Below, piece by piece: positions 1 through 64,000 of a stretch of DNA of 64,000 nucleotides (position 1 is its first letter; the number at the start of each line of letters is the position of its first letter). Source of the stretch: a virus; IMG/VR virus record IMGVR_UViG_3300023174_000080, positions 1 through 64,000 of that record. The stretch is one strand, 5' to 3'. The translations under genes and the position numbers were made by a program. A model generated the notes under the pieces. The model was given only the letters and a program-made list of their open reading frames with translations. It searched no databases and was not told the DNA's origin.

Positions 1-29
1 AGATTGACAATCTCCAGATTGACGAGTTG

Positions 30-58
30 TTGCGTTCCCTTCGCAGCTAGGATATAAT
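30..58 (+). promoter_or_regulatory. sigma70-type promoter, leaderless start
   Basis: TTGCGT at 30-35 and TATAAT at 53-58 are 17 bp apart. The ATG at 66 lies 7 bases after the -10 box, so the predicted start of transcription falls on or one base before the start codon. There is no room for a Shine-Dalgarno site in such an mRNA. Confidence 0.75.
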
Positions 59-65
59 AACCACC

Positions 66-263
66 ATGACCATCAACGTTAAGAATCGTGACACTGGCAA
101 GCTTGTTTACTGTGGCGATACCATTGTGGGAATCTATAACGAGCCGTGGATTTTTCTTGCTATGTCAAGCCCGATGACAGTGTGGGTGCGAGATCCGATC
201 ACGGGTGCCGTTGTTGACTTTGACCCGACGACTATGGTAATCGACGTGGACGTGGTAGCCTAA
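66..263 (+). CDS. small hypothetical protein, leaderless
   Basis: A 65-residue protein of unknown function. It is rich in beta-branched residues and likely all-beta, with no cysteine pair or membrane segment. The start is fixed by a promoter whose -10 box ends 7 bases before the ATG. It ends just before the first GC-rich inverted-repeat element. I recognise no family. Confidence 0.75.
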   Translation: MTINVKNRDTGKLVYCGDTIVGIYNEPWIFLAMSSPMTVWVRDPITGAVVDFDPTTMVIDVDVVA

Positions 264-290
264 CCTGTAGCCTTGGCACGGAGCTTGCAC

Positions 291-312
291 AGCCGCCGCG
301 CCTTGCGCGGCT
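291..312. repeat. GC-rich inverted repeat, element A
   Basis: The core is a 7-bp stem (295-301 with 305-311) and a 3-base loop, CTT. It is not followed by a T-run on either strand, so it is not a normal intrinsic terminator. Upstream bases 273-290 resemble those before elements B and C (CTTGGCA, then TTGCA). A minus-strand promoter at 316-343 points into it. Confidence 0.75.
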
Positions 313-315
313 GGC

Positions 316-343
316 ATTATATCATAATAAAAAAATAAAGCAA
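316..343 (-). promoter_or_regulatory. minus-strand promoter facing element A
   Basis: On the minus strand TTGCTT (338-343) and TATAAT (316-321) are 16 bp apart, and TGA just before the -10 box makes an extended -10. Transcription would start inside the inverted repeat and run leftward, antisense to the gene at 66-263. No minus-strand gene lies downstream. Confidence 0.7.
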
Positions 344-443
344 GAGAAAAAAACTAATAATGTCCACCCATCCACGGGCAAACCGCGCATGTTAGTTGAA
401 CTGGCAACGGGAGTCAAGAGCGAAAAAAAATGCATCCACCCTC

Positions 444-472
444 TTGCACGTACACGAAAGCGCGTCTATAAT
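444..472 (+). promoter_or_regulatory. sigma70-type promoter, leaderless start
   Basis: TTGCAC at 444-449 and TATAAT at 467-472 are 17 bp apart. The ATG at 479 follows after exactly 6 bases, so it should be base +1 of the mRNA. The stretch just upstream is A-rich followed by CCACCC, a context repeated before the genes at 1191 and 1900. Confidence 0.8.
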
Positions 473-478
473 AAGGGC

Positions 479-664
479 ATGACCAACGAAACCTGCAACG
501 GACGGCACACGAAGAATGATGGTTCCTACTGGGTCAATGATGCGCGTGGCATTCCCCTTGCCCGCGTCTGCGCCAAGTGCGCGGAGAAAAAGCTTTCCAA
601 GTATCGGAAGGATGTTCGCACGAACGCGAGCTATTGGGCAGACGAGATTGTTGACGGCGACTAA
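479..664 (+). CDS. small conserved phage zinc-ribbon-like protein
   Basis: A 61-residue protein with a CNGRH motif near the N-terminus and a CAKC pair at mid-length, followed by a lysine-rich helix and an acidic tail. The core (DARGIP, then CAKC, then KLSKYR) resembles a family of very small proteins of unknown function seen in many tailed phages. An upstream in-frame ATG at 389 is rejected because the promoter at 444-472 would place the transcript start at 479. Its last codons carry the -35 box of the next promoter. Confidence 0.85.
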   Translation: MTNETCNGRHTKNDGSYWVNDARGIPLARVCAKCAEKKLSKYRKDVRTNASYWADEIVDGD

Positions 665-680
665 GGTTCCCCTGTATAAT
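651..680 (+). promoter_or_regulatory. promoter with conserved leader
   Basis: TTGACG at 651-656, 18 bp, TATAAT at 675-680. Unlike its neighbours it has a leader of about 30 bases. That leader begins GGCAGTTAACCCGTAG and nearly matches the leader of the gene at 2250. The -35 box lies inside the end of the preceding gene. Confidence 0.8.
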
Positions 681-687
681 ATCCCGG

Positions 688-717
688 CAGTTAACCCGTA
701 GCACCTGAGAGAAAAAA
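688..717 (+). promoter_or_regulatory. shared 5' leader motif (copy 1)
   Basis: CAGTTAACCCGTAG is followed by a GAGAGAAAAA stretch and then the ATG at 718. The same arrangement occurs at 2219-2249. It contains only a weak purine-rich stretch rather than a GGAGG site. Its place at the predicted 5' end of both mRNAs suggests a shared RNA-level or operator function. Confidence 0.6.
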
Positions 718-1005
718 ATGATCATCTTCCGTCGCCTCATTCGTTCCAAGGGTTCCACGTCTGCGAAGCTTGTCGGTGGACACCGTTTCGCTGTCAGTGT
801 TAAGGAGCTGATCCGTCACGCAAAGCAGACGCGGCACGTCTACGCTTTCATTGACGAGAACGGCAACGAAGGAACGATCCGCAGCGGTGTTCTCATGCGG
901 ACGGTTGATTCCCACGTTCGCAACATCGTGACCGTTGGTGACGCGATCCAGCGTCCCCTGCCTTTCGGTGTGGAGTCAAGCGATATTTTTGGTATCGCTG
1001 CCTAG
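718..1005 (+). CDS. hypothetical basic protein
   Basis: A 95-residue protein of unknown function with an arginine/lysine-rich N-terminus and no cysteines. The start is the first ATG after the conserved leader. The stop at 1003-1005 is followed directly by the next promoter. No family recognised. Confidence 0.75.
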   Translation: MIIFRRLIRSKGSTSAKLVGGHRFAVSVKELIRHAKQTRHVYAFIDENGNEGTIRSGVLMRTVDSHVRNIVTVGDAIQRPLPFGVESSDIFGIAA

Positions 1006-1047
1006 TTGACAGCACCTTGGCTCCCGTGCTAGAATATGGCGGGAGCC
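1006..1047 (+). promoter_or_regulatory. promoter with -10 box inside an inverted repeat
   Basis: TTGACA (1006-1011), 18 bp, TAGAAT (1030-1035). The -10 box sits in the loop of a perfect 8-bp inverted repeat, GGCTCCCG (1019-1026) with CGGGAGCC (1040-1047). Because transcription would start in the right arm, the repeat is better placed as an operator than as an RNA hairpin. No start codon follows closely. Confidence 0.6.
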
Positions 1048-1063
1048 TTGGCATAGAGGTTGC

Positions 1064-1085
1064 AGCCGCCCTTCGGGCGTCGGCT
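1064..1085. repeat. GC-rich inverted repeat, element B
   Basis: AGCC and GGCT outer arms with a CCC/GGG inner stem and a TTC loop; the right arm has a small bulge. It is preceded by the CTTGGCA and TTGCA words also seen at elements A and C. A minus-strand promoter faces it. Confidence 0.7.
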
Positions 1086-1091
1086 GGCACT

Positions 1092-1120
1092 ATTATATCA
1101 TGCCTACGGAATAAAAGCAA
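1092..1120 (-). promoter_or_regulatory. minus-strand promoter facing element B
   Basis: On the minus strand TTGCTT (1115-1120), 17 bp, TATAAT (1092-1097) with an extended TGA. It reads leftward into the inverted repeat and the end of the gene at 718-1005. Confidence 0.75.
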
Positions 1121-1155
1121 CTAAAAAAAGAAAATAAAAAAGTGGTTCCACCCCC

Positions 1156-1184
1156 TTGCAAGCCCATGAAAGCGCGGGTATAAT
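1156..1184 (+). promoter_or_regulatory. sigma70-type promoter, leaderless start
   Basis: TTGCAA (1156-1161), 17 bp, TATAAT (1179-1184). The ATG at 1191 comes after 6 bases and is the predicted +1. An in-frame ATG at 1185 lies upstream of the predicted +1 and so would not be in the mRNA. Confidence 0.8.
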
Positions 1185-1190
1185 ATGCAC

Positions 1191-1373
1191 ATGACCCAGA
1201 CCGAGTTTGATTTCGAGGCAGATGATTTTGGCGTGAAGCTGAAGGATCCCTGCGAGTGGTGCGCGAAGCATGAGGCAGCGCACACTGTGGTCAAGCGTGG
1301 GCAGGACACTGGGCTTTGCAATAACTGTGCCGAGGATGATTACATGGATTGGGTTGAACAAATGAACGATTGA
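1191..1373 (+). CDS. small two-CxxC zinc-ribbon protein
   Basis: A 60-residue acidic protein with CEWC and CNNC knuckles about 27 residues apart, as in a small zinc ribbon. The promoter geometry selects the ATG at 1191 over 1185. The TGA stop lies within the -35 box (TTGACG) of the next promoter. The molecular role is unknown; small zinc ribbons in early phage regions often bind host proteins or nucleic acid, but nothing here shows which. Confidence 0.8.
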   Translation: MTQTEFDFEADDFGVKLKDPCEWCAKHEAAHTVVKRGQDTGLCNNCAEDDYMDWVEQMND

Positions 1374-1398
1374 CGGCACTAAGAAAAAAAGATATAAT
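1370..1398 (+). promoter_or_regulatory. promoter overlapping the preceding stop codon
   Basis: TTGACG (1370-1375), 17 bp, TATAAT (1393-1398); ATG at 1406 after 7 bases. The TGA stop of the preceding gene (1371-1373) is part of the -35 box. Confidence 0.8.
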
Positions 1399-1405
1399 GA
1401 CCGCC

Positions 1406-1570
1406 ATGACCAAGCCAAAGCGCATCAAGATCCAGCTACACAAGAAGGTGTGCGTCAAGTGTCTGACGCAATGGCAGACCAGCAATAAGGATAGCAAGGT
1501 GTGCCCTTCCTGTGTCAACGACCCTTCAACAATCCTGACGCGGTGCCTTGCAAACATTGTGAAGCTGTGA
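1406..1570 (+). CDS. small two-CxxC zinc-ribbon protein
   Basis: A 54-residue basic protein with CVKC and CPSC pairs, a compact zinc ribbon, and a third lone cysteine near the C-terminus. It is leaderless by promoter position. Its TGA stop (1568-1570) supplies the TG of the extended -10 element of the next gene. Function unknown. Confidence 0.8.
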   Translation: MTKPKRIKIQLHKKVCVKCLTQWQTSNKDSKVCPSCVNDPSTILTRCLANIVKL

Positions 1571-1576
1571 GAGAAT
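1548..1576 (+). promoter_or_regulatory. extended -10 promoter formed by a stop codon
   Basis: TTGCAA (1548-1553), 17 bp, GAGAAT (1571-1576). The TGA stop of the upstream gene directly precedes the -10 box and provides the TGn extension. The ATG at 1584 follows after 7 bases. Confidence 0.7.
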
Positions 1577-1583
1577 AACGCCC

Positions 1584-1754
1584 ATGAACAACTACGGATA
1601 CGGCTTCAGCATCGGTGACAAGGTTACTACTAACAGCGGGATGTTCAACGGCGTTGCTACCGTGTGGGAATACAGGAAGGAAGGTTATGTTGTTGTCAAG
1701 TATTTTGCTTCCCTGTATCGCGTCCACCATAAGACGCTCCAGCTTGTCAAGTAG
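1584..1754 (+). CDS. small IGDKV protein, possible VGDLV relative
   Basis: A 56-residue protein, leaderless by promoter position. The pattern of a start followed by IGDKV, a glycine turn, a YVVVKY strand and a closing strand matches the compact beta-barrel layout of the VGDLV proteins at 4283-7580. It may be a GC-rich distant relative of that group. Function unknown. Confidence 0.75.
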   Translation: MNNYGYGFSIGDKVTTNSGMFNGVATVWEYRKEGYVVVKYFASLYRVHHKTLQLVK

Positions 1755-1776
1755 TATCGTTGGCACGGCAGTTGCA

Positions 1777-1798
1777 AGCCGCCGCAAACGCGGCGGCT
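1777..1798. repeat. GC-rich inverted repeat, element C
   Basis: A perfect 9-bp stem (AGCCGCCGC with GCGGCGGCT) and an AAAC loop. There is no T-run. The upstream words TTGGCA and TTGCA are shared with elements A and B. Confidence 0.8.
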
Positions 1799-1801
1799 GC
1801 T

Positions 1802-1829
1802 ATTATATCATAGCTGAGAATAAAAGCAA
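1802..1829 (-). promoter_or_regulatory. minus-strand promoter facing element C
   Basis: On the minus strand TTGCTT (1824-1829), 16 bp, TATAAT (1802-1807) with TGA extension, reading leftward into element C. Confidence 0.7.
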
Positions 1830-1864
1830 GAATAAAAAGAAAAAAGAAAAAGCGTTCCCCCCCC

Positions 1865-1893
1865 TTGCGTGCGTCCACGACATCCTGTAGAAT
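1865..1893 (+). promoter_or_regulatory. sigma70-type promoter, leaderless start
   Basis: TTGCGT (1865-1870), 17 bp, TAGAAT (1888-1893); the ATG at 1900 follows after 6 bases. Confidence 0.75.
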
Positions 1894-1899
1894 AGGCAC

Positions 1900-2031
1900 A
1901 TGACCAAGTTGATCAAGGCAAAGCGGGTTGGCGGTCTTTACTTCCTGTCCATCGGTCGCATCCAGATTTCCTTTTGTGTCAAGCGGAAAGAAAAGAAAAA
2001 GAAGATGTTGACCATCCCTGCCAACCTGTGA
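1900..2031 (+). CDS. 43-residue basic peptide
   Basis: A very small, strongly basic protein with a short beta-rich N-terminal half, a lysine/arginine cluster at residues 29-35 and a hydrophobic tail. Leaderless by promoter position. The TGA stop forms the extended -10 of the next gene. Function unknown; nucleic-acid binding is possible from the charge alone. Confidence 0.65.
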   Translation: MTKLIKAKRVGGLYFLSIGRIQISFCVKRKEKKKKMLTIPANL

Positions 2032-2037
2032 GAGAAT
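2008..2037 (+). promoter_or_regulatory. extended -10 promoter formed by a stop codon
   Basis: TTGACC (2008-2013), 18 bp, GAGAAT (2032-2037) directly preceded by the TGA stop of the upstream gene. The ATG at 2044 is 6 bases downstream. The same design is seen at 1548-1576. Confidence 0.7.
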
Positions 2038-2043
2038 AAGCAC

Positions 2044-2193
2044 ATGGAAAACAAAAACCTGACCCTGACGGTTGACGAGATCCGCATGATCCGCCTTGCG
2101 CTCGCCTCTCATGTTTTCGGTGCGTCGAAGCAAACGGAAAACAACATTATGAATCTCATGTCGAAGCTTCACAAGGTACTTGACCCGCAGTAG
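2044..2193 (+). CDS. 49-residue helical protein
   Basis: A small protein that looks mostly alpha-helical (LTLTVDEIRMIRLAL, then a second helix with MNLMSKL). It resembles short hypothetical proteins of phage early regions but has no diagnostic motif. Leaderless by promoter position. Confidence 0.7.
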   Translation: MENKNLTLTVDEIRMIRLALASHVFGASKQTENNIMNLMSKLHKVLDPQ

Positions 2194-2209
2194 AAACCCG
2201 CTGTATAAT
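2180..2209 (+). promoter_or_regulatory. promoter with conserved leader
   Basis: TTGACC (2180-2185), 18 bp, TATAAT (2204-2209). The -35 box lies in the last codons of the upstream gene. The leader starts CGCAGTTAACCCGTAG. Confidence 0.8.
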
Positions 2210-2218
2210 GTCCCTCGC

Positions 2219-2249
2219 AGTTAACCCGTAGAACGAAAGAGAAAAAACA
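2219..2249 (+). promoter_or_regulatory. shared 5' leader motif (copy 2)
   Basis: CAGTTAACCCGTAG followed by a GAGAGAAAAA-like stretch before the ATG at 2250; near copy of the leader at 688-717. The proteins encoded downstream of the two copies do not look alike, so the leader itself is the conserved unit. Confidence 0.6.
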
Positions 2250-2486
2250 ATGTCCACTGTCAATGATATCGCGGCGAAGCTCAACAGCTACAAGCGTTCC
2301 AACGGTCAGCGTATGTTCTACGTCACTGACACGGCGATTGTCCTTGACAATCCGGTGGTGAGCGGTAACGAGGTTGCCGCAGAGGTTGAGGGAACCATCC
2401 TGCGTTTCACGCTCGGTGTCAACTGTTTTCAGATGATCCGCACGCGAAAGGTTGAGACTACCGAAACGTGGACGCTGGACGAGTGA
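2250..2486 (+). CDS. hypothetical protein
   Basis: A 78-residue protein with a helical N-terminus and a beta-rich remainder. One cysteine, no known motif. It is expressed from a promoter with a leader of about 30 bases rather than leaderless. Unknown function. Confidence 0.75.
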   Translation: MSTVNDIAAKLNSYKRSNGQRMFYVTDTAIVLDNPVVSGNEVAAEVEGTILRFTLGVNCFQMIRTRKVETTETWTLDE

Positions 2487-2497
2487 GAAAATAAAGC

Positions 2498-2526
2498 TTG
2501 ACAGCTCGCCGAGTCGGTGGCATAAT
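2498..2526 (+). promoter_or_regulatory. plus-strand promoter abutting element D
   Basis: TTGACA (2498-2503), 17 bp, CATAAT (2521-2526). The inverted repeat starts on the next base, so transcription would start within its left arm. A minus-strand promoter faces it from the other side. Confidence 0.7.
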
Positions 2527-2546
2527 AGCCGCCGATTTCGGCGGCT
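2527..2546. repeat. GC-rich inverted repeat, element D
   Basis: A perfect inverted repeat, AGCCGCCG / ATTT / CGGCGGCT, placed exactly between two convergent -10 boxes (2521-2526 plus, 2551-2556 minus). Confidence 0.8.
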
Positions 2547-2550
2547 GCAT

Positions 2551-2579
2551 ATTATATCACAAGGAAAAGAATAAAGCAA
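2551..2579 (-). promoter_or_regulatory. minus-strand promoter facing element D
   Basis: On the minus strand TTGCTT (2574-2579), 17 bp, TATAAT (2551-2556) with TGA extension. Confidence 0.8.
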
Positions 2580-2624
2580 TAAAGAAAAGCACGGGAAGAT
2601 AAGAAAAAAAAGACGTGCAGGCTC

Positions 2625-2654
2625 TTGATTCCCGTAGAGATTCCAGCGTATAAT
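2625..2654 (+). promoter_or_regulatory. sigma70-type promoter, leaderless start
   Basis: TTGATT (2625-2630), 18 bp, TATAAT (2649-2654); ATG at 2661 after 6 bases. Confidence 0.7.
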
Positions 2655-2660
2655 ATGGGC

Positions 2661-2792
2661 ATGAACGAGAACAACAGCTGGTGCAAGGATTGCGGCACGG
2701 AGAAGAACCTTGTCATTTTCTCCGAGGCACCAAAGGTTGTCCTTTGCACGGAGTGCGCCATGTGGCGCGACAGCAAGATTGACAAGCGGTAA
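2661..2792 (+). CDS. 43-residue two-CxxC zinc-ribbon protein
   Basis: CKDC and CTEC pairs flank a short beta segment, giving a minimal zinc ribbon. The stop TAA at 2790-2792 lies between the -35 and -10 boxes of the next promoter. Leaderless. It resembles the genes at 1191, 1406 and 2815 in layout. Function unknown. Confidence 0.8.
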   Translation: MNENNSWCKDCGTEKNLVIFSEAPKVVLCTECAMWRDSKIDKR

Positions 2793-2808
2793 AAAGGAAA
2801 GGTATAAT
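2779..2808 (+). promoter_or_regulatory. consensus promoter, leaderless start
   Basis: TTGACA (2779-2784), 18 bp, TATAAT (2803-2808); the ATG at 2815 is 6 bases downstream. Both boxes match consensus and the -35 lies inside the preceding gene. Confidence 0.85.
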
Positions 2809-2814
2809 ATCACC

Positions 2815-3006
2815 ATGACCAAGAACTGCGACGACTGTGGTGTGAAGCTGCACGGGCAGTGCATCGTTGACGGTGGCAAGCTGATGTGCTTGGACTGCGC
2901 GGAAGCGTTCAACGATGAACAGGAGTTCGGCATGGTGGACGACCGGGAGGAAACGGACGGGGATATCCACGATGATCTGGTGGATATGTATTACAACGAA
3001 TATTAG
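2815..3006 (+). CDS. small zinc-ribbon protein with acidic tail
   Basis: A 63-residue protein with CDDC and CLDC pairs separated by about 20 residues, then an acidic helix-rich tail. The start follows from the leaderless promoter. The stop TAG at 3004-3006 is followed directly by the -35 of the next promoter. Confidence 0.8.
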   Translation: MTKNCDDCGVKLHGQCIVDGGKLMCLDCAEAFNDEQEFGMVDDREETDGDIHDDLVDMYYNEY

Positions 3007-3035
3007 TTGACTCCTGCTGGCGGGTGAGCTATAAT
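3007..3035 (+). promoter_or_regulatory. plus-strand promoter abutting element E
   Basis: TTGACT (3007-3012), 17 bp, TATAAT (3030-3035), directly followed by the inverted repeat. No start codon lies close downstream. Confidence 0.75.
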
Positions 3036-3054
3036 AGCCGCCCGCTGCGCGGGC
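3036..3054. repeat. GC-rich inverted repeat, element E
   Basis: A 6-bp stem CCCGC-centred with a TGC loop, inside the AGCCGCC...GGGCT frame common to all six elements. Confidence 0.7.
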
Positions 3055-3084
3055 TGGCACACTTATTGCCAGACATTCAGTACT

Positions 3085-3113
3085 ATTATATCAAACAGCC
3101 GCCGTGTTGTCAA
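3085..3113 (-). promoter_or_regulatory. full-consensus minus-strand promoter facing element E
   Basis: On the minus strand TTGACA (3108-3113), 17 bp, TATAAT (3085-3090), with TGA extending the -10. Both hexamers are perfect consensus. It reads leftward through element E and antisense to the gene at 2815-3006. Confidence 0.85.
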
Positions 3114-3148
3114 GCTAAAAGCGCAGGAAAAGAAAAAAAGATATGCGC

Positions 3149-3177
3149 TTGCATATGTCCCCCGTTCGTGAGAGTAT
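3149..3177 (+). promoter_or_regulatory. extended -10 promoter, leaderless start
   Basis: TTGCAT (3149-3154), 17 bp, GAGTAT (3172-3177) preceded by TGA. The ATG at 3184 follows after 6 bases; a GTG at 3178 in the same frame lies before the predicted +1. Confidence 0.65.
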
Positions 3178-3183
3178 GTGCGT

Positions 3184-3549
3184 ATGACCAACAACAACAT
3201 GACCATCGAGATCCACGCGGGCGACGAGCTTCAGGAGATCAGTGTGCCCACCAAGTGGGAGATCTGCGAGCGTTGCGAGGGCAACGGCAAGCACGACCCT
3301 GAGTCGTTCTCCAACGGCTTCACCGCGAGCGAGTTCAATGACCTCTTCGACGACGAGGAGGAGCGCGAAAACTATTTCAATGGCAAGCACGATGTTGCGT
3401 GCCGCGAGTGCAACGCCTCGGGCAAGGTGCGCGTGCCTGACCTTAGCTCTCTCACGGACGAGGAGCGCGAAGGCTACGAGCGTGCGCTGGAGGACCGTGC
3501 TGACTACGAGCGCGAGTGCCGCTACGAGCGCCGGTACCTCGGGTACTAG
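3184..3549 (+). CDS. DnaJ-type zinc-finger-like protein
   Basis: A 121-residue acidic protein with two CxxCxGxG-like motifs, CERCEGNGK and CRECNASGK, about 50 residues apart. This is the repeat that binds zinc in the DnaJ cysteine-rich domain and in small stand-alone DnaJ-like zinc fingers. The C-terminus is rich in Glu, Arg and Tyr. There is no J domain, so it is not a full co-chaperone. GC-rich and leaderless like its neighbours. Confidence 0.75.
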   Translation: MTNNNMTIEIHAGDELQEISVPTKWEICERCEGNGKHDPESFSNGFTASEFNDLFDDEEERENYFNGKHDVACRECNASGKVRVPDLSSLTDEEREGYERALEDRADYERECRYERRYLGY

Positions 3550-3609
3550 TTGCCCCTGTCAAGGGGGTGGTGGTTGGCTAAATAAAAAAAATAAAAGCCT
3601 CCCACCCCC

Positions 3610-3638
3610 TTGACGAATATCCACAGGTATGGTAAACT
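3610..3638 (+). promoter_or_regulatory. plus-strand promoter abutting element F
   Basis: TTGACG (3610-3615), 17 bp, TAAACT (3633-3638), directly followed by AGCC and the element F inverted repeat. Confidence 0.6.
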
Positions 3639-3640
3639 AG

Positions 3641-3661
3641 CCGCCTTGCAAAGCAAGGCGG
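3641..3661. repeat. GC-rich inverted repeat, element F
   Basis: A perfect 9-bp stem (CCGCCTTGC with GCAAGGCGG) and an AAA loop. Not followed by a T-run. Confidence 0.8.
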
Positions 3662-3678
3662 GAGGCTGGGACACCTAT

Positions 3679-3707
3679 ATTATATCATGGGTGAATAGGT
3701 CGCGCAA
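3679..3707 (-). promoter_or_regulatory. minus-strand promoter facing element F
   Basis: On the minus strand TTGCGC (3702-3707), 17 bp, TATAAT (3679-3684) with TGA extension. Confidence 0.7.
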
Positions 3708-3732
3708 GAAATAAAAAAAGATATTCCACCTC

Positions 3733-3775
3733 TTGTCCACCACCATCCTGTCAAGGTAAGCTAGAGACATAGGAG
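3733..3775 (+). promoter_or_regulatory. promoter and ribosome binding site
   Basis: TTGTCC (3733-3738), 18 bp, TAAGCT (3757-3762), then AGGAG (3771-3775) 8 bases before the ATG at 3784. Unlike the leaderless genes before it, this gene has a clear Shine-Dalgarno site. Confidence 0.55.
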
Positions 3776-3783
3776 AAAAGATT

Positions 3784-4194
3784 ATGGCTAGCAAAGACTA
3801 CGAGAAGAACGATAAGCTGTATGCAAAGATTGAGCAGAGGATTGAACAGGTTGCGCTCATCATGCATAGATTAAATAACATGTGGAGCTTCACAGGTACT
3901 CAGCTGTCCTATGCCTGTGACAACTACATGCGTCCCCGTGACCTTGCTACACTAGAGGAGCGTGTGCATTGCTTGGTGCAGGCTTATGCTGCACTAACAA
4001 AGAGCGTGACCTTGTATACATCTCAGGGTTATGTGCTGCCACAGTTCTGGGATGAAACGTTTGGCAAGCTAGGACAAGATATAATCTTTACCTTGCCCGA
4101 GATGCTGCATGTCAAAAAAGAAAAAGCCTTCTATAAAAATTTGCAAAAGACCTTCACCCTTGCGTGGGGGGAGTCCCCCTCCCTCCCCCTCTAA
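3784..4194 (+). CDS. hypothetical helical protein
   Basis: A 136-residue protein that is mostly helical, with two cysteines and no recognisable motif. It is the last gene of the GC-rich block and is less GC-rich than the genes before it. Its start is set by AGGAG. Unknown function. Confidence 0.8.
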   Translation: MASKDYEKNDKLYAKIEQRIEQVALIMHRLNNMWSFTGTQLSYACDNYMRPRDLATLEERVHCLVQAYAALTKSVTLYTSQGYVLPQFWDETFGKLGQDIIFTLPEMLHVKKEKAFYKNLQKTFTLAWGESPSLPL

Positions 4195-4282
4195 GGGGCG
4201 TATTTCCGGAAAATAAGTCTCTATGATATTGACATTGACCCTAAAAGTGCTCTATGGTCGTTTTTAAATTCCGGGCCAAAAA

Positions 4283-4543
4283 ATGAAAAAATTCAAGTTC
4301 AAAGTTGGTGATCTTGTTGCCTGTTACAACGATCCCGACAATTTTAAAATAATACTCGGTTGGGTTGTAAGCCGTTGGAAAAATAGACATGGTGAAAATA
4401 ATTACCATATTCATTGGAGCGACATAGCCGATAATCCCGATTATATCCAATCACCTATAGATGAATATGGTGTGAATGAATGTTATAATTTGCTACAAAA
4501 AGCTATCGAAACAGATACATGGTCGGGCAAAAAAATTCTGTAA
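4283..4543 (+). CDS. VGDLV-family small protein 1
   Basis: An 86-residue protein with KVGDLVACY near the N-terminus, then ILGWVVS and YHIHW strands and a C-terminal helix. The layout suggests a small SH3-like or KOW-like beta-barrel. It is the first of an array of related genes running to 7580. Function unknown; an adaptor or binding module is a guess from fold alone. Confidence 0.8.
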   Translation: MKKFKFKVGDLVACYNDPDNFKIILGWVVSRWKNRHGENNYHIHWSDIADNPDYIQSPIDEYGVNECYNLLQKAIETDTWSGKKIL

Positions 4544-4564
4544 AAAATTTTTTGGAAATTTTTC

Positions 4565-4828
4565 ATGAAAGATTCAAAATACAACATAGGAGATCTTGTA
4601 GCTACTTATGTTGAGCTTGATGATGCAAATGATAAATTATTATTAGGATGGATAGTTAGTAAAAACAAATATGTCACCATAGATAACAAAATGACATGGA
4701 TATATGATATAGAATGGGCCGATGGTGAAATGGAAGATGAAGTGGAAGAAGACGTTGTTTATAATGTCATAAAAGCATATCGGGAAGCAAAGCGTTACAA
4801 GCGTTGGACGCGAAGTAGATGGATATGA
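4565..4828 (+). CDS. VGDLV-family small protein 2
   Basis: An 87-residue paralogue of the gene at 4283: NIGDLVATY, then LLLGWIVS, then YDIEWADG and an acidic stretch, ending in a basic helix. The pattern GDLV / GWIVS / EW is shared in order. It overlaps the next gene by 10 bases. Confidence 0.8.
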   Translation: MKDSKYNIGDLVATYVELDDANDKLLLGWIVSKNKYVTIDNKMTWIYDIEWADGEMEDEVEEDVVYNVIKAYREAKRYKRWTRSRWI

Positions 4829-5544
4829 TAACTACCGAAGATGAATTAATAAAAAGATGCGTAGAATTAGTGAACGGACCCCCTCTGCCGGTGATTGGCA
4901 AGGGGGATAAACGTTTTGGCATGACGCTAGAGAGTTATATGAATATCGATATAAATTCTCGCGTAACAAGCGATATTGAAAGTCTTGATTTAGAAATAAA
5001 AGCAAAAATAAAAAAGGAAACAGACTTAACGCTTTTCTCAACAAAGCCAGCTTTTCTACGCTTGAATAGCGATGAGTTCTTTCGTATTCATAACAAATTA
5101 AAAGATAACACTGAATCACTATACACAGACGTAGGCGGCGGTGTGAACTCTTTTGGTTTGCAAATAAGCATCCAACAAACGGCTGAAGACATAGAAATGA
5201 TTATTTATGATGCTGAACGGAATATAAACCGCGCTTCAATCAACTTTGGTCACATCAAGCATATAGCAAGGATGAAAATGCGGAACCTCTTGGTCGCCTA
5301 CGGCGACAGATTGGAGGTTGCGGGCGTCGAACATGTCCGGTTTGATTCAGTGCATATTCATCAAAATTTGAATTTGACGAACGAAAAGATTCGTGACTTT
5401 CTACTTAATAATAAGATGGTTTATTCTTTCAGACAGCGGAAGCGTCATGGGAAATATAAAGACCATGGAAGTGCGTTCCGTTTGACGGATCCAAAATATT
5501 TGAAAGAATTATATAACAATTATGAAGCAATAGAACGTAAATGA
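4819..5544 (+). CDS. MvaI/BcnI-like restriction endonuclease
   Basis: A 241-residue protein that resembles the MvaI/BcnI family of PD-(D/E)xK endonucleases, which cut DNA within short CC-rich sites. The visible core is a glycine-rich stretch followed by GMTLES near residue 34, a conserved Asp (DIES), the catalytic E-I-K (LEIKAK), and then LTLFSTKP, which matches the family's LTLF strand. There is no methyltransferase next to it, so it may act on host DNA or on unmodified competing DNA rather than as half of a restriction-modification pair. An alternative ATG at 4825 forms an ATGA overlap with the preceding gene. Confidence 0.7.
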   Translation: MDMITTEDELIKRCVELVNGPPLPVIGKGDKRFGMTLESYMNIDINSRVTSDIESLDLEIKAKIKKETDLTLFSTKPAFLRLNSDEFFRIHNKLKDNTESLYTDVGGGVNSFGLQISIQQTAEDIEMIIYDAERNINRASINFGHIKHIARMKMRNLLVAYGDRLEVAGVEHVRFDSVHIHQNLNLTNEKIRDFLLNNKMVYSFRQRKRHGKYKDHGSAFRLTDPKYLKELYNNYEAIERK

Positions 5545-5744
5545 GAGATGATATCCCAATCGGAACTCTGGTTTCCTTGAGCGGTGAAGATATAGGCGTT
5601 GTTGTTGATCACCATTATATAAAAGCTTGGCCCGATGAAAGTATAGATAATATAAAATATAAAGTTATCTATAAAGTTAATATCATCAATAAAAATTTAT
5701 ATAAATATTGCTATTCATACGAGATGGTAATATTAAGTGAGTAG
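5541..5744 (+). CDS. VGDLV-family small protein 3
   Basis: A 67-residue member with PIGTLVSLS, IGVVVDHH and YKVIYKV. It starts on an ATGA overlap with the nuclease stop, so it is translationally coupled to it. More diverged than its neighbours. Confidence 0.7.
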   Translation: MRDDIPIGTLVSLSGEDIGVVVDHHYIKAWPDESIDNIKYKVIYKVNIINKNLYKYCYSYEMVILSE

Positions 5745-5931
5745 GCAATTTCATATAGGCGATCTTGTACACTTCAAGATGGATAATGCATATTTTGGTC
5801 TTTGTATAGTTAAAGGCTTTGGAAAAAATATTTTTAAAGATGGTCAATATCAAATAATGAATTGTGCCACTGGTGAGGTATATATAGCTTTTGAATATGA
5901 GTTGTTTTCTCCCGATGAGTTCTATTTATAA
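5737..5931 (+). CDS. VGDLV-family small protein 4
   Basis: A 64-residue member with HIGDLVHFK. The start is a GTG at 5737 inside the end of the preceding gene (8-base overlap); no in-frame ATG would retain the GDLV strand. Function unknown. Confidence 0.7.
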   Translation: MSRQFHIGDLVHFKMDNAYFGLCIVKGFGKNIFKDGQYQIMNCATGEVYIAFEYELFSPDEFYL

Positions 5932-5945
5932 AACTAATTATATAC

Positions 5946-6176
5946 ATGAGTCGTAACCTTAACGAATATGTATATCCTTATAGAAAAATTAAGATTGGTA
6001 GCTTGGTTGAGGTGCGAATCATAAAACGCAAATTAGATCTTGCTATAGTTGTTGATCGAAATGTAGGCTTGCGTCAAAAAGATCATTGGTATGTTGTTCA
6101 TAGCATTTTTGAAGATCGTCAATACGCTGCATATCCAAATGAATTAAAAATACTTAGCGGAGAAACCGAAGATTAA
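5946..6176 (+). CDS. VGDLV-family small protein 5
   Basis: A 76-residue member with KIGSLVEVR, LAIVVDR and WYVVHS, then YPNELKIL. The closing NEL motif is also present in the gene at 6928. It lacks a clear ribosome binding site. Confidence 0.7.
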   Translation: MSRNLNEYVYPYRKIKIGSLVEVRIIKRKLDLAIVVDRNVGLRQKDHWYVVHSIFEDRQYAAYPNELKILSGETED

Positions 6177-6203
6177 ATTTTTTGGTTTTCTATTAAAAAA
6201 TCA

Positions 6204-6213
6204 ACTATTTATA
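6204..6213 (+). promoter_or_regulatory. candidate late promoter motif
   Basis: ACTATTTATA lies 28 bases before the ATG at 6242. The same 10-mer occurs at 18036, 20198 and 63078, each time between genes and upstream of one. It resembles the reverse complement of the T4 late box TATAAATA, but is read here in the orientation of the genes. Confidence 0.55.
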
Positions 6214-6241
6214 GTTATATTTGTTGAAAAAGGGAAATAAT

Positions 6242-6535
6242 ATGAAAATTACAAAAGATTATTTGCGTCAAGTCATTCGTGAAAGCTTAGAAGAAGGTAA
6301 CAGAAACCCCATTAGAAAAAAATTTGTAAAAACATTTCCTACGGGGGAATTTGATAATCCTGATATAAATCCGAAAGATGTAGATCCTATGATAGATTTA
6401 ATGAATGTAAGTGGTATGGAGGAAGATGAATATGAAAAATACTCAAAACTTCATGACTCTTTTATGAAAATTCCCGCTATTAAAAAAATGTGGAATGAAT
6501 TCGTTGCAAAGAAAAAACAAGAAATTAGTGAATAA
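6242..6535 (+). CDS. hypothetical protein with KITK..L..IRE N-terminus
   Basis: A 97-residue acidic protein that opens with MKITKDYLRQVIRESLEE. A closely related opening (MKLTKSYIKQLIRES) begins the next gene. I have seen similar short amphipathic openings on many unrelated proteins of large marine and T4-like phages, where they may act as a targeting or assembly tag. The ATG at 6242 has an AAGGG site; an upstream TTG in frame is less likely. Confidence 0.75.
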   Translation: MKITKDYLRQVIRESLEEGNRNPIRKKFVKTFPTGEFDNPDINPKDVDPMIDLMNVSGMEEDEYEKYSKLHDSFMKIPAIKKMWNEFVAKKKQEISE

Positions 6536-6541
6536 ATTATC

Positions 6542-6838
6542 ATGAAACTTACAAAATCCTATATTAAACAATTAATACGCGAATCAATAGATGAAGTTGT
6601 TCGTATGGATCCGCGTGAAGATCCCGAAGGAACTTATGGGGTAGACCCAACTGGCGAATTAAGTCGTGAAGCACGTAATACAGATGATGAAGGCCCCGTA
6701 GAGTTAAAATTTAATAATTGGTTGAAAACAGAATTAGCAGAATTGATTGTTTCTGAGGATCATCGAGCAATTCTTGAAGCAATAAGGGATGCCTACATGG
6801 CAACCTATGGCGAAACACCTGAATCTTCATTAAAGTAA
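6542..6838 (+). CDS. hypothetical protein with KLTK..I..IRE N-terminus
   Basis: A 98-residue acidic protein sharing the N-terminal helix of the preceding gene but not the rest, apart from a similar charged character. A hairpin terminator follows, so this ends a transcription unit that probably begins at the motif at 6204. Confidence 0.75.
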   Translation: MKLTKSYIKQLIRESIDEVVRMDPREDPEGTYGVDPTGELSREARNTDDEGPVELKFNNWLKTELAELIVSEDHRAILEAIRDAYMATYGETPESSLK

Positions 6839-6844
6839 TAAGAT

Positions 6845-6908
6845 ACCCGCACTGCCTCTGCCCCCCTGTTGTATGGCGGCACGCCCACTGTTGGCGGGTT
6901 TTTTATTA
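6845..6908 (+). terminator. intrinsic terminator
   Basis: A GC-rich hairpin, CGCC (6882-6885) with GGCG (6893-6896), followed by GGTTTTTTATT. A longer outer pairing of ACCCGC (6845-6850) with GCGGGT (6894-6899) is an alternative. Confidence 0.75.
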
Positions 6909-6927
6909 TCTAAAAACTACTTATAGT

Positions 6928-7128
6928 ATGTTAAACAGACCTTGTTACGTAAAAATTGGAGATTTCGTAAGCACTAAAAAATTTGATGGTGTTTATGGTT
7001 ATGTAACGTGGATAGATGAAAACAGCGAAACAGGTGAATACTACGTAGAGGTTCATCATGACGATGAAGCTGATCCTCTTTATTTTTATGACAATGAGTT
7101 GAATGTCATGAGAATGGAAAATGAGTAA
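6928..7128 (+). CDS. VGDLV-family small protein 6
   Basis: A 66-residue member with KIGDFVSTK, YGYVTWID, YYVEVHHDD and DNELNVM. It starts a new unit after the terminator. ACTACTTATA ends only 2 bases before the ATG and there is no ribosome binding site, so the mRNA may be leaderless. It overlaps the next gene by 8 bases. Confidence 0.75.
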   Translation: MLNRPCYVKIGDFVSTKKFDGVYGYVTWIDENSETGEYYVEVHHDDEADPLYFYDNELNVMRMENE

Positions 7129-7357
7129 AGATCATTTATTAGTTCACTCTGTAGGCGATCTAGTATTAAGTAGAGATAAGGATAACAAAATAATATTAGG
7201 TTTTATAATAGGTAGTTTTGCTGGTTTTTCTGGTACCTATTACGAAGTAGAATGGTTACATGGAAGTGGATATATGTATTATGGTTATTACGACATAATC
7301 AAGATGAAAGGTGAATTATTAAAATTTAAAGAGGAAAAAGGGATTGAACGAACATAA
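7121..7357 (+). CDS. VGDLV-family small protein 7
   Basis: A 78-residue member with SVGDLVLSR, IILGFIIGS, YYEVEWLHG and a lysine-rich C-terminal helix. The order GDLV / ILGFI / YEVEW matches the genes at 4283 and 4565 best. Confidence 0.8.
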   Translation: MSKDHLLVHSVGDLVLSRDKDNKIILGFIIGSFAGFSGTYYEVEWLHGSGYMYYGYYDIIKMKGELLKFKEEKGIERT

Positions 7358-7580
7358 TGTAGGAGATTTATTACTATCTTATACATTTGAAGGAAAAGCA
7401 GTCTTAGGAGTTATAAGAAAAGAAGAGATTTCTCCTATTGACTTTACCCTGAACCTCTATGATATAATGTGGCTAGAAAAGGAAGAAGATATAATAGTTA
7501 GCGGATATTACACATATTCTACTGTGAAAAGTTTTAAAAAAAATCTTTTTGATTATCTATACAATTATGACAAAACATAA
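7344..7580 (+). CDS. VGDLV-family small protein 8
   Basis: A 78-residue member with NVGDLLLSY, AVLGVIRK and YDIMWLEK. The start is a TTG with AGAGG 9 bases upstream, inside the preceding gene (14-base overlap). No ATG would keep the GDLL strand. Confidence 0.7.
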   Translation: MNEHNVGDLLLSYTFEGKAVLGVIRKEEISPIDFTLNLYDIMWLEKEEDIIVSGYYTYSTVKSFKKNLFDYLYNYDKT

Positions 7581-7719
7581 AGATATATTAGAATTGACAT
7601 TTTACTATTTTATTGCTTTGCTGTTCATAGCTTTAGCAACATATTTTGCATTAACGATTCCTAATACAAAGCCGGAACCTAAGTATAAAAATACTCTACA
7701 ACGCGATATAAATCCATAA
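7567..7719 (+). CDS. small single-pass membrane protein
   Basis: A 50-residue protein with one clear hydrophobic segment at about residues 10-31 and a polar, proline-containing tail. It overlaps the preceding gene by 14 bases and lies 3 bases before the lysozyme-like gene. The position next to a secreted lytic enzyme makes a holin or spanin-type role possible, but one membrane segment is the only evidence. Confidence 0.6.
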   Translation: MTKHKDILELTFYYFIALLFIALATYFALTIPNTKPEPKYKNTLQRDINP

Positions 7720-7722
7720 TTT

Positions 7723-8361
7723 ATGAGAAAATTATTACTTGCTATAGTTACCCTGATGTGTACTGCCGTCGCTCCTGCGCCAATTATGAAGCCTCTTGCA
7801 TGGGAACAACCGGGAAAACCGGGGCGGCAAAAATGGAGTGAACATACTTTCCAGAATATATATCGTAACTTCGATAAGCTCGATAAAGCGATAGATATAC
7901 AATATTTTTGTCCTGAGTACAACAATCTAAACCGTGACGAACGTGTTAATGCTTGGGCACAGCTTATAGCTGCTATAGCATGGTACGAAAGCGGTTGGAA
8001 CCCCCGTGCCCGTGCGTTACAGCCGTCTTTCGGCTATGACAAGATAACGGGTGAAACTGTTGTGGCAGAAGGATTATTTCAACTTGGATATATGGATTCG
8101 CTGTGGCGAGATTATTGCGATTTCGATTGGTATGGGGATAGAAATCTAAATGACGATGATTTAAACCGTACCATGATTAATCCGCGTAACCAAATACGGT
8201 GTACGGTTGGCATCCTAGCAGACCAAGTACAGCGCCATGGGCGCATAGTGATACCAAGTGGGGCGTACTGGTCTGTGCTCATGGAAGGGCATCGTAATCA
8301 ACGTATAGACGGTATACGGCGTATGGTGATGCGTATAAAGGGATGTCTTAACGAGGAGTAG
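7723..8361 (+). CDS. secreted lysozyme-like transglycosylase
   Basis: A 212-residue protein with an N-terminal signal sequence (basic MRK, hydrophobic core to about residue 17). The lysozyme-like core has WYESGWNP with the likely catalytic Glu at residue 89, then EGLFQLGY, the usual layout of SLT-type lytic transglycosylases that cleave the glycan strands of peptidoglycan. The signal sequence implies export by the host Sec system. A strong terminator follows directly. It could serve lysis, or cell-wall remodelling when expressed early. Confidence 0.8.
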   Translation: MRKLLLAIVTLMCTAVAPAPIMKPLAWEQPGKPGRQKWSEHTFQNIYRNFDKLDKAIDIQYFCPEYNNLNRDERVNAWAQLIAAIAWYESGWNPRARALQPSFGYDKITGETVVAEGLFQLGYMDSLWRDYCDFDWYGDRNLNDDDLNRTMINPRNQIRCTVGILADQVQRHGRIVIPSGAYWSVLMEGHRNQRIDGIRRMVMRIKGCLNEE

Positions 8362-8370
8362 ATTAATTTT

Positions 8371-8397
8371 AGCGCGGCGTTGCCGCGCTTTTTATTT
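8371..8397 (+). terminator. strong intrinsic terminator
   Basis: A perfect 8-bp stem (AGCGCGGC with GCCGCGCT), a GTT loop and a TTTTTATTT tail. Confidence 0.9.
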
Positions 8398-8410
8398 GTA
8401 TTTAAATATG

Positions 8411-8419
8411 TGGTAGTAT
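8411..8419 (+). promoter_or_regulatory. extended -10 promoter, leaderless start
   Basis: TGG directly before TAGTAT (8414-8419) makes an extended -10; the -35 is weak. The ATG at 8426 is 6 bases downstream, so this gene too should be leaderless, although it lies in the AT-rich part. Confidence 0.6.
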
Positions 8420-8425
8420 ATTGTC

Positions 8426-8746
8426 ATGGATAAAATAAAAATATTTTTAGTTGGTTCTGCATTGGTTAGTAATGGCATTTTTGCATGTTTTTTATCGCGT
8501 GCTATCCAAAATGGAAGTATGCCTTGGTGGGCATCCTATTTAACGAGTTTTATAAGCGCTTCTATCTTTGCTTATCAACTTAGAGCAAAGCTGTTACCTC
8601 TAACTCTTATGTCTGTATTCCAAACTTTCTTTTTTCATGCTGCTTGGTATGGAACAGCGTTATTTATATTAGGAAACGAATTAAAAGGTATTAAAATTGT
8701 TGGTTTGTTGTTTGCTTTTGTAGGTATGATAATGATGAGTTTATAA
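8426..8746 (+). CDS. small four-helix membrane protein, DMT-like
   Basis: A 106-residue protein with four predicted membrane helices (about 6-23, 34-51, 57-78 and 86-104). The size, four-helix topology and GxxLxFxG-type last helix resemble small drug/metabolite-transporter-superfamily proteins. There is no obvious charged residue within the first helix like that of small multidrug pumps, so transport activity is uncertain. Confidence 0.6.
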   Translation: MDKIKIFLVGSALVSNGIFACFLSRAIQNGSMPWWASYLTSFISASIFAYQLRAKLLPLTLMSVFQTFFFHAAWYGTALFILGNELKGIKIVGLLFAFVGMIMMSL

Positions 8747-8757
8747 GGAAAATATAT

Positions 8758-9009
8758 ATGGCTAATTTAACACAATCACAAGTAGATGGTGCAAAAAATT
8801 TATCTTGCGAATCATGCGGCAATGAAGTAATGAAACAAGCATTTGTTATAAAGACAATTTCTGGATTATTAACTGGGGAAAGTAAAGATACCTTGATTCC
8901 AGTTCCAGTTTTTGCATGCAATTCTTGTAATCACATTAATAAAATGTTTTCTGAGGATTTAAAAATAAAAAATATTTCTGATGAAGAAATTCTACACGTT
9001 CCAGTGTAA
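8758..9009 (+). CDS. zinc-ribbon phage protein
   Basis: An 83-residue protein with CESC near the N-terminus and CNSC after a VPVFA strand. The order CxxC, hydrophobic segment, IPVPVFxC, CxxxN resembles a conserved small zinc-ribbon family in T4-like phages. AAGGA precedes the ATG. Role unknown. Confidence 0.75.
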   Translation: MANLTQSQVDGAKNLSCESCGNEVMKQAFVIKTISGLLTGESKDTLIPVPVFACNSCNHINKMFSEDLKIKNISDEEILHVPV

Positions 9010-9018
9010 TCTCCACTG

Positions 9019-9067
9019 TTGACGTTGAGGTAAGCTAGATGTATGATGACGATACTTCTTATGAGGT
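9019..9067 (+). promoter_or_regulatory. promoter and ribosome binding site
   Basis: TTGACG (9019-9024), 17 bp, TATGAT (9042-9047), with GAGGTG (9062-9067) 10 bases before the ATG at 9078. If real, it excludes the earlier in-frame ATG at 9039. Confidence 0.5.
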
Positions 9068-9077
9068 GTTAAATAAC

Positions 9078-9599
9078 ATGAAAGTACTTACTCTGGCTTC
9101 TAACTATGAGCCGCTTGGTGTTGTATCTTGGGAGCGAGCTATATCTCTTATTTTTTCTAATAAAGTAACTACTTTAGAAGAATATGAAAATATTATTCGT
9201 TCACCATCTGTTACAATGAAAATACCAGCGGTTATTGTATTTAAAAATAATAAACGTGGTAAACAGAAAAATTCTGTACGTTTTTCTAGAAAGAATGTTT
9301 GGATTCGTGACGAAGGAAAGTGTCAATATTGTCAAAGATATGTTTCAATAGCGACATTTACTATTGATCACGTTAATCCAAAGACAGCTGGTGGGAAAAC
9401 TGTTTGGGAAAATGTTGTTACGTGTTGTTATGATTGTAACCAAGAAAAAGGCGATAAACAGTTAAAAGATGTAAATTTTAAACTAATTAAATTGCCAAAA
9501 AAACCAAATAGACTTCCATATATTCAAGAAATTACTGATGGTCATTATAATTTAGAAAAAAATATACCACAATCTTGGAAATTCTATTTAGAAAGATAA
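9078..9599 (+). CDS. HNH endonuclease
   Basis: A 173-residue protein opening with MKVLTLASNYEPLG, as is typical for free-standing HNH endonucleases of this type. The nuclease core has CQYC, IDHVNP and CYDCNQEKGD: two zinc knuckles around the His-Asn-His metal site. It would nick or cut double-stranded DNA; homing and packaging-associated roles are both known for the family. An alternative start at 9039 (preceded by GAGG) would add 13 residues, but the promoter at 9019-9047 favours 9078. Confidence 0.8.
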   Translation: MKVLTLASNYEPLGVVSWERAISLIFSNKVTTLEEYENIIRSPSVTMKIPAVIVFKNNKRGKQKNSVRFSRKNVWIRDEGKCQYCQRYVSIATFTIDHVNPKTAGGKTVWENVVTCCYDCNQEKGDKQLKDVNFKLIKLPKKPNRLPYIQEITDGHYNLEKNIPQSWKFYLER

Positions 9600-9602
9600 T
9601 GA

Positions 9603-10214
9603 ATGTATATAACAGCTATAGACACTGAAACAACCGGATTGGATTTGCGAAAGCATCAAATAATTCAACTAGGTGCAATAAAATATGAATTAGAAGATTG
9701 CGGTGATTTAAGAGTATTAGAAAAATATCAATATAATATAAAACCAACTAATATTAAAGCAGCATCACCTGAAGCTTTAAAAATTAATGGTTATACAGAA
9801 GCTGCATGGGAAAATTCTGTACCATTTATTGATTGCTTTCCATTATTAGATAATGTATTCAAAACCTCTGATGCGCTAATAGGACAAAATCTTATTTTTG
9901 ATTTACGTTTTATTAAAAAAGAATATTGGCGTTATGGTCTTATTATGCCAAAAGTTCCAAAATATATTGATACAAAATACATGGGACAACAACTAGTAAA
10001 TGAAGGAAAGATAAAGTCTTGCTCAATGGATAACATGTGCAAACATTTTAGTATTAAATTCAACGGTAGAGCACACACTGCTTTAACTGACTGTGAGCGC
10101 ACTGTTACAGTGTGGGAACGTCTAAACAAATATACAGAAACCCGTTATTTTACTTTCGAGGAGCCATATGATGCATTCAAAAAAAACCATCCAAATGCCA
10201 GAAACGTTATCTAA
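9603..10214 (+). CDS. DnaQ-like DEDDh 3'-5' exonuclease
   Basis: A 203-residue stand-alone exonuclease. The DEDDh motifs are all visible: IDTETTG (Exo I, residues 6-12), QNLIFDLRF (Exo II) and HTALTDCERT (Exo III). The family degrades single-stranded DNA or RNA from the 3' end with two metal ions, for proofreading or nucleic-acid turnover. There is no polymerase domain. Confidence 0.85.
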   Translation: MYITAIDTETTGLDLRKHQIIQLGAIKYELEDCGDLRVLEKYQYNIKPTNIKAASPEALKINGYTEAAWENSVPFIDCFPLLDNVFKTSDALIGQNLIFDLRFIKKEYWRYGLIMPKVPKYIDTKYMGQQLVNEGKIKSCSMDNMCKHFSIKFNGRAHTALTDCERTVTVWERLNKYTETRYFTFEEPYDAFKKNHPNARNVI

Positions 10215-10371
10215 CAAAGACATAACTAGTATAATATATGTTTTTAAATCTATGTCCGTAGCAGCTAAACATGATTTTTTATCTTCTTTAATTATACAAC
10301 ATCCAGAGCATTATAAGAAAATTAGAAAAGCGCTCGGTAAGGAACACAATAATTCTATAGGTTTGGCATAA
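10171..10371 (+). CDS. hypothetical small helical protein
   Basis: A 66-residue basic helical protein overlapping the exonuclease by 44 bases. GAGGAG at 10158-10163, 7 bases upstream, selects the ATG at 10171 over the one at 10168. Unknown function. Confidence 0.6.
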   Translation: MHSKKTIQMPETLSNKDITSIIYVFKSMSVAAKHDFLSSLIIQHPEHYKKIRKALGKEHNNSIGLA

Positions 10372-10423
10372 CACGATACTAAATATAGTAAGAGCGTTTG
10401 GTGTGCTCTTGAGGGAAAAAATT

Positions 10424-10591
10424 GTGTCTATACCAGCTTATATTATAAATAATAAAAGAGAAGAAAAAAGAAAAGAAATACAATTAGAAATTCCCGATTA
10501 TTCACAACAATATTACGATTATTTAGAAAAAAAACAAGAAAAAGAACAAAATAATAAACCAGAAACCGTAATTCACATTCAAATATACTAA
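10424..10591 (+). CDS. hypothetical small charged protein
   Basis: A 55-residue protein rich in Lys and Glu, with a helical middle. The start is taken as the GTG at 10424, 8 bases after GAGGG. A 6-bp hairpin (AAGAGC 10390-10395 with GCTCTT 10405-10410) ends directly before that ribosome binding site. A terminator-like hairpin follows the gene. Confidence 0.5.
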   Translation: MSIPAYIINNKREEKRKEIQLEIPDYSQQYYDYLEKKQEKEQNNKPETVIHIQIY

Positions 10592-10618
10592 TTAATTTAA
10601 GAATTTTAAAGCTTTAAG

Positions 10619-10657
10619 AACTACTTATGTCATAGCGCATAAGTAGTTTTTTTATTT
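10619..10657 (+). terminator. intrinsic terminator
   Basis: A perfect 11-bp stem (AACTACTTATG with CATAAGTAGTT), an 8-base loop and a TTTTTTTATTT tail. Its left arm resembles the ACTATTTATA motif and stands about 31 bases before the next ATG, so it could double as a promoter element. Confidence 0.8.
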
Positions 10658-10660
10658 CCA

Positions 10661-11839
10661 ATGAATGAATTGTTATTAGAAAATATAAGTCACGAAGACT
10701 TAAAAAAGTATCTATTAGAGTTTTATAGTTATGCTAAAAGCAAATTAACTATAGAACGCTCTCCTAAACTATTTTTTCAAAAAAATCAAAAAAATGCAGA
10801 TAATTTATTTGGAAAAACAGGTTACTATAATCCAGAGAAAGAAGAAATTCATTTATTTATAACCGATAGGCACGCTAAAGATGTTATTAGATCTTTTGCT
10901 CATGAATTGATACATCATATGCAAAAATTAAATGGATTTAATGATGAAATAGATTTATCAAAAATAGGAACAGATCCAGCCTATGCTACAAATGATCCAA
11001 TGTTACGAAAAATGGAAGAACAGGCATTTTTAGAAGGCAACATGCTATTCCGTGATTGGACGGATATGAAAAAAGTTGAAATGAAAAATATATTAAATGA
11101 AAGAAAATTAAAACCATCAGAAAAAGAAAAGTTAATTGGCTTAGAAAAAGATATATCTAAAAAATCTTTTACTAAGAAATATGGTAAGAAAAAAGGTAAA
11201 CAAGTATATTATGCCACATTAACAAAAATGGCAAAAAAGAAAAAGAAGTCTAAAACAATGAAAGAGGAAAATACTATGAAACTAAGAGTAAATTCAAAGC
11301 ATATGGAAGAAGAAGGAAAGATGGAAGAAGCATTACCTTCTAAAATGGAACCACCAAAAAAGAAATCTAAAATAGATGATATATTACATGATTTAGAAGG
11401 TGAGCGTGATGAATTACAAAATGAACCCGGAGCTGGCGATATAGGAGGACGCCTAGAAAAATCCAGTCTAGCATCAGGAGAAGTTGGTAAGTCAGGCGAA
11501 GCCGGTGGCATTGCAGGATTTTTAAATTTAGAAAAGATGATTGATGACAAATTTAAAGATATGGATGATGCACAACGAGTTAGATTTGCTGAATTTTTAG
11601 CTAAAAAAGCAGCTAAAGCTAAAGAAGAAGCTAGAATGCAAGCAAAATTAGATTCTGGAAAGGCAATCAAAGATCCATTCACTGGCGAAATAATTGGTCC
11701 CAAGGGTCAACTACCAGAATCTAAAAATACTCCATACCCAGTTCTTTTTGAGCAACGTGAACGTTTATTAAAAGAAGCCTATCAAACACGCGAAGAACGT
11801 GTTTATAATGAATTAGTTCGTCGTTTTCTTAAAAAATAA
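10661..11839 (+). CDS. zinc metallopeptidase-domain protein, probable virion protein
   Basis: A 392-residue protein. The N-terminal 130 residues form a zincin-like domain with HELIHHMQ (His81, Glu82, His85) and a downstream MEEQAFLEGN that can supply the third ligand. Next comes a KKYGKKKGKQVYYATLTK segment (about residues 172-189), a motif I associate with structural proteins of large myoviruses. A charged, low-complexity stretch follows, and a conserved-looking C-terminus ends in a basic helix. It may be a virion-associated peptidase. The start has no clear ribosome binding site. Confidence 0.65.
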   Translation: MNELLLENISHEDLKKYLLEFYSYAKSKLTIERSPKLFFQKNQKNADNLFGKTGYYNPEKEEIHLFITDRHAKDVIRSFAHELIHHMQKLNGFNDEIDLSKIGTDPAYATNDPMLRKMEEQAFLEGNMLFRDWTDMKKVEMKNILNERKLKPSEKEKLIGLEKDISKKSFTKKYGKKKGKQVYYATLTKMAKKKKKSKTMKEENTMKLRVNSKHMEEEGKMEEALPSKMEPPKKKSKIDDILHDLEGERDELQNEPGAGDIGGRLEKSSLASGEVGKSGEAGGIAGFLNLEKMIDDKFKDMDDAQRVRFAEFLAKKAAKAKEEARMQAKLDSGKAIKDPFTGEIIGPKGQLPESKNTPYPVLFEQRERLLKEAYQTREERVYNELVRRFLKK

Positions 11840-12003
11840 TGCCTAGAGATTTTACAATACCATTTGATCAATCAAGATTAAGTGGTTCTGTTAGTGGGAA
11901 CACCGTTAATATTCCTGTTATACAACAGGTTAACGGTGTTCCTTCGTTAAAAAATACTGGTTATCCATATACAATAGTCACTGGCGATATTACATTAGAG
12001 TAA
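11839..12003 (+). CDS. 54-residue hypothetical protein containing a long inverted repeat
   Basis: A small protein that starts on a TAATG overlap with the preceding gene and is rich in Val, Asn, Pro and Thr, suggesting beta structure. Its middle is encoded by a near-perfect 13-bp inverted repeat. No family recognised. Confidence 0.6.
   Translation: MPRDFTIPFDQSRLSGSVSGNTVNIPVIQQVNGVPSLKNTGYPYTIVTGDITLE
11897..11942 (+). repeat. long nested inverted repeat inside a coding sequence
   Basis: GGAACACCGTTAA (11897-11909) pairs perfectly with TTAACGGTGTTCC (11930-11942), and CCTGTT pairs with AACAGG inside (loop ATAC), with only a 4-base bulge on the left. This makes about 19 base pairs of RNA stem in the middle of a 54-codon gene. 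Confidence 0.8.
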
Positions 12004-12009
12004 AAAAAT

Positions 12010-13425
12010 ATGCTAGAAATTTTAACAGAATCAAATATTAAATATCTTTATGAACGTGGTGATTTATCTTTTGGAAAACTAAAAGAAAAACTTGTTAATT
12101 CATCAAAATTAATTAAATTAAAAAAGAAAGATAAGAAATTAACTGATCCAAAAACCGGCAAAGGTCTTTTACTATCTTTTTCTGTTAAAGAAGGAAAATT
12201 AAAATTAGCAATTAATCAGTCAGAAGCAAAATCTGGTGGATACGATGTAAAGAAAACTTGTGAATCTTATGGAGATTTAAAAGAATCTGCTATGAGATCT
12301 CTTTCAATGTTTGAAAATAAAATTCACAATTTATCTTTAGAGGAACAAATAAGTTTATTTGGCGAAAGTACAAATAAATTTTATAAAATTAAATTAACTA
12401 ATTTTACTTCTGAAGGTGTTAAGAATTACGATTCTCGTCATATGCTTGTAGAAAAAGATGGTACCTATAATAATGGTCCATCGGTTATGGAAGAAATATC
12501 ACAGCAAACTACAAAGTTTGAAAATTTAATAAATGAATGGCAGCAAAGCATTAATCTTGAAGAATACAGTATGCACGGTAAAGCCGTTAAGAGATTAAAC
12601 GAATGTTATAATGGAGAATATGGTAATAACGCTGTAAATAAATTAAATTCAAATTTATCTTCCGTTAATTCTCTTATAGGTAATAATAAATTATCTCTTG
12701 GCGATGATTCGCAAATTAACGATTATATGCTTGCAAGAGTATATGTTTTGTTAAATGGTATGCTAGATTCTCCTAAAGGAGATCGTTTTGATCCCGTAAC
12801 AAAGATGAATATAGCTAAAAAGCTTTTAGGAGTCGGTGGGATTAGTGTACCGGATTTGATGCGTAAAGTACCAGAAGAAAAGAAAATATTTGTAAAAGAA
12901 AATATTTTAAATAATGATTCTAAAAAAGAAATTTTGTCTAATGCAATAAAGCCAATAGAAAACATAGTTTTTGATTTTATTGGCGATAATTTAAATTCTG
13001 CAAAGGCATTATTATTTTTACAAGATTCACCAGATTCAAGAAGAATGATTAAACAAATAGATCAAAATCTAAACTTAATGAAAACTGGCGGTAATATAAA
13101 TACCTATAGAAACACTCTTCGCGGATTAAAAAACTTAGATAGGCATTTAAAAAATAATAATACTTTTGCTTTTGATTATGATGGTATGACTTATGAACCA
13201 GAATATGAAAATGGTCCAGTGAATCAAATGTTAGAAATGTTAAAATTTGTAGAAAATAATGATAAAATTAATAATGAAGATAATAAAAATGTTTTAGAAA
13301 TTAAAGATATATATAATATTGTAAAAGAAATGTCATCTGCTGGTGCTGGTAGCGTAAGTTTTGGTGTTATGCCAAAAACAAATATACTAAGGAAGAAAAG
13401 AAAATGGAACAAATCGAAGAATTAA
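12010..13425 (+). CDS. hypothetical protein, possible virion protein
   Basis: A 471-residue Lys/Asn-rich protein of mixed alpha/beta character without signal sequence or membrane segment. Two glycine-rich loops (VGGISVP, AGAGSVSFG) and a basic C-terminal tail are visible. It follows the metallopeptidase-domain protein without a gap and overlaps the next gene by 22 bases, so it is probably part of the same structural or assembly set. Function unknown. Confidence 0.75.
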   Translation: MLEILTESNIKYLYERGDLSFGKLKEKLVNSSKLIKLKKKDKKLTDPKTGKGLLLSFSVKEGKLKLAINQSEAKSGGYDVKKTCESYGDLKESAMRSLSMFENKIHNLSLEEQISLFGESTNKFYKIKLTNFTSEGVKNYDSRHMLVEKDGTYNNGPSVMEEISQQTTKFENLINEWQQSINLEEYSMHGKAVKRLNECYNGEYGNNAVNKLNSNLSSVNSLIGNNKLSLGDDSQINDYMLARVYVLLNGMLDSPKGDRFDPVTKMNIAKKLLGVGGISVPDLMRKVPEEKKIFVKENILNNDSKKEILSNAIKPIENIVFDFIGDNLNSAKALLFLQDSPDSRRMIKQIDQNLNLMKTGGNINTYRNTLRGLKNLDRHLKNNNTFAFDYDGMTYEPEYENGPVNQMLEMLKFVENNDKINNEDNKNVLEIKDIYNIVKEMSSAGAGSVSFGVMPKTNILRKKRKWNKSKN

Positions 13426-14303
13426 GAAATTATATTAAAACAGTTTTACGAAAGATAAAACGCGACCAGCAAGAATCTGTTAAAACAGAATTAAAAGAAG
13501 ATCGTAATTTACGTAAATTAGTTCGTAAAATGTTACGAGAAGTAAAAGAAACTTCTCCACATGAATTAACTGGTATCAACGTATTAGAAAAATTACTAGG
13601 AAATATCATGCCTGTAATTGAAACAGGATATAAGAGTTTAACTACCGATAAAGCACAAAGAGAATCATATGCTGCACATGTTTTAAGTGCAGTTAAAAAT
13701 TTATTAGCTATCCCATCAATGTATTTTAATATTGATAAAAGTAATAAATTGGATGCTAATACTACGCAACCACAAGAAAAACCAGAAACAGCACAAATGA
13801 AAGCTTCTGTAGGTGTTGAATCGGCACCAGAGACTGAACAACCAGAAGAAGAATTACAAGAAGCTGAAGAAGAAGAAAAAGAAGACATAGATCCAAAAGA
13901 TATTCCTGATGAAGAAAAGTTTATAGATATTAATAAAGACAAAAAACAAGAAGAACCACAACAACAAGAAAAAGATCCAATGTCAGCTTTTCAAGATATA
14001 GAAGGCGAAGATCACACTGGTCGTTCATTTGCCTTAGAAACTTTTAAAAAAGTTCAAAAACAAATTCTTGAATCATATGGAATTTTATCAAACGATAAAG
14101 ATAGAGAAGTTTTTGAAGAATATTTAATTACAAATATCAGGATGTATTTAGATGGTTTTGAAAAGGAACTTTCTGATAATCCTCCAAAGCCAACCACTCC
14201 TTCATATGAAGCTGAAAAACAAAAACAGAATGCAAATCTAGAAACCGCTCAAGCTCCACAGCCAGCAGCCGGTACACCACCAGCAACAGAGCAACCAGCG
14301 TAA
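13404..14303 (+). CDS. acidic low-complexity protein, possible scaffold or internal protein
   Basis: A 299-residue protein in three parts: a basic coiled N-terminus (about 1-55), a helical middle to about 125, and a long Glu/Pro/Gln-rich acidic linker with a short folded segment at about 215-255. The composition resembles phage scaffold or core proteins, but no motif proves it. The start lies 22 bases inside the preceding gene and has AAGGA upstream. Confidence 0.7.
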   Translation: MEQIEELRNYIKTVLRKIKRDQQESVKTELKEDRNLRKLVRKMLREVKETSPHELTGINVLEKLLGNIMPVIETGYKSLTTDKAQRESYAAHVLSAVKNLLAIPSMYFNIDKSNKLDANTTQPQEKPETAQMKASVGVESAPETEQPEEELQEAEEEEKEDIDPKDIPDEEKFIDINKDKKQEEPQQQEKDPMSAFQDIEGEDHTGRSFALETFKKVQKQILESYGILSNDKDREVFEEYLITNIRMYLDGFEKELSDNPPKPTTPSYEAEKQKQNANLETAQAPQPAAGTPPATEQPA

Positions 14304-14373
14304 AAAAGATCATTAACATACGAACAGCATAGTCTGACGTAAATTTCTTGTTAAACCACAAAGGAAAACACTT

Positions 14374-14649
14374 ATGAATCCAATGAAAAGAAAAAAACTT
14401 CATCGAGCAGGAATGCTTGAGCAAAAACAAATATTAGAAAATGCTCTTATTAAAGAAAATTTAAAAGACAATTCTTTATCCTTGGTTGATTCTAACAAGC
14501 CAGCAGAAACAACCAATGAAGTATTACAGTTATCTACTTCTAAATCTGAAACTCTTGTTAAATTAACAGAACAAGTATCTGATGAATTAGTATTAGATAG
14601 TAAGAAAGAAAAAGAAAAGAAAAAGAAAACCTCTTCACAAGATATATAG
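14374..14649 (+). CDS. hypothetical charged protein
   Basis: A 91-residue protein with a basic N-terminal helix (MNPMKRKKLHR), a Ser/Thr-rich centre and a Lys-rich tail, probably largely unstructured. AAAGGA precedes the ATG. Unknown. Confidence 0.65.
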   Translation: MNPMKRKKLHRAGMLEQKQILENALIKENLKDNSLSLVDSNKPAETTNEVLQLSTSKSETLVKLTEQVSDELVLDSKKEKEKKKKTSSQDI

Positions 14650-14652
14650 TCG

Positions 14653-14661
14653 TGTTATAGT
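14653..14661 (+). promoter_or_regulatory. extended -10 promoter, leaderless start
   Basis: TGT directly before TATAGT (14656-14661) gives an extended -10, with a weak TTCACA -35 at 14634. The ATG at 14668 follows after exactly 6 bases and no ribosome binding site is present. Confidence 0.55.
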
Positions 14662-14667
14662 AGAGTA

Positions 14668-14961
14668 ATGACTAATAAAACATACAAACAAATTGGTGAA
14701 GAAATTGGTAATTTAGTAGATGAAAAAAATGCAGTATATGGAAGTTCATTTGCTGAATGTCATAAAATCTTGAGCGTCTTATATCCTAATGGTATCCAAC
14801 CAGAACAATATACAGACGCTCTTGCTATTATAAGAGTAATAGATAAGTTATTTAGAATAGCTAATAAAAAAGATGCTTTTGGTGAATCACCATGGAAAGA
14901 TATTGCCGGTTACGCAATATTAGGTATTGCTAATGACGACTCTAAGAAGCCATCTAGGTAA
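14668..14961 (+). CDS. DUF1599/Nmad1-like protein
   Basis: A 97-residue protein with EKNAVYGSSF near residue 20 and DIAGYAILG near the C-terminus. The two segments resemble the small helical domain of DUF1599, linked in the literature to nucleotide modification in phages. The resemblance was judged by eye. It could contribute to base modification of phage DNA, but no partner enzymes are in view. Confidence 0.5.
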   Translation: MTNKTYKQIGEEIGNLVDEKNAVYGSSFAECHKILSVLYPNGIQPEQYTDALAIIRVIDKLFRIANKKDAFGESPWKDIAGYAILGIANDDSKKPSR

Positions 14962-15352
14962 AATACAAGAATATAAAAATAATACTTGTAAAGATTATTC
15001 AGTAATTAAAGTTCTTCGTGAACAAAAAAAAAGTAATGATTATTTTGAAATAATGCTAAATAATCTTACTTTAGAAGAGATTATAGCATTAAAATTAGAA
15101 TTAACTTATAAAAGTATTGGCGTTGCTTTATATGGTTTTCCAATATGGAACTCAACTGTTTTTATAGTAAGAGATGCAATTTTAAAATATGCCTTATCAA
15201 TATCATCTAGTAAATCTATGGCAGCAAGATATTTAGGTGTAAGAATAAATATAATATCTAATCTTTTAAAGAAATATAATGTTGAAGAATTCTTTAAAAG
15301 ACATAAAAAATTAAAGGAAAAAACAGATGATAATAACAGAACAACAGCTTAA
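14933..15352 (+). CDS. hypothetical helix-turn-helix protein
   Basis: A 139-residue protein. The C-terminal half (SSKSMAARYLGVRINIISNL) has the shape of a Fis/homeodomain-like helix-turn-helix, a small residue followed by a hydrophobic recognition helix. It overlaps its neighbours on both sides (29 and 26 bases), so it is co-translated with the endolysin. A transcriptional or DNA-organising role is plausible. Confidence 0.55.
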   Translation: MTTLRSHLGKIQEYKNNTCKDYSVIKVLREQKKSNDYFEIMLNNLTLEEIIALKLELTYKSIGVALYGFPIWNSTVFIVRDAILKYALSISSSKSMAARYLGVRINIISNLLKKYNVEEFFKRHKKLKEKTDDNNRTTA

Positions 15353-15899
15353 AAAAATATATCCTAACATAAAACAAGATAAATTACAATTATATGTTAA
15401 AGCTTTTAATAATGTTTTTCCTACCTATGGTATCAATACCGCTAGACGCATTGCTGCATTTCTTGGACAAGTCGGCGTTGAAAGCGGAGAACTCAAATAC
15501 GACAAAGAGCTAGCTTCTAAATATAATAAAAAAGATATTGGTAATAGATTTGAACCAATTGGAACATTATATGAAGGAAGAAAAAATTTAGGTAATACAC
15601 AAGCTGGCGATGGTCCTAAGTTTATTGGTCGTGGTATTCTTCAATTAACAGGTAGAGCTAACTATGAAAATATGTCTAAAATATTAGGAATTGATTTAGT
15701 TAATAATCCTGAATTAGCATGTGATCCAGAAGTTAGTACTAAAATTGCTTGTGAATATTTTAAAAAACGTGGATTATTAGAATTAGCTGATGAATGGAAT
15801 TTAGATGAAATAACACGTAGGGTTAATGGTAATGCTAAATTACATCACAATATAAGAGTTAAATATAGTGAAGCTGCATTAAAAATATTAGATAAATAG
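15327..15899 (+). CDS. GH19 chitinase-like endolysin
   Basis: A 190-residue single-domain GH19-type lysozyme that cleaves peptidoglycan glycan strands. The core motifs are GQVGVESGELKY (likely catalytic Glu52), the substrate-cleft motif FIGRGILQLTGRANY, and the C-terminal ITRRVNG. There is no signal sequence, so it would need a holin. Full length for the family; overlaps the preceding gene by 26 bases. Confidence 0.9.
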   Translation: MIITEQQLKKIYPNIKQDKLQLYVKAFNNVFPTYGINTARRIAAFLGQVGVESGELKYDKELASKYNKKDIGNRFEPIGTLYEGRKNLGNTQAGDGPKFIGRGILQLTGRANYENMSKILGIDLVNNPELACDPEVSTKIACEYFKKRGLLELADEWNLDEITRRVNGNAKLHHNIRVKYSEAALKILDK

Positions 15900-16175
15900 T
15901 TAATATTAGGTAGTAGGCTTAGAAGTAGCCATCTTTAAAGAGTGAAACAAAATCCTTGGCTAGTAGATATATGTCCGTTAACAGCGGAGAGCTATGTGAA
16001 GTTTACCCGAAGAAAGCGTAACGAAACCCGATGTCAGTTACGTAGACAACAAGCTAGTAGGTAAGCTCTAATATATCATAAATCTTGGGGGTTGGGTAAT
16101 AGGAAAGTCAGTTAATTCTGATGGGATAGAAAAAAACTTAAGATATAATCATTGAAAAGATTATATTGTTTATTT
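15900..16175 (+). ncRNA. structured RNA with a 23S rRNA GTPase-centre mimic
   Basis: No gene fits the 329 bases between the endolysin and 16229. Bases 15908-15944 closely match the L11-binding domain of 23S rRNA (E. coli about 1055-1090, from memory): AGG..GT.GGCTTAGAAG.AGCC, then ATC and TTTAAAGAGTG, one base shorter than E. coli. The hairpin loop contacted by L11 and thiostrepton is complete. Further on, AGAGCT (15992-15997) can pair with AGCTCT (16074-16079), CGTAAC with GTTACG, and GCTAGTAG occurs twice. A terminator ends the region. Only a fragment of 23S is present, so this is not an rRNA gene. Confidence 0.6.
16143..16175 (+). terminator. intrinsic terminator after the ncRNA
   Basis: ATATAATC (16143-16150) pairs with GATTATAT (16159-16166), followed by TGTTTATTT. 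It is AT-rich but perfect, and could also act as an attenuator for the gene at 16229. Confidence 0.65.
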
Positions 16176-16228
16176 CCTCCCTTTCTTTAGTGTAGTAACA
16201 CGCCTAATATTGATGTTGATGAGGAAAC

Positions 16229-16492
16229 ATGAAAAAAAATAAAATTGGTAAATGGAATTATAGAGTTTTTAAAACAATTAAATCAAATGGTTTAGAAGAA
16301 TATGGTATAGTAGAAGTATTTTATGACACTAAAGATAAACCAGTTGGATACACTGATTTTCAAATTCCTTGGGGTGAAAATTTAAAAGATTTGAAATGGG
16401 AATTATCTTCTATGTTAAAATCTTGTAGACAAGAAGTTTTAACAGAACAAGATTTTAAACCGAGAAAAAAAAATGCAAAAAGCAAAAGTTAA
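16229..16492 (+). CDS. hypothetical protein, W-YRV-K family, copy 1
   Basis: An 87-residue protein with WNYRVFK, YGIVEVFYD, PVGYTDF and a C-terminal basic tail. The next gene is its tandem paralogue. GAGGA precedes the ATG. The layout (three strands followed by a helix) suggests a compact alpha/beta protein; function unknown. Confidence 0.8.
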   Translation: MKKNKIGKWNYRVFKTIKSNGLEEYGIVEVFYDTKDKPVGYTDFQIPWGENLKDLKWELSSMLKSCRQEVLTEQDFKPRKKNAKSKS

Positions 16493-16787
16493 AGATTGGG
16501 ATTATAGAGTTTATAAATCCGGTGATTTTTTTGGAATAGTAGAAGTTTATTATGATAAATCAGGAAAGATAGTTGGTTTTAGTGATTATAATTATCCATT
16601 TGGCTACACTGAACAAGAATTAAAAATGGATTTAAATACAATGCAAAGAGCGTTCAAAAAACCAATATTAAACGAATCAGATCTTAAAAAAAATAATAAA
16701 TCTATAAGAAAAAAAAGAACAATTATTCCATCAATTTCTAAACCTCCATTAAAAGAAGAAATTTCAAAAGGACAACAGAATGTCTAA
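16473..16787 (+). CDS. hypothetical protein, W-YRV-K family, copy 2
   Basis: A 104-residue tandem paralogue of the gene at 16229, sharing WDYRVYK, FGIVEVYYD, IVGFSDY, ELK and LNESD in the same order. It overlaps copy 1 by 20 bases and has a longer basic, proline-containing tail. A local gene duplication is the simplest origin. Confidence 0.8.
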   Translation: MQKAKVKDWDYRVYKSGDFFGIVEVYYDKSGKIVGFSDYNYPFGYTEQELKMDLNTMQRAFKKPILNESDLKKNNKSIRKKRTIIPSISKPPLKEEISKGQQNV

Positions 16788-17028
16788 TAACTGGAAAACA
16801 GAAAAGATATTTTCTTCTTATAAAGAAGCATTAGAATTAAAAAAGACGTTGCAGCACGAACCTCAAGGTGCTACACTACAATTTAAAATTAAAAAATATA
16901 TAGAATTAGATGGTAAAGAAATTTTTCACGTTAAAAGTAGAACAGATCCTAGCCTTGTTGCAGTAATACAAGAAATAGAAGAACAACTGTTAATTAATAA
17001 AAATAAAAAGAAAAAAGGTGAAAAATGA
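16780..17028 (+). CDS. hypothetical small protein
   Basis: An 82-residue Lys-rich alpha/beta protein. It overlaps both neighbours (8 and 4 bases), so it belongs to one translationally coupled set ending with the ClpP-like gene. Unknown function. Confidence 0.7.
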   Translation: MSNNWKTEKIFSSYKEALELKKTLQHEPQGATLQFKIKKYIELDGKEIFHVKSRTDPSLVAVIQEIEEQLLINKNKKKKGEK

Positions 17029-17651
17029 TATTCGGTAAAAAAATTAATGATGATAAAGAAAAACAAAAAGAAGCAGCACCTGCACGTAAAACAAGAGATA
17101 GAGATGAAGATATTCTAGATGTAGAACATGAAGATGGGCATATATATTTCTATACTGAAGTTAATAAAGGATCTATTCTTGATTTAAACCAAGCAATACG
17201 TACTAGTGAAGCCGACATGTTGCACACAGCTCAGATACTTCAAATACCAACACCGGAAATTAAACTTCATATTAATAGTCCCGGTGGTAGTTTGTTTGAT
17301 GGTCTTGCAGCTGTTGATTATGTGCGTAAGAGTAAAGCACCAGTACATTCTATTATTGAAGGTATGGCAGCTTCAGCTGCAACTCTTATTTCAGTAATGG
17401 CTCATAAACGTTCTATTAATAAACATTCTTATATGCTGATTCATCAACTTTCTTCTGGGGCTATTGGAAAGTTTGAAGAATTAATGGACGACATGGAAAA
17501 CAATAAAGCTTTGATGAAAGCAATTAAACAAATTTATCTGGAGCGTACAAAAATTCCAGAAAACCTGTTGAAAGATATCCTTAAAAAAGATATCTATTTT
17601 GACGCAAAGCAGTGCCTGAAGTATGGTCTTGTAGACCAAATTCTAGAATAA
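17025..17651 (+). CDS. ClpP-like serine protease
   Basis: A 208-residue ClpP/crotonase-fold protease. The oxyanion region INSPGGS (about 84-90), the nucleophile Ser117 in GMAASAAT, His140 in YMLIHQ and Asp189 form the triad with spacings close to those of bacterial ClpP (25 and 49 there, 23 and 49 here). The first 40 residues are a charged extension. Phage ClpP-like proteins can process prohead proteins or work with host Clp ATPases; no major capsid gene is in view to decide. It overlaps the preceding gene by 4 bases. Confidence 0.85.
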   Translation: MIFGKKINDDKEKQKEAAPARKTRDRDEDILDVEHEDGHIYFYTEVNKGSILDLNQAIRTSEADMLHTAQILQIPTPEIKLHINSPGGSLFDGLAAVDYVRKSKAPVHSIIEGMAASAATLISVMAHKRSINKHSYMLIHQLSSGAIGKFEELMDDMENNKALMKAIKQIYLERTKIPENLLKDILKKDIYFDAKQCLKYGLVDQILE

Positions 17652-17662
17652 AGGAAAATAAA

Positions 17663-17968
17663 ATGAAGACACTCGTTATGACCGCAGTAGCAGCAGCAAT
17701 GTTTGTAGGTTGCACCAGCAAGACCAGCGTACCAGCCGCCGGTTCTACCTCTACCACCACACCAGTAGTAGAAGTTTCAGCACCAGCAGTATCAACCACT
17801 ACACAAACTTCCCCTACTGTAGCCGCTCCAGTTGCCCCACAAACCGCTGTAGTGGCCCCATCCGTAGGTGGAAGCACTTCTGCCGCTCCAGCAGCCTCTA
17901 GCGGCTCTACAACATCAGCTGTATCAGGTACAGCAGCAGGTTCTGCCGCTACAGCTGATAAGAAGTAA
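17663..17968 (+). CDS. Ser/Thr/Ala/Pro-rich lipoprotein
   Basis: A 101-residue protein with a lipoprotein signal peptide, MKTLVMTAVAAAMFVGC, the lipid-modified Cys being residue 17. The rest is a low-complexity Ala/Ser/Thr/Val/Pro chain without apparent fold. AAAGGA precedes the ATG. The gene is clearly more GC-rich than its neighbours. An outer-membrane lipoprotein such as an o-spanin is possible from signal and composition, but there is no adjacent i-spanin. Confidence 0.75.
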   Translation: MKTLVMTAVAAAMFVGCTSKTSVPAAGSTSTTTPVVEVSAPAVSTTTQTSPTVAAPVAPQTAVVAPSVGGSTSAAPAASSGSTTSAVSGTAAGSAATADKK

Positions 17969-18035
17969 TTTTTAACAATCCCGCAGGTGACGGCATGGGG
18001 AGTCTGTTTTTTAATAGACAAATAGATGTCGTCTT

Positions 18036-18045
18036 ACTATTTATA
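18036..18045 (+). promoter_or_regulatory. candidate late promoter motif
   Basis: ACTATTTATA ends 5 bases before the first base of tRNA-Ala. At the other copies of this motif the start codon lies 28-30 bases downstream. If the motif acts as a -10 box, transcription here would start almost exactly at the tRNA 5' end. Confidence 0.6.
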
Positions 18046-18050
18046 TATGA

Positions 18051-18121
18051 GGGCGATTAGTTAAACGGGATAACAACGGCTTTGCAAGCCGTGATTGACA
18101 GTTCGATTCTGTCATCGTCCA
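18051..18121 (+). tRNA. tRNA-Ala(UGC)
   Basis: All arms fold: acceptor GGGCGAT with ATCGTCC, D-stem GTTA/TAAC, anticodon stem ACGGC/GCCGT around loop TTTGCAA (anticodon TGC), a 4-base variable loop, and T-arm GACAG/CTGTC around TTCGATT. Pair 3-70 is G-T (18053 with 18118), the identity element of alanine tRNA, and the discriminator is A. CCA is not encoded. The next start codon is only 2 bases after the discriminator. Confidence 0.95.
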
Positions 18122-18123
18122 TT

Positions 18124-18315
18124 ATGAAGCAAAATAAATCTAGCAATACAATATGGCTAAGAATAATGGTGATACTTAATACAATTGCTGTTGCTGGTTA
18201 TATTTTTTATGGTGAGTATGAAAAAAAACAACCACGGATGGTAAAACATGTTTGCCAAACCGTGGCTGCTGATCAAGAAAAAGGCTTGATCGCCCTTACC
18301 TGCCTAGAAGATTAA
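18124..18315 (+). CDS. small membrane protein directly after a tRNA
   Basis: A 63-residue protein with one membrane segment (about residues 10-28) and a polar C-terminal part with two cysteines. The ATG is 2 bases downstream of the tRNA-Ala discriminator base, so no ribosome binding site can exist outside the tRNA. After 3' processing of the tRNA the mRNA would be nearly leaderless. Its TAA stop shares the palindrome TTAA (18312-18315) with the stop of the convergent protease gene. Confidence 0.65.
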   Translation: MKQNKSSNTIWLRIMVILNTIAVAGYIFYGEYEKKQPRMVKHVCQTVAADQEKGLIALTCLED

Positions 18316-19130
18316 GCATTCTCTAGTTGCCATAATCCTTCGGCAAGTTGCAATAATGTTTTAGCATTCTCTAAGCTAACACATATTGATATATGTTCAT
18401 AGTGAATTGTGCGTTTACTCAATAAACCAATTACTTTACCTTTATAAAAAATACCAGAACCACTGTGACCGGGAGCAGAAGGAAGAGTAATAATTTCTTC
18501 ATTGTTTTCGTCTAGTCCCATAAATCTACCATCTGTTACGATGAATATATTTTTTGGATGATATCCCAAAGCAGCACCAGAAATCATTACGCTAGCACCA
18601 ACTGGTGGTAATTCATCAGCTAATTCTCTTGCTTCTCCTGCAATACAAGTACTTTTAATAACTGATAAATCTTGCTTTTCGTTTCCTGCCATTGGAAATG
18701 CAGCACACTTTTCACCATCTAATCTCTCAACCATCATTTCAATTTTATCTATTTGGAAGAAATAGAATCCACTTTCGTCTATTTCTAGAGTTGTTTTTTG
18801 TGGGTGTGTTACGTGGGCAACGCTTAATATTAAACTTTCTTTTTTATCAAAGTTATTTCTGACCACAACACCAGAACCTGTCCAGCTTTTTTCTTCACTT
18901 TTTTCTTTTGTTCCTTCTGGCATGCTTGCATTTATACCCAAAACGCTAGCTAAATTAGTTCTATGACCAGAAACTTTTGTGTAAATTTTAACCGTGCTGC
19001 TCATTGCTTCTCTTGCATCAGAACCTTCTTGCGCAAACAGACCGCAACGTTTAAAACAGCCGCTCATCATTACTAATATCATTGTTCCTGCTATTAATTT
19101 GTGTTTAATCCATGTATTATTTCCTTTCAT
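18312..19130 (-). CDS. trypsin-like serine protease lipoprotein
   Basis: A 272-residue protein and the only convincing minus-strand gene in the window. A lipoprotein signal ends in MSGC (lipidated Cys25). The chymotrypsin-fold triad is visible: His106 in SVAHV, Asp154 in QDLSV and Ser223 in APGHSGSG. No PDZ domain follows, so it is not a full HtrA/Deg protease. On the minus strand GGGAGG stands about 11 bases before the ATG. It should be exported and membrane-anchored, where it might cleave envelope proteins, alter receptors or exclude other phages. The opposite orientation and separate expression fit an accessory gene. Confidence 0.85.
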   Translation of the reverse strand: MKGNNTWIKHKLIAGTMILVMMSGCFKRCGLFAQEGSDAREAMSSTVKIYTKVSGHRTNLASVLGINASMPEGTKEKSEEKSWTGSGVVVRNNFDKKESLILSVAHVTHPQKTTLEIDESGFYFFQIDKIEMMVERLDGEKCAAFPMAGNEKQDLSVIKSTCIAGEARELADELPPVGASVMISGAALGYHPKNIFIVTDGRFMGLDENNEEIITLPSAPGHSGSGIFYKGKVIGLLSKRTIHYEHISICVSLENAKTLLQLAEGLWQLENA

Positions 19131-19284
19131 TAGACTCTCTCCTCCCTATAAAAGTAGGGGCTGATCTATTATTAACTAGTAACGAAAAAAATCTTCGGCA
19201 TTTTGCTAAAATTAAACTATTTACTAGTTTTAGCTAATTTTTGTTTACAAAACTATTTAAGTGTGCAATAGTATTAATATATTT
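19131..19284. other. intergenic region between protease and tRNA-Ser
   Basis: It holds the start region of the minus-strand protease, including a small hairpin (CCCTA/TAGGG) beside its ribosome binding site, and an imperfect AT-rich inverted repeat around 19206-19235 (GCTAAAA with TTTTAGC). ACTATTT words occur at 19217 and 19252 but do not complete the ACTATTTATA motif. I see no gene. Confidence 0.5.
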
Positions 19285-19370
19285 GGAGAGTTGCGTGAGT
19301 GGTCTAAACGAGCGGTTTGCTAAACCGTCGCATTCAAAAGGTGCCGTAGGTTCAAATCCTACACTCTCCG
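19285..19370 (+). tRNA. tRNA-Ser(GCU)
   Basis: Class II tRNA: acceptor GGAGAGT with ACTCTCC, anticodon stem GCGGT/ACCGT with loop TTGCTAA (anticodon GCT), a long variable arm, T-arm GTAGG/CCTAC around TTCAAAT and discriminator G, as usual for serine. CCA is not encoded. It reads AGC and AGT codons; AGT is frequent in this AT-rich genome. Confidence 0.95.
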
Positions 19371-19384
19371 CTGGAGGATAAAAT

Positions 19385-19615
19385 ATGTCTATTAAAGAAT
19401 TTAATATAAGTTTAGGAACAATAAAAATTCTGGAGATTAAAGATAATCCAGACGGAACAGCTACTATAGAATTTGATATAGACGAAGAATTTAAAAATAA
19501 TTTAATAAAACAAATGAATTGGGATAGTTGGTCAGATGATAAGTTTAGTAAACTAGTTCTAGAAGCATTAGAAAACGCAGTTAAGAACAAGCCGGTTGAC
19601 AGGATAGAAGACTAG
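19385..19615 (+). CDS. hypothetical small acidic protein
   Basis: A 76-residue protein with a beta-hairpin (LGTIKILEIKDN, ATIEFDID) and a helical C-terminus. GGAGG lies shortly before the ATG, just after the tRNA. Function unknown. Confidence 0.75.
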   Translation: MSIKEFNISLGTIKILEIKDNPDGTATIEFDIDEEFKNNLIKQMNWDSWSDDKFSKLVLEALENAVKNKPVDRIED

Positions 19616-19633
19616 AAGTAGTATGTTCTTACT

Positions 19634-20194
19634 ATGAACAACAACCAAAACATCCAAAATTATAACATCGTTGATAAGTATAAGTTTGATCGCCTCACTC
19701 AGTGGACTACAGAATTGATTAAAAAAGATCTCCAACAAAAAGCTTTTCCATTCTCAGTTATGATGGAAAATCTTGTTGGAGATTTTAATTTGTCTTCTGT
19801 TCTTCGTTCATGTAACGCTATGAACGGTCGTGAAATGTTCTATCTTGGTCGTAAACAGTATGATAGGCGTGGAACTGTTGGTACCCACCATTACACTGAT
19901 ATAATTAATCTAAAGGACCGTGAAGAGCTTCTAAAGCTAAAAGATCGGTATACTTTTGTTGCCCTTGAAAACAGTGTTCCACAAGCAGAAAGTATTTATA
20001 ATTTTGAATGGCCTGAAAATCCATTAATTATCATTGGAGAAGAAGGTGTTGGTATAACGCAAGAAACGCTAGCTATTTGTGATAGATTTGTATTTATTCC
20101 ACAGTTTGGAAGTGTAAGAAGCATGAATGCAGCAGTAGCTGGAAGTATCGCAATGAATGATTTTGTGATGAAATATCACAAAAAGAACAGATAA
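19634..20194 (+). CDS. SpoU/TrmH-family RNA 2'-O-methyltransferase
   Basis: A 186-residue SPOUT-fold methyltransferase. The three family motifs are present: N..SVLRSC (motif 1, Arg likely catalytic), IGEEGVGI (motif 2) and IPQFGSVRSMNAAVAGSIA (motif 3, trefoil knot and SAM pocket). The family methylates ribose 2'-OH in tRNA (Gm18) or rRNA; one branch, the thiostrepton-resistance enzymes, methylates A1067 of 23S, the very loop mimicked by the RNA at 15908-15944. The substrate here cannot be told from sequence. Confidence 0.85.
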   Translation: MNNNQNIQNYNIVDKYKFDRLTQWTTELIKKDLQQKAFPFSVMMENLVGDFNLSSVLRSCNAMNGREMFYLGRKQYDRRGTVGTHHYTDIINLKDREELLKLKDRYTFVALENSVPQAESIYNFEWPENPLIIIGEEGVGITQETLAICDRFVFIPQFGSVRSMNAAVAGSIAMNDFVMKYHKKNR

Positions 20195-20197
20195 AAT

Positions 20198-20207
20198 ACT
20201 ATTTATA
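20198..20207 (+). promoter_or_regulatory. candidate late promoter motif
   Basis: ACTATTTATA, 30 bases before the ATG of the PhoH gene. Confidence 0.55.
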
Positions 20208-20237
20208 CCGTGCCGAATGAGCACGAAGGAATAAATA

Positions 20238-21551
20238 ATGTCAAAAAAATACTATGTGTTGGACACAAATGTATATCTAAGCGATTGTGATGCAGTATTT
20301 GCTTATAAGAATAATAACGTAGCAATTCCATTAAAAGTATTAGAGGAAGTTGATAAACATAAAAAACGTCAAGATGGCGTTGGCGCTAATGCAAGACAGT
20401 TTATTCGTACTCTTGATGAACTACGCCAAAAAGGCAGCTTAGATGAAGGTGCAAAGCTTGGTAAGGGAAAAGGAACCATTTCAGTAATTCCATGTGATTT
20501 ATCTCTATTACCAACTGGCTTTGAAAAAGATAATGCCGATAATCAAATTATTGCTGCTGCTCTAACCCTCATTCGTGAATTAGGTGATAATAAAAATGTA
20601 TTCTTAGTATCTCAAGATATCAACATGAGAGTTAAATGCGACTCTCTTGGTATTAGTACTGAAGATTATATCCCAAATCAGATCGTAGAGAGAGCAGAAG
20701 AGGTATTTACAGGCTTTACTCAATATCTTGTAGATGATGCTTTTATTGATCGTTTTTATGCAGGAGAAAAGATTTTATTAGAAGAAAAAGATATTAAACT
20801 TCATCCTAATCAATTTCTAATGCTTGTATCTAATGCAAACGATAAAAAGACTGCATTAGCAAGATTTAGAGCATATAATTTACCACTTTCAAAAGTAAAA
20901 GAATATAAAAATGGTATTTGGGGTATTCATGCAAAAAATAAAGAGCAACAGTTTGCTTTAGAATTGTTAATGGATCCAGAAGTTAAGATAGTTTCTATCA
21001 TTGGTCGTGCCGGTGGAGGCAAAACTCTCAATGCTTTGGCTGCTGGTCTTCAACAAATTCTTGATGATAAGATCTATAAAAAGCTAATCGTATCTCGTCC
21101 AGTTCAACCAATGGGTAAAGATATAGGTTATTTGCCGGGAACACTAGAAGAAAAAATGTCTCCTTGGTTAGCTCCCGTTCAAGACAACCTTGAATTCCTT
21201 ATGGGTGACGATAAGGCACATTTACAGATGCTAATGGAAGCTGGAACTATTGAAATGGAAGCATTGACATATATTCGTGGTCGCTCTATAGCTAATGCCT
21301 TTATTATTATTGATGAATCTCAAAATTTAACATCACATGAGTTAAAAACTATAATTACTCGCGTTGGTGAAGGCACAAAAATTGTACTAACAGGCGATAT
21401 TGAACAAATCGATAATGCATATGTAGATGCTACCACTAATGGTCTTACATATGCTGTTGAAAAATTAAAAGCTTATGATATAACTGGTCATATAACATTG
21501 AAAAAAGGCGAAAGGTCCGCAGTTGCTAGCCTTGCTGCTTCTGTTCTATAG
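20238..21551 (+). CDS. phoH: PIN-PhoH protein (PhoH2 type)
   Basis: A 437-residue two-domain protein. The N-terminal PIN nuclease domain (about 1-150) starts YYVLDTNVYL with the first metal-binding Asp and has NADNQIIAAA later. The C-terminal PhoH ATPase has Walker A GRAGGGKT (about 255-262) and Walker B FIIIDESQN. PIN-PhoH proteins are reported to be sequence-specific RNA unwinding ribonucleases. PhoH is widespread in large phages. GAAGGA precedes the ATG and a late-type motif lies upstream. Confidence 0.9.
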   Translation: MSKKYYVLDTNVYLSDCDAVFAYKNNNVAIPLKVLEEVDKHKKRQDGVGANARQFIRTLDELRQKGSLDEGAKLGKGKGTISVIPCDLSLLPTGFEKDNADNQIIAAALTLIRELGDNKNVFLVSQDINMRVKCDSLGISTEDYIPNQIVERAEEVFTGFTQYLVDDAFIDRFYAGEKILLEEKDIKLHPNQFLMLVSNANDKKTALARFRAYNLPLSKVKEYKNGIWGIHAKNKEQQFALELLMDPEVKIVSIIGRAGGGKTLNALAAGLQQILDDKIYKKLIVSRPVQPMGKDIGYLPGTLEEKMSPWLAPVQDNLEFLMGDDKAHLQMLMEAGTIEMEALTYIRGRSIANAFIIIDESQNLTSHELKTIITRVGEGTKIVLTGDIEQIDNAYVDATTNGLTYAVEKLKAYDITGHITLKKGERSAVASLAASVL

Positions 21552-21565
21552 AAAGAATAAATAAA

Positions 21566-21817
21566 ATGGAAAATTCACAATTAGATGAAGTAGTGCAAAA
21601 AGTAAATCCTATGAAGGAATGGCTCGTAAATTATGTTGGTGAAGCTCTCAAGCCAGAAAAAAATGAAGTTACAGTTGCTATGATAATAGAAGTAATGGCA
21701 AAAGAATTTCCTGAATTTTTGATGGTTTTTGCAGAAGAGAATTTTATTCGTGGTTATCAACAAGCTTTTGCAGATTTAGAAGCAAAAGGTAAAATAACAT
21801 CAACAAACAATGAGTAG
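21566..21817 (+). CDS. conserved small phage protein
   Basis: An 83-residue acidic helical protein with WLVNYVGEAL, VTVAMIIEVMAKEFPEFL and RGYQQAF. A similar protein is common in T4-like phages but has no known function to my knowledge. It overlaps the next gene by 8 bases. Confidence 0.7.
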   Translation: MENSQLDEVVQKVNPMKEWLVNYVGEALKPEKNEVTVAMIIEVMAKEFPEFLMVFAEENFIRGYQQAFADLEAKGKITSTNNE

Positions 21818-22493
21818 CATAGAATATATAAAAAAATCTTCAAATAAAAACTCTTCTTTATTAAAAGAGTATCATTTATTTAATGACATTTTAGTAGTTA
21901 TAACTTCTCCATTATCTAATGATGTAAATATTAAAAAAATCTTAAAGCGTATAGAAAAAAATATACCAAAACATTTATTTATAAATTTAGATATAATTTA
22001 TTTTGGTGACTTTAAAGAATTAAAAGCTAGACAAGTATCATCAGCATATATGGATGGTGGAATATATCTTTCTAATAATCAAATATCAGATGAAGAAATA
22101 TATAATTCTATAATTCATGAATTGGCCCATAGCATAGAAAAAAATTTTGAATATGATTTATATGGTGATGAAAAAATACTAGAAGAATTTCTAAATAAAA
22201 GAAAACAATTAAGAGGAATATTAGAATCTAATAAATTATATTGTGAACCATCTTTGTATCTGAAAACAGAATATACTAGAGATTTTGATAATTTTTTGTT
22301 TAAAACTGTTGGTTACGATAAACTAGCTTTATTAATATCAAATATTTTTATTTCTCCATATTCATGTACCTCCTTAAGAGAATATTTTGCATCTGGTTTT
22401 GAGCATTATTACTGCTCAGAAAATCCAGAATATATTAAAAATATTTCACCGAAGTTATATAATAAAATTATATCCTTGACAAAGAATAACTGA
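21810..22493 (+). CDS. zincin metallopeptidase-like protein
   Basis: A 227-residue protein with HELAHSIE (His103, Glu104, His107), preceded by a GGIYLSNN strand, and a downstream REYFASGFEHYY that can provide the third zinc ligand. This is the gluzincin layout seen in toxin-like and phage-encoded peptidases. No signal sequence, so it acts in the cytoplasm or virion. The -35 box of the next promoter lies within its last codons. Confidence 0.7.
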   Translation: MSSIEYIKKSSNKNSSLLKEYHLFNDILVVITSPLSNDVNIKKILKRIEKNIPKHLFINLDIIYFGDFKELKARQVSSAYMDGGIYLSNNQISDEEIYNSIIHELAHSIEKNFEYDLYGDEKILEEFLNKRKQLRGILESNKLYCEPSLYLKTEYTRDFDNFLFKTVGYDKLALLISNIFISPYSCTSLREYFASGFEHYYCSENPEYIKNISPKLYNKIISLTKNN

Positions 22494-22504
22494 TTAGATA
22501 TAAT
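22476..22504 (+). promoter_or_regulatory. full-consensus sigma70 promoter
   Basis: TTGACA (22476-22481), 17 bp, TATAAT (22499-22504): both boxes and the spacing are perfect, in a region where most genes lack such promoters. It starts within the end of the zincin gene and drives the nuclease at 22529. Confidence 0.85.
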
Positions 22505-22525
22505 GTACCTAGAAAGTGTAGGTAC
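22505..22525 (+). promoter_or_regulatory. hairpin at the 5' end of the nuclease mRNA
   Basis: GTACCTA (22505-22511) pairs perfectly with TAGGTAC (22519-22525) across a 7-base loop and ends 3 bases before the ATG at 22529. The only Shine-Dalgarno-like bases (AGG) are in its right arm. It may act as an operator at DNA level or as a translational block. Confidence 0.65.
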
Positions 22526-22528
22526 AAA

Positions 22529-23302
22529 ATGTCTAATCATATATCTTTTTCTGCTTTAAAGATTTGGAATGACTGTCCTTTTAAATATAAGTTAATTTAC
22601 GTAGATAGTGTTCAAAAATTTCGTGGAAGTGAACATACAGCTTTTGGTACTGCTTTACACGAAGCTTGTGAAAAAAAATTATTAGATAATAATATAGATG
22701 AAGTTGAATGCTTTAATTCTAAATTTGAAGAAGAATTAAAGAAAATTCCTTCTGATATAAATGTAGATAATAAACTTATTACTGAAATGAAAGAGCAGGG
22801 AAAGCAGCTATCTACAATGGCACTTCCCGCTCTTAAAGAAAAGTTTGGCAACTTTAAAGTATTATCTGCCGAAGAAGATATTCTTGAAGCAATCAATAAA
22901 ATCCCAGAGCTAAGTTATAATTTTAAAGGATATATTGATTTAATTCTTCAAACTGAAGATGGAAAAATTCATATTCTAGATTGGAAAACCTGCGCTTGGG
23001 GTTGGGATGCTAAAAAGAAGAGCGATCCAATGATTACATACCAGCTCACTTTTTATAAATACTTCTATGCTCAAAAACATAAGGTAGATCCAAAAAATAT
23101 TGAAACATACTTTGCTCTACTTAAGCGTACAGTAAAAAAAGATAATGTAGAAATATTTCGCGTAACCAGCGGTGACAAAAAAACAGAAAATGCATTTAAC
23201 TTATTAACAAAAGCGCTTTATAGTATTAATAAGAATTTTTTCCCAAAAAATCGCTTAAGTTGTAAATATTGCGAATTTAACAACACAAAGGAATGTCCTT
23301 AA
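22529..23302 (+). CDS. Cas4/RecB-like PD-(D/E)xK nuclease with Fe-S cluster
   Basis: A 257-residue nuclease of the RecB/Cas4 superfamily. Motifs in order: SALKIWNDCPFKYKL (first cluster Cys), FGTALHEACE (motif I), GYIDLI and ILDWKT (catalytic Asp and D-x-K), Q-x3-Y (YQLTFYKYF), and a C-terminal CKYCEF..ECP that completes a four-cysteine iron-sulphur cluster. The family degrades DNA ends or processes single-stranded DNA, in recombination or host DNA breakdown. There is no CRISPR locus nearby. Confidence 0.85.
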   Translation: MSNHISFSALKIWNDCPFKYKLIYVDSVQKFRGSEHTAFGTALHEACEKKLLDNNIDEVECFNSKFEEELKKIPSDINVDNKLITEMKEQGKQLSTMALPALKEKFGNFKVLSAEEDILEAINKIPELSYNFKGYIDLILQTEDGKIHILDWKTCAWGWDAKKKSDPMITYQLTFYKYFYAQKHKVDPKNIETYFALLKRTVKKDNVEIFRVTSGDKKTENAFNLLTKALYSINKNFFPKNRLSCKYCEFNNTKECP

Positions 23303-24282
23303 TGAAAACAGCCGTCATAACAGGTATTACAGGGCAAGATGGAAGCTACCTTGCTGAATTATTATTAGAAAAAGGTTATAAAGTAATAGGTCTAGTGCGT
23401 AGAAGCGCCATGGAAGATAAAAAATTTTATAACATAAATCATCTTCTACAAGATCCTAATTTAGTTTTAGAAAATGGGGATTTAACTGATTCCCCTTCTT
23501 TATGGAGAATCATAAAAGAATATAAACCAGATGAATTTTACAATCTTGCTGCACAAAGCCATGTAGGCGCATCTTTTACCTCCCCAGAAAGCACTTTAGA
23601 AATAAATGCTACTGGGGTTTTAAATTGTCTAGAAGCAATTCGTAATTTAAAGCCTGATACAAAATTTTATCAAGCTTCTACTAGCGAAATGTTTGGAGAT
23701 AATATGAATGCTCCTCAAAATGAAGAAACAGTATTATCTCCTGTTTCTCCATACGCTTGTGCAAAAGTATATGCTCATAATTTAGTTATTAACTATCGTA
23801 AAGCATATAATTTATTTGCATGCTCTGGTATTCTTTTTAATCACGAATCTCCTCGTCGTGGCGAACAATTTGTAACTAGAAAAATTACAAAAGCAGCGGC
23901 ACGAATTAAAATTGGTTTACAAAATGAATTACGTTTAGGAAATTTAGATGCTAAACGGGATTGGGGATATGCAAAGGAATACGTAGAAGGAATGTATTTA
24001 ATGCTACAGCATGAGTCACCAGACGATTATGTACTTGGTACGGGAATAACACACACTATTAGTGAATTTATTACTTGCATATCTGATATTGCTGGTTATA
24101 ATTTATTTAATCATGTAGTTATTGATGATAAATATAAACGTCCTAGTGAAGTTCCTCTATTGCTTGCCGATCCTTCAAAAGCAAAAAGAGTATTAGGATG
24201 GGAACCAAAAACTAATCTAAAACAACTAGCAGAATTAATGTATAATTCTGATCTAGAAAAGGAAAAAAATAATGTCAAATAA
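23302..24282 (+). CDS. gmd: GDP-mannose 4,6-dehydratase
   Basis: A 326-residue extended short-chain dehydrogenase that makes GDP-4-keto-6-deoxy-mannose from GDP-mannose using bound NADP. GITGQDGSYL is the dinucleotide motif, followed by the family signatures AAQSHVGASF, TSEMFG and YACAK (catalytic Tyr and Lys) and FNHESPRRGE. The chosen ATG at 23302 overlaps the previous stop (TAATG) with AAGGA 9 bases upstream; an ATG 9 bases earlier is in frame. First gene of the sugar cassette. Confidence 0.92.
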   Translation: MKTAVITGITGQDGSYLAELLLEKGYKVIGLVRRSAMEDKKFYNINHLLQDPNLVLENGDLTDSPSLWRIIKEYKPDEFYNLAAQSHVGASFTSPESTLEINATGVLNCLEAIRNLKPDTKFYQASTSEMFGDNMNAPQNEETVLSPVSPYACAKVYAHNLVINYRKAYNLFACSGILFNHESPRRGEQFVTRKITKAAARIKIGLQNELRLGNLDAKRDWGYAKEYVEGMYLMLQHESPDDYVLGTGITHTISEFITCISDIAGYNLFNHVVIDDKYKRPSEVPLLLADPSKAKRVLGWEPKTNLKQLAELMYNSDLEKEKNNVK

Positions 24283-25513
24283 AAAAATAAAGATCTTAAC
24301 TTTATCTGATCATCCACTTAGTCCTAGTGGTGTTGGTAGTCAAACTAATTATATACTTCAAGGTCTTCTAAAAACTGGTAAATATCAAATTATTTCTCTT
24401 GGTGGTGCGATTAAACATCAAGATTATAGACCAGTAAAATTTCACGAATTTGGAGATGATTATATTATCATTCCAGTTGATGGATACGGAACTCCAGAAT
24501 TGATTCGTACAATTTTAATGAAAGAAAAGCCTGATATTCTTTGGATGATGACAGATCCACGTTTTTATACATGGCTTTGGAATATGGAACAAGAAATACG
24601 TCCAAACATCCCAATTGTTTATTATCACGTATGGGATAATTATCCATATCCAAAGTTTAATCGTTCTTTTTATTTATCTAATGATAAAATTGCTACCATT
24701 TCAAAGCTTACCAGCGATATTGTTCGTGTAGTAGCACCAGAAGTTGAAGAACAATATATTCCTCATGCAGTAAGCCCAGAACTGTTTAAAATTCTTGATG
24801 AAAAAGAATACTCTCATTTACGTATGAAAGATAAGACGTTATTCTTCTGGACTAATCGGAATGCTCGTAGAAAGATGAGTGGAAGCGTAGTTTGGTGGTA
24901 TAAAGAATTTCTAGATAAAGTTGGACATGATAAAGCTTTCTTATTAATGCATACTGATCCAAAAGATCCACATGGTCAAGATCTTGTAGCTATTGCAGAA
25001 GAGCTTGGACTTACAAAAGAAAATTTTGCTATTTCTGCCGGTAAAGTACCAGCAGTTGATATGGCAAAATTTTATAATGCCGCTGATTGTACAATAAATA
25101 TTAGTGATGCAGAAGGGTTTGGCCTTTCTTGCTTAGAAAGCTTGTCATGCGGAACACCAGTTATAGCTAATAAGACAGGCGGTATGCAAGATCAGTTAAC
25201 TGATGGAGTGGACACATATGGAATCCTTATAGAGCCTTCTAGCCGTGCGGTGATTGGTTCACAAGATGTACCATATATTTATGAAGATCGCGTAAGTAAT
25301 ACTGATGTTGTTAATGCAATGATAAAAATTCATAATATGACGCGAGAAGAACGCAAGGCGCTTGGAAAAAAGGGATATGATAATGTTCAAAAGAACTTTA
25401 ATTTCCAAACTTTCCAAGAAACTTGGGATAAACTTCTAAGTGAAGTTCATGAAAAATATGGTTCTTGGGAAACACGCAAGGGATATAAATCTTGGAGCGT
25501 AAAGGAATACTAG
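24272..25513 (+). CDS. GT4-type glycosyltransferase 1
   Basis: A 413-residue GT-B fold glycosyltransferase. The N-terminal half begins with a Rossmann-like strand and SPSGVGSQ glycine loop; the C-terminal half has the GT4 donor-binding motif AEGFGLSCLESLSCGTP with E-x7-E. It transfers a nucleotide-activated sugar with retention. It overlaps gmd by 11 bases. Confidence 0.88.
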   Translation: MSNKKIKILTLSDHPLSPSGVGSQTNYILQGLLKTGKYQIISLGGAIKHQDYRPVKFHEFGDDYIIIPVDGYGTPELIRTILMKEKPDILWMMTDPRFYTWLWNMEQEIRPNIPIVYYHVWDNYPYPKFNRSFYLSNDKIATISKLTSDIVRVVAPEVEEQYIPHAVSPELFKILDEKEYSHLRMKDKTLFFWTNRNARRKMSGSVVWWYKEFLDKVGHDKAFLLMHTDPKDPHGQDLVAIAEELGLTKENFAISAGKVPAVDMAKFYNAADCTINISDAEGFGLSCLESLSCGTPVIANKTGGMQDQLTDGVDTYGILIEPSSRAVIGSQDVPYIYEDRVSNTDVVNAMIKIHNMTREERKALGKKGYDNVQKNFNFQTFQETWDKLLSEVHEKYGSWETRKGYKSWSVKEY

Positions 25514-25514
25514 A

Positions 25515-26720
25515 ATGAAAAAAATATTAATCAATGGTCCAGTATTAAGCAGAAGCGGTTATGGTGAAATGGCTCGTTTTGCATTACGTTCTTTAAAAGA
25601 TAGAAGCGATGTTGAATTATATCTTTTGCCAACATCTTGGGGAAATACCGGTTGGCTTTTTGAAGTTAATGAAGAAAGAAATTTTATTGATTCTCTTATT
25701 GCAAAAACACAACTTTATATACAGCAAAACGGCGGACGACCTCAATTTGATTTGTCTATACAAGTTTCTATTCCAAATGAATGGAAGAAAATAGCGGCTA
25801 TTAATATTGGTTATACCGCTGGCATAGAAACAAATCTCATCTCCCCAGCTTGGTTAGAAACAAGTCAACAGATGGATAAAATTATTGTTATTAGTGAACA
25901 TGCCAAGTCAGGGTTTGTAAATACAATATTTGGTAATCCACAAGGACAGCAATTTAAAGTAACAGTTCCTGTAGAAGTGGTACATTTGCCATATAGAAAT
26001 ACACAAAAGAAAGAAATTGATTTACAATTAAAATATGATTTTAACTTCTTATCTGTTTGCCAATGGGGGCCAAGAAAGAACTTAGATCAAACAATTATTG
26101 GGTTTTTAGAAGAATTTTCTAATGAAGAAGTTGGTTTGGTATTAAAAATTAATACTGCCAATGATTCTATTATGGATAGAGTATTGACTCAAAAAAGGCT
26201 AGAAGTCTTATTAAGTGCATATCCAAATAGAAAATGCTCTATAACCCTTCTGCATGGTCATTTAAGCGATGCAGAAGTGGAATCGCTATACACTCATCCA
26301 AAGATTAAGGCAATCGTTTCTACGACTCATGGAGAGGGTTTTGGATTACCTTTGCTAGAAGCCGCCGCCAATTCCTTACCAGTTATAGCAACAGATTGGA
26401 GTGGTCACACAGATTTCCTATATTTACCAGAAGACGATGATAAGAAAAGAATGTTTGGTAAAATCGATTATGATTTAAAACCAATCGACGCAGCCCATGT
26501 CTGGAAGGGAGTTTTAGAAGAAGGAACACAGTGGGCTTATCCAAAAATGGTAAGTTACAAAGATCGTTTACGTGATTGTTATAAAGATTGGGGTCGATAT
26601 AAGTCACAAGCTAAGAAACTAGCGCCTTGGGTAAAAGAAAATTTTGAAAAAACTAAATTGCAAGATAAGTTTAGCTCTTTATTAACATCAAATAAAGATA
26701 CAGATTTGTTGGTATTATAA
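25515..26720 (+). CDS. GT4-type glycosyltransferase 2
   Basis: A 401-residue GT-B enzyme with SRSGYGEMAR in the N-terminal glycine loop and HGEGFGLPLLEAAANSLP as the donor motif. It lies one base after the preceding stop. Similar in layout to its neighbours at 24272 and 26722, so the three may have come from duplications. Confidence 0.88.
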   Translation: MKKILINGPVLSRSGYGEMARFALRSLKDRSDVELYLLPTSWGNTGWLFEVNEERNFIDSLIAKTQLYIQQNGGRPQFDLSIQVSIPNEWKKIAAINIGYTAGIETNLISPAWLETSQQMDKIIVISEHAKSGFVNTIFGNPQGQQFKVTVPVEVVHLPYRNTQKKEIDLQLKYDFNFLSVCQWGPRKNLDQTIIGFLEEFSNEEVGLVLKINTANDSIMDRVLTQKRLEVLLSAYPNRKCSITLLHGHLSDAEVESLYTHPKIKAIVSTTHGEGFGLPLLEAAANSLPVIATDWSGHTDFLYLPEDDDKKRMFGKIDYDLKPIDAAHVWKGVLEEGTQWAYPKMVSYKDRLRDCYKDWGRYKSQAKKLAPWVKENFEKTKLQDKFSSLLTSNKDTDLLVL

Positions 26721-26721
26721 G

Positions 26722-27915
26722 ATGAAAAAGATAATTTATGTTGGTCAATTTACTGATGCTAGTGGTTATGGTAGTGCCGCTAGAAAATATTTACGCTTAT
26801 TAGATAAATATTTAGATATTAATCAATATGAATTAAAAGTATATAATTCTTCATATGAAGGAAAAGATTCTATTTCCGATAAAGATTTAAAAATATTAAA
26901 TAAATATATATTAAATAATGATCAAATAATAGATTATATTTCTAAAAAAGATTATATTGCACTTTTTCATTTATTACCTTGGGATACGGTATTAATACAA
27001 GATGATAAATATAAAAATAAATCTATAAGAGAAAATGCAAGAGTAAATATAAATTTATCTTATTGGGAAGCAGATAGATTACCAGAATACTGGAGGGATA
27101 TATTTGCAAATCAAATTTATGATAAATTAATTTTGGGAAGTAGCTGGAATAAATTAGTATACGAAAAAGACGTTAGTATACCGATAGATATAATTCCAGT
27201 ACCAATTTCAGTTCCAGAAATTGTTATTAAACCAACTGATATATTTACAATTTTTTCTTTATCTCAATGGCAACCAAGAAAAGGATTTGATATTTTAATT
27301 AAAGCTTTTTATCAAGAGTTCTTTAATCAAGATGATGTAAAGTTATTTATTAAAACTTATAAGAATGAAGCGTTCGCAAAAAATGTGAAAAACGATAAAG
27401 AAGAAATTTTAAAAGAAGCATTACAATATAAAAATTCTGTTAATCACTATTCTGAAAAACCTAAATGTAAATTAGAAATAAAAACAGGAATAGTAGATTA
27501 TGAAGAATTGTTATCATATTATTCTAATGCTTCTATTTTTTGTTTAGCTTCAAAAGGAGAAGGGTTTAGTATTCCTTCTGCCGAAGCAGCTTTATATGGA
27601 TTACCAACGATAACAGCAGATATTGGTGGGCATACAGATTTCCTAGATAAAGATAATAATTTTTTCTTTAACGTAGAACCACAGCCGGTAGAAAATATGT
27701 TTGTTAGTCCTTTATATTCTTCTATTGAAATGAATTTTTTATCTCCAAATATTTTTTCTTTAAGAAAACAACTGAGGAAATCATATAATATTTGGAAAGA
27801 AGATAAAAATAAATTATTAGAAATGGGTAAAAATAGTAGAAATTATGCTTTAAAATATTTTGATGAAAAAGAAATATTTAATAAACTTATGAACTGTATT
27901 ACATTTAAGGAATAA
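26722..27915 (+). CDS. GT4-type glycosyltransferase 3
   Basis: A 397-residue GT-B enzyme with DASGYGSAAR at the N-terminus, FSLSQWQPRKGFD in the linker region and KGEGFSIPSAEAALYGLP as donor motif. More AT-rich than the preceding two genes. Confidence 0.88.
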   Translation: MKKIIYVGQFTDASGYGSAARKYLRLLDKYLDINQYELKVYNSSYEGKDSISDKDLKILNKYILNNDQIIDYISKKDYIALFHLLPWDTVLIQDDKYKNKSIRENARVNINLSYWEADRLPEYWRDIFANQIYDKLILGSSWNKLVYEKDVSIPIDIIPVPISVPEIVIKPTDIFTIFSLSQWQPRKGFDILIKAFYQEFFNQDDVKLFIKTYKNEAFAKNVKNDKEEILKEALQYKNSVNHYSEKPKCKLEIKTGIVDYEELLSYYSNASIFCLASKGEGFSIPSAEAALYGLPTITADIGGHTDFLDKDNNFFFNVEPQPVENMFVSPLYSSIEMNFLSPNIFSLRKQLRKSYNIWKEDKNKLLEMGKNSRNYALKYFDEKEIFNKLMNCITFKE

Positions 27916-27916
27916 T

Positions 27917-28684
27917 ATGAAGAAAAAAATTGCATTTTGCACTTATGTTTCTGATGATAAGATTGTATATTTTGGTTTATTAAAGATGCTATCATCTTTT
28001 AAAAAATTTCATCCCGATATTCCAATTTATGTTTTAACTAATAAGCATATATTTAATGAAATAAGAAAATTTCCAATATTTAATAGTTTTTATTATTTAA
28101 ATCCATTAATGTCAATAACATTAGCGGATAAATATGAAACTGTAGTGCATATAGATGCCGATTGTATTGTTACTGATAGATTAGAAGAAATATTGCAGTG
28201 CGACTATGATGTAGCCATAGTCAGAAATAATAGCGACTTTAAAACTGCCGGTATGGGTCCACCGGAAACTGCTAATGGATTAATAGATGTATTTAAATAT
28301 GCTAATTGTGGTTTAATAGCTTCTACTAAAAAAGAATTTTGGGAAGATTGGATTCAAGAAAATGTTAAATGTATTAATAAGTATAGACAACACGAACAAG
28401 ATATAGCTAATATATTGCTTTCTCAAGGAAAATATAAAATAAAAATTTTAGATTCTATTGATAATAACTTATACTATGGTGTCGCTAATGCCTATGGTTC
28501 ACATACGCATTGGGATAGTTGGAAGCATATAATAATTGGTGATAATAACAAGTTATATTTAAATAATAAATTAATCAAAGTTCTTCATCATGCTGGTGGC
28601 TTTGTTAATGAAAAATTAAATTTAGATGATTTATTTTCCCATGAAGTTTCTCGTTACTTAAAAGATTTATGTGAGGATTTATAA
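27917..28684 (+). CDS. GT-A fold glycosyltransferase (GT8-like)
   Basis: A 255-residue GT-A type enzyme. HIDADCIV contains the DxD motif that binds the metal and nucleotide-sugar, and HEQDIAN and LHHAGG near the C-terminus match the GT8-like layout (HxxG metal ligand). Different fold from the three GT4 enzymes before it. Confidence 0.8.
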   Translation: MKKKIAFCTYVSDDKIVYFGLLKMLSSFKKFHPDIPIYVLTNKHIFNEIRKFPIFNSFYYLNPLMSITLADKYETVVHIDADCIVTDRLEEILQCDYDVAIVRNNSDFKTAGMGPPETANGLIDVFKYANCGLIASTKKEFWEDWIQENVKCINKYRQHEQDIANILLSQGKYKIKILDSIDNNLYYGVANAYGSHTHWDSWKHIIIGDNNKLYLNNKLIKVLHHAGGFVNEKLNLDDLFSHEVSRYLKDLCEDL

Positions 28685-28685
28685 A

Positions 28686-29345
28686 ATGAAAAAGAAAATA
28701 GAGTTAATAGAATATGATTTTCAAGGAGATCTTTTTATAGATATTGGTGGTAATATTGGTTTATGGAGTAAAGAACTATATTATGATTATAAGAAAATTT
28801 TTTTTCTTGAACCATCACAAGAAGCTATAGAGTTAGCTAAAATAAATATTAATGATCAATTAAATAAAGTAGTATATTACAAAAATATATGCTCTAACGA
28901 ATCAAAATTAAAAAAGACAATCTATTCAAGTACTGGCAATTCTGTAAATTACTCAATTTTTGCTAAAGACCTTTATTCGACTGTTATTTCAAAAGAAGAA
29001 GATATAGAGACTATAACAATAGATGATTTGCTAGAATCAGCGTCAGAACATAAAGATATTTTAATAAAAATCGATACAGAAGGATGTGACTTGGATATAA
29101 TTTTAGGAGGAATGAAGTTTATAAAAGAAAAAAAGCCAAATATTATTATGGAAGCTCATTTCCATATGTATTATGATGATGAAAAATTTAATACAATTAA
29201 AAACTTTTTATATAATCTAGGATACAAAATGTCAGAATATAAAAATGACAACTATCTTCACTCACCATATCATATTTTTGATGGTAAACATAATGGCTTA
29301 CAAATGCATAATCTTCATTATCAAATACTTTTTTCTACAAAATAA
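28686..29345 (+). CDS. FkbM-family methyltransferase
   Basis: A 219-residue SAM-dependent methyltransferase: FIDIGGNIGLWS is the SAM-binding loop, FFLEPS the acidic motif, and ILIKIDTEGCD the FkbM signature. The family O-methylates sugars and related products. GAGGA 8 bases upstream favours the ATG at 28686. Confidence 0.85.
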   Translation: MKKKIELIEYDFQGDLFIDIGGNIGLWSKELYYDYKKIFFLEPSQEAIELAKININDQLNKVVYYKNICSNESKLKKTIYSSTGNSVNYSIFAKDLYSTVISKEEDIETITIDDLLESASEHKDILIKIDTEGCDLDIILGGMKFIKEKKPNIIMEAHFHMYYDDEKFNTIKNFLYNLGYKMSEYKNDNYLHSPYHIFDGKHNGLQMHNLHYQILFSTK

Positions 29346-29357
29346 AATTTCATAAAA

Positions 29358-30314
29358 ATGAAAAAAATTGTTTATATAACTGGCTGTTTGGGATTTATTG
29401 GCTCTCATCTTACAAGAAAATGCTTAAATCTTGGTTGGTTTGTTAAGGGCATAGATAGAATTACATATGCAGCGAATGTACAAACTTTAGAAGAATTTAA
29501 AAAATATAAAAACTTTTCTTTTGAGCAAAAAGATATTAATGATTTAGATTTTCTATATGATTGTGATTATGTTATTAATACAGCTGCTGAAACACATGTT
29601 GATAATTCCATAGTTGATAACAAAGATTTTTTAAAGAGTAATATAGATGGTGTACATAATTTACTTGAATTAATAAAAAATAACAGAAATAATAAAAAAC
29701 CAATCTTTTTTCATTTCAGTACTGACGAAGTATACGGCGACATTGATTCTGGTTCACATAATGAACTTTCGCTTTTAAAGCCAAGTAATCCTTATTCTGC
29801 TACAAAAGCTGCTGCCGATATGATGATTCTTGCTTGGGCCAGAACGTATGATATTAAGTATATCATTGTAAGGCCATCTAACAATTATGGTATTGGTCAA
29901 TATGTAGAAAAATTAATTCCTAAAACTTGTAAATATCTTTTTTTAGGTAGAAAGATTCCTTTACACAATAATGGAACGCCAATAAGGACTTGGCTTCATG
30001 CAGACGATACCGCTGAAGCATGTATTAAAATAATTAATAGTCAAAAAACAAATGAAATATATAATATTTGCGGCTCAGAAGAAAAAGCTAATATAGATAC
30101 AATAAAATGTATAATTAAAGAATATTTTGATTTTAAAGATAATGAATATGACATCAATAATTATGTAGATACCTCATATACTAGAAAAGGTCAAGATATT
30201 AGGTATTCTGTTGAAGATAAAAAATTAAGACAATTAGGTTGGAAAAATAGTAAAAAATTTGATGAAGAAATAAAATCAATAGTGAATTACTATAAGGATA
30301 ATTTTATATGGTAG
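29358..30314 (+). CDS. dTDP-glucose 4,6-dehydratase-like
   Basis: A 318-residue extended SDR enzyme most like RmlB: GCLGFIGSHL (NAD motif), DRITYAANVQTL (matching the RmlB DKLTYAGN stretch), STDEVYGD (catalytic Thr-Asp-Glu), NPYSATKAAAD (Tyr and Lys) and RTWLHADD. It would make a nucleotide-linked 4-keto-6-deoxyglucose. Whether the nucleotide is dTDP or CDP cannot be read with certainty; CDP would fit the RfbH-type enzyme downstream. Confidence 0.85.
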   Translation: MKKIVYITGCLGFIGSHLTRKCLNLGWFVKGIDRITYAANVQTLEEFKKYKNFSFEQKDINDLDFLYDCDYVINTAAETHVDNSIVDNKDFLKSNIDGVHNLLELIKNNRNNKKPIFFHFSTDEVYGDIDSGSHNELSLLKPSNPYSATKAAADMMILAWARTYDIKYIIVRPSNNYGIGQYVEKLIPKTCKYLFLGRKIPLHNNGTPIRTWLHADDTAEACIKIINSQKTNEIYNICGSEEKANIDTIKCIIKEYFDFKDNEYDINNYVDTSYTRKGQDIRYSVEDKKLRQLGWKNSKKFDEEIKSIVNYYKDNFIW

Positions 30315-30943
30315 ATAAAAAACTAAAAAAAAGACTTTTAGAAATTTGCTATAAACACAAGCTTCATCATTTGGGAAGTTATTTTTCTTCACTAAATATT
30401 ATCGATAATATATATTCTCAAATGAAAAAAGACGATATTTTTATTCTTTCTTCTGGTCATGCTGTTGTTGCGTTGTTCGTAGTTTTAGAAAAATATTTTG
30501 GTTTTGATGCAGAAGAACTATTAAAAAAACATGGAGAGCATCCTAAGTTGGATGAAGAACATAAAATTTTTTGTTCTACAGGAAGCCTTGGATTAGGATT
30601 ACTTGTAGCGGTTGGTCGTGCAGTTGCAAATAAAAATAGAAATGTTTTTTGTTTAATTTCTGATGGTGAAACAGCCGAAGGAAGCATATGGGAAGCTTTA
30701 AGATATGCTAAAGAATCTAAATTAGATAATTTAAAAGTTTTTGTAAATGCAAATGGTATTTGTGGTTATGATACAGTAAATGTTGATTATTTAGAAAAAA
30801 GAATCAAATCTTTTGACGAAAAAATAAATTTTGTTGTTACCACAGTAGAACAAATACCAGCTCTTAAAGGAATAGAATCACATTATTGCACATTAAATGA
30901 AAAAGATTATTTAGACGGTCTAGAATATATTGATAGAGAATAA
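30308..30943 (+). CDS. transketolase-like N-terminal (ThDP) subunit
   Basis: A 211-residue protein equal to the first domain of transketolase. STGSLGLGL precedes the ThDP/metal motif SDGETAEGSIWEAL, which ends in VNANG. The next gene supplies the second domain, so the pair forms a split enzyme. In sugar clusters such pairs are thought to add a two-carbon unit to a keto-sugar to make a branched sugar. It overlaps the preceding gene by 7 bases. Confidence 0.85.
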   Translation: MVDKKLKKRLLEICYKHKLHHLGSYFSSLNIIDNIYSQMKKDDIFILSSGHAVVALFVVLEKYFGFDAEELLKKHGEHPKLDEEHKIFCSTGSLGLGLLVAVGRAVANKNRNVFCLISDGETAEGSIWEALRYAKESKLDNLKVFVNANGICGYDTVNVDYLEKRIKSFDEKINFVVTTVEQIPALKGIESHYCTLNEKDYLDGLEYIDRE

Positions 30944-30945
30944 AA

Positions 30946-31422
30946 ATGAGAAAAACTTTTGCTACTTTACTACATGAAGAAATGAAAATAAATAAAGATA
31001 TTTATTTGCTTACAGGTGATTTAGGTTTTAGACTTTGGGATAATATTAAAAATGATTTTCCTAATAACTATATTAATCCCGGTTCCGCTGAACAGCTATT
31101 GATTGGTATGGCAGCTGGATTAGCCTTGGAAGGTAAAATACCTGTTGTGTATTCTATAACTCCTTTTCTTATCTATAGACCGTTTGAAATTATAAGAAAC
31201 TATATGCATTACGAAAAGATACCTGTAAAGTTAATTGGTGGTGGCCGTGGAAGAGATTATGGTGTTTTAGGATACACTCATTGGGCCGAAGAAGATGAAA
31301 AAATTATTAATATATTAAATAACATAAAGCAGTACAGGCCAGAAAAAAATGAGGATGTAAATTCTTCTTTTAAAGACTTTCTATATTCTAAACAGCCATG
31401 CTATATGAATTTAAAAAAATAA
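30946..31422 (+). CDS. transketolase-like pyrimidine-binding subunit
   Basis: A 158-residue protein equal to the second domain of transketolase. NPGSAEQLLIGMAAGLA carries the Glu that activates ThDP, and YSITPFLIYRPFE matches the family's core. The third (C-terminal) domain of ordinary transketolases is absent. It follows the N-terminal subunit after 2 bases. Confidence 0.85.
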   Translation: MRKTFATLLHEEMKINKDIYLLTGDLGFRLWDNIKNDFPNNYINPGSAEQLLIGMAAGLALEGKIPVVYSITPFLIYRPFEIIRNYMHYEKIPVKLIGGGRGRDYGVLGYTHWAEEDEKIINILNNIKQYRPEKNEDVNSSFKDFLYSKQPCYMNLKK

Positions 31423-31423
31423 C

Positions 31424-32281
31424 ATGCTAAATATAATGGTTACTGGTGGCAACGGATTTCTAGGTAAAGAAATATTATCGTCTTATTTAAAAGATAAATA
31501 TAGATTATTTAATATTAATAGAACCATATTAGATATTACGGATTTTAATAAAGTAAAAAGTTTTATTTTACAAAAAAATATAGATGTTATTATTCATTGT
31601 GCGGTAAAAGGCGGTAGAAGAAATAAAATAGATACCGCACAAGACTATTATGAAAATATCATAATGTTTGAAAATTTAATTAATAATCTATCTAACATAT
31701 CTCTTTTTATAAATTTTGATAGTGGTGCATCGTTTGATAGAAGACAAAACATACATCGGTTTAAAGAAGAACAACTGGGTGATTCAGTGCCAAACGATTT
31801 TTATGGCTCTTCTAAATATACAATATCTAAAAAAATTATTAATTTAGAAAAAAGTATTAACTTAAGAATATTTGGGTGCTTCTCAGCTAATGAAGATGAC
31901 ACAAGATTAATTAAATCAAATATAAAAAAATATCTCTCTAATAAAGATTTAATTCTTCATCAAAATAGAGAAATGGATTTTATCTATTTTAAAGATGTTA
32001 TTTCAGTTGTAGATTTTTATATAAATAATAGATTTATTTTAGATAAATTGCCTAAAGATATTAACCTTTGTTATGAAGAAAAAAATTCCCTTTTACAAAT
32101 TTTAAATATTATAAACAATTTATCAGATAAGAAAAGTAATATTATTAAAAATAATGATAATGATGGTTTATCATATTCTGGCGATGGAAAAAAATTAAAT
32201 TCTTTAAACATAAAATTATTTGGTTTAGAATATGGTATAATTGATGTTTACAATACCTTAAGGGAACAAAATGACCAATAA
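31424..32281 (+). CDS. NAD(P)-dependent sugar reductase/epimerase
   Basis: A 285-residue extended SDR protein with GGNGFLGKEI (cofactor), IHCAVKGG and FYGSSKYTISK (Tyr and Lys). It is closer to the reductase types (RmlD, GDP-fucose synthase) than to the dehydratases. It could reduce or epimerise the keto-sugar made by its neighbours. It overlaps the RfbH-type gene by 11 bases. Confidence 0.8.
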   Translation: MLNIMVTGGNGFLGKEILSSYLKDKYRLFNINRTILDITDFNKVKSFILQKNIDVIIHCAVKGGRRNKIDTAQDYYENIIMFENLINNLSNISLFINFDSGASFDRRQNIHRFKEEQLGDSVPNDFYGSSKYTISKKIINLEKSINLRIFGCFSANEDDTRLIKSNIKKYLSNKDLILHQNREMDFIYFKDVISVVDFYINNRFILDKLPKDINLCYEEKNSLLQILNIINNLSDKKSNIIKNNDNDGLSYSGDGKKLNSLNIKLFGLEYGIIDVYNTLREQNDQ

Positions 32282-33566
32282 AATAAATATTGAAAAATTT
32301 GTTGAAGATATATTTAAAGACGAAAAGAGTTTTCCATATTTAATAGGATCTAAAATAAAACCAAAAAACTCTATTCCTTATTCTGGTCCTTATTGGGATG
32401 AGCAAGAAATAAAAGCCATTTTTTCAAGTTTAATTATGGGAAAATGGCTTCCTAGCGGTGGAGAAATAGCAAAATTTGAAACCAAATTTTCTAAGATGTT
32501 TAACTTAAGTTTTTCTTTAATGGTAAACTCAGGCAGTTCTGCCGATCTTTTAATGATTGCCGCTATTAAAAAAGTCTTAAATTGGCAAGACGGTGACGAA
32601 GTAATTTTATCTGTTGTAGGATTTCCTACCACTTTATCTTCATTAATATTAAATAATTTGAAGCCAGTATTCTGCGATATTGAAATGCAAACATTAAATT
32701 TTGATATTGGCAAAATAGAAAGTTTAATATCCTCTAAAACAAAAGCGATATATATATCACCAGTACTTGGCAACGCTCCCGATATGGACAAATTATTAGA
32801 AATTAAAAATAAATATAATATTGAGCTTATTTTAGATAATTGTGATTCTCTAGGGAGTAAATGGAAAGGTAAATTTTTAAGCGATTATGCCATAGCCTCT
32901 TCGTGTTCTTTTTATATGGCACATCACATTGCTACTGGAGAAGGCGGCATGGTTTCTTCTAATAATGAGAAAATAGTGGAAGAAGCTAGAAAAATGTGCT
33001 GGTGGGGTAGAGATTGTTATTGTGTAGGTAAGAATAACACTTTACCATGTGGAACTTGTGGGCAAAGATTTTCTAAATGGATTAAAGAATATGATTATGA
33101 AATTGATCATAGATATTTTTTTACATCAATGGGATATAATTTAAAACCATTAGATTTTCAGGGCGCAATAGGTTTAGTGCAATTAGATAAATTTTCTAAA
33201 ATTGAAGAATTAAGAAAAAAGCATAAAAAAGCTATTGAACAATTATTTGTTAATAATATATCTAATGTTACTTCAATTAAAGAATTATCCGACGCTGACA
33301 CTTCTTGGTTCGGAGTACCAGTAATTTGTAAAACACCGGAAGATAAAAGAAAATTAGTTAAATATTTAGAAGATAATGGTATTCAAACAAGAAATTATTT
33401 TGCTGGCAATATTTTATTACAACCAGCTTATAAAGATTATGGAGATTGGAAAAAATATACAAATGCAAATAAAGTTTTAGATTTAGTATTTTTTGTTGGA
33501 TGTGCTCCGTTTTATGATGAAAACGATTTAAATTACTTTGAAAAAGTATTAAAATTATACAAATAG
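32271..33566 (+). CDS. rfbH: RfbH/E1-type nucleotide-4-keto-6-deoxysugar 3-dehydrase
   Basis: A 431-residue DegT/DnrJ/EryC1-fold enzyme using PMP. The usual PLP-binding lysine is replaced by histidine in MAHHIATGEGGM, as in E1 (RfbH/DdhC/AscC), and the [2Fe-2S] ligands match: the Cys in LDNCDSLGS, then exactly 57 residues, CYC, then 8 residues and Cys (7 in characterised E1). GRDCYC and CGQRF match the family. E1 removes the C3 hydroxyl of CDP-4-keto-6-deoxyglucose as the first step to 3,6-dideoxyhexoses. The partner reductase E3 is not in the window. Last gene of the cassette. Confidence 0.88.
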   Translation: MTNKINIEKFVEDIFKDEKSFPYLIGSKIKPKNSIPYSGPYWDEQEIKAIFSSLIMGKWLPSGGEIAKFETKFSKMFNLSFSLMVNSGSSADLLMIAAIKKVLNWQDGDEVILSVVGFPTTLSSLILNNLKPVFCDIEMQTLNFDIGKIESLISSKTKAIYISPVLGNAPDMDKLLEIKNKYNIELILDNCDSLGSKWKGKFLSDYAIASSCSFYMAHHIATGEGGMVSSNNEKIVEEARKMCWWGRDCYCVGKNNTLPCGTCGQRFSKWIKEYDYEIDHRYFFTSMGYNLKPLDFQGAIGLVQLDKFSKIEELRKKHKKAIEQLFVNNISNVTSIKELSDADTSWFGVPVICKTPEDKRKLVKYLEDNGIQTRNYFAGNILLQPAYKDYGDWKKYTNANKVLDLVFFVGCAPFYDENDLNYFEKVLKLYK

Positions 33567-33594
33567 AAGAATTTATTAATATATTTTAATTTAA

Positions 33595-33600
33595 TATAAT
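33595..33600 (+). promoter_or_regulatory. possible promoter at start of tail gene block
   Basis: TATAAT stands in the 76-base gap after the sugar cassette, 42 bases before the next ATG, but the -35 region is poor. It is the only gap in this stretch long enough to hold a promoter. Confidence 0.35.
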
Positions 33601-33642
33601 CAGCAAAACAAATTTTACAAACTTATAAAAAGGAATTGTTAT

Positions 33643-33819
33643 ATGAAAATGTCTAACCAAATGTTAACTGCGATTATGGTATCATTGCAAAAAAGTCTTA
33701 TGGAGCAAACAGACATAGTACCGGTTTTAAAAGGCTTTGAAATGTCTTTAGAGGGCGAAGAGCTGGTTGTTACTAATCCACCAGCCACCATATCCGCAAA
33801 GCCTGTAGAGGGCAAATAG
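33643..33819 (+). CDS. 58-residue hypothetical protein
   Basis: A small protein with a Met-rich amphipathic N-terminal helix (KMSNQMLTAIMVSLQKSLM) and a strand ELVVTNPPA. AAGGA lies 8 bases upstream of the ATG. It stands at the head of the sigma/tail gene block. Unknown function. Confidence 0.7.
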   Translation: MKMSNQMLTAIMVSLQKSLMEQTDIVPVLKGFEMSLEGEELVVTNPPATISAKPVEGK

Positions 33820-33820
33820 G

Positions 33821-34075
33821 ATGCCTACATACATTTATAAATGTGATAAGTGTAATAATACTTTTAAAGCATTTCATGGCATGAATGATCTTCTTACAGA
33901 ATGCCTAGATTGTCATGAAATTGGTCATGTGAACAAGGTACCTTCATTATTAACCTCTCTACCAGAACGAAATAGTGAACAAACGGCGGCTGGTATGCGT
34001 GTCAAGGAAGCCATAGAGGATAATAGACGGCTACTTTTAGATAGCAAACAACAAGTTGTTGTAAAGAAGATATAA
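33821..34075 (+). CDS. FmdB-type zinc-ribbon protein
   Basis: An 84-residue protein. The first 40 residues, MPTYIYKCDKC and CLDC, are a FmdB-family zinc ribbon, found in many bacteria and phages and often annotated as a regulatory protein. The C-terminal half is charged and helical. It lies close before the sigma factor, so a role in transcription is possible. Confidence 0.8.
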   Translation: MPTYIYKCDKCNNTFKAFHGMNDLLTECLDCHEIGHVNKVPSLLTSLPERNSEQTAAGMRVKEAIEDNRRLLLDSKQQVVVKKI

Positions 34076-34076
34076 T

Positions 34077-34388
34077 ATGATTATACTTTTATCATTATTG
34101 TTATTTGTCTCCATAGTTGGAAATGTTATGTTAATATGGTATACAAGAAAGTTAATTAATAATTTATTATATGGCGTTAAGAATGTGGATGAAATGCAAA
34201 AACTGTTTGAAGAATATATTACATTAATACAACCTCTAGCTACTATGGAAAATTATTATAATGATCCAGCTATAACATCAGCAATAAATAATACAAATGT
34301 TATTATTGAGGCTTGCAAAATGTATAAAAATACCATGATAGAACAAATAGATGAAAAAAATAATAAAACCAACAATAAAGCAGAATAA
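34077..34388 (+). CDS. small N-terminally anchored membrane protein
   Basis: A 103-residue protein with a single N-terminal membrane segment (about residues 2-22) and a helical cytoplasmic or periplasmic domain. It overlaps the sigma factor gene by 38 bases, more than usual here, so the two are probably coupled in translation. Unknown function. Confidence 0.7.
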   Translation: MIILLSLLLFVSIVGNVMLIWYTRKLINNLLYGVKNVDEMQKLFEEYITLIQPLATMENYYNDPAITSAINNTNVIIEACKMYKNTMIEQIDEKNNKTNNKAE

Positions 34389-35091
34389 TGCTCAAGAAAA
34401 AAATCAATATTTTACTAAAAAGCATGAAAATGCCATTTTAGAATATGCGTCTATATTAGACAATAATAGAAAAACTTTATTATATATAAAATATATCCAA
34501 CCAGCTTTTAATGAAATGGTTGAAAAGATAGTTTATACCTATAAATTCAATAGTTTACCTAATATAGATGATTTAAAAAGCGAATGTAAGACATGGCTTA
34601 CGACTATTCTGGATAAATATGATGTTTCCAGAGGGTCTAAAGCCTTTTCTTATTTTAGCGTCATAACCAAAAACTGGTTTATTCATAAAGTAAAAAAGAA
34701 TAATAATAAAAAAGAAGTATATATTGAAGATATTAAAGATACTCAACAAGAAGAAGATCTTGTATATGAGGAATCATATTTTACTAATAGAGAAAGAGAA
34801 GAATTCTGGTTTGCTCTAGAAAATGAAATGCATGGTTGGTTTGATAAAAGACTAAAAGAAAATGAAATTAAGGTTTATAAAGCTATAATATTACTTTTTA
34901 AAGAGTCTGAATCAATAGAAATTTTTAATAAGAAAGCTATTTATCTTTACATGAGAGAAATAACCGGTTTAAATACTAAACAAGTAGTAAATAATTTAAA
35001 AAAATTTAGAAATAAATATGAAGATTTTAGAAAAAATTGGGTAAATGGCAACGTAACTCATGTAAAAACGAGGGTTTACAGAGATGAGTGA
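34351..35091 (+). CDS. gp55-like late sigma factor
   Basis: A 246-residue protein with a sigma region-2-like core: IDDLKSECKTWL, then KYDVSRGSKAFSYFSVITKNWFIHKVKK, comparable to the F-A-Y-F segment of sigma70-family region 2 and to T4 gp55. There is no clear region 4. T4 gp55 (185 residues) directs host RNA polymerase to late promoters with a TATAAATA box and no -35. The ACTATTTATA motif in this window is a candidate target. The C-terminal part is helical and basic. Confidence 0.75.
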   Translation: MKKIIKPTIKQNNAQEKNQYFTKKHENAILEYASILDNNRKTLLYIKYIQPAFNEMVEKIVYTYKFNSLPNIDDLKSECKTWLTTILDKYDVSRGSKAFSYFSVITKNWFIHKVKKNNNKKEVYIEDIKDTQQEEDLVYEESYFTNREREEFWFALENEMHGWFDKRLKENEIKVYKAIILLFKESESIEIFNKKAIYLYMREITGLNTKQVVNNLKKFRNKYEDFRKNWVNGNVTHVKTRVYRDE

Positions 35092-35386
35092 AGATAAAAA
35101 GCTTTTAGAGCATTATATTTTAGAAAGTACAAAAAATATTGAAAATGATAGAGCATTAGCTAGTAAACTTTTAGTTGATTTAATGGAAAAAATGAATGAA
35201 TTAAAAGATGAAAAATATACACATAAAAATTATGGTGAAATAGCCGCCATGTATCTTGAAACTCTACAGCGCTCTAATGAACAAATGGTAAAATTAGCGT
35301 CTATAGTACAACGTCAAGAAGGTGGCAAAGAAGGAATGTCTAAAAAAGAAAGAGACGAAATATTTGATTTAATTAAGGAGGGATAA
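35084..35386 (+). CDS. hypothetical helical protein
   Basis: A 100-residue, almost entirely helical protein (coiled-coil-like heptads in the middle). It overlaps the sigma factor by 8 bases. The position next to late-gene control and tail genes could fit a small terminase or assembly factor, but no motif supports either. Confidence 0.65.
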   Translation: MSEDKKLLEHYILESTKNIENDRALASKLLVDLMEKMNELKDEKYTHKNYGEIAAMYLETLQRSNEQMVKLASIVQRQEGGKEGMSKKERDEIFDLIKEG

Positions 35387-35390
35387 AGAT

Positions 35391-35927
35391 TTGTCTAGAT
35401 CAACAGAAATAGGAATGGTTGAAGATCCTATTACGCCTCATATAGATTTAACTTCTACTACTTTTTGGGATGCAATAACAAAAGTTTTTGCTGATACCTA
35501 CACTCCAAATGAATTACCAACAAGATTTTCTGGTAAAATTTGTAGAGTTGAGAGCGATCCTTCTAAATTTAATGGCAACGCACAAAGCCAAATGTTCAAA
35601 GAAATGAACATAAACAATACTCAATGTAAAGTATGGCTAGAGGGAGGAGTATATAAAATTTACTGTAAACCAGAAACATTTGATAATACGCCAGAAGATA
35701 GATGTATAATAAATAATCTTCCTGATATTCCTTTAGCTAAAGAAAAATTTGATGGTCTAGTAGATAGAGGACAGAGTGTTTCTGTATCATCAGCTTCTTC
35801 TACAAGTTTAGAAGGTTTAGTAGTAGATTATTCATATACAGAAAAAAGTAATGGAGAAAGATGCTTAGGAGATGAGACAACTAGTAAACCTAGTTCTGCT
35901 TTCGCTAATAAATCTCCTCAACCATAA
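35391..35927 (+). CDS. structural protein, tail region
   Basis: A 178-residue protein of mixed structure with a Ser-rich C-terminus. The start is a TTG with the very strong AAGGAGGG site about 8 bases upstream. It is probably a baseplate or tail component because it leads a run of structural genes; I recognise no family. Confidence 0.65.
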   Translation: MSRSTEIGMVEDPITPHIDLTSTTFWDAITKVFADTYTPNELPTRFSGKICRVESDPSKFNGNAQSQMFKEMNINNTQCKVWLEGGVYKIYCKPETFDNTPEDRCIINNLPDIPLAKEKFDGLVDRGQSVSVSSASSTSLEGLVVDYSYTEKSNGERCLGDETTSKPSSAFANKSPQP

Positions 35928-35935
35928 TAAATCAT

Positions 35936-36814
35936 ATGTCAAACAATAAAGGTCCAGCAGATCCAAATCCTAATTGTAATAACGGTTATAGAAATTCAGT
36001 TTTAAAAGAGCCTTTACCACTAAGGCTCTGGTCGGCAGGCGAAAAGGTAATAGAAGGAGCGAATAACGCTTTTATAGTTTTAGGTAGAGATCGTCCTGCT
36101 GGTTTAGATTCTGGCTATGGTGCTGGTGGAGATCATAAAGCAGGGATGATAGAAATATGTGTTGGTGCATTTGGTGCAGCAGACGCTAACAGTTTAAATG
36201 GGTATGTAGATCCTAATGTTGGCGCTGATGCAGCAAAAATTTATATAAGTCAAAAAGCTGATATTGATGATTATTTCTTTTTAGCTAGTGGTAAAAGCGG
36301 TAAAAGCATTGCTAGATCAGCAATAGCATTAAAGGCTGATGATATAAGAATTATAGGAAGAAACACTATAAAGATTGTTAGTAATTGCGATGCTGTTCTT
36401 TCAAACAATGAACCATCTTATAGTACTTTGGGAGTACAAATAATAGCAAATAATGATGATAAATCTTTAGAGCCTATGCCAAAAGGTTTAAAGCTAAATA
36501 AAGCCTTTGAACAATTAAGCAAAAATATCATACAAATTATTGGCACAATACAAAAATTTATGAATATTCAAAGAGATTTTAATTATCTAGTCTCGCAGCA
36601 TACTCATTTTGAAAATTTCATGGTTTCTCCAGTGCCTGTTTCAGTTAGTCCTTCTTTAGCTACTAATGGAATAGATGTCATTTTACAGTTATTAAAAGAA
36701 GTAGAGGCTGATTTGAGAATTGAAACTGCCAATTTCACAAGTTGGGAAAATGCTTATATAAATCCTGCGTCTACGTCTACATATATAAACAGTGTTTATA
36801 ATTATGTAAATTAA
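35936..36814 (+). CDS. probable baseplate/spike structural protein
   Basis: A 292-residue protein. Its middle has a series of short beta strands (ARSAIALKADDIRIIGRNTIKIV), a layout seen in the beta-helical spike domains of contractile tails, followed by a helical C-terminus and Ser/Thr-rich end. The gene sits just before the giant baseplate gene. Identification rests on position and strand pattern. Confidence 0.55.
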   Translation: MSNNKGPADPNPNCNNGYRNSVLKEPLPLRLWSAGEKVIEGANNAFIVLGRDRPAGLDSGYGAGGDHKAGMIEICVGAFGAADANSLNGYVDPNVGADAAKIYISQKADIDDYFFLASGKSGKSIARSAIALKADDIRIIGRNTIKIVSNCDAVLSNNEPSYSTLGVQIIANNDDKSLEPMPKGLKLNKAFEQLSKNIIQIIGTIQKFMNIQRDFNYLVSQHTHFENFMVSPVPVSVSPSLATNGIDVILQLLKEVEADLRIETANFTSWENAYINPASTSTYINSVYNYVN

Positions 36815-36822
36815 GGAATATA

Positions 36823-39800
36823 ATGTATAATTTAAATATAAGAAAATATCCTGCATTTCCTACGGTTGCCACCCATACAGTTGTTGGGAGCAAATTTTTT
36901 ATTGAATCACAAGAAAATTTACCTGCAATTCCATTAGTGATTGATAGAAATACAAAAACTCTAGATAATGTAGAAGTAACATTACTTGATTATGGTTTAG
37001 GATATAATGGTTTATGGAGTAGAGTCTATGTTCATAATCAAGATGGTTCTAAAACACTTGGATATGTAATGACTTCTGGTTTAGTAGAAAAACCAGAAGC
37101 AAAATTAAATCCTTTATTTGAGTATAATCCAGATAATAGTTTAGCCTCAAAATTAGTAGAAGGAATAGATTGGAAAAAAGCAACTCCGCAAACTTCTATT
37201 GATGATGAAAAGAACGGTTGTAAAATAGTCGTGTGGGAATTTCCAGAAGTCACTGATTTTCAAAATGTTGATTTAAGCGAAAAATTAGCTGAAGCATACG
37301 AAAAAGGCGTAAAATTTCTTCTCAGTGAACAAGGATATAGCTTAAGGCAAAAAGATAAAGTAAATAAACTACTTTATGGCTATTATGCTTTTGCAAGAGC
37401 GGAAGAATTTAGCATAGATCCTCGTCCGTGCTCTTGTTTAAAAGTTCTTGTAGCTATTTCTAAAAGATTTTTATTATCTAGCGCTATAGATTTAAATAAA
37501 AAAGAAAAAAATGAAGAATATGAAGATTTAGAAAAAACTATAGTAGAAGAAGAAACTGATGATCAAAACACTATCGAACCTATAAAATTTGTAGAAAAGA
37601 AATTTAATAATTTTAAAGAATTTAAAAAATTTTTTTGTATATTAGGCGGCACAATAGCTACCTATAATTCCGTTTTAGAACAAAAGGAATGGGATTTAGG
37701 AGAAGCGACTTTAAATTTTCAAGACGAATTCTCAGATATAAAAAAATATTTTAAGATCATAGGACAATTTTTAAGATTAAACAGCCCAAAGTCATTTGTT
37801 ACAGAAGATAAAATAGGAGAATTTATTGCTACAGTATTTGCTGTAGATTTAGAATCTACCATAGAAAAATTTAGTTTACAAATTACACCTACTGATTATG
37901 CTGAATGGCGTGGAGATTTAACATTAGTCATTAATCCAAATAATTATTCTATAGCTAATATAATACATAATTTAGACGGAAAGCAAGTATCTTTAAATAA
38001 AGAATTATTAACATTTTTAAAAAATGAAACGATTCAAAACGGCACAATCGTTAATTATTTACTCACATTCAATCCAGATAAAGACGGACCAAACGATAAT
38101 GGTAAACAAATATTATTAAATAATTGGAATAATAATAATTTCAATTTATTTGATATAAACGATAGTACATCAATAAAAGGTGCTTTTTCTATTTATGGAG
38201 GAATTGCACCATTTTTAATGGATACATTTGATGGTCAAACACAGGTCTTTTTAAAAGATAAACACTATCCATCTATTGAAGCTACGCCTTTAGGATTAGA
38301 TATAGAAAATTGTATAACAACTGAAATCCAAAATTTACAAGATATAGCCAGAGATAAGCTTCCAGCAACAGCTGAATTATATGCTAAAAGGAAGCAAAAA
38401 GCAATAGACGAACAGCCAAAGATAGAAGCAAATGTTTTCTCTACTTCATTACTAGATTTAAGTAATGTAGTTGACCCAAACTTTAGAATTTTATTTGGCA
38501 TAGATGAACCACCCGGAGATAATAAAAAGCAAAAGTTTTTTAATTATGTAGCGGTTGCCCAATCTTTGGATTGGGCAAAATATTTAGCATTTGCTTCTCA
38601 GTGTTTATCAAAAAAAATAAATCCAAATGATTATCAAGAAATAATAAAGAAATACGGTTCTGCAAAAAAATTCATTGAAAATTTGTTATTAGCTACTTTG
38701 TGTAATCCATTTTTAACAAATGGCTTAAAAATAATTAACGGTTTTCAAATACCTACAATACAAACAAATAATTCCTTGCAGGCATTAGCTGAAGCAATTC
38801 AGCAAGGTATTATAGATTTATTAAAAGAAGTAATACAGGAAGGTATTAAAGCGGCTCTAAAAGCAGCCGCCGACGCTTGCGTAGATGATCCAAATGCAGA
38901 TTATGGAGGAGCCGCACCAGCTGACGGGGAAGATCCTTTTGAAGATCCTCTATCAGCGGCTATAGATGATCCAGACCTAAATGACTTATTAGGAGATCTT
39001 TTTGGAGATCTAAAAGATGATAAAGGTTTATTAGATGATGACGCTAAACAGGAAGCAAAAGATAAATTAAAAAATTTGCTTGATGATATTTCTTCTTGTT
39101 TGTCGGCAAATGAATTTTGTAGATTATTAAAAGGATATTCTGTTAATGATGAAGTAATACAATTTATAATGGCTTTGGCAAAAAGAAAATTTGGCCCACC
39201 ATTAAGTAATCGTTTTAATAATAAAGATTATATTTATCGTTTTTTTAAAACTTTAGGTTCTAAAATAGATTTAACTATTTGTGAAGATATATTAAATAAT
39301 GAAGTACCAAAAACAGCTAATTTATTATGTGATGATGGAAAATTACAAAATCTTAGAAGAAAGATATTAGAAGATACAAATTTACCAAAAGATGCAATAG
39401 ATGATTTATTAAATGCTCTTAAAGAAAAAGAAAAACAAAATTTAGAAAAAGTGTTAGGATTATTGAATTCAGATAATCCATTTGATTTTAGTAAAGCGCC
39501 TGACTTGCTATGCAGTATTCTACCAAATGGTCAAACTATAGCTCCTCCAAAAGAAAGCTATAACAAAATAATAGATGCTTTATTTGATCCTGTATATACA
39601 AAGTTTAATGAAGAAGCAGAAGAATGGTATAAAACCACTTATTCATTAAGTTCTTCTGCTCCACAAATGATGCGGTTTGATGAAGCTACTGGACAATTTG
39701 CTATAAATCAACAACAATCTACTGGAGCTTTAACTGATTTAATAAAAGCTAGCTTTGAATCAGATCCTGAGAAAAGAAAGAAAGCAAACAGTTTTGATGC

Positions 39801-42800
39801 CGCAACGGCAATTGGCGGCGGTGGAGGAAACTCTGGAATTAAATATCCTTCTTATATGTTTAAGGATGTATTCCAAAACAATAATTATTATTTAAATTAT
39901 TCTAGCAATGATAAATTATCAGTATTTAATTTTACCGCTTCTCTTAATGGTTATAAACAGCAAAAACTTGATGCTGCTCTAATAGGAGAAAATCTTAGAA
40001 ATAAGGTTTTACAAGCCGAAAAACCGCTTAAAGAAGCAGTTTCCAAATTACTTCTTTATTTTAATGCTAAATTTGTTGTAGAAGTGGCAAAAATGATACC
40101 AAGTGTTACTGAGGACGTGGCCGGTGCATCCTCAGTTGCCCTTGGATTTATGGAAGGCTTTAAAGCGCTAGGTGGGATAGCAGATTTTGTACGTATTTTA
40201 GATATGTATGTTAGAGGAAATGTAGTTAATCTGAATGAGCCAGTTTTAGCTAATGATTTAGATGCTTATTATAAACTTTTAGGTTTTGATAGCGCTCAAG
40301 AAGCTGCCGCTATATATTCTTCAGAAAGTGGTGTACCAATATATTATTTAATAGCAAAAACTTTTTTTGATGATGTAGGCCAATTAAAACCGGATCTAAG
40401 CCAACTTATAAATTATGTTACAACTATTAATACTGGTGAAAATAATTCTATAAATTCTAATATAGAACTTGCAGAAGGCTTAGTGGCTGATTTTCTAAAA
40501 GCTGGAAATTTATACAGAGAAGTAAAAAATTATTATTCTGTTGTTCTTAACACTCTAGTTGCATATCCAAATTATGATATTACATTAAATTCTGGTTTAA
40601 GCAGCTTAGAGATTCCGTTAAATAAAAAAATAATTTTACAAAATGAAGAGATAAAATTAGGCGATCAAACAAACGATACTTATACATTACAAACTTATTT
40701 TAATAATAATTTATATGATATTTACAATTTAGAAATAAAAAAGAATGGCAACAATCACTTAAAAATAAGTGAAACCATACCAGTATCTAAAAATATTTTA
40801 TCTTTTATAACAAAAGAATTAAAAATTGAATCTTTAGAAAATATTAAAAAACATGATATTTATAGTTCTTTTATAAATAAAAAAATAAAACAATATGGAA
40901 AAGATGAAGATTGTTTATTAATAGAAACTTCAAGAGAAGAAGCGATAACTTATGACACTAGTATATTTGATCAAAGAAGAATAAAAATTACAAGAAAAGA
41001 TTATATACAAAATTATAATAATGCTTCACAATATATTTTTAATAATATAAAATCTAACATTTTATCTACTAATGCAAAAACAAATAAATTTTTGTTTCTT
41101 AAATCACTAGCTACTGGAACTATACCAGATTCAGTTATTGCTTTAGAGAGTGGTTCTGATGGAATACCATATACTAAATTTTTAAAATTAGTAATTCCTG
41201 CTACACAGAATCAAATTCTTTGCAATGCTAGACCGCATTATTTAGATATTGATAATATAAAACAAGACACTAAGAAGGAACAACAAAAAAATAATTGCGC
41301 TGACAAAATTATAGATGATAAAATAGCTAAAGGATTACCTATAGATCCAAAAGAAATTGAAGAAATAGAAACAGATGAATCACAAAAAATAATGTCTAAA
41401 GGTATATATCAATTAGCCATAAGATTATTTTTACATGATTTGGTATTAAGAAGCATACCTGTATTTGGATATTATGATCCACAAACATTAAGAGATGAAA
41501 AGTTATTTTGTGACTTTTTATCTGATATGGTTGAAATAGAAATGAGAGGAATGGATAATACATTCTTTAGAATGTTATCTAATTATGTTTTCAAAGTATA
41601 TTTAAAACAAAATCCTTTAAAACAAGATGAAGTAATAACAGAATCTAAAAAAATTGATTTAAGAAGAAAAGCTTTGAGGGCGGCTGTAAAAGAAGAATTA
41701 AAATCTGCTGTATTGCCAAAGTTAGCTAAAAGAATTGATATTGATACAAATATTGATTTAATTAATTCTTATCCAAAAGATAAAACAATAAAATTAATTG
41801 ATATTTATGACGATATTCAAAACTTTAATCAATATATAAAATTCTATAATAATTCAATATATATAAAAATAATTGATAATAAATTAAAGAAATCAACAGA
41901 AACTTATTATATAAAAATTTTTCAAAGCAAAAGCTCGGATCCAAATAAAATATGGATGGATTTTGTATCTACTACGGAACATGATTTGTTATTTAAATAT
42001 TTATTCCCCGTTACTCAATATTTAACAACCATTTCTATTACATCTATTTTAGCTACTTCTACAAGAAAGCAAATAATTGATGCTTTTAGAGATACAAAGA
42101 AAAAGCTTATAAGAATAGCTAAATCGGTTCAAGCTAATGGAAGACAAATTAGTTTTGATCCAATGAATCCTCAAGATATGGAAAATAGTAATCCTTTAAA
42201 TGAGGTATGGAAATTTATTCTTACAGCTTTATTAAAGACGCCTTATAATATTGCTAAAGCGTTTGCAGAAGGAACAGAACCTAATTTAGCTATTATAACT
42301 ACAGTATTTAAACTAGCAAGAGCGTTTGAACCAAGATTACCGTCCCTATTGATACCAGCAGCTTCTATCCCATCGGCTTTATTGCCGCCACCAATAGGCT
42401 TCTTACCAGCAGTTAACCCAATACTGTTCTGGATATATCACGCTACTCTAATGTGGTTCGATGATCCATATAAGGATATTCTAGAATCTAGTAAACAGCA
42501 GTTCTTTGATCAATTAAGTAATGGTAATATGTCTAACGTAAATTGTGACGATGTAATCAATCAAGATCGTTTCTATTTAGATAAAAATAATAAACCAGTA
42601 ACTATAGAACCAATAAGTGGAAAATATGACTTATATTATGGCAAAGGTTATGAAGCTGGTTCTTTAAAAACTATAGAAGATATTTTAAAGGATACAGAAA
42701 AACAACAAAAAGCTAGAGCAGATGCTGAAGCAAAAAAGGCTAATGAAAAATTAGAAGAAGAAAAGAGCGCAATAATTGATAGAAGGGACGCAAAAAACAA

Positions 42801-42816
42801 TCCAAAGAATAATTAA
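36823..42816 (+). CDS. giant baseplate/tail structural protein (1,997 residues)
   Basis: A 1,997-residue protein without signal sequence. The first 90 residues (LNIRKYPAFP, DYGLGYNGLWSRVYV, YVMTSGLVEK) look like a bacterial SH3 domain. After it come long alpha/beta stretches, an acidic Asp-rich linker at about 690-760, a second half with many Asn/Lys-rich helices, an Ala/Pro-rich hydrophobic segment (about 1838-1880), and a Lys/Glu coiled C-terminus. No catalytic motif was seen. The place directly before the gp25- and gp6-like genes argues for a baseplate hub or wedge component. Confidence 0.7.
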   Translation: MYNLNIRKYPAFPTVATHTVVGSKFFIESQENLPAIPLVIDRNTKTLDNVEVTLLDYGLGYNGLWSRVYVHNQDGSKTLGYVMTSGLVEKPEAKLNPLFEYNPDNSLASKLVEGIDWKKATPQTSIDDEKNGCKIVVWEFPEVTDFQNVDLSEKLAEAYEKGVKFLLSEQGYSLRQKDKVNKLLYGYYAFARAEEFSIDPRPCSCLKVLVAISKRFLLSSAIDLNKKEKNEEYEDLEKTIVEEETDDQNTIEPIKFVEKKFNNFKEFKKFFCILGGTIATYNSVLEQKEWDLGEATLNFQDEFSDIKKYFKIIGQFLRLNSPKSFVTEDKIGEFIATVFAVDLESTIEKFSLQITPTDYAEWRGDLTLVINPNNYSIANIIHNLDGKQVSLNKELLTFLKNETIQNGTIVNYLLTFNPDKDGPNDNGKQILLNNWNNNNFNLFDINDSTSIKGAFSIYGGIAPFLMDTFDGQTQVFLKDKHYPSIEATPLGLDIENCITTEIQNLQDIARDKLPATAELYAKRKQKAIDEQPKIEANVFSTSLLDLSNVVDPNFRILFGIDEPPGDNKKQKFFNYVAVAQSLDWAKYLAFASQCLSKKINPNDYQEIIKKYGSAKKFIENLLLATLCNPFLTNGLKIINGFQIPTIQTNNSLQALAEAIQQGIIDLLKEVIQEGIKAALKAAADACVDDPNADYGGAAPADGEDPFEDPLSAAIDDPDLNDLLGDLFGDLKDDKGLLDDDAKQEAKDKLKNLLDDISSCLSANEFCRLLKGYSVNDEVIQFIMALAKRKFGPPLSNRFNNKDYIYRFFKTLGSKIDLTICEDILNNEVPKTANLLCDDGKLQNLRRKILEDTNLPKDAIDDLLNALKEKEKQNLEKVLGLLNSDNPFDFSKAPDLLCSILPNGQTIAPPKESYNKIIDALFDPVYTKFNEEAEEWYKTTYSLSSSAPQMMRFDEATGQFAINQQQSTGALTDLIKASFESDPEKRKKANSFDAATAIGGGGGNSGIKYPSYMFKDVFQNNNYYLNYSSNDKLSVFNFTASLNGYKQQKLDAALIGENLRNKVLQAEKPLKEAVSKLLLYFNAKFVVEVAKMIPSVTEDVAGASSVALGFMEGFKALGGIADFVRILDMYVRGNVVNLNEPVLANDLDAYYKLLGFDSAQEAAAIYSSESGVPIYYLIAKTFFDDVGQLKPDLSQLINYVTTINTGENNSINSNIELAEGLVADFLKAGNLYREVKNYYSVVLNTLVAYPNYDITLNSGLSSLEIPLNKKIILQNEEIKLGDQTNDTYTLQTYFNNNLYDIYNLEIKKNGNNHLKISETIPVSKNILSFITKELKIESLENIKKHDIYSSFINKKIKQYGKDEDCLLIETSREEAITYDTSIFDQRRIKITRKDYIQNYNNASQYIFNNIKSNILSTNAKTNKFLFLKSLATGTIPDSVIALESGSDGIPYTKFLKLVIPATQNQILCNARPHYLDIDNIKQDTKKEQQKNNCADKIIDDKIAKGLPIDPKEIEEIETDESQKIMSKGIYQLAIRLFLHDLVLRSIPVFGYYDPQTLRDEKLFCDFLSDMVEIEMRGMDNTFFRMLSNYVFKVYLKQNPLKQDEVITESKKIDLRRKALRAAVKEELKSAVLPKLAKRIDIDTNIDLINSYPKDKTIKLIDIYDDIQNFNQYIKFYNNSIYIKIIDNKLKKSTETYYIKIFQSKSSDPNKIWMDFVSTTEHDLLFKYLFPVTQYLTTISITSILATSTRKQIIDAFRDTKKKLIRIAKSVQANGRQISFDPMNPQDMENSNPLNEVWKFILTALLKTPYNIAKAFAEGTEPNLAIITTVFKLARAFEPRLPSLLIPAASIPSALLPPPIGFLPAVNPILFWIYHATLMWFDDPYKDILESSKQQFFDQLSNGNMSNVNCDDVINQDRFYLDKNNKPVTIEPISGKYDLYYGKGYEAGSLKTIEDILKDTEKQQKARADAEAKKANEKLEEEKSAIIDRRDAKNNPKNN

Positions 42817-42831
42817 TTAGAGGAAAAATAA

Positions 42832-43206
42832 ATGCAAGGTTATTCACCAAAATTACCATTATTACAAAATGAAGAAGATGGGGTTTATAGTTTAAATAAA
42901 ACAATATTAGATACCGCAAGACAAAATTTAAAAATGCTCTTATTAACAAGTCCCGGCGAAAGATTAATGGATAAAAATTTTGGAGTTGGATTAAAAAACT
43001 ATATTTTTTCTCAAGACACCCGCGATGTTAGAAGTTCCATAGAAAGTAATATTTTAAAACAAGTTTCTAGATATTTAAGTTATATTACTATTAATGAAAT
43101 AATATTTTCTGAACCTAATTCTAATGATGAAAATATATTATTTTTAACTATTAGATATAGTATTCGTACTTTAAATACAAATGACGAGTTAAATATTACT
43201 ATATAA
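42832..43206 (+). CDS. gp25-like baseplate wedge protein
   Basis: A 124-residue protein of the gp25 family found in T4-like phages and type VI secretion sheaths. The characteristic segment ARQNLKMLLLTSPGERLMD followed by FGVGLKNYIF is clear. It helps start sheath assembly at the baseplate. AGAGGA precedes the ATG. Confidence 0.92.
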   Translation: MQGYSPKLPLLQNEEDGVYSLNKTILDTARQNLKMLLLTSPGERLMDKNFGVGLKNYIFSQDTRDVRSSIESNILKQVSRYLSYITINEIIFSEPNSNDENILFLTIRYSIRTLNTNDELNITI

Positions 43207-43232
43207 TCTAATTATGTTATTGAGGAAATAAC

Positions 43233-45038
43233 ATGTCTAAGAAAATAATACCTATTAAATACACAAGTAGAGATTTTCAATCTATAAAAAATGATTTAAT
43301 AGAGCACGCTAAAAGATACTACCCAGACTCTTATAAAGATTTTAATCAGGCAACATTCGGTTCTTTGATGCTAGATACTGTTTCTTATGTTGGTGATATT
43401 TTATCTTTTTATTTAGATTATCAAGCTAATGAGTCTTTTTTGGATACAGCGGCAGAATTTGAAAATATTATAAAACTTGGTAAACAAACTGGTTATAAAT
43501 TTGCTAGTGCAAATTCTTCAACTGGCGTTGCTACATTTTATATTTCCATCCCAGCTAACATAGATTCTTTGGGTCCAAATTATGATTATGCGCCAGTATT
43601 AAAAAAAGGTAGCACTTTTTCTACAAAAAATAATATAAAATTTATACTTAATGAAGATGTAAGATTCGATAATCCGCAAAATGAAAAAAGGCCAAGCTTA
43701 TTTGATCCTGTTACTGGTCGTCCGACATATTATGCTGTTAAAGCAAAAGGCAGTGTTATTTCAGGAGTAATAAGTTCGGAACAAATAACCATTGGAAGTT
43801 ACGAAAGATTTAAAAAGATTTCTTTGTCAGAATTGGATATTGTAGAAATACTATCTGTTTTTGATTCTGAAGGTAATGAATACTATGAAGTTGATTATTT
43901 ATCACAAAATATTATTTATAAATCAATTACTAATAGAGATCCAAATTCTTCCATATTAGCAAAAGAAATATTAAAGCCTATTTTAGTACCAAGAAGATTT
44001 TCTGTAGATAGAAGCCTAAGAACTACTTCATTGCAGTTTGGGGCTAGCTCAGATGTTGTAGTAGATTCAGAAAATAACATGGTTGCTGAACCAACTAACG
44101 TAGTACTAAATATATTTGGAAAAGAGTATATTTCAAATGATAATTTTGATCCAACAAAATTATTAAATAGTGATAAGTTTGGTATTGCTCCATCTAATAC
44201 AGTTTTAACTGTCACTTATAGATATAATAACTCAAATAGTCCAGTTAATTTTCCAATAAATTCTTTAAATAAAGTGATTGGACCCATTTTTGAATTTGCT
44301 AATGAACAACAATTAGATAGATTAGTATTAGAAGCGGTTAGAAATAGCCTAGAAGCCAATAACGATACTGCTTTATTAGGTGATACCGATATTATTGATT
44401 CTGATGAACTAAAGAGAAGAATTGAAAATTCGTTTTCTTCACAAAGCAGAGCGGTAACTGCTCAAGATTATATATCATTAGTATATAATATGCCAAGAAA
44501 GTTTGGTTCTGTTAAAAGAGCGGCAATATATAGAGATGATAATTCATTAAAAAGAAACTTAAATCTATTTGTTTTATGCGAAGATCAAGATGGTTTATTA
44601 ACTGCTCCTAATCAATTAGTAAAAAATAATATAAAAACTTGGTTATTACGTAATAAAATGATTAATGATACAATAGATATTTTAGATGGTAAAGTTGTAA
44701 ATTATGGTATCAATTTCGTTGCAGTTGGCAATAGCGGAATGTCAAAATATGATATTTTAAATGATGCTATTAATCAATTAAAAGCTGATTTGTCGATGAC
44801 ACCAGACTTTGGTGAGCAACTATCTATATCAAATATCTACACTAGTCTTAAAAAGGTAAATGGAATAATAGATGTTGTATCGGTAGAAATAGTACCAAAA
44901 TTATTTGATACTTATTCCGATGCACAATTTGACTTTAAGAAAAATACAACATCTGACGAAAGATATATTAATGTTCCATTAAATGTTGTCATGGAATTAA
45001 AATATCCAGATAGCGATATAAAAGGAACTATATTGTAA
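43233..45038 (+). CDS. gp6/baseplate-J-like wedge protein
   Basis: A 601-residue baseplate wedge protein. The N-terminus, YTSRDFQSIKNDL and ATFGSLMLDTVSYVGDILSFY, is typical of T4 gp6-like proteins, and the C-terminal third (SRAVTAQDYISLVYNMP, SISNIYTSLKKVNGI) matches the baseplate-J core. With gp25 and gp53-like partners it forms the wedge of the contractile-tail baseplate. It ends on a TAATG overlap with the next gene. Confidence 0.92.
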   Translation: MSKKIIPIKYTSRDFQSIKNDLIEHAKRYYPDSYKDFNQATFGSLMLDTVSYVGDILSFYLDYQANESFLDTAAEFENIIKLGKQTGYKFASANSSTGVATFYISIPANIDSLGPNYDYAPVLKKGSTFSTKNNIKFILNEDVRFDNPQNEKRPSLFDPVTGRPTYYAVKAKGSVISGVISSEQITIGSYERFKKISLSELDIVEILSVFDSEGNEYYEVDYLSQNIIYKSITNRDPNSSILAKEILKPILVPRRFSVDRSLRTTSLQFGASSDVVVDSENNMVAEPTNVVLNIFGKEYISNDNFDPTKLLNSDKFGIAPSNTVLTVTYRYNNSNSPVNFPINSLNKVIGPIFEFANEQQLDRLVLEAVRNSLEANNDTALLGDTDIIDSDELKRRIENSFSSQSRAVTAQDYISLVYNMPRKFGSVKRAAIYRDDNSLKRNLNLFVLCEDQDGLLTAPNQLVKNNIKTWLLRNKMINDTIDILDGKVVNYGINFVAVGNSGMSKYDILNDAINQLKADLSMTPDFGEQLSISNIYTSLKKVNGIIDVVSVEIVPKLFDTYSDAQFDFKKNTTSDERYINVPLNVVMELKYPDSDIKGTIL

Positions 45039-46468
45039 TGTCTATAAAAAAATATATTGCTAGTAAAGATAATACTATAACTAATGCTTTTATGGAGAAT
45101 TTAATTAAGCGTGGAACCGATGCCAATATGGGTGCATCCGATTCATTAGAAGTATTTTCTATCTACGCTCAAGCTTCAACTTCTTCTCTAGAAAACACTA
45201 GAATGCTAGTACAGTTTCCTATAAATGAGATTTCTGCAAGTAGATTCTCAGGCTCTTTACCCGCTAGCGGAAATGTATCATTTTATTTACGTTTATATAA
45301 CGTTGAACATCCTTTTTCTGTACCAAGAAATTTTACTTTAACTATTAATCCAGTTTCTAAATCTTGGGAAGAAGGCTATGGATTGGACATGGAAGGTTAT
45401 ACTGATAGAGGCTTTGTGTCTGGTTCCGGCGGTTATGGAAGCACATGGATAATGGCTGGAAGTTCATCAATGTGGTTGAATCAAGGCGGTGATTATATTA
45501 CTGGTTCAGGATATGATTACGAATACTTTTTTACTAGCGGGCTAGAAGATATAGAGCTAAATATAACCTCTTTAACCGAAAAATGGTTATCTGGTGAATT
45601 ACAAAATAATGGATTATTAATCAAACTTTCATCATCTTTAGAAGATGGTTCAAGAAAAGAAAGTTTCTATACAAAGAAGTTTTCTGCGCGAGGATCAGAA
45701 TTCTACATGCGTAGACCCTGCTTAGAAGCTCGTTGGGATCCATCTGTAACTGATGATAGAAATAACTTCTATGCTTCTAGTAGTCTATTGTCGCCAGATG
45801 ATAATAAAATGAATATATATTTTTATAATAAAATAAATGGTAAATTAAAAAACATATATTTAAATCCCATTCCAGTTGTTAAATTCTTTACTGATGACAA
45901 TTATCTTTCTGAGATAAATCCAACGTATCTTACTGTTTCCAATCCAGAAGTAGGAATTTACAAGGCTACTGTTATTTTGGATACTACCGCTTCTGCTATA
46001 TACGAAAAATGGTGTAATCCATTATTAACTTCTAGTGTATATTTCTCTAGCTCTTTTGATGTTTTAAAAAGAGAAGCAGATATTAGCAGTGAGATGAATC
46101 AATATGTAATTAATATTAAAAATATGAAGTCTTCATATATGCAAAATGAACAGGCAAGATTTAATATTTTTGTTCGTGAGCGTGATTGGCAGCCAAATAT
46201 TTACACAGTAGCATATAATAATGTAGAAAATACATCAATTCCTAATTTATATTATAAAATTTTTAGATTTAATGATAATTATACAGTAGTTGATTATTCC
46301 ACAGGTTCTATAGCATATACTAAAACTTCATATGATTCAAATGGAAATTATTTTGATTTAGATATGAATATTCTTGAAAAAGATTATGGATATGGTATAA
46401 AATTAGCTTTGTGGGATGGCGTACAATTATCAGAATTCAAAGAAACATTTAAATTTAGGGTTGATTAA
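45038..46468 (+). CDS. tail/baseplate protein with DNRLRE-like domain
   Basis: A 476-residue protein. The first 240 residues have the strand pattern of a DNRLRE/CBM-like beta-sandwich: DNTITNAF, SLEVFSIYAQ, RMLVQFPI, SFYLRLY and VSKSWEEGYGLD. The second half has Ig-like repeats of tail proteins. It is probably a peripheral baseplate or adhesin-connecting protein. The family was inferred by eye. Confidence 0.6.
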   Translation: MSIKKYIASKDNTITNAFMENLIKRGTDANMGASDSLEVFSIYAQASTSSLENTRMLVQFPINEISASRFSGSLPASGNVSFYLRLYNVEHPFSVPRNFTLTINPVSKSWEEGYGLDMEGYTDRGFVSGSGGYGSTWIMAGSSSMWLNQGGDYITGSGYDYEYFFTSGLEDIELNITSLTEKWLSGELQNNGLLIKLSSSLEDGSRKESFYTKKFSARGSEFYMRRPCLEARWDPSVTDDRNNFYASSSLLSPDDNKMNIYFYNKINGKLKNIYLNPIPVVKFFTDDNYLSEINPTYLTVSNPEVGIYKATVILDTTASAIYEKWCNPLLTSSVYFSSSFDVLKREADISSEMNQYVINIKNMKSSYMQNEQARFNIFVRERDWQPNIYTVAYNNVENTSIPNLYYKIFRFNDNYTVVDYSTGSIAYTKTSYDSNGNYFDLDMNILEKDYGYGIKLALWDGVQLSEFKETFKFRVD

Positions 46469-46470
46469 AT

Positions 46471-49400
46471 ATGTCACTTAAAGACCTCTTTAGTAATAAT
46501 TCAGGACAAGTAGTAATAAATAAATCTTTAGAAGATTTAAATAGAGAAGCGCAAACAGAAAATTATTTAGATTCTTTAATAGAAAATAACGAGAGGTATC
46601 TTCCAAACGTTGACTTTTCTGATCCTGTTAATTTTGCTAGATATGGCTCTGCTGAAAAATATTACGTAGACGGCATAAAAAATATTTATCAACATTATCC
46701 ATATGATGGTTCCAAAAAAGAAAAATTAGATTGGCGTAATCGTGCATCGCAAATAGATTTATATATATTAGATAATATCTATCCAAAATCAGTTGGTTAT
46801 GTAAATTTAAGTAGTTCTGTTTCTTTATCAACCGTTTCCGGTTTGCGTTCTTCTTCTCTACCTCAATATGTTTCTATTAAAGGCGGTCCAAATGTTTCAT
46901 CTACCGGACAATTTTCCTTATCAAACATATACGACCCAGCAAATAATCGTGAAAGTAATTTATCGATTAATGGATTTGGAAATACAGTAGAATTCTGGTT
47001 TAAAGATGAAGTATCATCTTCTAATACAAATTATAATTCTTCTTATGCATTATTTGATTTATGGAACAGCATTACTGCCTCATCAGCTGATTACTCTCGC
47101 TTAACAATAGCAAAAATAAGTGGTTCAAATAAGTTTGCCGTAACATATCGTTCCGGTTCAAGCGGTATAACAAATGAAACAATAGATTATACATTTGATT
47201 CATCTGCTTGGCATCATTATGCTTTCTCTTTCTCACCTTTTAATACAAGTGATTTATTAGTTAGCTTATATATTGATGGCGTTCTTGTAAAGTCAGAACA
47301 ATATTCTTCGTCTGCTATTTCATCAGCCAACAATAATAATGCTATAGCATATATCGGAGCCTTAAGGGCGAGTATTGTTTCTGCTGATTCTTCACATCAA
47401 GGATTGGGAGCTTCATACGGCTCTTATGATGAATTCCGCTTTTGGAAGAAATGCAGAAATCCACAAGAAATATATCGTAACTGGTTTTTATCAGTAGATG
47501 GCGGTTCTAATACTGATGATTCAAACATAGATCTAGGAGTATATTTGAAGTTCAACGAAGGCATAGTCAATACAGCCTCTGTAAGTGAAATAGATAAAAT
47601 CTGTATTGATTATTCTGGTCGTATATCGAATGGCGCATTAGTAAATTATTCAGTCGGTACAAAGATAACAAGTTCCGCAGTAGATGAATATTTTGGTGAA
47701 ACAAAAGAAGAAAAAGATATAATTATTTTCTCTTCTAATCCTCTCGTCCAACAAGCTATACAAACCTACGGTAATATAGGTTTTGCATATGATCAAACAA
47801 ACATCTCTAGTATTTATAAGAGTCTACCATCTTGGATTACAGAAGAAAATGAAAAGCAAGAGTTAGAAGATCTGCCAAGTTTAATACAAATAATTTCTAG
47901 TTATTTTGACACTTTACATATTCAAATTGAAAATGTAAATAAAATTAAAAATCTAGAGTATACTCAAGATTCAGAAAAGCCAAAACCATTCGCTAAACAG
48001 CTATTAACATCCCACGGTTTTGATAATTTAGAATTATTTACTGATACAACCTTCTTGGAAAAAGTACTTTCAAGAAATGAAAATGCACAATTTGAAAAAA
48101 ATCTCTCTGATATAAAAAATACAATTTATCAAAATATATATAATAACTTAGCTTATATTTATAAAAGTAAGGGAACTGAAAAATCACTTAGAAACTTAAT
48201 CCGTTGTTTTGGTGTTGATGATGAATTAATAAAAATTAATTTATATTCAGATAATACAAAATACGATATATCAGATAAGTTTATTTATTCCTCTGTACCA
48301 AAAAAGTTTGTAGATTTTAATAATCCAGATAGATATGATGGTTATGTATATCAAAAGAGAAAGTCCACAGATTTAACAAATACTAAATCTTATATCCCAT
48401 CTACTGATTCTGGATCAATAGTTTATATTCCTATAACAGTACAGGCTGAAGTTATATTTCCAAAACAATTACCAATAGAAAGTACCGGATACTTTACAGT
48501 AGATTTTATAACTTCTTCTTTGTTTGGTGCTCATACAGCTAATCAAAATGATTCTATTTATACTTGGGGTAATGATGAGTTTAATTTTCAAGTATATTCA
48601 ATTAGAGAAAAAGTAGGAAGTCCAAATACTTATTTCTTAGCTACTGGCTCTTTCTCTGGTAGCGGATTTGCCTTATCATCTAGCATTTATAAAGATGTAT
48701 ATGATAATCAAAAATGGAATTTTGCTTTAAAAATTAAACCAAATAAATATGATCAAGTAAATATCGCTAACGGAAGTCAAATTACGGATTATTCAGTTGA
48801 ATTCGTTGGTTATAATTCGTTGGCTGATTCTGTTGATAATGTATTTAATATTTCTACTAATATTTCTCAAAGTAATATGGTTAGTGCGTTGACAAAACAT
48901 AAGAGACTTTATGTTGGTTCACATTACCAAGACTTTGATAATACACAATTATTATGCAAAACAGATGTTAAGATTTCCTCATTAAGATTTTGGTATGATT
49001 ATTTAACTGATGAAGAAATTAAATTGCATTCTTTTGAATCAACTAATTTTGGAAGAAATAACCCAAATTGGAATCCAGATTATTTCCTTTCGATATCATC
49101 AGATAGGGTATTTACTAAATCAGATACTCTTGCCCTTAATTGGGATTTTAGTAATGTATCTTCTTCTGATTCTAACGGACAGTTTATAGTAGAAGATTTA
49201 ACTTCTGGTTCTTTACAGGAAGCATCCTCAAACGAATTTGGCTGGTTTAGCGGTTTAGTTGGTTATCAATATCCCGGCTTTGCTGATGAATTCTTAGAAA
49301 ATGATGATCAGGTAGTAAACAAAGAATATGTCTTATCAGCCAAGAAACAAAATCCAGAAATTATAAATGGTAATGATTTAATACAAACCCCAGATACCGA

Positions 49401-52400
49401 TGACGTTACTAGAATAAAAGATTCTAAAGCTATTACTTATTATTTATCAATTGAAAAGAGCATGGCTCAAGTAGTAAATGATGAAATAATGAACTGGTTT
49501 GCAACAATTAAAGGATATAATAATTTAATTGGAGAACCTGTTGAAAGATATAAAGCAGAATATTCTGGCCTTAGACAAATGCGAGAAATATTCTTTAAAA
49601 ATATTGGTAGTACATTAAATTTTGAGAAGTTCTTTGAATTTTATAAATGGATTGATTCTTCATTATCTAATATAATTGAACAACTAATTCCTCTATCGAC
49701 GAACGCTTCTACAAAAGTTAGAAACATGGTTGAAAGTCATATGTTGGAAAGAAGCAAATATGAAAATAAAACTCCAACAATTGAATTTAAGGGTGAGCCA
49801 AGATCATATCCAATTGTTTCGCATCTTCAATATAATTATAAAGAACAAGCTGCCTATCCAAATAATCTAAATTCAGAAGTGCTTATTAGTCGTTATTATA
49901 CGGATAAGCCATTATGGCTAAAGCAACGTATTCAAAGAACTGATGTTATCGTAAGTTCTTCGTTAGAGCCACAAAATGATATAGATAGAGAGATAATTCG
50001 TCAGGTTATTAATCAAAATAATATTGATAAATTACCAACCTTATTCTCTTCGGATACTGCCTATGAAGGCAGAAACGATGTAAGCCGCGTATTTACTAAA
50101 ACATATAGAATAATAGGTGATACATTATATAACTTAGAAGATACATTAACATTCGGAAACATATCTAACAATAGAATAAATTCACAATTTTTATTCGCCT
50201 CCGCAAGCGTTACTGCATCAGGCCAAGTAGTTCAGCCATTGGTTAAAAAAGGTAATTATTTAAACACATATGAGTTTGTTCAAATGTCCAGCAGAACAAA
50301 CAATAATAAATCTTTTATTGATTTAACTGGTTCTATATTTGCCGTTTCTGGTACAAATATACTAGGATTTACAGATAGAACATTACCTGTAAGAGCGGCA
50401 TACAAAAATATATTTGTTGAAAGATTTAGTGCCCCCGGTGGTCCAGAAGTATTATCACGCGGGACTTTAGATAAAAACGCAGAAGAATATTCAGCATATA
50501 ATTCATTAAATTATAGAAATTTCAGAGTTAGAAAAAATCTAAATAAATGGTTAGCAGAAACATCTAGTATTGATTCTGAAAATCCATCTTTACATAAGAA
50601 CGCTGATAACATTGCTAGATATCCCGGTGATGATAACAACTCTTATACTAATACACAAAACGATAATGCATTTATAAGTCACGCCATCCCCAGAAGCGAT
50701 TATCAATATTCATGGATTACATCTTCCATGCAATCAAATAATTTATTTAGCGGTTATTCTTCTAAATATACTAACTTAGATATACAATATACATTTGTTT
50801 CTGGAAATGTTTCTGGCTCTTCTATAGTTGATTTTGTTGGTTTGAATACAACTATTCCAAAAACAATTAATACATCATCCAATACTTTATCTTCTGTTAA
50901 CGCTGTTATAGATGTGAACAAATATTTGTCAAATATTAACGGTCCATATCAACATCCAACTTGGAAGCAAATTCGCGGTGGTGAATCTTTACTTTCAAGA
51001 GTATCTAGAAAAAATAACAAAATACTAGTACAAGATACGCCGATTTTAAAAACAAAAATTGTTAACAATGTAGTAGTTCCATATATTGAAAGAACAAGTC
51101 AAACATTTACATCATATAAAGAAATGCCAGTTTCCTATAACAAACCTATGACGCATGTTATAGATATTTCCGGCTCTGATAGTTTAATAGAAACAATCAG
51201 CACTTATGATAATAACAAGGAAAGATTCTCTAATGAACTCTTAGGTAATACTTTAGGAATTGATGCTAAAGAAACTCCTGAATATCATGATATATTGAGT
51301 AATCTTGAAAAAGGATTATTTGAACCAAAGCCGGAAATAGTAGAAATAAAATATGAAAATATGGCTTATCCAAATAATACATATGTTGGTTCAGCTGACG
51401 TTCGTTTACGCGATAATTATGAAGATTTTATCGATAATACCGGTAGTATTGTTAATGCTCGTACATTCTGGAGAGATAGTATTGATGAACGCGCAAGAGC
51501 TAGCGTAACAGAAGATATTTATGAAAATTTAAACACTTCTTATGAACAAATAAATAATGATTATTTATTTTATCCTTATAATAATGAAAACAGCAATGAA
51601 ACGATATTAATTAATCAAAATAATTGTTTTAGAGAAAGTATCTTGTCTTTAGATAGTTATATGACCAGCTCATATAGTAGTCAAAATATTGGTATTTATA
51701 TTCCGTCGAATCCAATAGCAGATGGGACATATAATAATATTGCTTTTACCAATGATGGCTATTCGTGGACAAATATGAATTTATCTATGAGTAATGATGT
51801 TAAAGCCATAGTAAGTAATGTATATAATAATGATATATACATTGGTGGATCCTTTACTTCTGTAAATGGAAATTCAGTAAGAGCAATAATAAAATGGAAC
51901 AACGGATTAACCTCTTCAGTTGGAACTATAATAAGTGGAGAAATAAATACATTAGTATCTGGCAATAATGGAATTTATGCAGGTGGAACATTTGTTACAA
52001 GCACTGGGCAAAGTAGAATAGCTAGATGGGATGGAACTGCTTGGAATAATGTTGGAAGCGGTTTAAGTAATACGGTTTTAACATTATTCAGTGCCAGTAG
52101 CGGTTTATATGCTGGAGGTATATGGACTACTAATACCGGTTCTCGTATAGCTAAGTTTGACGGAATAGCTTGGAGTGCAATTGGTGGAGGTATATCTGAT
52201 CAAGTTTATAGTATATTTTCTAATAGTTCTGGTTTATATGCTGGTACCAGAACGACGGCTAGAAATGGCTATTTAACTAAATATAATACTTCTACTTTAA
52301 CTTGGAATTCACTTGGAAGCGTTGGTACAGTTTATTCTATTACTCAAGGACCAACAACAACTAATTTATATTTAGGGATTGACTCTACTTCTTATTATGG

Positions 52401-55400
52401 GTTTGTTAGCTACAATGGAGCAGTTTTCAGTGGAGTTCCCTTCTCTGGAACGGGTTTATCACCCGATAGCGAAGGAGCTATTATTTGCTATAGTATGTAT
52501 TCTTCAAGCGATGGGATAATTCTTGGTGGAAGATTTGCCGGTGCCGGTAGCTATGGAGGATCGCCATATTATGAATCTTCAAGAATAATAAAATGGAATT
52601 ATAACATTGGCGGTACTAGTGGCTGGCAAAGATTTGGAAGTGGAATTAGCAAACCAGTATCTGGTGGATTTAGAGGATATGTAAATACTATTTTTTCTAA
52701 TAGCAGTGGTTTATATATTGGAGGAAATTTTACGTCTAGAGGTCCATACGTCTATCCAAAACATATATTAAATTATAATAATGTAATTCATGGTGATATT
52801 AAAAATTCTAATATTTTAGAAAATATTTATAATATTAAAAATAACATTTCTTATAAAACATCTAAAATTGCCATTTATGACGTAAAACAAGAAAATATTT
52901 ATAATATTTCTAAAAGCGTTTATTATAATAGTGAATTAGATTTTGGCGGCACCGTGCCGGGATTTGAAATCCAACAATTCCCAATATTATTTTCAATTAT
53001 AACTGCTAGTGACGGTATATACGTTGGAGGAACTTTTAACAGCATTGGAGCTTCTTCAATAGCAAATATAGCAAAATGGAATGGCAATACATTTGAAAAT
53101 TTTGCTAATTTATATTACCAATCATTAATATATGGTTATGGAATTAATAAAATAATTTCTGGAAGTGACGGGATATATTTTTGCGGTCAAGTAAAAACTT
53201 CTTTAGGTGGACAAGATCTATACGTACTTAAATGGGCTAATAGTTTACTAACAACATTAAGTTCATCAGTGATAGCAGGTACCGATAAGCAAGTTTATGA
53301 TATTTTATCAGGAAATACTTTATTTACTACAACGGCCAACAGTGTTAATTATTATAATGTAGGAGCTTTTTCTGCTCTGCCAGCAATGGCTTCTATTACA
53401 TATAGTAATTATTCTAACAATAGCATAGCCAGTGCCAGTAATGGATTAATTGTTGCTGGTAATTTTACAATTACTTCTTCAGCATATTCCATATTAAGAA
53501 CAGATATAAATAATTGGTATTCTTTCCCAAAAAATCCTTTAAATGTTACTAGTGTTTGTTCTGGCGCTGACGGTATTTATATAGCCTCTAGAACAGGAGT
53601 TATAGTAGATTCAGATCTTAATAATTATAATTATATTGCCAAAATTACTGATAGTGGAGTAGTGGCTTTAGGCAAAGGCTTAAATGGTTCTGTGCGTAGT
53701 ATGACCTCTAACTCTAGTGGTTTATATGTTGGCGGTACTTTTACTTCTGGGGCTAATTCTGATAATACAAGTATTTTATTAAATAATATCGCTAAATGGG
53801 ATGGCGTAAATTGGACGCAAGTTGGAGAAAAAAATAATAATAATGGATTTAATATAAACGTTAATGATACAGTGGCAGGTTTAAGCAGCGATGAAAAAAA
53901 TGTTTATATAGCTGGAAATTTCCTAACAACAAGATCTAGTCCAAAAATAAAAGATAAAAATTATTCTAATTATTTTTATGGCTACTACAATCAAAATAAT
54001 TTAATTATTCCAACACCACAATTAATATTTAATAACAATATTAATAATTTATCTTGTTCTTCTAATAAAATTGATTTACTAGAATTAACATATGATTCTT
54101 TAAATAATTCTAAAATTATTACAAAATATTCTGGTAGTCATAATGTAAAAATAATAAATAATGGATATGAATATGAAATAAACGAAAAATCTAATAAAAC
54201 TCCATTTTTTAATTCTTATCTTGAGTATCTTGGAGACTTAAAAACTAAAACACAAAAGTATTCTGTAATTCCAGAATACACAATTAGTGATTTTGTAAAA
54301 ACATACATTAAAGAAAAGAATGGTAATTATAATGCTATTATAAATAATGATTATTTAAAACTTGACGGCGCAGCACAAGAGCAAGGATATGAAGATATAA
54401 ATAATTCTATTAATATAAGTAATTTAATAAAACCAGAATTAATATTTAATAATTCTAAAAATAATGAAAATATAAATTTAAATTTTAAAATATCAAGTAT
54501 TAAAAAATTAATCCCATATAGAGATTTTTATCCAAGTGAAAGAATAATTAAATTAAGTAATTATTTTATTAATTCTTTTCTTGATATAGATACTAGACTA
54601 ACTTCTGTTTTAAATTCAGAAGAAGTTTATAGTTCTTCTCTTTCAAATGGTACGCCAATAAATCAACAAATATTAACATTATTGCAACCAATGATGGCTC
54701 CGGGTATTTTATTGAATACTATTAAGTCTTCTATTGCTGTAGATTGGCCTATATTTATTGCAAATAGCGGTTCTTATAATTTAACAGGCGGAATTCAATT
54801 CTACTCTCATACTGGAAGTAATTTAATTACTAATACTGTTTATGATTCTGTTAGCGATAGATCTTATGCTTATACAGCTTCAAACTATATTGATAAAGAA
54901 CAAAATTATCGTCTACCTTTTGAAGCTATTATAGAATTTGATACACGAATTCCACAAGAGTTACGTAGCGACGATAAAAATATGTATTATTTAAATCCTT
55001 CTTATTATACATCAGATGTATTAACAGGAAGCGATTATAGTTTATTATCTTATCCAAGTTATAATATGGGTTCCGGCTCATTAAAGGCATTCATATTTCG
55101 TGATGCTAACTATAAATTAGCAATGCATAATTTCCTTGCGGAAATACCAAATTTCTTCCTTAATGGTAAATTAACAAATATAATTTCACTACCAGAAAAT
55201 GAATTTACTACAGCTAAACGAGGTGTGACATATTATATGGATGTTGTGTTAGAGCGCGATTCTAAATATAAAGAATTTATTGCCGATCCATATTATGAAG
55301 GTTTAAAAGCGCAAGCAAACAGCTTTTACGATGGTACTTTCTTATTACCATCACCTGATTCTCTATATGGTCCACCCACAAGGTATTGGAATAATGTAAA

Positions 55401-56982
55401 TCCAAATCCATTTTTCTCACGTAGCCCATATAATTTTTATTCTAAATTATTAGATACACCTGCATATGCACCATATGTACCTCCATATTATTATGGTAAA
55501 GCAGTGGCTAGAATATCTTTCACTGCCGATGATACAAGACAATATTCTTTATCCGAAATTCAATCTTCATGTTCAGTGGAATATATTAACACCGAAGCGG
55601 AAGCTTTATTTAATCAACGTTCTAATTTTATAAATGGTAATTTTACAGGATCATTTATTGATAATTATTCAACCTCCCCAGCTTATAAACAAATGATGCG
55701 TTTATCATCAAGTGTTAATTTATTCTTAGCAATTGATACAAAGCTTACTAAATTTGATCCAAAGACCGGTCAAACAACGGAAGTTGGAGATAGAGAAGGT
55801 AACAATAAATCTTGGGTTATTCAAACTAAATTTGAAACACCAAGTATTAATTTTATAAATGCTGATCTGTCTAATAATCTTGGTCTTAAATTTCTTGGTG
55901 GAACAAAAGAAAGTGGAAGTGTTAAAGGTATTTATTCTTACATGATGAAGGGTCTTTGGACAACCTATGGAGAGCCAGTAGATAATGGCTCTGGGATTAA
56001 ATTATATATTCAAGATTCATTTCAAAAAAGATTAACGAATCAAACAGGATCTTTGATAGAGCTTTGCGGTTTCCGAAATGCAGGAGATAAAAAAACAATA
56101 GGTTTATTATCAGAACGTAAAAAGGTTAGCGAATGTATCGTTATGATTCCATATACATTTAATAAAAATCACGGTCCAAACATGAATACAGATTATGCTA
56201 CTACAATAGATCCAATATTAGGAGAAAATGGTATTTATCTTTCTTCTCAAACAGGAAATGGACCATATTATTACGCCATAGATATAAACGTAATAACAGA
56301 TTATCTTGGTGGATTGAAATTTAAAAACGCATCAGTAGAGCAAATTAAAACAGCCGCAGAGTCAAGTCCGTATCAAGAAAGTACAATTATTAAGTTAATT
56401 TTGGCAATGACTAAATATGTCATTCCTCCTCATCTTGATTGGATTAGAAATAAAAATATCAATCCATTCGTTATGTATTTAGCTGAATTCTCCACAGAAT
56501 TTGACAAGCGAGATTTGTCTGATATTTGGCAGGGAGTTATGCCAAAACAAAGTTATAAAGCAGAAATAGAGCAAATAGATATTAATCATAAGTTTACAAA
56601 TAATGAATTCTTCCACGGTAAACGTCCACAAAACGATACTAAATTTAAAGTATTTAAAGTAAAACAACGAGCAAATATTAATTATTATAAACTAACTGAT
56701 GATTCTAAGGATGATGATCGCTTTAAATTTACATTTAGTAATTCTCAACAAGCAACAATCCCAGAATATTCTTATAACTGGCCTTATGATTTCTTTTCTC
56801 TCGTAGAACTAGTTAATATTGAAACTTCTTTAGAATATAAGAAACCAGAAGAAAAAGAAATTATGATTAATCCAAATGAAATTTTATCTACTTTACAGGA
56901 TCAAAACCCAATTTCTCAAAAAGATAAAATAGAAAAATTAAATAAAAAAGCAATTCCACCGAGAAAAAAACTTAAACGGTAA
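46471..56982 (+). CDS. giant tail protein with LamG and two beta-propeller blocks (3,503 residues)
   Basis: A 3,503-residue protein, the largest in the window. Residues about 150-325 form a LamG/concanavalin-like domain (GNTVEFWFKD, AWHHYAFSF, YDEFRFWKK). Residues about 665-840 may be a second one. Residues about 1740-2090 and 2165-2490 each contain about seven repeats of the type (I/L)Y(A/V)GG(T/N)F with W-D/N-G between, as in seven-bladed beta-propellers. The rest is beta-rich and repeats Ser/Tyr/Asn. Such modules bind glycans or surfaces, so it is probably a baseplate-attached receptor-binding or tail-fibre protein. Confidence 0.8.
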   Translation: MSLKDLFSNNSGQVVINKSLEDLNREAQTENYLDSLIENNERYLPNVDFSDPVNFARYGSAEKYYVDGIKNIYQHYPYDGSKKEKLDWRNRASQIDLYILDNIYPKSVGYVNLSSSVSLSTVSGLRSSSLPQYVSIKGGPNVSSTGQFSLSNIYDPANNRESNLSINGFGNTVEFWFKDEVSSSNTNYNSSYALFDLWNSITASSADYSRLTIAKISGSNKFAVTYRSGSSGITNETIDYTFDSSAWHHYAFSFSPFNTSDLLVSLYIDGVLVKSEQYSSSAISSANNNNAIAYIGALRASIVSADSSHQGLGASYGSYDEFRFWKKCRNPQEIYRNWFLSVDGGSNTDDSNIDLGVYLKFNEGIVNTASVSEIDKICIDYSGRISNGALVNYSVGTKITSSAVDEYFGETKEEKDIIIFSSNPLVQQAIQTYGNIGFAYDQTNISSIYKSLPSWITEENEKQELEDLPSLIQIISSYFDTLHIQIENVNKIKNLEYTQDSEKPKPFAKQLLTSHGFDNLELFTDTTFLEKVLSRNENAQFEKNLSDIKNTIYQNIYNNLAYIYKSKGTEKSLRNLIRCFGVDDELIKINLYSDNTKYDISDKFIYSSVPKKFVDFNNPDRYDGYVYQKRKSTDLTNTKSYIPSTDSGSIVYIPITVQAEVIFPKQLPIESTGYFTVDFITSSLFGAHTANQNDSIYTWGNDEFNFQVYSIREKVGSPNTYFLATGSFSGSGFALSSSIYKDVYDNQKWNFALKIKPNKYDQVNIANGSQITDYSVEFVGYNSLADSVDNVFNISTNISQSNMVSALTKHKRLYVGSHYQDFDNTQLLCKTDVKISSLRFWYDYLTDEEIKLHSFESTNFGRNNPNWNPDYFLSISSDRVFTKSDTLALNWDFSNVSSSDSNGQFIVEDLTSGSLQEASSNEFGWFSGLVGYQYPGFADEFLENDDQVVNKEYVLSAKKQNPEIINGNDLIQTPDTDDVTRIKDSKAITYYLSIEKSMAQVVNDEIMNWFATIKGYNNLIGEPVERYKAEYSGLRQMREIFFKNIGSTLNFEKFFEFYKWIDSSLSNIIEQLIPLSTNASTKVRNMVESHMLERSKYENKTPTIEFKGEPRSYPIVSHLQYNYKEQAAYPNNLNSEVLISRYYTDKPLWLKQRIQRTDVIVSSSLEPQNDIDREIIRQVINQNNIDKLPTLFSSDTAYEGRNDVSRVFTKTYRIIGDTLYNLEDTLTFGNISNNRINSQFLFASASVTASGQVVQPLVKKGNYLNTYEFVQMSSRTNNNKSFIDLTGSIFAVSGTNILGFTDRTLPVRAAYKNIFVERFSAPGGPEVLSRGTLDKNAEEYSAYNSLNYRNFRVRKNLNKWLAETSSIDSENPSLHKNADNIARYPGDDNNSYTNTQNDNAFISHAIPRSDYQYSWITSSMQSNNLFSGYSSKYTNLDIQYTFVSGNVSGSSIVDFVGLNTTIPKTINTSSNTLSSVNAVIDVNKYLSNINGPYQHPTWKQIRGGESLLSRVSRKNNKILVQDTPILKTKIVNNVVVPYIERTSQTFTSYKEMPVSYNKPMTHVIDISGSDSLIETISTYDNNKERFSNELLGNTLGIDAKETPEYHDILSNLEKGLFEPKPEIVEIKYENMAYPNNTYVGSADVRLRDNYEDFIDNTGSIVNARTFWRDSIDERARASVTEDIYENLNTSYEQINNDYLFYPYNNENSNETILINQNNCFRESILSLDSYMTSSYSSQNIGIYIPSNPIADGTYNNIAFTNDGYSWTNMNLSMSNDVKAIVSNVYNNDIYIGGSFTSVNGNSVRAIIKWNNGLTSSVGTIISGEINTLVSGNNGIYAGGTFVTSTGQSRIARWDGTAWNNVGSGLSNTVLTLFSASSGLYAGGIWTTNTGSRIAKFDGIAWSAIGGGISDQVYSIFSNSSGLYAGTRTTARNGYLTKYNTSTLTWNSLGSVGTVYSITQGPTTTNLYLGIDSTSYYGFVSYNGAVFSGVPFSGTGLSPDSEGAIICYSMYSSSDGIILGGRFAGAGSYGGSPYYESSRIIKWNYNIGGTSGWQRFGSGISKPVSGGFRGYVNTIFSNSSGLYIGGNFTSRGPYVYPKHILNYNNVIHGDIKNSNILENIYNIKNNISYKTSKIAIYDVKQENIYNISKSVYYNSELDFGGTVPGFEIQQFPILFSIITASDGIYVGGTFNSIGASSIANIAKWNGNTFENFANLYYQSLIYGYGINKIISGSDGIYFCGQVKTSLGGQDLYVLKWANSLLTTLSSSVIAGTDKQVYDILSGNTLFTTTANSVNYYNVGAFSALPAMASITYSNYSNNSIASASNGLIVAGNFTITSSAYSILRTDINNWYSFPKNPLNVTSVCSGADGIYIASRTGVIVDSDLNNYNYIAKITDSGVVALGKGLNGSVRSMTSNSSGLYVGGTFTSGANSDNTSILLNNIAKWDGVNWTQVGEKNNNNGFNINVNDTVAGLSSDEKNVYIAGNFLTTRSSPKIKDKNYSNYFYGYYNQNNLIIPTPQLIFNNNINNLSCSSNKIDLLELTYDSLNNSKIITKYSGSHNVKIINNGYEYEINEKSNKTPFFNSYLEYLGDLKTKTQKYSVIPEYTISDFVKTYIKEKNGNYNAIINNDYLKLDGAAQEQGYEDINNSINISNLIKPELIFNNSKNNENINLNFKISSIKKLIPYRDFYPSERIIKLSNYFINSFLDIDTRLTSVLNSEEVYSSSLSNGTPINQQILTLLQPMMAPGILLNTIKSSIAVDWPIFIANSGSYNLTGGIQFYSHTGSNLITNTVYDSVSDRSYAYTASNYIDKEQNYRLPFEAIIEFDTRIPQELRSDDKNMYYLNPSYYTSDVLTGSDYSLLSYPSYNMGSGSLKAFIFRDANYKLAMHNFLAEIPNFFLNGKLTNIISLPENEFTTAKRGVTYYMDVVLERDSKYKEFIADPYYEGLKAQANSFYDGTFLLPSPDSLYGPPTRYWNNVNPNPFFSRSPYNFYSKLLDTPAYAPYVPPYYYGKAVARISFTADDTRQYSLSEIQSSCSVEYINTEAEALFNQRSNFINGNFTGSFIDNYSTSPAYKQMMRLSSSVNLFLAIDTKLTKFDPKTGQTTEVGDREGNNKSWVIQTKFETPSINFINADLSNNLGLKFLGGTKESGSVKGIYSYMMKGLWTTYGEPVDNGSGIKLYIQDSFQKRLTNQTGSLIELCGFRNAGDKKTIGLLSERKKVSECIVMIPYTFNKNHGPNMNTDYATTIDPILGENGIYLSSQTGNGPYYYAIDINVITDYLGGLKFKNASVEQIKTAAESSPYQESTIIKLILAMTKYVIPPHLDWIRNKNINPFVMYLAEFSTEFDKRDLSDIWQGVMPKQSYKAEIEQIDINHKFTNNEFFHGKRPQNDTKFKVFKVKQRANINYYKLTDDSKDDDRFKFTFSNSQQATIPEYSYNWPYDFFSLVELVNIETSLEYKKPEEKEIMINPNEILSTLQDQNPISQKDKIEKLNKKAIPPRKKLKR

Positions 56983-56989
56983 TAAATAA

Positions 56990-57925
56990 ATGTCATATTT
57001 TGACGATAAACAAGAAATATTAAAATTAGAATTGACCACTTATGGTAGATATTTGCTTTCTAAAGGTAAATTAAAGCCAGTTTATTATGCTTTTTTTGAT
57101 GATGATATAATATATGATGCTGAATATGCTCAGATATCAGAATCTCAAAATTCTACCCAAACAAGAATATTAGATGAAACTATATTTCTAAAACCACAAA
57201 CTACGTTTACTGGTGTAGAAAATAGTGTTTCTAGAAATAAAACTTTAATTATTGATGAATTGCAGAAATTAAAACAAGAAGAATTACAAATTTCTTCTGA
57301 TAAAAATTATGCTCTATCATTACCTCTAGGTAATTCTTCGCATGCCTCAGAATATGCTCCATCGTGGAAGTTAAACTTAATTAATGGACAAATAGATAAT
57401 GTAGAGCAATATATCGACAATTCAACTGGTGATTCTGGTTCTTTACAACCATATTTAAAAATTCCTCAAATATTTCTAAAAGATATTGTATCAAATATAA
57501 AAATTAAAAAAAATGATAGCAAAATAGATGAAAATTATATTTTCTTGTCTTCTAAAATAATTGGTTCAGATACTTATTATGCTTCTTATAAAGAAGAAAG
57601 CTGCACCTTAGATATTTTAGAATTAAATACATATGACGAAAAATTAAATTTTGATATTGAAATGTTTGTTGAAGAAAAAAATAATATGGATGAAACTACT
57701 TGGAGACAATTAAAATTTAATTCTTCTATAAAACAGATAGAAAATAATCTTTTATTGGATGAACCAATTATTCCTAAAAGCATGGATAATACCAACTTCT
57801 CAGAATATTATTTTGATTCAACGGTAGATGCAGAAATAGAAGAAGTTAAAATACAAAGCATAGGTACCTCTACCTATCAATCAAATGTCAAGCCAGAAGA
57901 CGGTCCATTTGGAGAAGATTGTTAA
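56990..57925 (+). CDS. tail/baseplate structural protein
   Basis: A 311-residue protein that opens with KLELTTYGRYLLSKGKLKPVYYAFFDDD. A similar opening pattern (TDTGRMRLAKGDGSFRITKFALADDE) starts the gene at 63116, so these are probably paralogous virion proteins. The rest is acidic and beta-rich. Confidence 0.65.
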   Translation: MSYFDDKQEILKLELTTYGRYLLSKGKLKPVYYAFFDDDIIYDAEYAQISESQNSTQTRILDETIFLKPQTTFTGVENSVSRNKTLIIDELQKLKQEELQISSDKNYALSLPLGNSSHASEYAPSWKLNLINGQIDNVEQYIDNSTGDSGSLQPYLKIPQIFLKDIVSNIKIKKNDSKIDENYIFLSSKIIGSDTYYASYKEESCTLDILELNTYDEKLNFDIEMFVEEKNNMDETTWRQLKFNSSIKQIENNLLLDEPIIPKSMDNTNFSEYYFDSTVDAEIEEVKIQSIGTSTYQSNVKPEDGPFGEDC

Positions 57926-60900
57926 TGTTTTTTAAATTATCTAACGAACAAATTAAGAATGCGAAAACCAATTCTTTCCCACAAAGTGTTGATTACGATG
58001 CGATTGTATCCTCTAAAGGCACAGACAATAATATAAAAATAATTATTAATATAATAGATGGTATTAATAAAAAATACAAAGTTTTTAATAATATTACCGC
58101 TCAAAAATATATGAAGTTAAAAATTTTTGAAATTAATGGCGATAATATGAAAAGCGAATTAGAAACTGCGGCCACAAATGAAAATCCATCTTTAATAGAA
58201 GAAATAATTAAGAAATATGGTGTAATTTCAAGAACTTTAAGCGCTGCTTATGATTTTAAAGGAGATGTTTATAAATTACAAAATAGAAATAGTTATTCTG
58301 GTATAACACGTTTAAGATATGAAACAGATATACTTTTACCTAGAGATATAATAAATTATTTAAGTATTGGTGTATATTTTTATTATGATCTACCATCATA
58401 TTTAAAAGAAATAAATGTTGAAGAAAAATTTGTAAATAAAGCAGTAACTTGGGACAAGCTTCATGTGTTTTCATTATATAAAAATGATAAAATTGTCATA
58501 GGAGCAGATGTAAAAGATTTAAGAAAAATAAAATCAATATTTAATCAAAGTTCTTTTTTAGATAATTTAAATGCTAATATAAATTTAGAAAATAGCTTTA
58601 ATAAAAAACTAGAAGATTCTAGAAAAAATAAATCTATAAATCAATATTTCTCTAAAGCTTATTTTTCAAGAACGCAAGATAAAAAAGCAGGTTTTGTTTT
58701 TAATTTTGATTATAAAAAAATTATAGAAAATAATTCTGCATATAAAAATATAGTAAAAGATTCCATAAAAGAATTGTCAGATATATATGCTAGTGCAAAT
58801 AAAGTTTTAGATTTAAAAGTTTCTAGAAGGCAAGTATTAATAAAAAATAAAAATAATAATGAAAAAGTAGAAATATTAAAGGACACAGAGCAAAAAATAA
58901 TATCTACTAAATTTTCAAAAAATGATATTTTTTCTTCTGTAGAAAACAAAGAAGGTAAAATTTTTGAATTATCAACTAATAATAGTTTCGGTAATTCAAT
59001 TAAAACAATCTGTGTTACTGATAAAAAAGCTTTTCAGCATTCAAACGCAATATATCAGTATGGTGTACAAATAACTATTAAAGATAGTTTAGCGTATTTA
59101 TTTAATTACTTATCTAATGCACATATTTCTGATTCTATCAATATATTAAAATATTATTTATCTTTATTAGATGATCCAAGAAATTATGATCCAACTGAAA
59201 ATTCTATTACTAATGAATTTATTTTAAAAATAGATTTTGATAAGAATTTACAACAAAAAATATCTAATGCTGTAGATAGTTTCATATTAGTTTTAAAAGT
59301 ATTTGGTATTTATAAAAATGTTGATGATGATTTACAAGAAACTTTAATATCTATTTTTAATCCTAAAAATGTTAATATAGAAAATATATCTTATTTTATT
59401 AAAATATATGAAAAAGTACAAGCACAAGTGACTAAGATATCTAAAAATAAATATGAAAATGTTTATACAATAGAAAATTGGTTTAATGATTATTTGGATA
59501 CTCAAGATAGCATTGAATATGGTTTTACTTACTTTGATAAATTACAAACAAATAGTTTGGCAATTATAGATAGCGATAAATATATTGATAAAATTACCAA
59601 TGAAGTAAAAAAATATTCTACTGATACAACTATTACAAATCAGTTTGCACAAACAACTTTATATTCGTACATAACTCCTACAAGAATTATATTACCAAAT
59701 AATAAAGTTATTAATTTAGAATCTTTAGCTTCAAAAGCAGATTCCATACTTTTGGAAGAGTATGCAAGATCTTTTATAGAAATTAAAAAAATAAATTTTC
59801 TATCTAATTTAGCAAATCATGATGAAATCGTATCACAAGATTTTTCATCAAAATCAAATCTTACTTTAAAAAATTCTATTTCCTACATGTCAGAAATTAT
59901 AGGAAATAAAGCTTCTATAGTAACTAATTTATTGCAAAAACCTATTAAGCAAATAACTCTTAAAAATAAGAAAAAAATTGTTAAAAAAGAATCAGAAGTA
60001 GATACATCACTTTTTATGTTAGAAGTAATAAATCATTTTAATATTGATGGTAGAACTTTTTATAGTATTGAAAAAGATGATAATGGCGTTCTCTTAGGAT
60101 CTAATACAACGCCAGATATGCCAATACATCTACAAACACTTATACAAAATAAAAGTAGATTATTTACTTCAACCGATAAGTATCTACAAAACATACAATT
60201 ATATATAAAATTTTTATTATTATATAATACTATACAACAAGTAGAATATCTAACTTATGATAATGACTTATTAAGTTCTGATCCAGCGACCACAAGCTTG
60301 AACAAAGAAAATTGGCGTTTATTAGATAAAAATTCTTTAGAATCTTTTATCAATGGCTCTATCCATATTTGTAGATTAAAATCTTATGTAAATACAAAAA
60401 ATTATATAAAAGGAATTAAAGAAGTAAATTTACCAATTTATGACAAATATTTTTTGTTTATGGCAAAAAATACAAATACAAATATTGAAATACCTGCTCC
60501 TATTGTTACCGTTCCAGCGCCAACTACTTCTCGTATTTTAGAGCCAATTGAAAGGCCGACGCCTTTGAAAGTTACGCCAACAAGACAAATAGAACCATTA
60601 ATATCCTCTCAAATAACAGCAAAAATAGAAAAAATTAGACCTATTCCCGCTTTTAATCCAGCTAAAGATATTGCTACAACAGAAATAAATCCAGCTATTA
60701 ATAAATTAAATAATCTATTAAATAATAGTAACATAAATATTGGATCAAAAATACAAAATAATTTAAATAATGTTCTAGAAACAGTTAAACTTCCATTAAA
60801 AGCTGAGTCATTAAAAATTACTAACACTGATAACCTAAAAGTTACACCGACAATGCAAGTTCCTACTCCAAAAGCCCCACCGAGCGTTCCCGTCGTTGCA

Positions 60901-61128
60901 AAAACAACAGCCGCTAACGCACCGGAGCAGACGCAATCTTCAACACCTAATTTAAAACCAGTTATTCCGGCTGTAGCTAAAGCTTTGTCTGAACAAATAT
61001 CAAATCCAAAAACTAACGCAACACCAGCTACAAAATCAGTTTCATCAGCAAAAAAAGAAGATAAACCAAAGGCTATTAAAGAAGAAAAGAAGTCTATGCC
61101 TTCTTCTAAGAACTTTTCAAGAAGATAA
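57925..61128 (+). CDS. large virion structural protein with Pro/Thr-rich tail
   Basis: A 1,067-residue protein starting on a TAATG overlap, with GGAG 10 bases upstream of the ATG at 57925. It is mainly helical and Asn/Lys-rich to about residue 850, followed by a Pro/Ala/Thr-rich linker of 200 residues that contains repeats of a LKVTPT word, and ends in a Ser/Lys-rich basic tail. The linker is clearly more GC-rich than the body. No catalytic motif was found. Confidence 0.65.
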   Translation: MFFKLSNEQIKNAKTNSFPQSVDYDAIVSSKGTDNNIKIIINIIDGINKKYKVFNNITAQKYMKLKIFEINGDNMKSELETAATNENPSLIEEIIKKYGVISRTLSAAYDFKGDVYKLQNRNSYSGITRLRYETDILLPRDIINYLSIGVYFYYDLPSYLKEINVEEKFVNKAVTWDKLHVFSLYKNDKIVIGADVKDLRKIKSIFNQSSFLDNLNANINLENSFNKKLEDSRKNKSINQYFSKAYFSRTQDKKAGFVFNFDYKKIIENNSAYKNIVKDSIKELSDIYASANKVLDLKVSRRQVLIKNKNNNEKVEILKDTEQKIISTKFSKNDIFSSVENKEGKIFELSTNNSFGNSIKTICVTDKKAFQHSNAIYQYGVQITIKDSLAYLFNYLSNAHISDSINILKYYLSLLDDPRNYDPTENSITNEFILKIDFDKNLQQKISNAVDSFILVLKVFGIYKNVDDDLQETLISIFNPKNVNIENISYFIKIYEKVQAQVTKISKNKYENVYTIENWFNDYLDTQDSIEYGFTYFDKLQTNSLAIIDSDKYIDKITNEVKKYSTDTTITNQFAQTTLYSYITPTRIILPNNKVINLESLASKADSILLEEYARSFIEIKKINFLSNLANHDEIVSQDFSSKSNLTLKNSISYMSEIIGNKASIVTNLLQKPIKQITLKNKKKIVKKESEVDTSLFMLEVINHFNIDGRTFYSIEKDDNGVLLGSNTTPDMPIHLQTLIQNKSRLFTSTDKYLQNIQLYIKFLLLYNTIQQVEYLTYDNDLLSSDPATTSLNKENWRLLDKNSLESFINGSIHICRLKSYVNTKNYIKGIKEVNLPIYDKYFLFMAKNTNTNIEIPAPIVTVPAPTTSRILEPIERPTPLKVTPTRQIEPLISSQITAKIEKIRPIPAFNPAKDIATTEINPAINKLNNLLNNSNINIGSKIQNNLNNVLETVKLPLKAESLKITNTDNLKVTPTMQVPTPKAPPSVPVVAKTTAANAPEQTQSSTPNLKPVIPAVAKALSEQISNPKTNATPATKSVSSAKKEDKPKAIKEEKKSMPSSKNFSRR

Positions 61129-61133
61129 TATTT

Positions 61134-63059
61134 ATGTCTAAAATAGGTAAAAAAGTAACAATATATCAAACCTCTAGTTTTTCTGCTGGTAATGCGGAGT
61201 TAATAAATTATAAAGAGAGTTATATTTCTAATTTAAATGCTTACGGCGGATCTTTTTTCTTAAATAAACAAAATCCTCTTATTTTTACAAATAATAATTT
61301 GGAAAGTTTTAATTATTCTGTTGATGTTCATTATGATGAATTAAAAGAAATAAAAAATATTGAAAATGGGCAAAATGAAGAAACAAGATTAGCTAATTTA
61401 TCCAATTTAAATTTGCACACTTTTCGTTCAAAACTAGAATATAATTTTTTAATTAAAAATTTTGAAGAAAATATTAAGAAATTAGGAATAAATTCTTTAA
61501 GAGTACCTAATTTTTATGACGTTGTTGAAAGCCTATCTTCCACTGGACAATATAAAAATTCAGATGGCACTTCCTACTTAGAAGATTCTGCTAATTTTCT
61601 ATCTTTACAGGAATCAAATGAATTTAAAATAAATATTATACCTTCTAAAATATTAGTTGGAAAAAAGTATGTTCCTTTAAATAAGTATGTAAAAAATTTT
61701 AATCCTTTTAAAGAACAATTTCCATATTATGGTGACATAAGTTTTACTACTCATAAAAAAGTAAAAAATAACATATCTGATTTATTTCATGAGCATGATC
61801 TGTATCAATATGTATTTGAAAAATTATCAAAGACTAACATTACGCAAACTGTTTTTGTTAATAACGAAAATACTTCTACTGTTGCAAAAGTGTTAATTTT
61901 TGATGAATCATTTGTTAATACTATCTTATCTCAAAGAGTGGATTTGCAAACAAATTTTATATTTGAAATAAATAAAAGTATTGATTCTAAAGCAAGAAAT
62001 TTTGCTGATATAGTAAAAAACTATCAAGAATACTCGGAAGTAATTGGTTATCATTTAAAAAAATATGAAGGTTTAGCTAATCCTTCGTTAACGCAAAAGC
62101 CATTACCAATACAGGAATGGTATATACCAAATATATCTGAAGATAGATTTGAGTTTGTAGATACGCAACTTATTTATGATAATCGCTATACATATACTTT
62201 AGACCCAATAGTGTTAACTTTTTCATCAATTTGTACAATTAATCAAGAACCACAAACAAATAATCTTATAAAGTATAATTTTACTAGAAAACCTATTATT
62301 AAAATATTTGATATTGATAGAATAGGGGTTTCTTATAGCAATTATTTAAAAGATAGCCCCCCAACAGAACCAGAAATAGAATTTATACCATATATCGGAG
62401 TTCCGAATAGAATAAAAATAAATTTAAATACTTCAATAGGAATAAAAACTGTTAAACCAGTTAATTTTTCCGCTAATGAAGAAAATAAAAATAAATTATT
62501 AATGGAAGCTCAAGATAAATTAATTACTGATAATTTATTAACTTATCAATCTGATGAACCATCGGATTTTTTTGAAATATATAGATTAATAGATAAACCT
62601 AGCCAATATGAAGATTTTTCTAATAAATTATTAGCCTCTATTCCAACAAATGGTGCCGCTGGAGCGTCTTTTGAAGATACAATAACGCAAAATAGAAAAC
62701 ATTATTACGTAGCTAGATCAGTAGACTATCACAAAAACATATCAAACCCCACAGTTTTATATGAAGTAGAGATAATTAACGATAATGGATTAATAATACC
62801 AAATATTAATGTTGTTGATTTTAAAAGCAATGAAGATATTGGCTCTTATGAAAAAGAAATTAAAAGATTTTTCAAAATTAAACCATCTCTTAGGCACACT
62901 ATCTTAGAAGATGCTAATTTTTTCCCTAGTTTAATCCAATTAGGACAAAAAGAAGAAACTGTATGGAATAGTAGATTCAAGATTAGAGTCACTTCTAAAT
63001 CTACTGGTAAAAAAATGGATATATTTGTAACTTTTAATTATAAAAAGCAAGATAGTTAA
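61134..63059 (+). CDS. virion structural protein
   Basis: A 641-residue protein without recognised domain. It has many short strands and a C-terminal module (FKIRVTSKSTGKKMDIFVTF) resembling an Ig-like or FN3 strand pair. It lies between two structural genes and precedes a late-type promoter motif. Confidence 0.65.
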   Translation: MSKIGKKVTIYQTSSFSAGNAELINYKESYISNLNAYGGSFFLNKQNPLIFTNNNLESFNYSVDVHYDELKEIKNIENGQNEETRLANLSNLNLHTFRSKLEYNFLIKNFEENIKKLGINSLRVPNFYDVVESLSSTGQYKNSDGTSYLEDSANFLSLQESNEFKINIIPSKILVGKKYVPLNKYVKNFNPFKEQFPYYGDISFTTHKKVKNNISDLFHEHDLYQYVFEKLSKTNITQTVFVNNENTSTVAKVLIFDESFVNTILSQRVDLQTNFIFEINKSIDSKARNFADIVKNYQEYSEVIGYHLKKYEGLANPSLTQKPLPIQEWYIPNISEDRFEFVDTQLIYDNRYTYTLDPIVLTFSSICTINQEPQTNNLIKYNFTRKPIIKIFDIDRIGVSYSNYLKDSPPTEPEIEFIPYIGVPNRIKINLNTSIGIKTVKPVNFSANEENKNKLLMEAQDKLITDNLLTYQSDEPSDFFEIYRLIDKPSQYEDFSNKLLASIPTNGAAGASFEDTITQNRKHYYVARSVDYHKNISNPTVLYEVEIINDNGLIIPNINVVDFKSNEDIGSYEKEIKRFFKIKPSLRHTILEDANFFPSLIQLGQKEETVWNSRFKIRVTSKSTGKKMDIFVTFNYKKQDS

Positions 63060-63077
63060 AATAATTAAATATTTCGT

Positions 63078-63087
63078 ACTATTTATA
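63078..63087 (+). promoter_or_regulatory. candidate late promoter motif
   Basis: ACTATTTATA, 28 bases before the ATG at 63116, in a 56-base gap. Confidence 0.55.
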
Positions 63088-63115
63088 GAAAAAGACACTA
63101 TAAAGGATAAAAAAC

Positions 63116-64000
63116 ATGGCATTTTTAGATAATAGCGGTGATATAATTTTGGATGCTGTATTAACAGATACAGGACGTATGCGTTTAGCCAAAGGAGATG
63201 GCTCATTTAGAATTACAAAATTCGCTCTTGCTGATGATGAAATAGATTATTCCTTATTTAATGGAAACCACGTTAGCGGTACTGCTTATTATGATTTAGA
63301 AGTTTTACAAACCCCAGTTATGGAAGCATTTACTAACAACGGTTCTTCGATGAAAAGCAAGCTTATTTCTATTTCAAGAAATAATTTGTTATATTTACCA
63401 GTCGTTGTACTGGATACGGTTAATAGTCCAGTAGTTCAAGCAACCGCAATAGTAAATAACGGTTTCATACTTGCCGTAGATACAGCTACAGAGGATTTTT
63501 TAAATCAATCTAATTTACAATATAGTGGTCAAAGTTTCGGAACACAAAAAAGCGGCATTTTAAAAGGTATTAATCCGGACTCTAAGACTATTACTATAGC
63601 ACAAGGATTAAATACTACTGCTTTGCCATACGCTAGAACAATCGATCAAGATCTAAAAGAAGTACAATACCTTGTAGAAATCGATAATAGATTAGCTAGA
63701 GTAGTAAATCCATTAGATGCCACAAAAGAATTACCAGTTTCTTATATTGATGATGATAATATTGCAACATATTATTTATCATATGGAACTGATGCAGAAT
63801 ATGTTAAAGATTTTCCTAATGCTACCACCAGCACTGATTTAAGAATCTTAGCTGGACCGAGAGGAACAATACTAACATTTAGACTTGGATCTCAAAATGA
63901 TGTCTCTACAAGCAGATATCTTTTTGATCAATTAGGTAAAAATATAACATCATTATTTACTATTAGCGGTGGCTCACCCGGCGCAGGAGCCAGTGAAGTA
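63116..64000 (+). CDS. virion structural protein, cut by the window end
   Basis: At least 295 residues, open at the end of the window. The N-terminus, LDAVLTDTGRMRLAKGDGSFRITKFALADDEIDY, resembles the opening of the gene at 56990 and of tail proteins of several large phages. AAAGGA precedes the ATG and a late-type motif lies upstream. Function within the tail is unknown. Confidence 0.75.
   Translation, partial: MAFLDNSGDIILDAVLTDTGRMRLAKGDGSFRITKFALADDEIDYSLFNGNHVSGTAYYDLEVLQTPVMEAFTNNGSSMKSKLISISRNNLLYLPVVVLDTVNSPVVQATAIVNNGFILAVDTATEDFLNQSNLQYSGQSFGTQKSGILKGINPDSKTITIAQGLNTTALPYARTIDQDLKEVQYLVEIDNRLARVVNPLDATKELPVSYIDDDNIATYYLSYGTDAEYVKDFPNATTSTDLRILAGPRGTILTFRLGSQNDVSTSRYLFDQLGKNITSLFTISGGSPGAGASEV

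What the first reader, a model, noticed from the sequence alone, without database searches (positions are those of the whole stretch)
66..3549. Array of single-gene leaderless transcription units
At ten starts (66, 479, 1191, 1406, 1584, 1900, 2044, 2661, 2815, 3184) a -35/-10 promoter with 17-18 bp spacing ends 6-7 bases before the ATG, so the start codon should be the first or second base of the mRNA. None has room for a ribosome binding site. Single leaderless phage mRNAs are known, but a consecutive array of tiny genes, each with such a promoter, is unusual. It may favour translation by 70S ribosomes or under altered initiation early in infection.
Basis: partly seen in the sequence, partly recalled or inferred. 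Interest (0 to 1): 0.85.

Follow-up and report, generated by a model that had tools for sequence, protein, structure and literature searches.

The report
Phage array of leaderless mini-gene cassettes
One end of this virus contig carries a row of tiny genes, each with its own bacterial-type promoter placed so that the messenger RNA should begin at the start codon with no ribosome-binding site; the arrangement is kept in related viruses and recurs with different genes in a distantly related one, so it looks like a real strategy, probably for fast early takeover of the host, though no RNA data exist.

Summary
All ten starts have a sigma70-type promoter (spacer 17-18) ending 6-7 nt before the ATG; by strict criteria seven remain, against 0.06 per shuffled copy. 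The same array occurs in at least three other IMG/VR phages, always beside the same AT-rich phage genes, so it is not a chimera. Across 42 non-redundant leaderless starts, the base before ATG is a pyrimidine in all 42 and the -10 lies 6-7 nt away in 38; codon 2 is ACC/AAC in 36 of 47 starts (inner codons 6%). Most other phage genes use Shine-Dalgarno sites. Most ORFs are under purifying selection, and 25 gene families share this start, with single cassettes gained, lost or replaced between phages. A distant phage (terminase 32% identical) has an independent array of 12 leaderless genes. Corrections: two leadered genes sit inside the array, blocks lack internal terminators so units are not strictly single-gene, and convergent-promoter/hairpin modules separate blocks. 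Best reading: an early, host-takeover-type array of portable leaderless cassettes read by host RNA polymerase. Early timing, 70S initiation and protein functions are inferred. Leaderless phage genes and monocistronic takeover arrays are each known; the combination is a new variant.

The parts
30..263 (+). Cassette: promoter TTGCGT-17-TATAAT (30-58), leaderless ORF ATG 66, 65 aa
   Evidence: homologues in L005 (same position) and G001 25759
444..664 (+). Cassette: promoter 444-472, leaderless ORF ATG 479, 61 aa, CxxC-type
   Evidence: four phages, omega 0.1-0.7
651..1005 (+). Leadered gene inside the array: promoter 651-680, leader with GCAGTTAACCCG, ORF 718, 95 aa
   Evidence: leadered in all four phages
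1156..1373 (+). Cassette: promoter 1156-1184, leaderless ORF 1191, 60 aa, two CxxC
1370..1570 (+). Cassette: promoter 1370-1398 (overlaps upstream stop), leaderless ORF 1406, 54 aa, zinc-ribbon-like
   Evidence: omega 0.12-0.43
1548..1754 (+). Cassette: promoter TTGCAA-17-GAGAAT (1548-1576, largely inside upstream ORF), leaderless ORF 1584, 56 aa; absent from L005
1865..2031 (+). Cassette: promoter 1865-1893, leaderless ORF 1900, 43 aa
2008..2193 (+). Cassette: promoter TTGACC-18-GAGAAT (2008-2037), leaderless ORF 2044, 49 aa; absent from L005
2180..2486 (+). Leadered gene inside the array: promoter 2180-2209, leader with GCAGTTAACCCG, ORF 2250, 78 aa
2625..2792 (+). Cassette: promoter 2625-2654, leaderless ORF 2661, 43 aa, zinc-ribbon-like
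2779..3006 (+). Cassette: promoter TTGACA-18-TATAAT (2779-2808), leaderless ORF 2815, 63 aa, two CxxC
3149..3549 (+). Cassette: promoter TTGCAT-17-GAGTAT (3149-3177), leaderless ORF 3184, 121 aa, two CxxC
   Evidence: homologue in Serratia phage Parlo
273..343 (.). Module 1: sigma54-like TTGGCAC-N5-TTGCA, GC hairpin, minus-strand promoter (-10 316-321, -35 338-343)
1006..1120 (.). Module 2: plus promoter TTGACA-18-TAGAAT within an inverted repeat, sigma54-like site, hairpin, minus-strand promoter (-10 1092-1097)
1760..1829 (.). Module 3: sigma54-like site, hairpin, minus-strand promoter (-10 1802-1807)
2498..2579 (.). Module 4: plus promoter TTGACA-17-CATAAT, hairpin, minus-strand promoter (-10 2551-2556)
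3007..3113 (.). Module 5: plus promoter TTGACT-17-TATAAT, hairpin, minus-strand promoter TTGACA-17-TATAAT (-10 3085-3090)
3610..3707 (.). Module 6: plus promoter TTGACG-17-TAAACT, hairpin, minus-strand promoter (-10 3679-3684)
3784..4194 (+). Gene at the array's right border, SD-led (AGGAG), conserved as the border in all four phages

Best explanation
The region is a phage array of very small gene cassettes. Each leaderless cassette is a strong sigma70-type promoter read by host RNA polymerase, fused to an ATG so that transcription starts at, or within about 2 nt of, the A of the start codon, followed by one short gene; the next cassette's promoter often overlaps the end of the upstream gene. 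The mRNAs carry no Shine-Dalgarno site; they start with an A/C-rich, weakly structured coding end (AUGACCAAC-like) suited to direct recognition of a 5'-terminal AUG. Because promoter and start signal are fused, a unit of roughly 200 bp can be gained, lost or swapped without disturbing its neighbours, and it is expressed as soon as the DNA enters. The likely role is early host takeover or counter-defence by many small, fast-changing proteins. Shown: the architecture, its non-randomness, conservation, coding status of most ORFs, cassette turnover. Inferred: transcription starts, use by host RNA polymerase, early timing, translation by 5'-AUG recognition, takeover role.
For: Strict leaderless promoters: 7, 6, 15 and 17 in the four arrays, against 0.06-0.58 in shuffles. 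In 42 non-redundant starts, -1 is C or T in all, spacing is 6 or 7 nt in 38. Codon 2 is ACC/AAC in 36 of 47 leaderless starts, 5.8% of inner codons, 2 of 22 leadered array genes; family-level Fisher P 0.005-0.017. 5' coding ends are less structured (-4.2 against -7.4 kcal/mol, P 7e-9). dN/dS is below 1 wherever it could be computed, 0.1-0.4 for most families. Other phage genes are mostly SD-led: 47 of 77, against 41 of 502 internal ATGs. The array adjoins the same phage genes in L005, L007 and L021. Single cassettes differ between phages while order is kept, and a family switches between leaderless and leadered. An unrelated array of 12 leaderless genes, with C at -1 in 12 of 12, lies in L134, whose terminase is 32% identical. 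Precedents for early monocistronic small-gene arrays: PMC2147016; for 5'-AUG and CA-rich downstream effects: PMC4611024.
Against: No RNA 5' ends, host or expression timing are known. Leadered genes lie inside the array. Some -10 boxes are weak (GAGAAT/GAGTAT). No terminator separates genes within a block, so longer transcripts may also cover downstream genes. None of the small proteins has a confident family assignment, so the takeover role rests on analogy. One family (1191) diverges too fast for dN/dS to be decisive (omega 0.3-0.7), and two window ORFs (1584, 2044) have no relatives to test.
Confidence: 0.66

Rival explanations
1. Ordinary consequence of the host: the host bacterium itself makes many leaderless mRNAs (as Actinobacteria and Deinococcus-Thermus do), and the phage simply uses host-style promoters for its early genes. 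Nothing phage-specific is selected.
For: Leaderless genes exceed 20% in some phyla (PMC3160421). Array G+C (about 50%) differs from the phage body (about 30%) and may resemble the host. Predicted leaderless genes occur in Cluster O mycobacteriophages (PMC4351075).
Against: Most of the rest of this phage uses SD sites. TTGGCAY-N5-TTGCA sites suggest a host with sigma54, which Actinobacteria lack (own knowledge). No array was met in bacterial genomes: the pattern scan found only isolated sites.
Confidence: 0.2
2. The transcripts are leadered: longer RNAs started upstream (block promoters or module promoters) are the real mRNAs, and the near-ATG promoters are minor or serve another purpose.
For: No terminators between close genes; extra promoters in modules; some -10 boxes weak.
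Against: An SD-like 4-mer lies upstream of only 4 of 42 starts, and there it overlaps or abuts the -10; the fixed -10-to-ATG distance, pyrimidine at -1 and codon-2 bias would have no reason to exist.
Confidence: 0.1
3. RNA polymerase sink: the dense promoters on both strands mainly titrate host RNA polymerase, and the small ORFs matter little.
For: 12 plus and 9 minus promoter matches in 4.2 kb against about 0.8 expected per strand; convergent promoters around hairpins in 24 modules.
Against: Most ORFs are under purifying selection and keep their ATG at +1. A sink would not need start codons. The two functions are not exclusive.
Confidence: 0.1
4. Assembly chimera or contamination joining a 50% G+C fragment to a 30% G+C phage.
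For: Sharp G+C shift near 4.2 kb at a contig end.
Against: The same junction and gene order occur in independent records L005, L007 and L021 with substantial divergence.
Confidence: 0.01

Closest known systems
Host-takeover regions of Bacillus phages 0305phi8-36 and SPO1 (PMC2147016)
   Same: Run of very small genes, each apparently on its own transcript, proposed to be selected for rapid synthesis after injection.
   Different: No leaderless start architecture is described there; different phages and hosts; here leadered genes and convergent-promoter modules are interspersed.
Thermus phage phiYS40 middle/late leaderless mRNAs (PMC3594737)
   Same: Most middle/late transcripts lack a leader; initiation-factor levels change during infection.
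   Different: Those are middle/late genes studied experimentally; here a compact array in a phage whose other genes are mostly SD-led, with no mapping.
Cluster O mycobacteriophage promoters PL1, PR2, PL2 (PMC4351075)
   Same: SigA-type promoter with +1 predicted at the first base of the start codon.
   Different: A few operon promoters per genome, not a consecutive one-per-gene array.
SIRV2-type early anti-defence regulons of archaeal viruses (PMC11065993)
   Same: Many small, fast-evolving single genes sharing one strong early promoter sequence.
   Different: Archaeal promoters (TATA/BRE); early timing and anti-defence activity were tested there, not here.
Start-associated sequences of Cluster K mycobacteriophages (PMC3203893)
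   Same: Conserved short element fused to the starts of many unrelated small genes, some with inverted repeats.
   Different: SAS contain an SD (AGGAG); these elements are promoters with no SD.
Phage morons (PMC2147016)
   Same: Genes carrying their own promoter that come and go singly.
   Different: Morons usually carry a terminator and stand alone; here cassettes are tandem, without a terminator each, and the promoter is fused to the start codon.

Membership tests
Leaderless genes | Promoter -10 placed so that +1 falls at or within a few nt of the start codon | tested here: met
   6-7 nt in 38 of 42
Leaderless genes | AUG start codon, no SD site in the upstream window | tested here: met
   all ATG (by the selection rule); SD-like 4-mer upstream of 4 of 42, overlapping or abutting the -10
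Leaderless genes | Primary mRNA 5' end mapped at the start codon | not testable with these tools
   no RNA data held
Host-takeover array (SPO1 / 0305phi8-36 type) | Cluster of very small genes of unknown function with one promoter each | tested here: met
Host-takeover array (SPO1 / 0305phi8-36 type) | Monocistronic transcripts ended by terminators | tested here: not met
   five terminator-like sites against 4.6 expected in shuffles; none between close genes
Host-takeover array (SPO1 / 0305phi8-36 type) | Early expression and action on host processes | not testable with these tools
   inferred only
Moron | Own promoter and terminator; sporadic presence among relatives | tested here: inconclusive
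   own promoter and sporadic presence met; terminator per gene not found
Early anti-defence regulon (SIRV2 type) | Shared strong promoter on many unrelated small genes | tested here: met
   25 leaderless families share the element
Early anti-defence regulon (SIRV2 type) | Demonstrated anti-defence activity | not testable with these tools
   no family match; PADLOC-DB, which lists defence proteins, gives no hit either
Sigma54 promoter (module element) | TGGCAC-N5-TTGC with fixed GG/GC spacing | tested here: met
   3 strict TTGGCA sites in the window array, none elsewhere in the record; at matching module positions in relatives. Use by sigma54 not testable

The most novel reading that the evidence does not exclude
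Some large tailed phages keep a dedicated regulon of early leaderless cassettes, separate from their SD-led body genes, so that early proteins are translated by 5'-AUG recognition and escape host or phage control of canonical initiation; the start signature (promoter + YATG + A-rich codon 2) has arisen or spread in at least two distantly related phage lineages.
Probability: 0.2. Interest if true: 0.8.

Novelty: new variant of a known kind. Interest (0 to 1): 0.6.

Why it matters
It suggests that some phages package early genes as minimal promoter-plus-AUG cassettes, which would explain how small takeover genes are swapped so easily. It gives a sequence signature (TTGAC-17-TATAAT-N5-YATGAMC) for finding fast-evolving, easily overlooked small phage genes, a class in which anti-defence proteins may lie. 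It also offers a natural test of when leaderless translation is favoured, since one phage appears to use both leaderless and SD-led initiation.

Tried and rejected
Chimera: rejected by independent contigs L005, L007 and L021. Near-identical DNA in cultured phages: none for 1-6000. Rfam: only two tRNAs, so the hairpin modules match no known RNA family. Pfam, PHROGs and PADLOC: no confident assignment for the small proteins. Relatives of the 718 protein in GTDB genomes: none; relatives of the border protein: only the same four IMG/VR contigs. Arrays in the nearest cultured relatives (by terminase), Microcystis phage Mel-JY01 (whole) and Flavobacterium phage immuto (100 of 160 kb): absent. Leaderless pattern in bacterial genomes: seven isolated sites, no array. 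The GCAGTTAACCCG leader pattern returned mainly contigs without an array. Early guess that all units are single-gene: dropped for lack of terminators. Fold predictions were not run: alignments are too shallow and the proteins too small to be informative.
Full report
What the window is. The window is the first 64 kb of a 118,946-base IMG/VR virus record. The body encodes a T4-like myovirus: terminase 44% identical to Microcystis phage Mel-JY01 and Flavobacterium phage immuto, a gp6-like baseplate protein about 30% identical to the same phages, PhoH and a head protease. G+C is about 50% in bases 1-4200 and about 30% beyond. The host is unknown.

The observation. Seven have TATAAT or TAGAAT; 1584, 2044 and 3184 have weaker GAGAAT/GAGTAT. 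Strict matches number 7, against a mean of 0.06 (maximum 1) in 300 dinucleotide shuffles. A slightly stricter scan finds 7 in the array and none on the plus strand of the other 115 kb.

It is real and conserved. The 3184 and 718 proteins lead to other IMG/VR contigs: L005/L020 (75 kb), L006 and L007 (nearly identical to each other) and L021 (43 kb). All carry the same kind of array; in L005, L007 and L021, read through, it runs into AT-rich phage genes as in the window, so the G+C step is not a chimera. In L007 and L021 the array extends several kb further upstream; the window shows only its right-hand part. Strict leaderless promoters are 6, 15 and 17 in these three arrays, against 0.07, 0.24 and 0.58 in shuffles.

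The starts look leaderless in detail. In 42 non-redundant starts from four phages, the base before ATG is C (38) or T (4); the gap between -10 and ATG is 6 nt (27) or 7 nt (11), which puts the A at the usual +1 distance after a pyrimidine, the common start context of sigma70 RNA polymerase (own knowledge). The starts were picked by a promoter near an ATG, so ATG itself and the spacing range are partly imposed; the pyrimidine at -1 and the codon-2 bias are not. Codon 2 is ACC or AAC in 36 of 47 leaderless starts, 5.8% of inner codons, and 2 of 22 leadered array genes; counted by family, which I tallied by eye, the contrast stays (P 0.005-0.017). The first 40 nt are less structured than inner windows and rich in A and C. 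A review reports that leaderless translation needs a 5'-terminal AUG, is antagonised by IF3, and that CA multimers after the start codon raise expression with or without a leader (PMC4611024).

The ORFs are mostly real genes. dN/dS is below 1 in every comparison where it could be computed, mostly 0.1-0.4. The 1191 family is very divergent (0.3-0.7), and 1584 and 2044 have no relative to test. 21 of 47 leaderless proteins hold two or more CxxC motifs, pointing to small zinc ribbons, but no library gives a confident family. One, 3184, has a 47% identical match over 60% of its length in Serratia phage Parlo.

Contrast with the rest of the phage. Of 77 long body ORFs, 47 have an SD-like site at a usable distance, against 41 of 502 internal ATGs. 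So this phage appears to use two initiation modes. Two genes inside the array (718, 2250) are also leadered, with a shared GCAGTTAACCCG leader.

Cassette behaviour. Gene order is largely kept across the four phages while single cassettes are missing, added or replaced; for example L005 lacks the 1584 and 2044 genes together with the module between them. Family F15 is leaderless in one phage and SD-leadered in another; F16 is listed as switching too, but its G001 copy (23728) was placed among the leadered starts by the script's score and has no SD. 25 leaderless families share the same start element. This fits exchange of self-contained units, perhaps by recombination at the repeated promoters, an inference.

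A second lineage. L134 has 12 leaderless genes in 6 kb, mostly TTGACA-17-TATAAT, C at -1 in 12 of 12, codon 2 always AAN; its stretch has 13 strict matches against 0.05 in shuffles. Its terminase is 32% identical to the window phage's, and apart from one short weak match (27 aa, E 0.001) its array proteins are unrelated. The strategy therefore recurs. The nearest cultured relatives lack it: no array in all of Mel-JY01 nor in 100 of 160 kb of immuto, only scattered single sites. In GTDB genomes a related pattern gave seven isolated sites and no array.

The intergenic modules. Blocks of one to three genes are separated by modules found 24 times in the four phages: a plus-strand promoter (sigma70, or a TTGGCAY-N5-TTGCA site matching sigma54), an AGCC...GGCT hairpin, and a minus-strand promoter usually with an extended -10 (TGATATAAT) 16-17 bp from TTGCTT/TTGACT, pointing at the hairpin. 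Strict TTGGCA-N6-TTGC sites occur three times in the window array and nowhere else in the record. Some sigma70 module promoters have the -10 in the loop of an inverted repeat whose arms change together between copies (GGCTCCCG/CGGGAGCC, CTGCCCA/TGGGCAG, GTCCCTG/CAGGGAC), seen by eye. Their function is open: block terminator with antisense promoter, regulatory RNA, or polymerase sink. No Rfam family matches, and only two of the six window hairpins score as terminators.

Mechanism and confidence. The best reading is an early, host-takeover-type array of leaderless cassettes read by host RNA polymerase. Architecture, conservation, coding status and turnover are shown; transcription starts, timing, 5'-AUG initiation and function are inferred. 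The chief rival is that the host itself is rich in leaderless genes, which would make the feature ordinary; the SD-led phage body and the sigma54-like sites argue against it, but only the host's identity will settle it.

Relation to the known. Leaderless phage transcripts are known in phiYS40 (PMC3594737) and predicted in Cluster O mycobacteriophages (PMC4351075). Arrays of monocistronic small genes are described in SPO1 and 0305phi8-36 (PMC2147016), and shared strong early promoters on anti-defence genes in archaeal viruses (PMC11065993). I found no report in the held library of a consecutive leaderless one-promoter-per-gene array in a tailed phage, but most subscription papers are not in that library. 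I rate it a new variant of a known kind.

Noticed in passing
window 273-343, 1006-1120, 1760-1829, 2498-2579, 3007-3113, 3610-3707: Convergent promoter pairs facing a GC hairpin between gene blocks; 24 copies across four phages, function unknown.
   Followed up: partly
window 273-288, 1048-1063, 1760-1775: Sigma54-like TTGGCAY-N5-TTGCA sites directly before the hairpins; conserved in relatives at the same place and otherwise absent from the record. Unusual for a phage.
   Followed up: partly
window 1006-1055; L007 4330-4380; L021 8762-8812: Promoter whose -10 (TGCTAGAAT) lies in the loop of an inverted repeat with arms that covary between copies.
   Followed up: no
window 687-717 and 2217-2247: 31-nt repeat (GCAGTTAACCCG...) forming the leaders of the two leadered genes in the array; also before related genes in the other phages.
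   Followed up: partly
L134 5700-11719 and L092: Independent array of 12 leaderless small genes in a distantly related T4-like phage, with its own repeated element (CCTAAGTCC..TGTTGACAAGCACTTA).
   Followed up: partly
window 1 and L005 1: Two IMG/VR contigs begin at exactly the same base inside the array, suggesting a common assembly break at a variable cassette.
   Followed up: no
window 46471-56982 and 36823-42816: Very large proteins of 3503 and 1997 aa in the baseplate region.
   Followed up: no
window 23293-33566: Long run of sugar-nucleotide, glycosyltransferase, methyltransferase and aminotransferase-like genes (named from sequence by eye).
   Followed up: no
L090 1-1800: Another phage contig with two TATAATTAACTCATGAACAA starts and repeated hairpin-forming elements; possibly a third case.
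   Followed up: no
L021 (G001 21595) and L007 810: A 219-aa leaderless gene related to proteins of Mycobacterium, Streptomyces and Synechococcus phages.
   Followed up: no

Follow-up and report, generated by a model that had tools for sequence, protein, structure and literature searches.

The window analysed here is the whole 64-kb stretch of DNA that forms the first part of a virus record with 118,946 bases. An RNA element of about 310 nt lies on its plus strand after the endolysin gene, and the next gene starts at 16229, 18 nt past the end of the element. No long open reading frame covers the element, in agreement with the initial annotation, which had found no gene fitting this region. The nearest tRNA gene is 1.8 kb away. 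Between the two tRNA genes of this part of the window, a trypsin-like peptidase gene (PF13365; 18312-19130) runs on the opposite strand, and a sugar-modification cluster with GDP-mannose dehydratase and glycosyltransferase genes occupies 23293-27915. The core of the element corresponds to helices H42-H44 of the GTPase centre (GAC) of 23S rRNA, and E. coli 23S numbering is used for all GAC positions. The coordinates are collected in Table 1.

Table 1. Features of the RNA element and its surroundings in the window
Feature	Position	Strand	Basis or remark
Whole RNA element (GTPase-centre mimic and inserted domain), about 310 nt	15902-16211	+	R1 covariance model, closing helix
Closing helix, 5′ strand (H42 equivalent), AATATTAGG	15902-15910	+	Perfect complement of 16203-16211
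H43 hairpin, GGCTTAGAAGTAGCC	15916-15930	+	Exact match; A1067 = 15921, U1072 = 15926
H43 3′ flank and H44 5′ strand, ATCTTTAAAGAGT	15931-15943	+	Nearly invariant across the family; includes A1084-A1086, G1087 = 15940 and A1088 = 15941
Extension helix, 5′ strand, GAAA	15944-15947	+	Pairing with 16182-16185; helix covaries
Inserted structured domain, differing among phages	15948-16181	+	RNAalifold, ten relatives
Extension helix, 3′ strand, TTTC	16182-16185	+	Pairing with 15944-15947
H44 tip hairpin, GTGTAGTAAC	16190-16199	+	R1 alignment; U1092 = 16191, A1095 = 16194, A1099 = 16198
Closing helix, 3′ strand (H42 equivalent), CCTAATATT	16203-16211	+	Complement of 15902-15910
tRNA-Ala(tgc)	18051-18121	+	Context, 1.8 kb downstream of the element
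tRNA-Ser(gct)	19285-19371	+	Context, 3.1 kb downstream of the element

In the window element, a closing helix of 9 bp takes the place of H42, the H43 hairpin has U at 1072, and H44 is interrupted at 1089/1090 by about 240 nt of further structured RNA. The tip of H44 and the 3′ strand of H42 are thereby found about 245 nt downstream of the 5′ half. The segment 16190-16211, GTGTAGTAACACGCCTAATATT, is the counterpart of 23S GCGUAAUAGCUCAC together with the 3′ strand of H42, and its last nine bases pair perfectly with the 5′ strand of the closing helix. The initial annotation placed the rRNA-like sequence, with a complete hairpin, at 15908-15944. The likeness to rRNA is real and the H43 hairpin is exact, but this interval holds only the 5′ strand of H42, H43 and the 5′ strand of H44, and the H44 hairpin and the 3′ strand of H42 lie outside it. 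The covariance model R1, built from 22 other phage elements with the window excluded, matches 15903-16215 with 57.5 bits (E = 2.6e-14), while its next-best match within the window has E = 4. When the GAC of S. aureus 23S rRNA is aligned locally with the window, the score is 51 at the element and 22-23 at the next-best place; since the best score in 20 Markov-shuffled 64-kb windows is 28, the match is not due to chance. Without the insert, the core of the window element is identical to S. aureus 23S rRNA in 46 of 60 aligned columns. The Rfam 15 scan of the window and its neighbourhood does not report the element, even at E ≤ 10. Rfam scans also find no LSU rRNA match in the window. The terminator that had been described here is not supported: an intrinsic-terminator scan found none, and the AT-rich hairpin at about 16140-16170 falls inside the element RNA.

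The element is carried by more than 120 phage loci; the copy in the window belongs to a widespread and as yet uncatalogued family of putative phage non-coding RNAs. BLAST searches with the element find the same motif in intergenic positions of the jumbo phages CBB and GAP32 and within the tRNA cluster of pf16. In IMG/VR, a pattern scan with the 5′ motif yields at least 119 stretches. None of the 119 listed is flagged as true 23S, and in most of those listed the 3′ motif occurs downstream and is succeeded by a stretch complementary to the 5′ flank. The sequence that is conserved 3′ of the GAC in 23S rRNA is absent from the fetched loci. A scan with the 3′ motif only gives at least 120 matches, and the great majority of the untruncated matches listed have the H43 hairpin upstream. 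Model R1 also matches bacterial 23S rRNA itself. Bacterial genomes hardly ever contain the element: one 3′ pattern, run against 257 Gb of genomes from bacteria and archaea, gives eight matches, five of which are real elements and three of which (L221, L225 and L227) are chance matches and were left out. Chance or coding matches to the 5′ pattern (L040, L044, L047, L083 and L111) were left out as well. Cultured carriers include pf16, UNO-G1W1, 4_4572, Milchi, Astolliot, XacN1, XaC1, XbC2, GAP32, CBB, Serratia phage BF, several Erwinia jumbo phages, Acinetobacter phage ME3 and Vibrio phage 2.275.O. Two loci, L048 and L213, have two copies each. Deposited phage records (such as H22 and H28-H47) contain host 23S rRNA contamination, and 23S-like sequence is found inside Paenibacillus phage Pd_22F (L128). 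The contaminating matches were set aside, together with L128, which reads as plain 23S.

All three helices of the GAC, with their conserved loops, are present in the family. In 40 full elements, 93.0% of the cells in 21 pairs of H42, H43, H44 and the extension helix are paired; double changes number 223, compared with 68 in shuffles, and slid registers are at most 53% paired. Among the 3′-motif-only matches listed, 92.4% of the cells are paired, with 422 double changes against 125 in shuffles, in an alignment that was fitted to the model and leans towards the structure. The closing helix equivalent to H42 covaries in both sets, and the H43 stem itself covaries in the latter. The extension helix, GAAA/TTTC in the window, is GAGA/TCTC in its closest relative, L348. 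The pairing is conserved in related phages, with strong covariation. For the base triple 1072:1092-1099 there is reportedly a precedent in the work of Conn, Gutell and Draper. Of 75 elements that are non-redundant by sequence, 63 have the triple as C:C-G and 12 have it as U:U-A, counted with no phylogenetic correction; there is no mixed case, and the search expression permitted mixed cases. The U:U-A form is found in the window, in all ten aligned relatives and in Acinetobacter phage ME3, and the second copy in L213 also keeps the triple. In bacterial 23S rRNA, the triple is C:C-G in all 55 well-aligned sequences, which come from two phyla only (62 were fetched, and 7 that gave no gapless alignment to the 58-mer were dropped). 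Coordinated changes of three bases in a phage lineage indicate that the tertiary fold of the GAC is selected. The RNA family has the GAC fold and is under selection as RNA, and the mimicry of the GTPase centre proposed at first holds for the secondary structure as well as for the tertiary base triple.

It is hardly credible that the element is a non-functional fragment of host 23S rRNA, brought in by recombination, or an assembly artefact. Although genuine 23S contamination occurs in deposited phage records, all members of the family have UUUGG before the tip of H44 and A1101, neither of which is an rRNA signature, and their closing helices match. Covariation is strong, and intergenic members occur across phages of many hosts. 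Nor does the element look like an rRNA scar: it is rare in bacterial genomes, belongs to no Rfam family and is probably a phage RNA gene, one that often sits directly between tRNA or tmRNA genes.

Conservation of the individual bases is uneven. U1060 is kept in 75 of 75 phage elements, and U1066, G1063, C1075, G1093, A1098, A1088 and the G1087-C1102 pair are invariant or nearly so. Position 1067 is A in 61 of 75 phage elements and another base in the remaining 14, while it is invariant in the 55 bacterial 23S sequences. A1095 varies less than A1067 (A in 73 of 78 phage elements) and is also invariant in the 23S sample, as are G1068, A1070 and A1096, all of which vary in the phage RNA. The window has A at both 1067 and 1095, and it is among the 24 of 75 elements with A1061. 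Position 1101 is A in the phage RNA and U in rRNA, and 1090 is mostly G in the phage RNA. Since A1067 varies in phages but not in the 23S sample, the fold appears to be selected more than the loop bases that the factors use. In the ribosome, different bases of the GAC are assigned to L11, the translation factors, thiostrepton and the A1067 methyltransferase, and the C-terminal domain of uL11 recognizes the GAC fold. In the phage RNA, conservation keeps the fold for this domain and is relaxed at the loop bases on which translation factors, the A1067 methyltransferase and thiostrepton rely.

The same bases bear on the question of whether the RNA is a decoy for some other recogniser of the GAC, such as a host nuclease or modifying enzyme directed against phages, a thiopeptide antibiotic or the A1067 methyltransferase. 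An exact copy of the ribosomal target site would suit such a role, and one viral contig, L122, has only the H43 hairpin, on a long stem. However, thiopeptides and the A1067 methyltransferase require A1067, G1068, A1070 and A1095, and all of these bases, the last less often, vary in the phage RNA while being invariant in the 23S sample. SpoU genes, moreover, are not associated with the element: 2 of 50 element phages have the family, as do 2 of 44 control phages, in a rough comparison with controls that are shorter on average. A decoy of this kind is quite unlikely, and the connection that the initial annotation drew to a SpoU methyltransferase, with A1067 as its supposed target, finds no support in these counts or in that base, which is not strictly conserved in the phage RNA. 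Competition for translational GTPases or for tRNAs, by imitation of the site that meets the tRNA elbow, is improbable. The GAC on the ribosome does touch factors and tRNA, and the element is placed in tRNA arrays, but the loop bases expected to face these ligands vary, and of H42 the RNA has just the tip, which leaves it without the L10/L12 stalk site. Binding of L11, not of factors, is what isolated GAC RNA is known for.

The neighbours of the element vary from phage to phage. Same-strand tRNA genes lie within 20 nt of 41 of 104 non-redundant elements (1 kb both sides), compared with 17% for random positions taken from these loci, and none of the 104 has an opposite-strand tRNA near it. Among relatives of the window phage, the element begins a few nucleotides after tRNA-Gly in L349, L350, L352 and L362, and a few nucleotides after tmRNA in L354, while in the window, L348 and L351 it follows the endolysin gene. 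Phage tmRNA genes share arrays with the element in L030, L038, L061 and L354. A bacterial class A RNase P RNA (L005:9376-9703, minus strand; 263.7 bits) is located with the element in a phage array of about 36 tRNAs, and in another tRNA array about 150 nt separate a ROOL RNA (L066:1503-2100, minus strand) from the GAC-like element. Viral contig L122 has, at 1512-1984, a gene for ribosomal protein S12 (Pfam Ribosom_S12_S23, E = 7.9e-29), directly followed by a long perfect hairpin capped by the H43 loop alone, which might be a reduced mimic or might be due to chance.

These arrangements bear on the idea of a cis-regulatory leader, which the initial annotation had suggested for the gene at 16229 by likeness to ribosomal-protein leaders. 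The close spacing of element and gene in the window would be in keeping with such a leader, but the downstream neighbour is a tRNA in many phages and an unrelated small gene elsewhere, tmRNA or tRNA lies upstream in close relatives, and no ribosomal-protein gene follows the element in the annotated carriers. With elements that follow tRNA-Gly, tmRNA or endolysin in the relatives and lie between tRNAs elsewhere, and with no fixed position upstream of a ribosomal-protein operon, regulation of the next gene in cis is very improbable.

On the best reading, the RNA acts in trans, most likely as a decoy or scaffold that engages the uL11 of its host. Action in trans is suggested by four features: the conserved part is the L11 site, none of 50 carrier phages has an L11 gene, no fixed gene lies downstream, and an isolated 58-nt GAC RNA binds L11 (PMC10161774). 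With no L11 gene in these phages, any L11 partner would be that of the host; RelA/SpoT is also absent from the 50. Taken as a whole, the explanation that a selected phage RNA family with the GAC fold acts in trans on host uL11 is the best available, with moderate confidence. The element would be transcribed and processed together with phage tRNA and tmRNA, and the RNA would then bind host uL11, which would either be held off ribosomes or be recruited as a subunit of a ribonucleoprotein. Titration of L11 is the leading, though putative, mechanism, as judged from the conserved fold and bases. Because L11 is abundant and bound to ribosomes, titration would need high expression, and A1101, the frequent G1090 and a three-way junction in place of the two bulged bases of rRNA could make the binding of L11 weaker.

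The binding and activation of RelA are mediated by L11 (PMC9998046), and this role, together with the tRNA-array context, suggests that RelA-dependent ppGpp synthesis may be blunted. In this weaker step of the proposal, ribosomes poor in L11 would fail to activate RelA, and the phage would thereby avoid the stringent response to be expected from its own consumption of charged tRNAs. The full proposal remains tentative, and we think it somewhat less probable than not: a large and diverse group of phages would keep a free-standing copy of a ribosomal centre, co-expressed with their tRNAs, which strips or blocks uL11 and leaves host ribosomes ‘relaxed’ and, through RelA, blind to uncharged tRNA. 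If true, phages would be countering the stringent response by means of an RNA.

Inserts of such a size, falling into recurrent classes, suggest an additional function that a simple sponge leaves unexplained. In the RNAalifold prediction from ten relatives, 22 of 51 pairs in core and insert keep pairing despite two-sided changes, and many of these 22 belong to the insert. The core is constant across the family while the insert varies in size: L014 has none, and the largest reach about 380 nt, with 87-379 nt added to the 58-nt core. The inserts form several recurrent classes, with motifs well above shuffles, such as GGCACCCCGTAACTGGTAAGGCTGA, GTGCGAAATG with TGATGTGC, and AGACCCTTAGAG ahead of the H44 tip; there is no motif common to inserts of different classes. 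A second insertion site, at 1077/1078 of H43, holds an extra hairpin in L214, L191, L196, L178, L175, L211, L135, L160, L197, L176 and L153. It might be argued that uL11 is merely a structural or anchoring subunit and that the insert does the real work, for example by binding tRNA, the ribosome or a phage protein. The insert is indeed structured, covaries, falls into recurrent classes and is present in nearly all members. Since L014, L025 and L119 have little or no insert, and the classes have no common motif and yet the core is constant, this arrangement is regarded as unlikely.

The phage RNA shares with the GAC of bacterial 23S rRNA (H42-H44, within Rfam LSU_rRNA_bacteria) its helices, the loops of H43 and H44 and the 1072:1092-1099 triple. 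Unlike the 23S GAC, it stands alone, without the rest of 23S, rather than being embedded in a 2.9-kb rRNA; it has an insert in the 5′ strand of H44, A1101 instead of U1101, variable bases at A1067 and its neighbours, and U:U-A as well as C:C-G triples, while the 55 bacterial sequences have C:C-G only. ROOL and GOLLD are large structured RNAs of phages and prophages that are often near tRNA islands and whose function is unknown (PMC12286853). The family resembles them in its tRNA-island location (41 of 104 within 20 nt) but differs in sequence and structure, and the element has no Rfam match to either. Neither of the two contains, to our knowledge, a functional centre of rRNA. Ribosomal-protein leaders share with the element the principle of imitating a protein-binding site of rRNA, but they act in cis before bacterial ribosomal-protein genes, whereas the element occurs in phages, in variable places and with no ribosomal-protein gene after it. 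We know of no GAC domain in these leaders or in OLE RNA. The latter has been proposed to sequester RpsU (PMC12286853). Like the phage RNA, it is a non-coding RNA with a proposed role as the sponge of a single ribosomal protein, but it is bacterial and much larger, with another protein and another fold.

No family in Rfam 15 covers the element, and searches of the open-access literature turned up no description of it; in neither source was there a viral RNA family that stands by itself and rests on an intact functional centre of the ribosome. The parts have precedents; their combination in one putative phage RNA gene, free-standing and remade from such a centre, appears to be new. The RNA would offer phages an RNA-only handle on L11, through which translation factors and RelA would also come within reach. 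What L11 and the stringent response do in infection becomes directly testable by knockout of a small RNA. Since two kinds of selection appear to be separated in the phage RNA, the family also helps to tell the GAC bases needed for folding from those needed for translation. The stabilized 58-nt GAC RNA used for in vitro work carries U1061A (PMC10161774). It is a minimal L11-binding RNA, and its A1061 is shared by 24 of 75 phage elements, but it is a laboratory construct, whereas the phage RNA bears an insert. The phage family would be the natural counterpart of this L11-binding RNA, which has been studied in vitro for decades.
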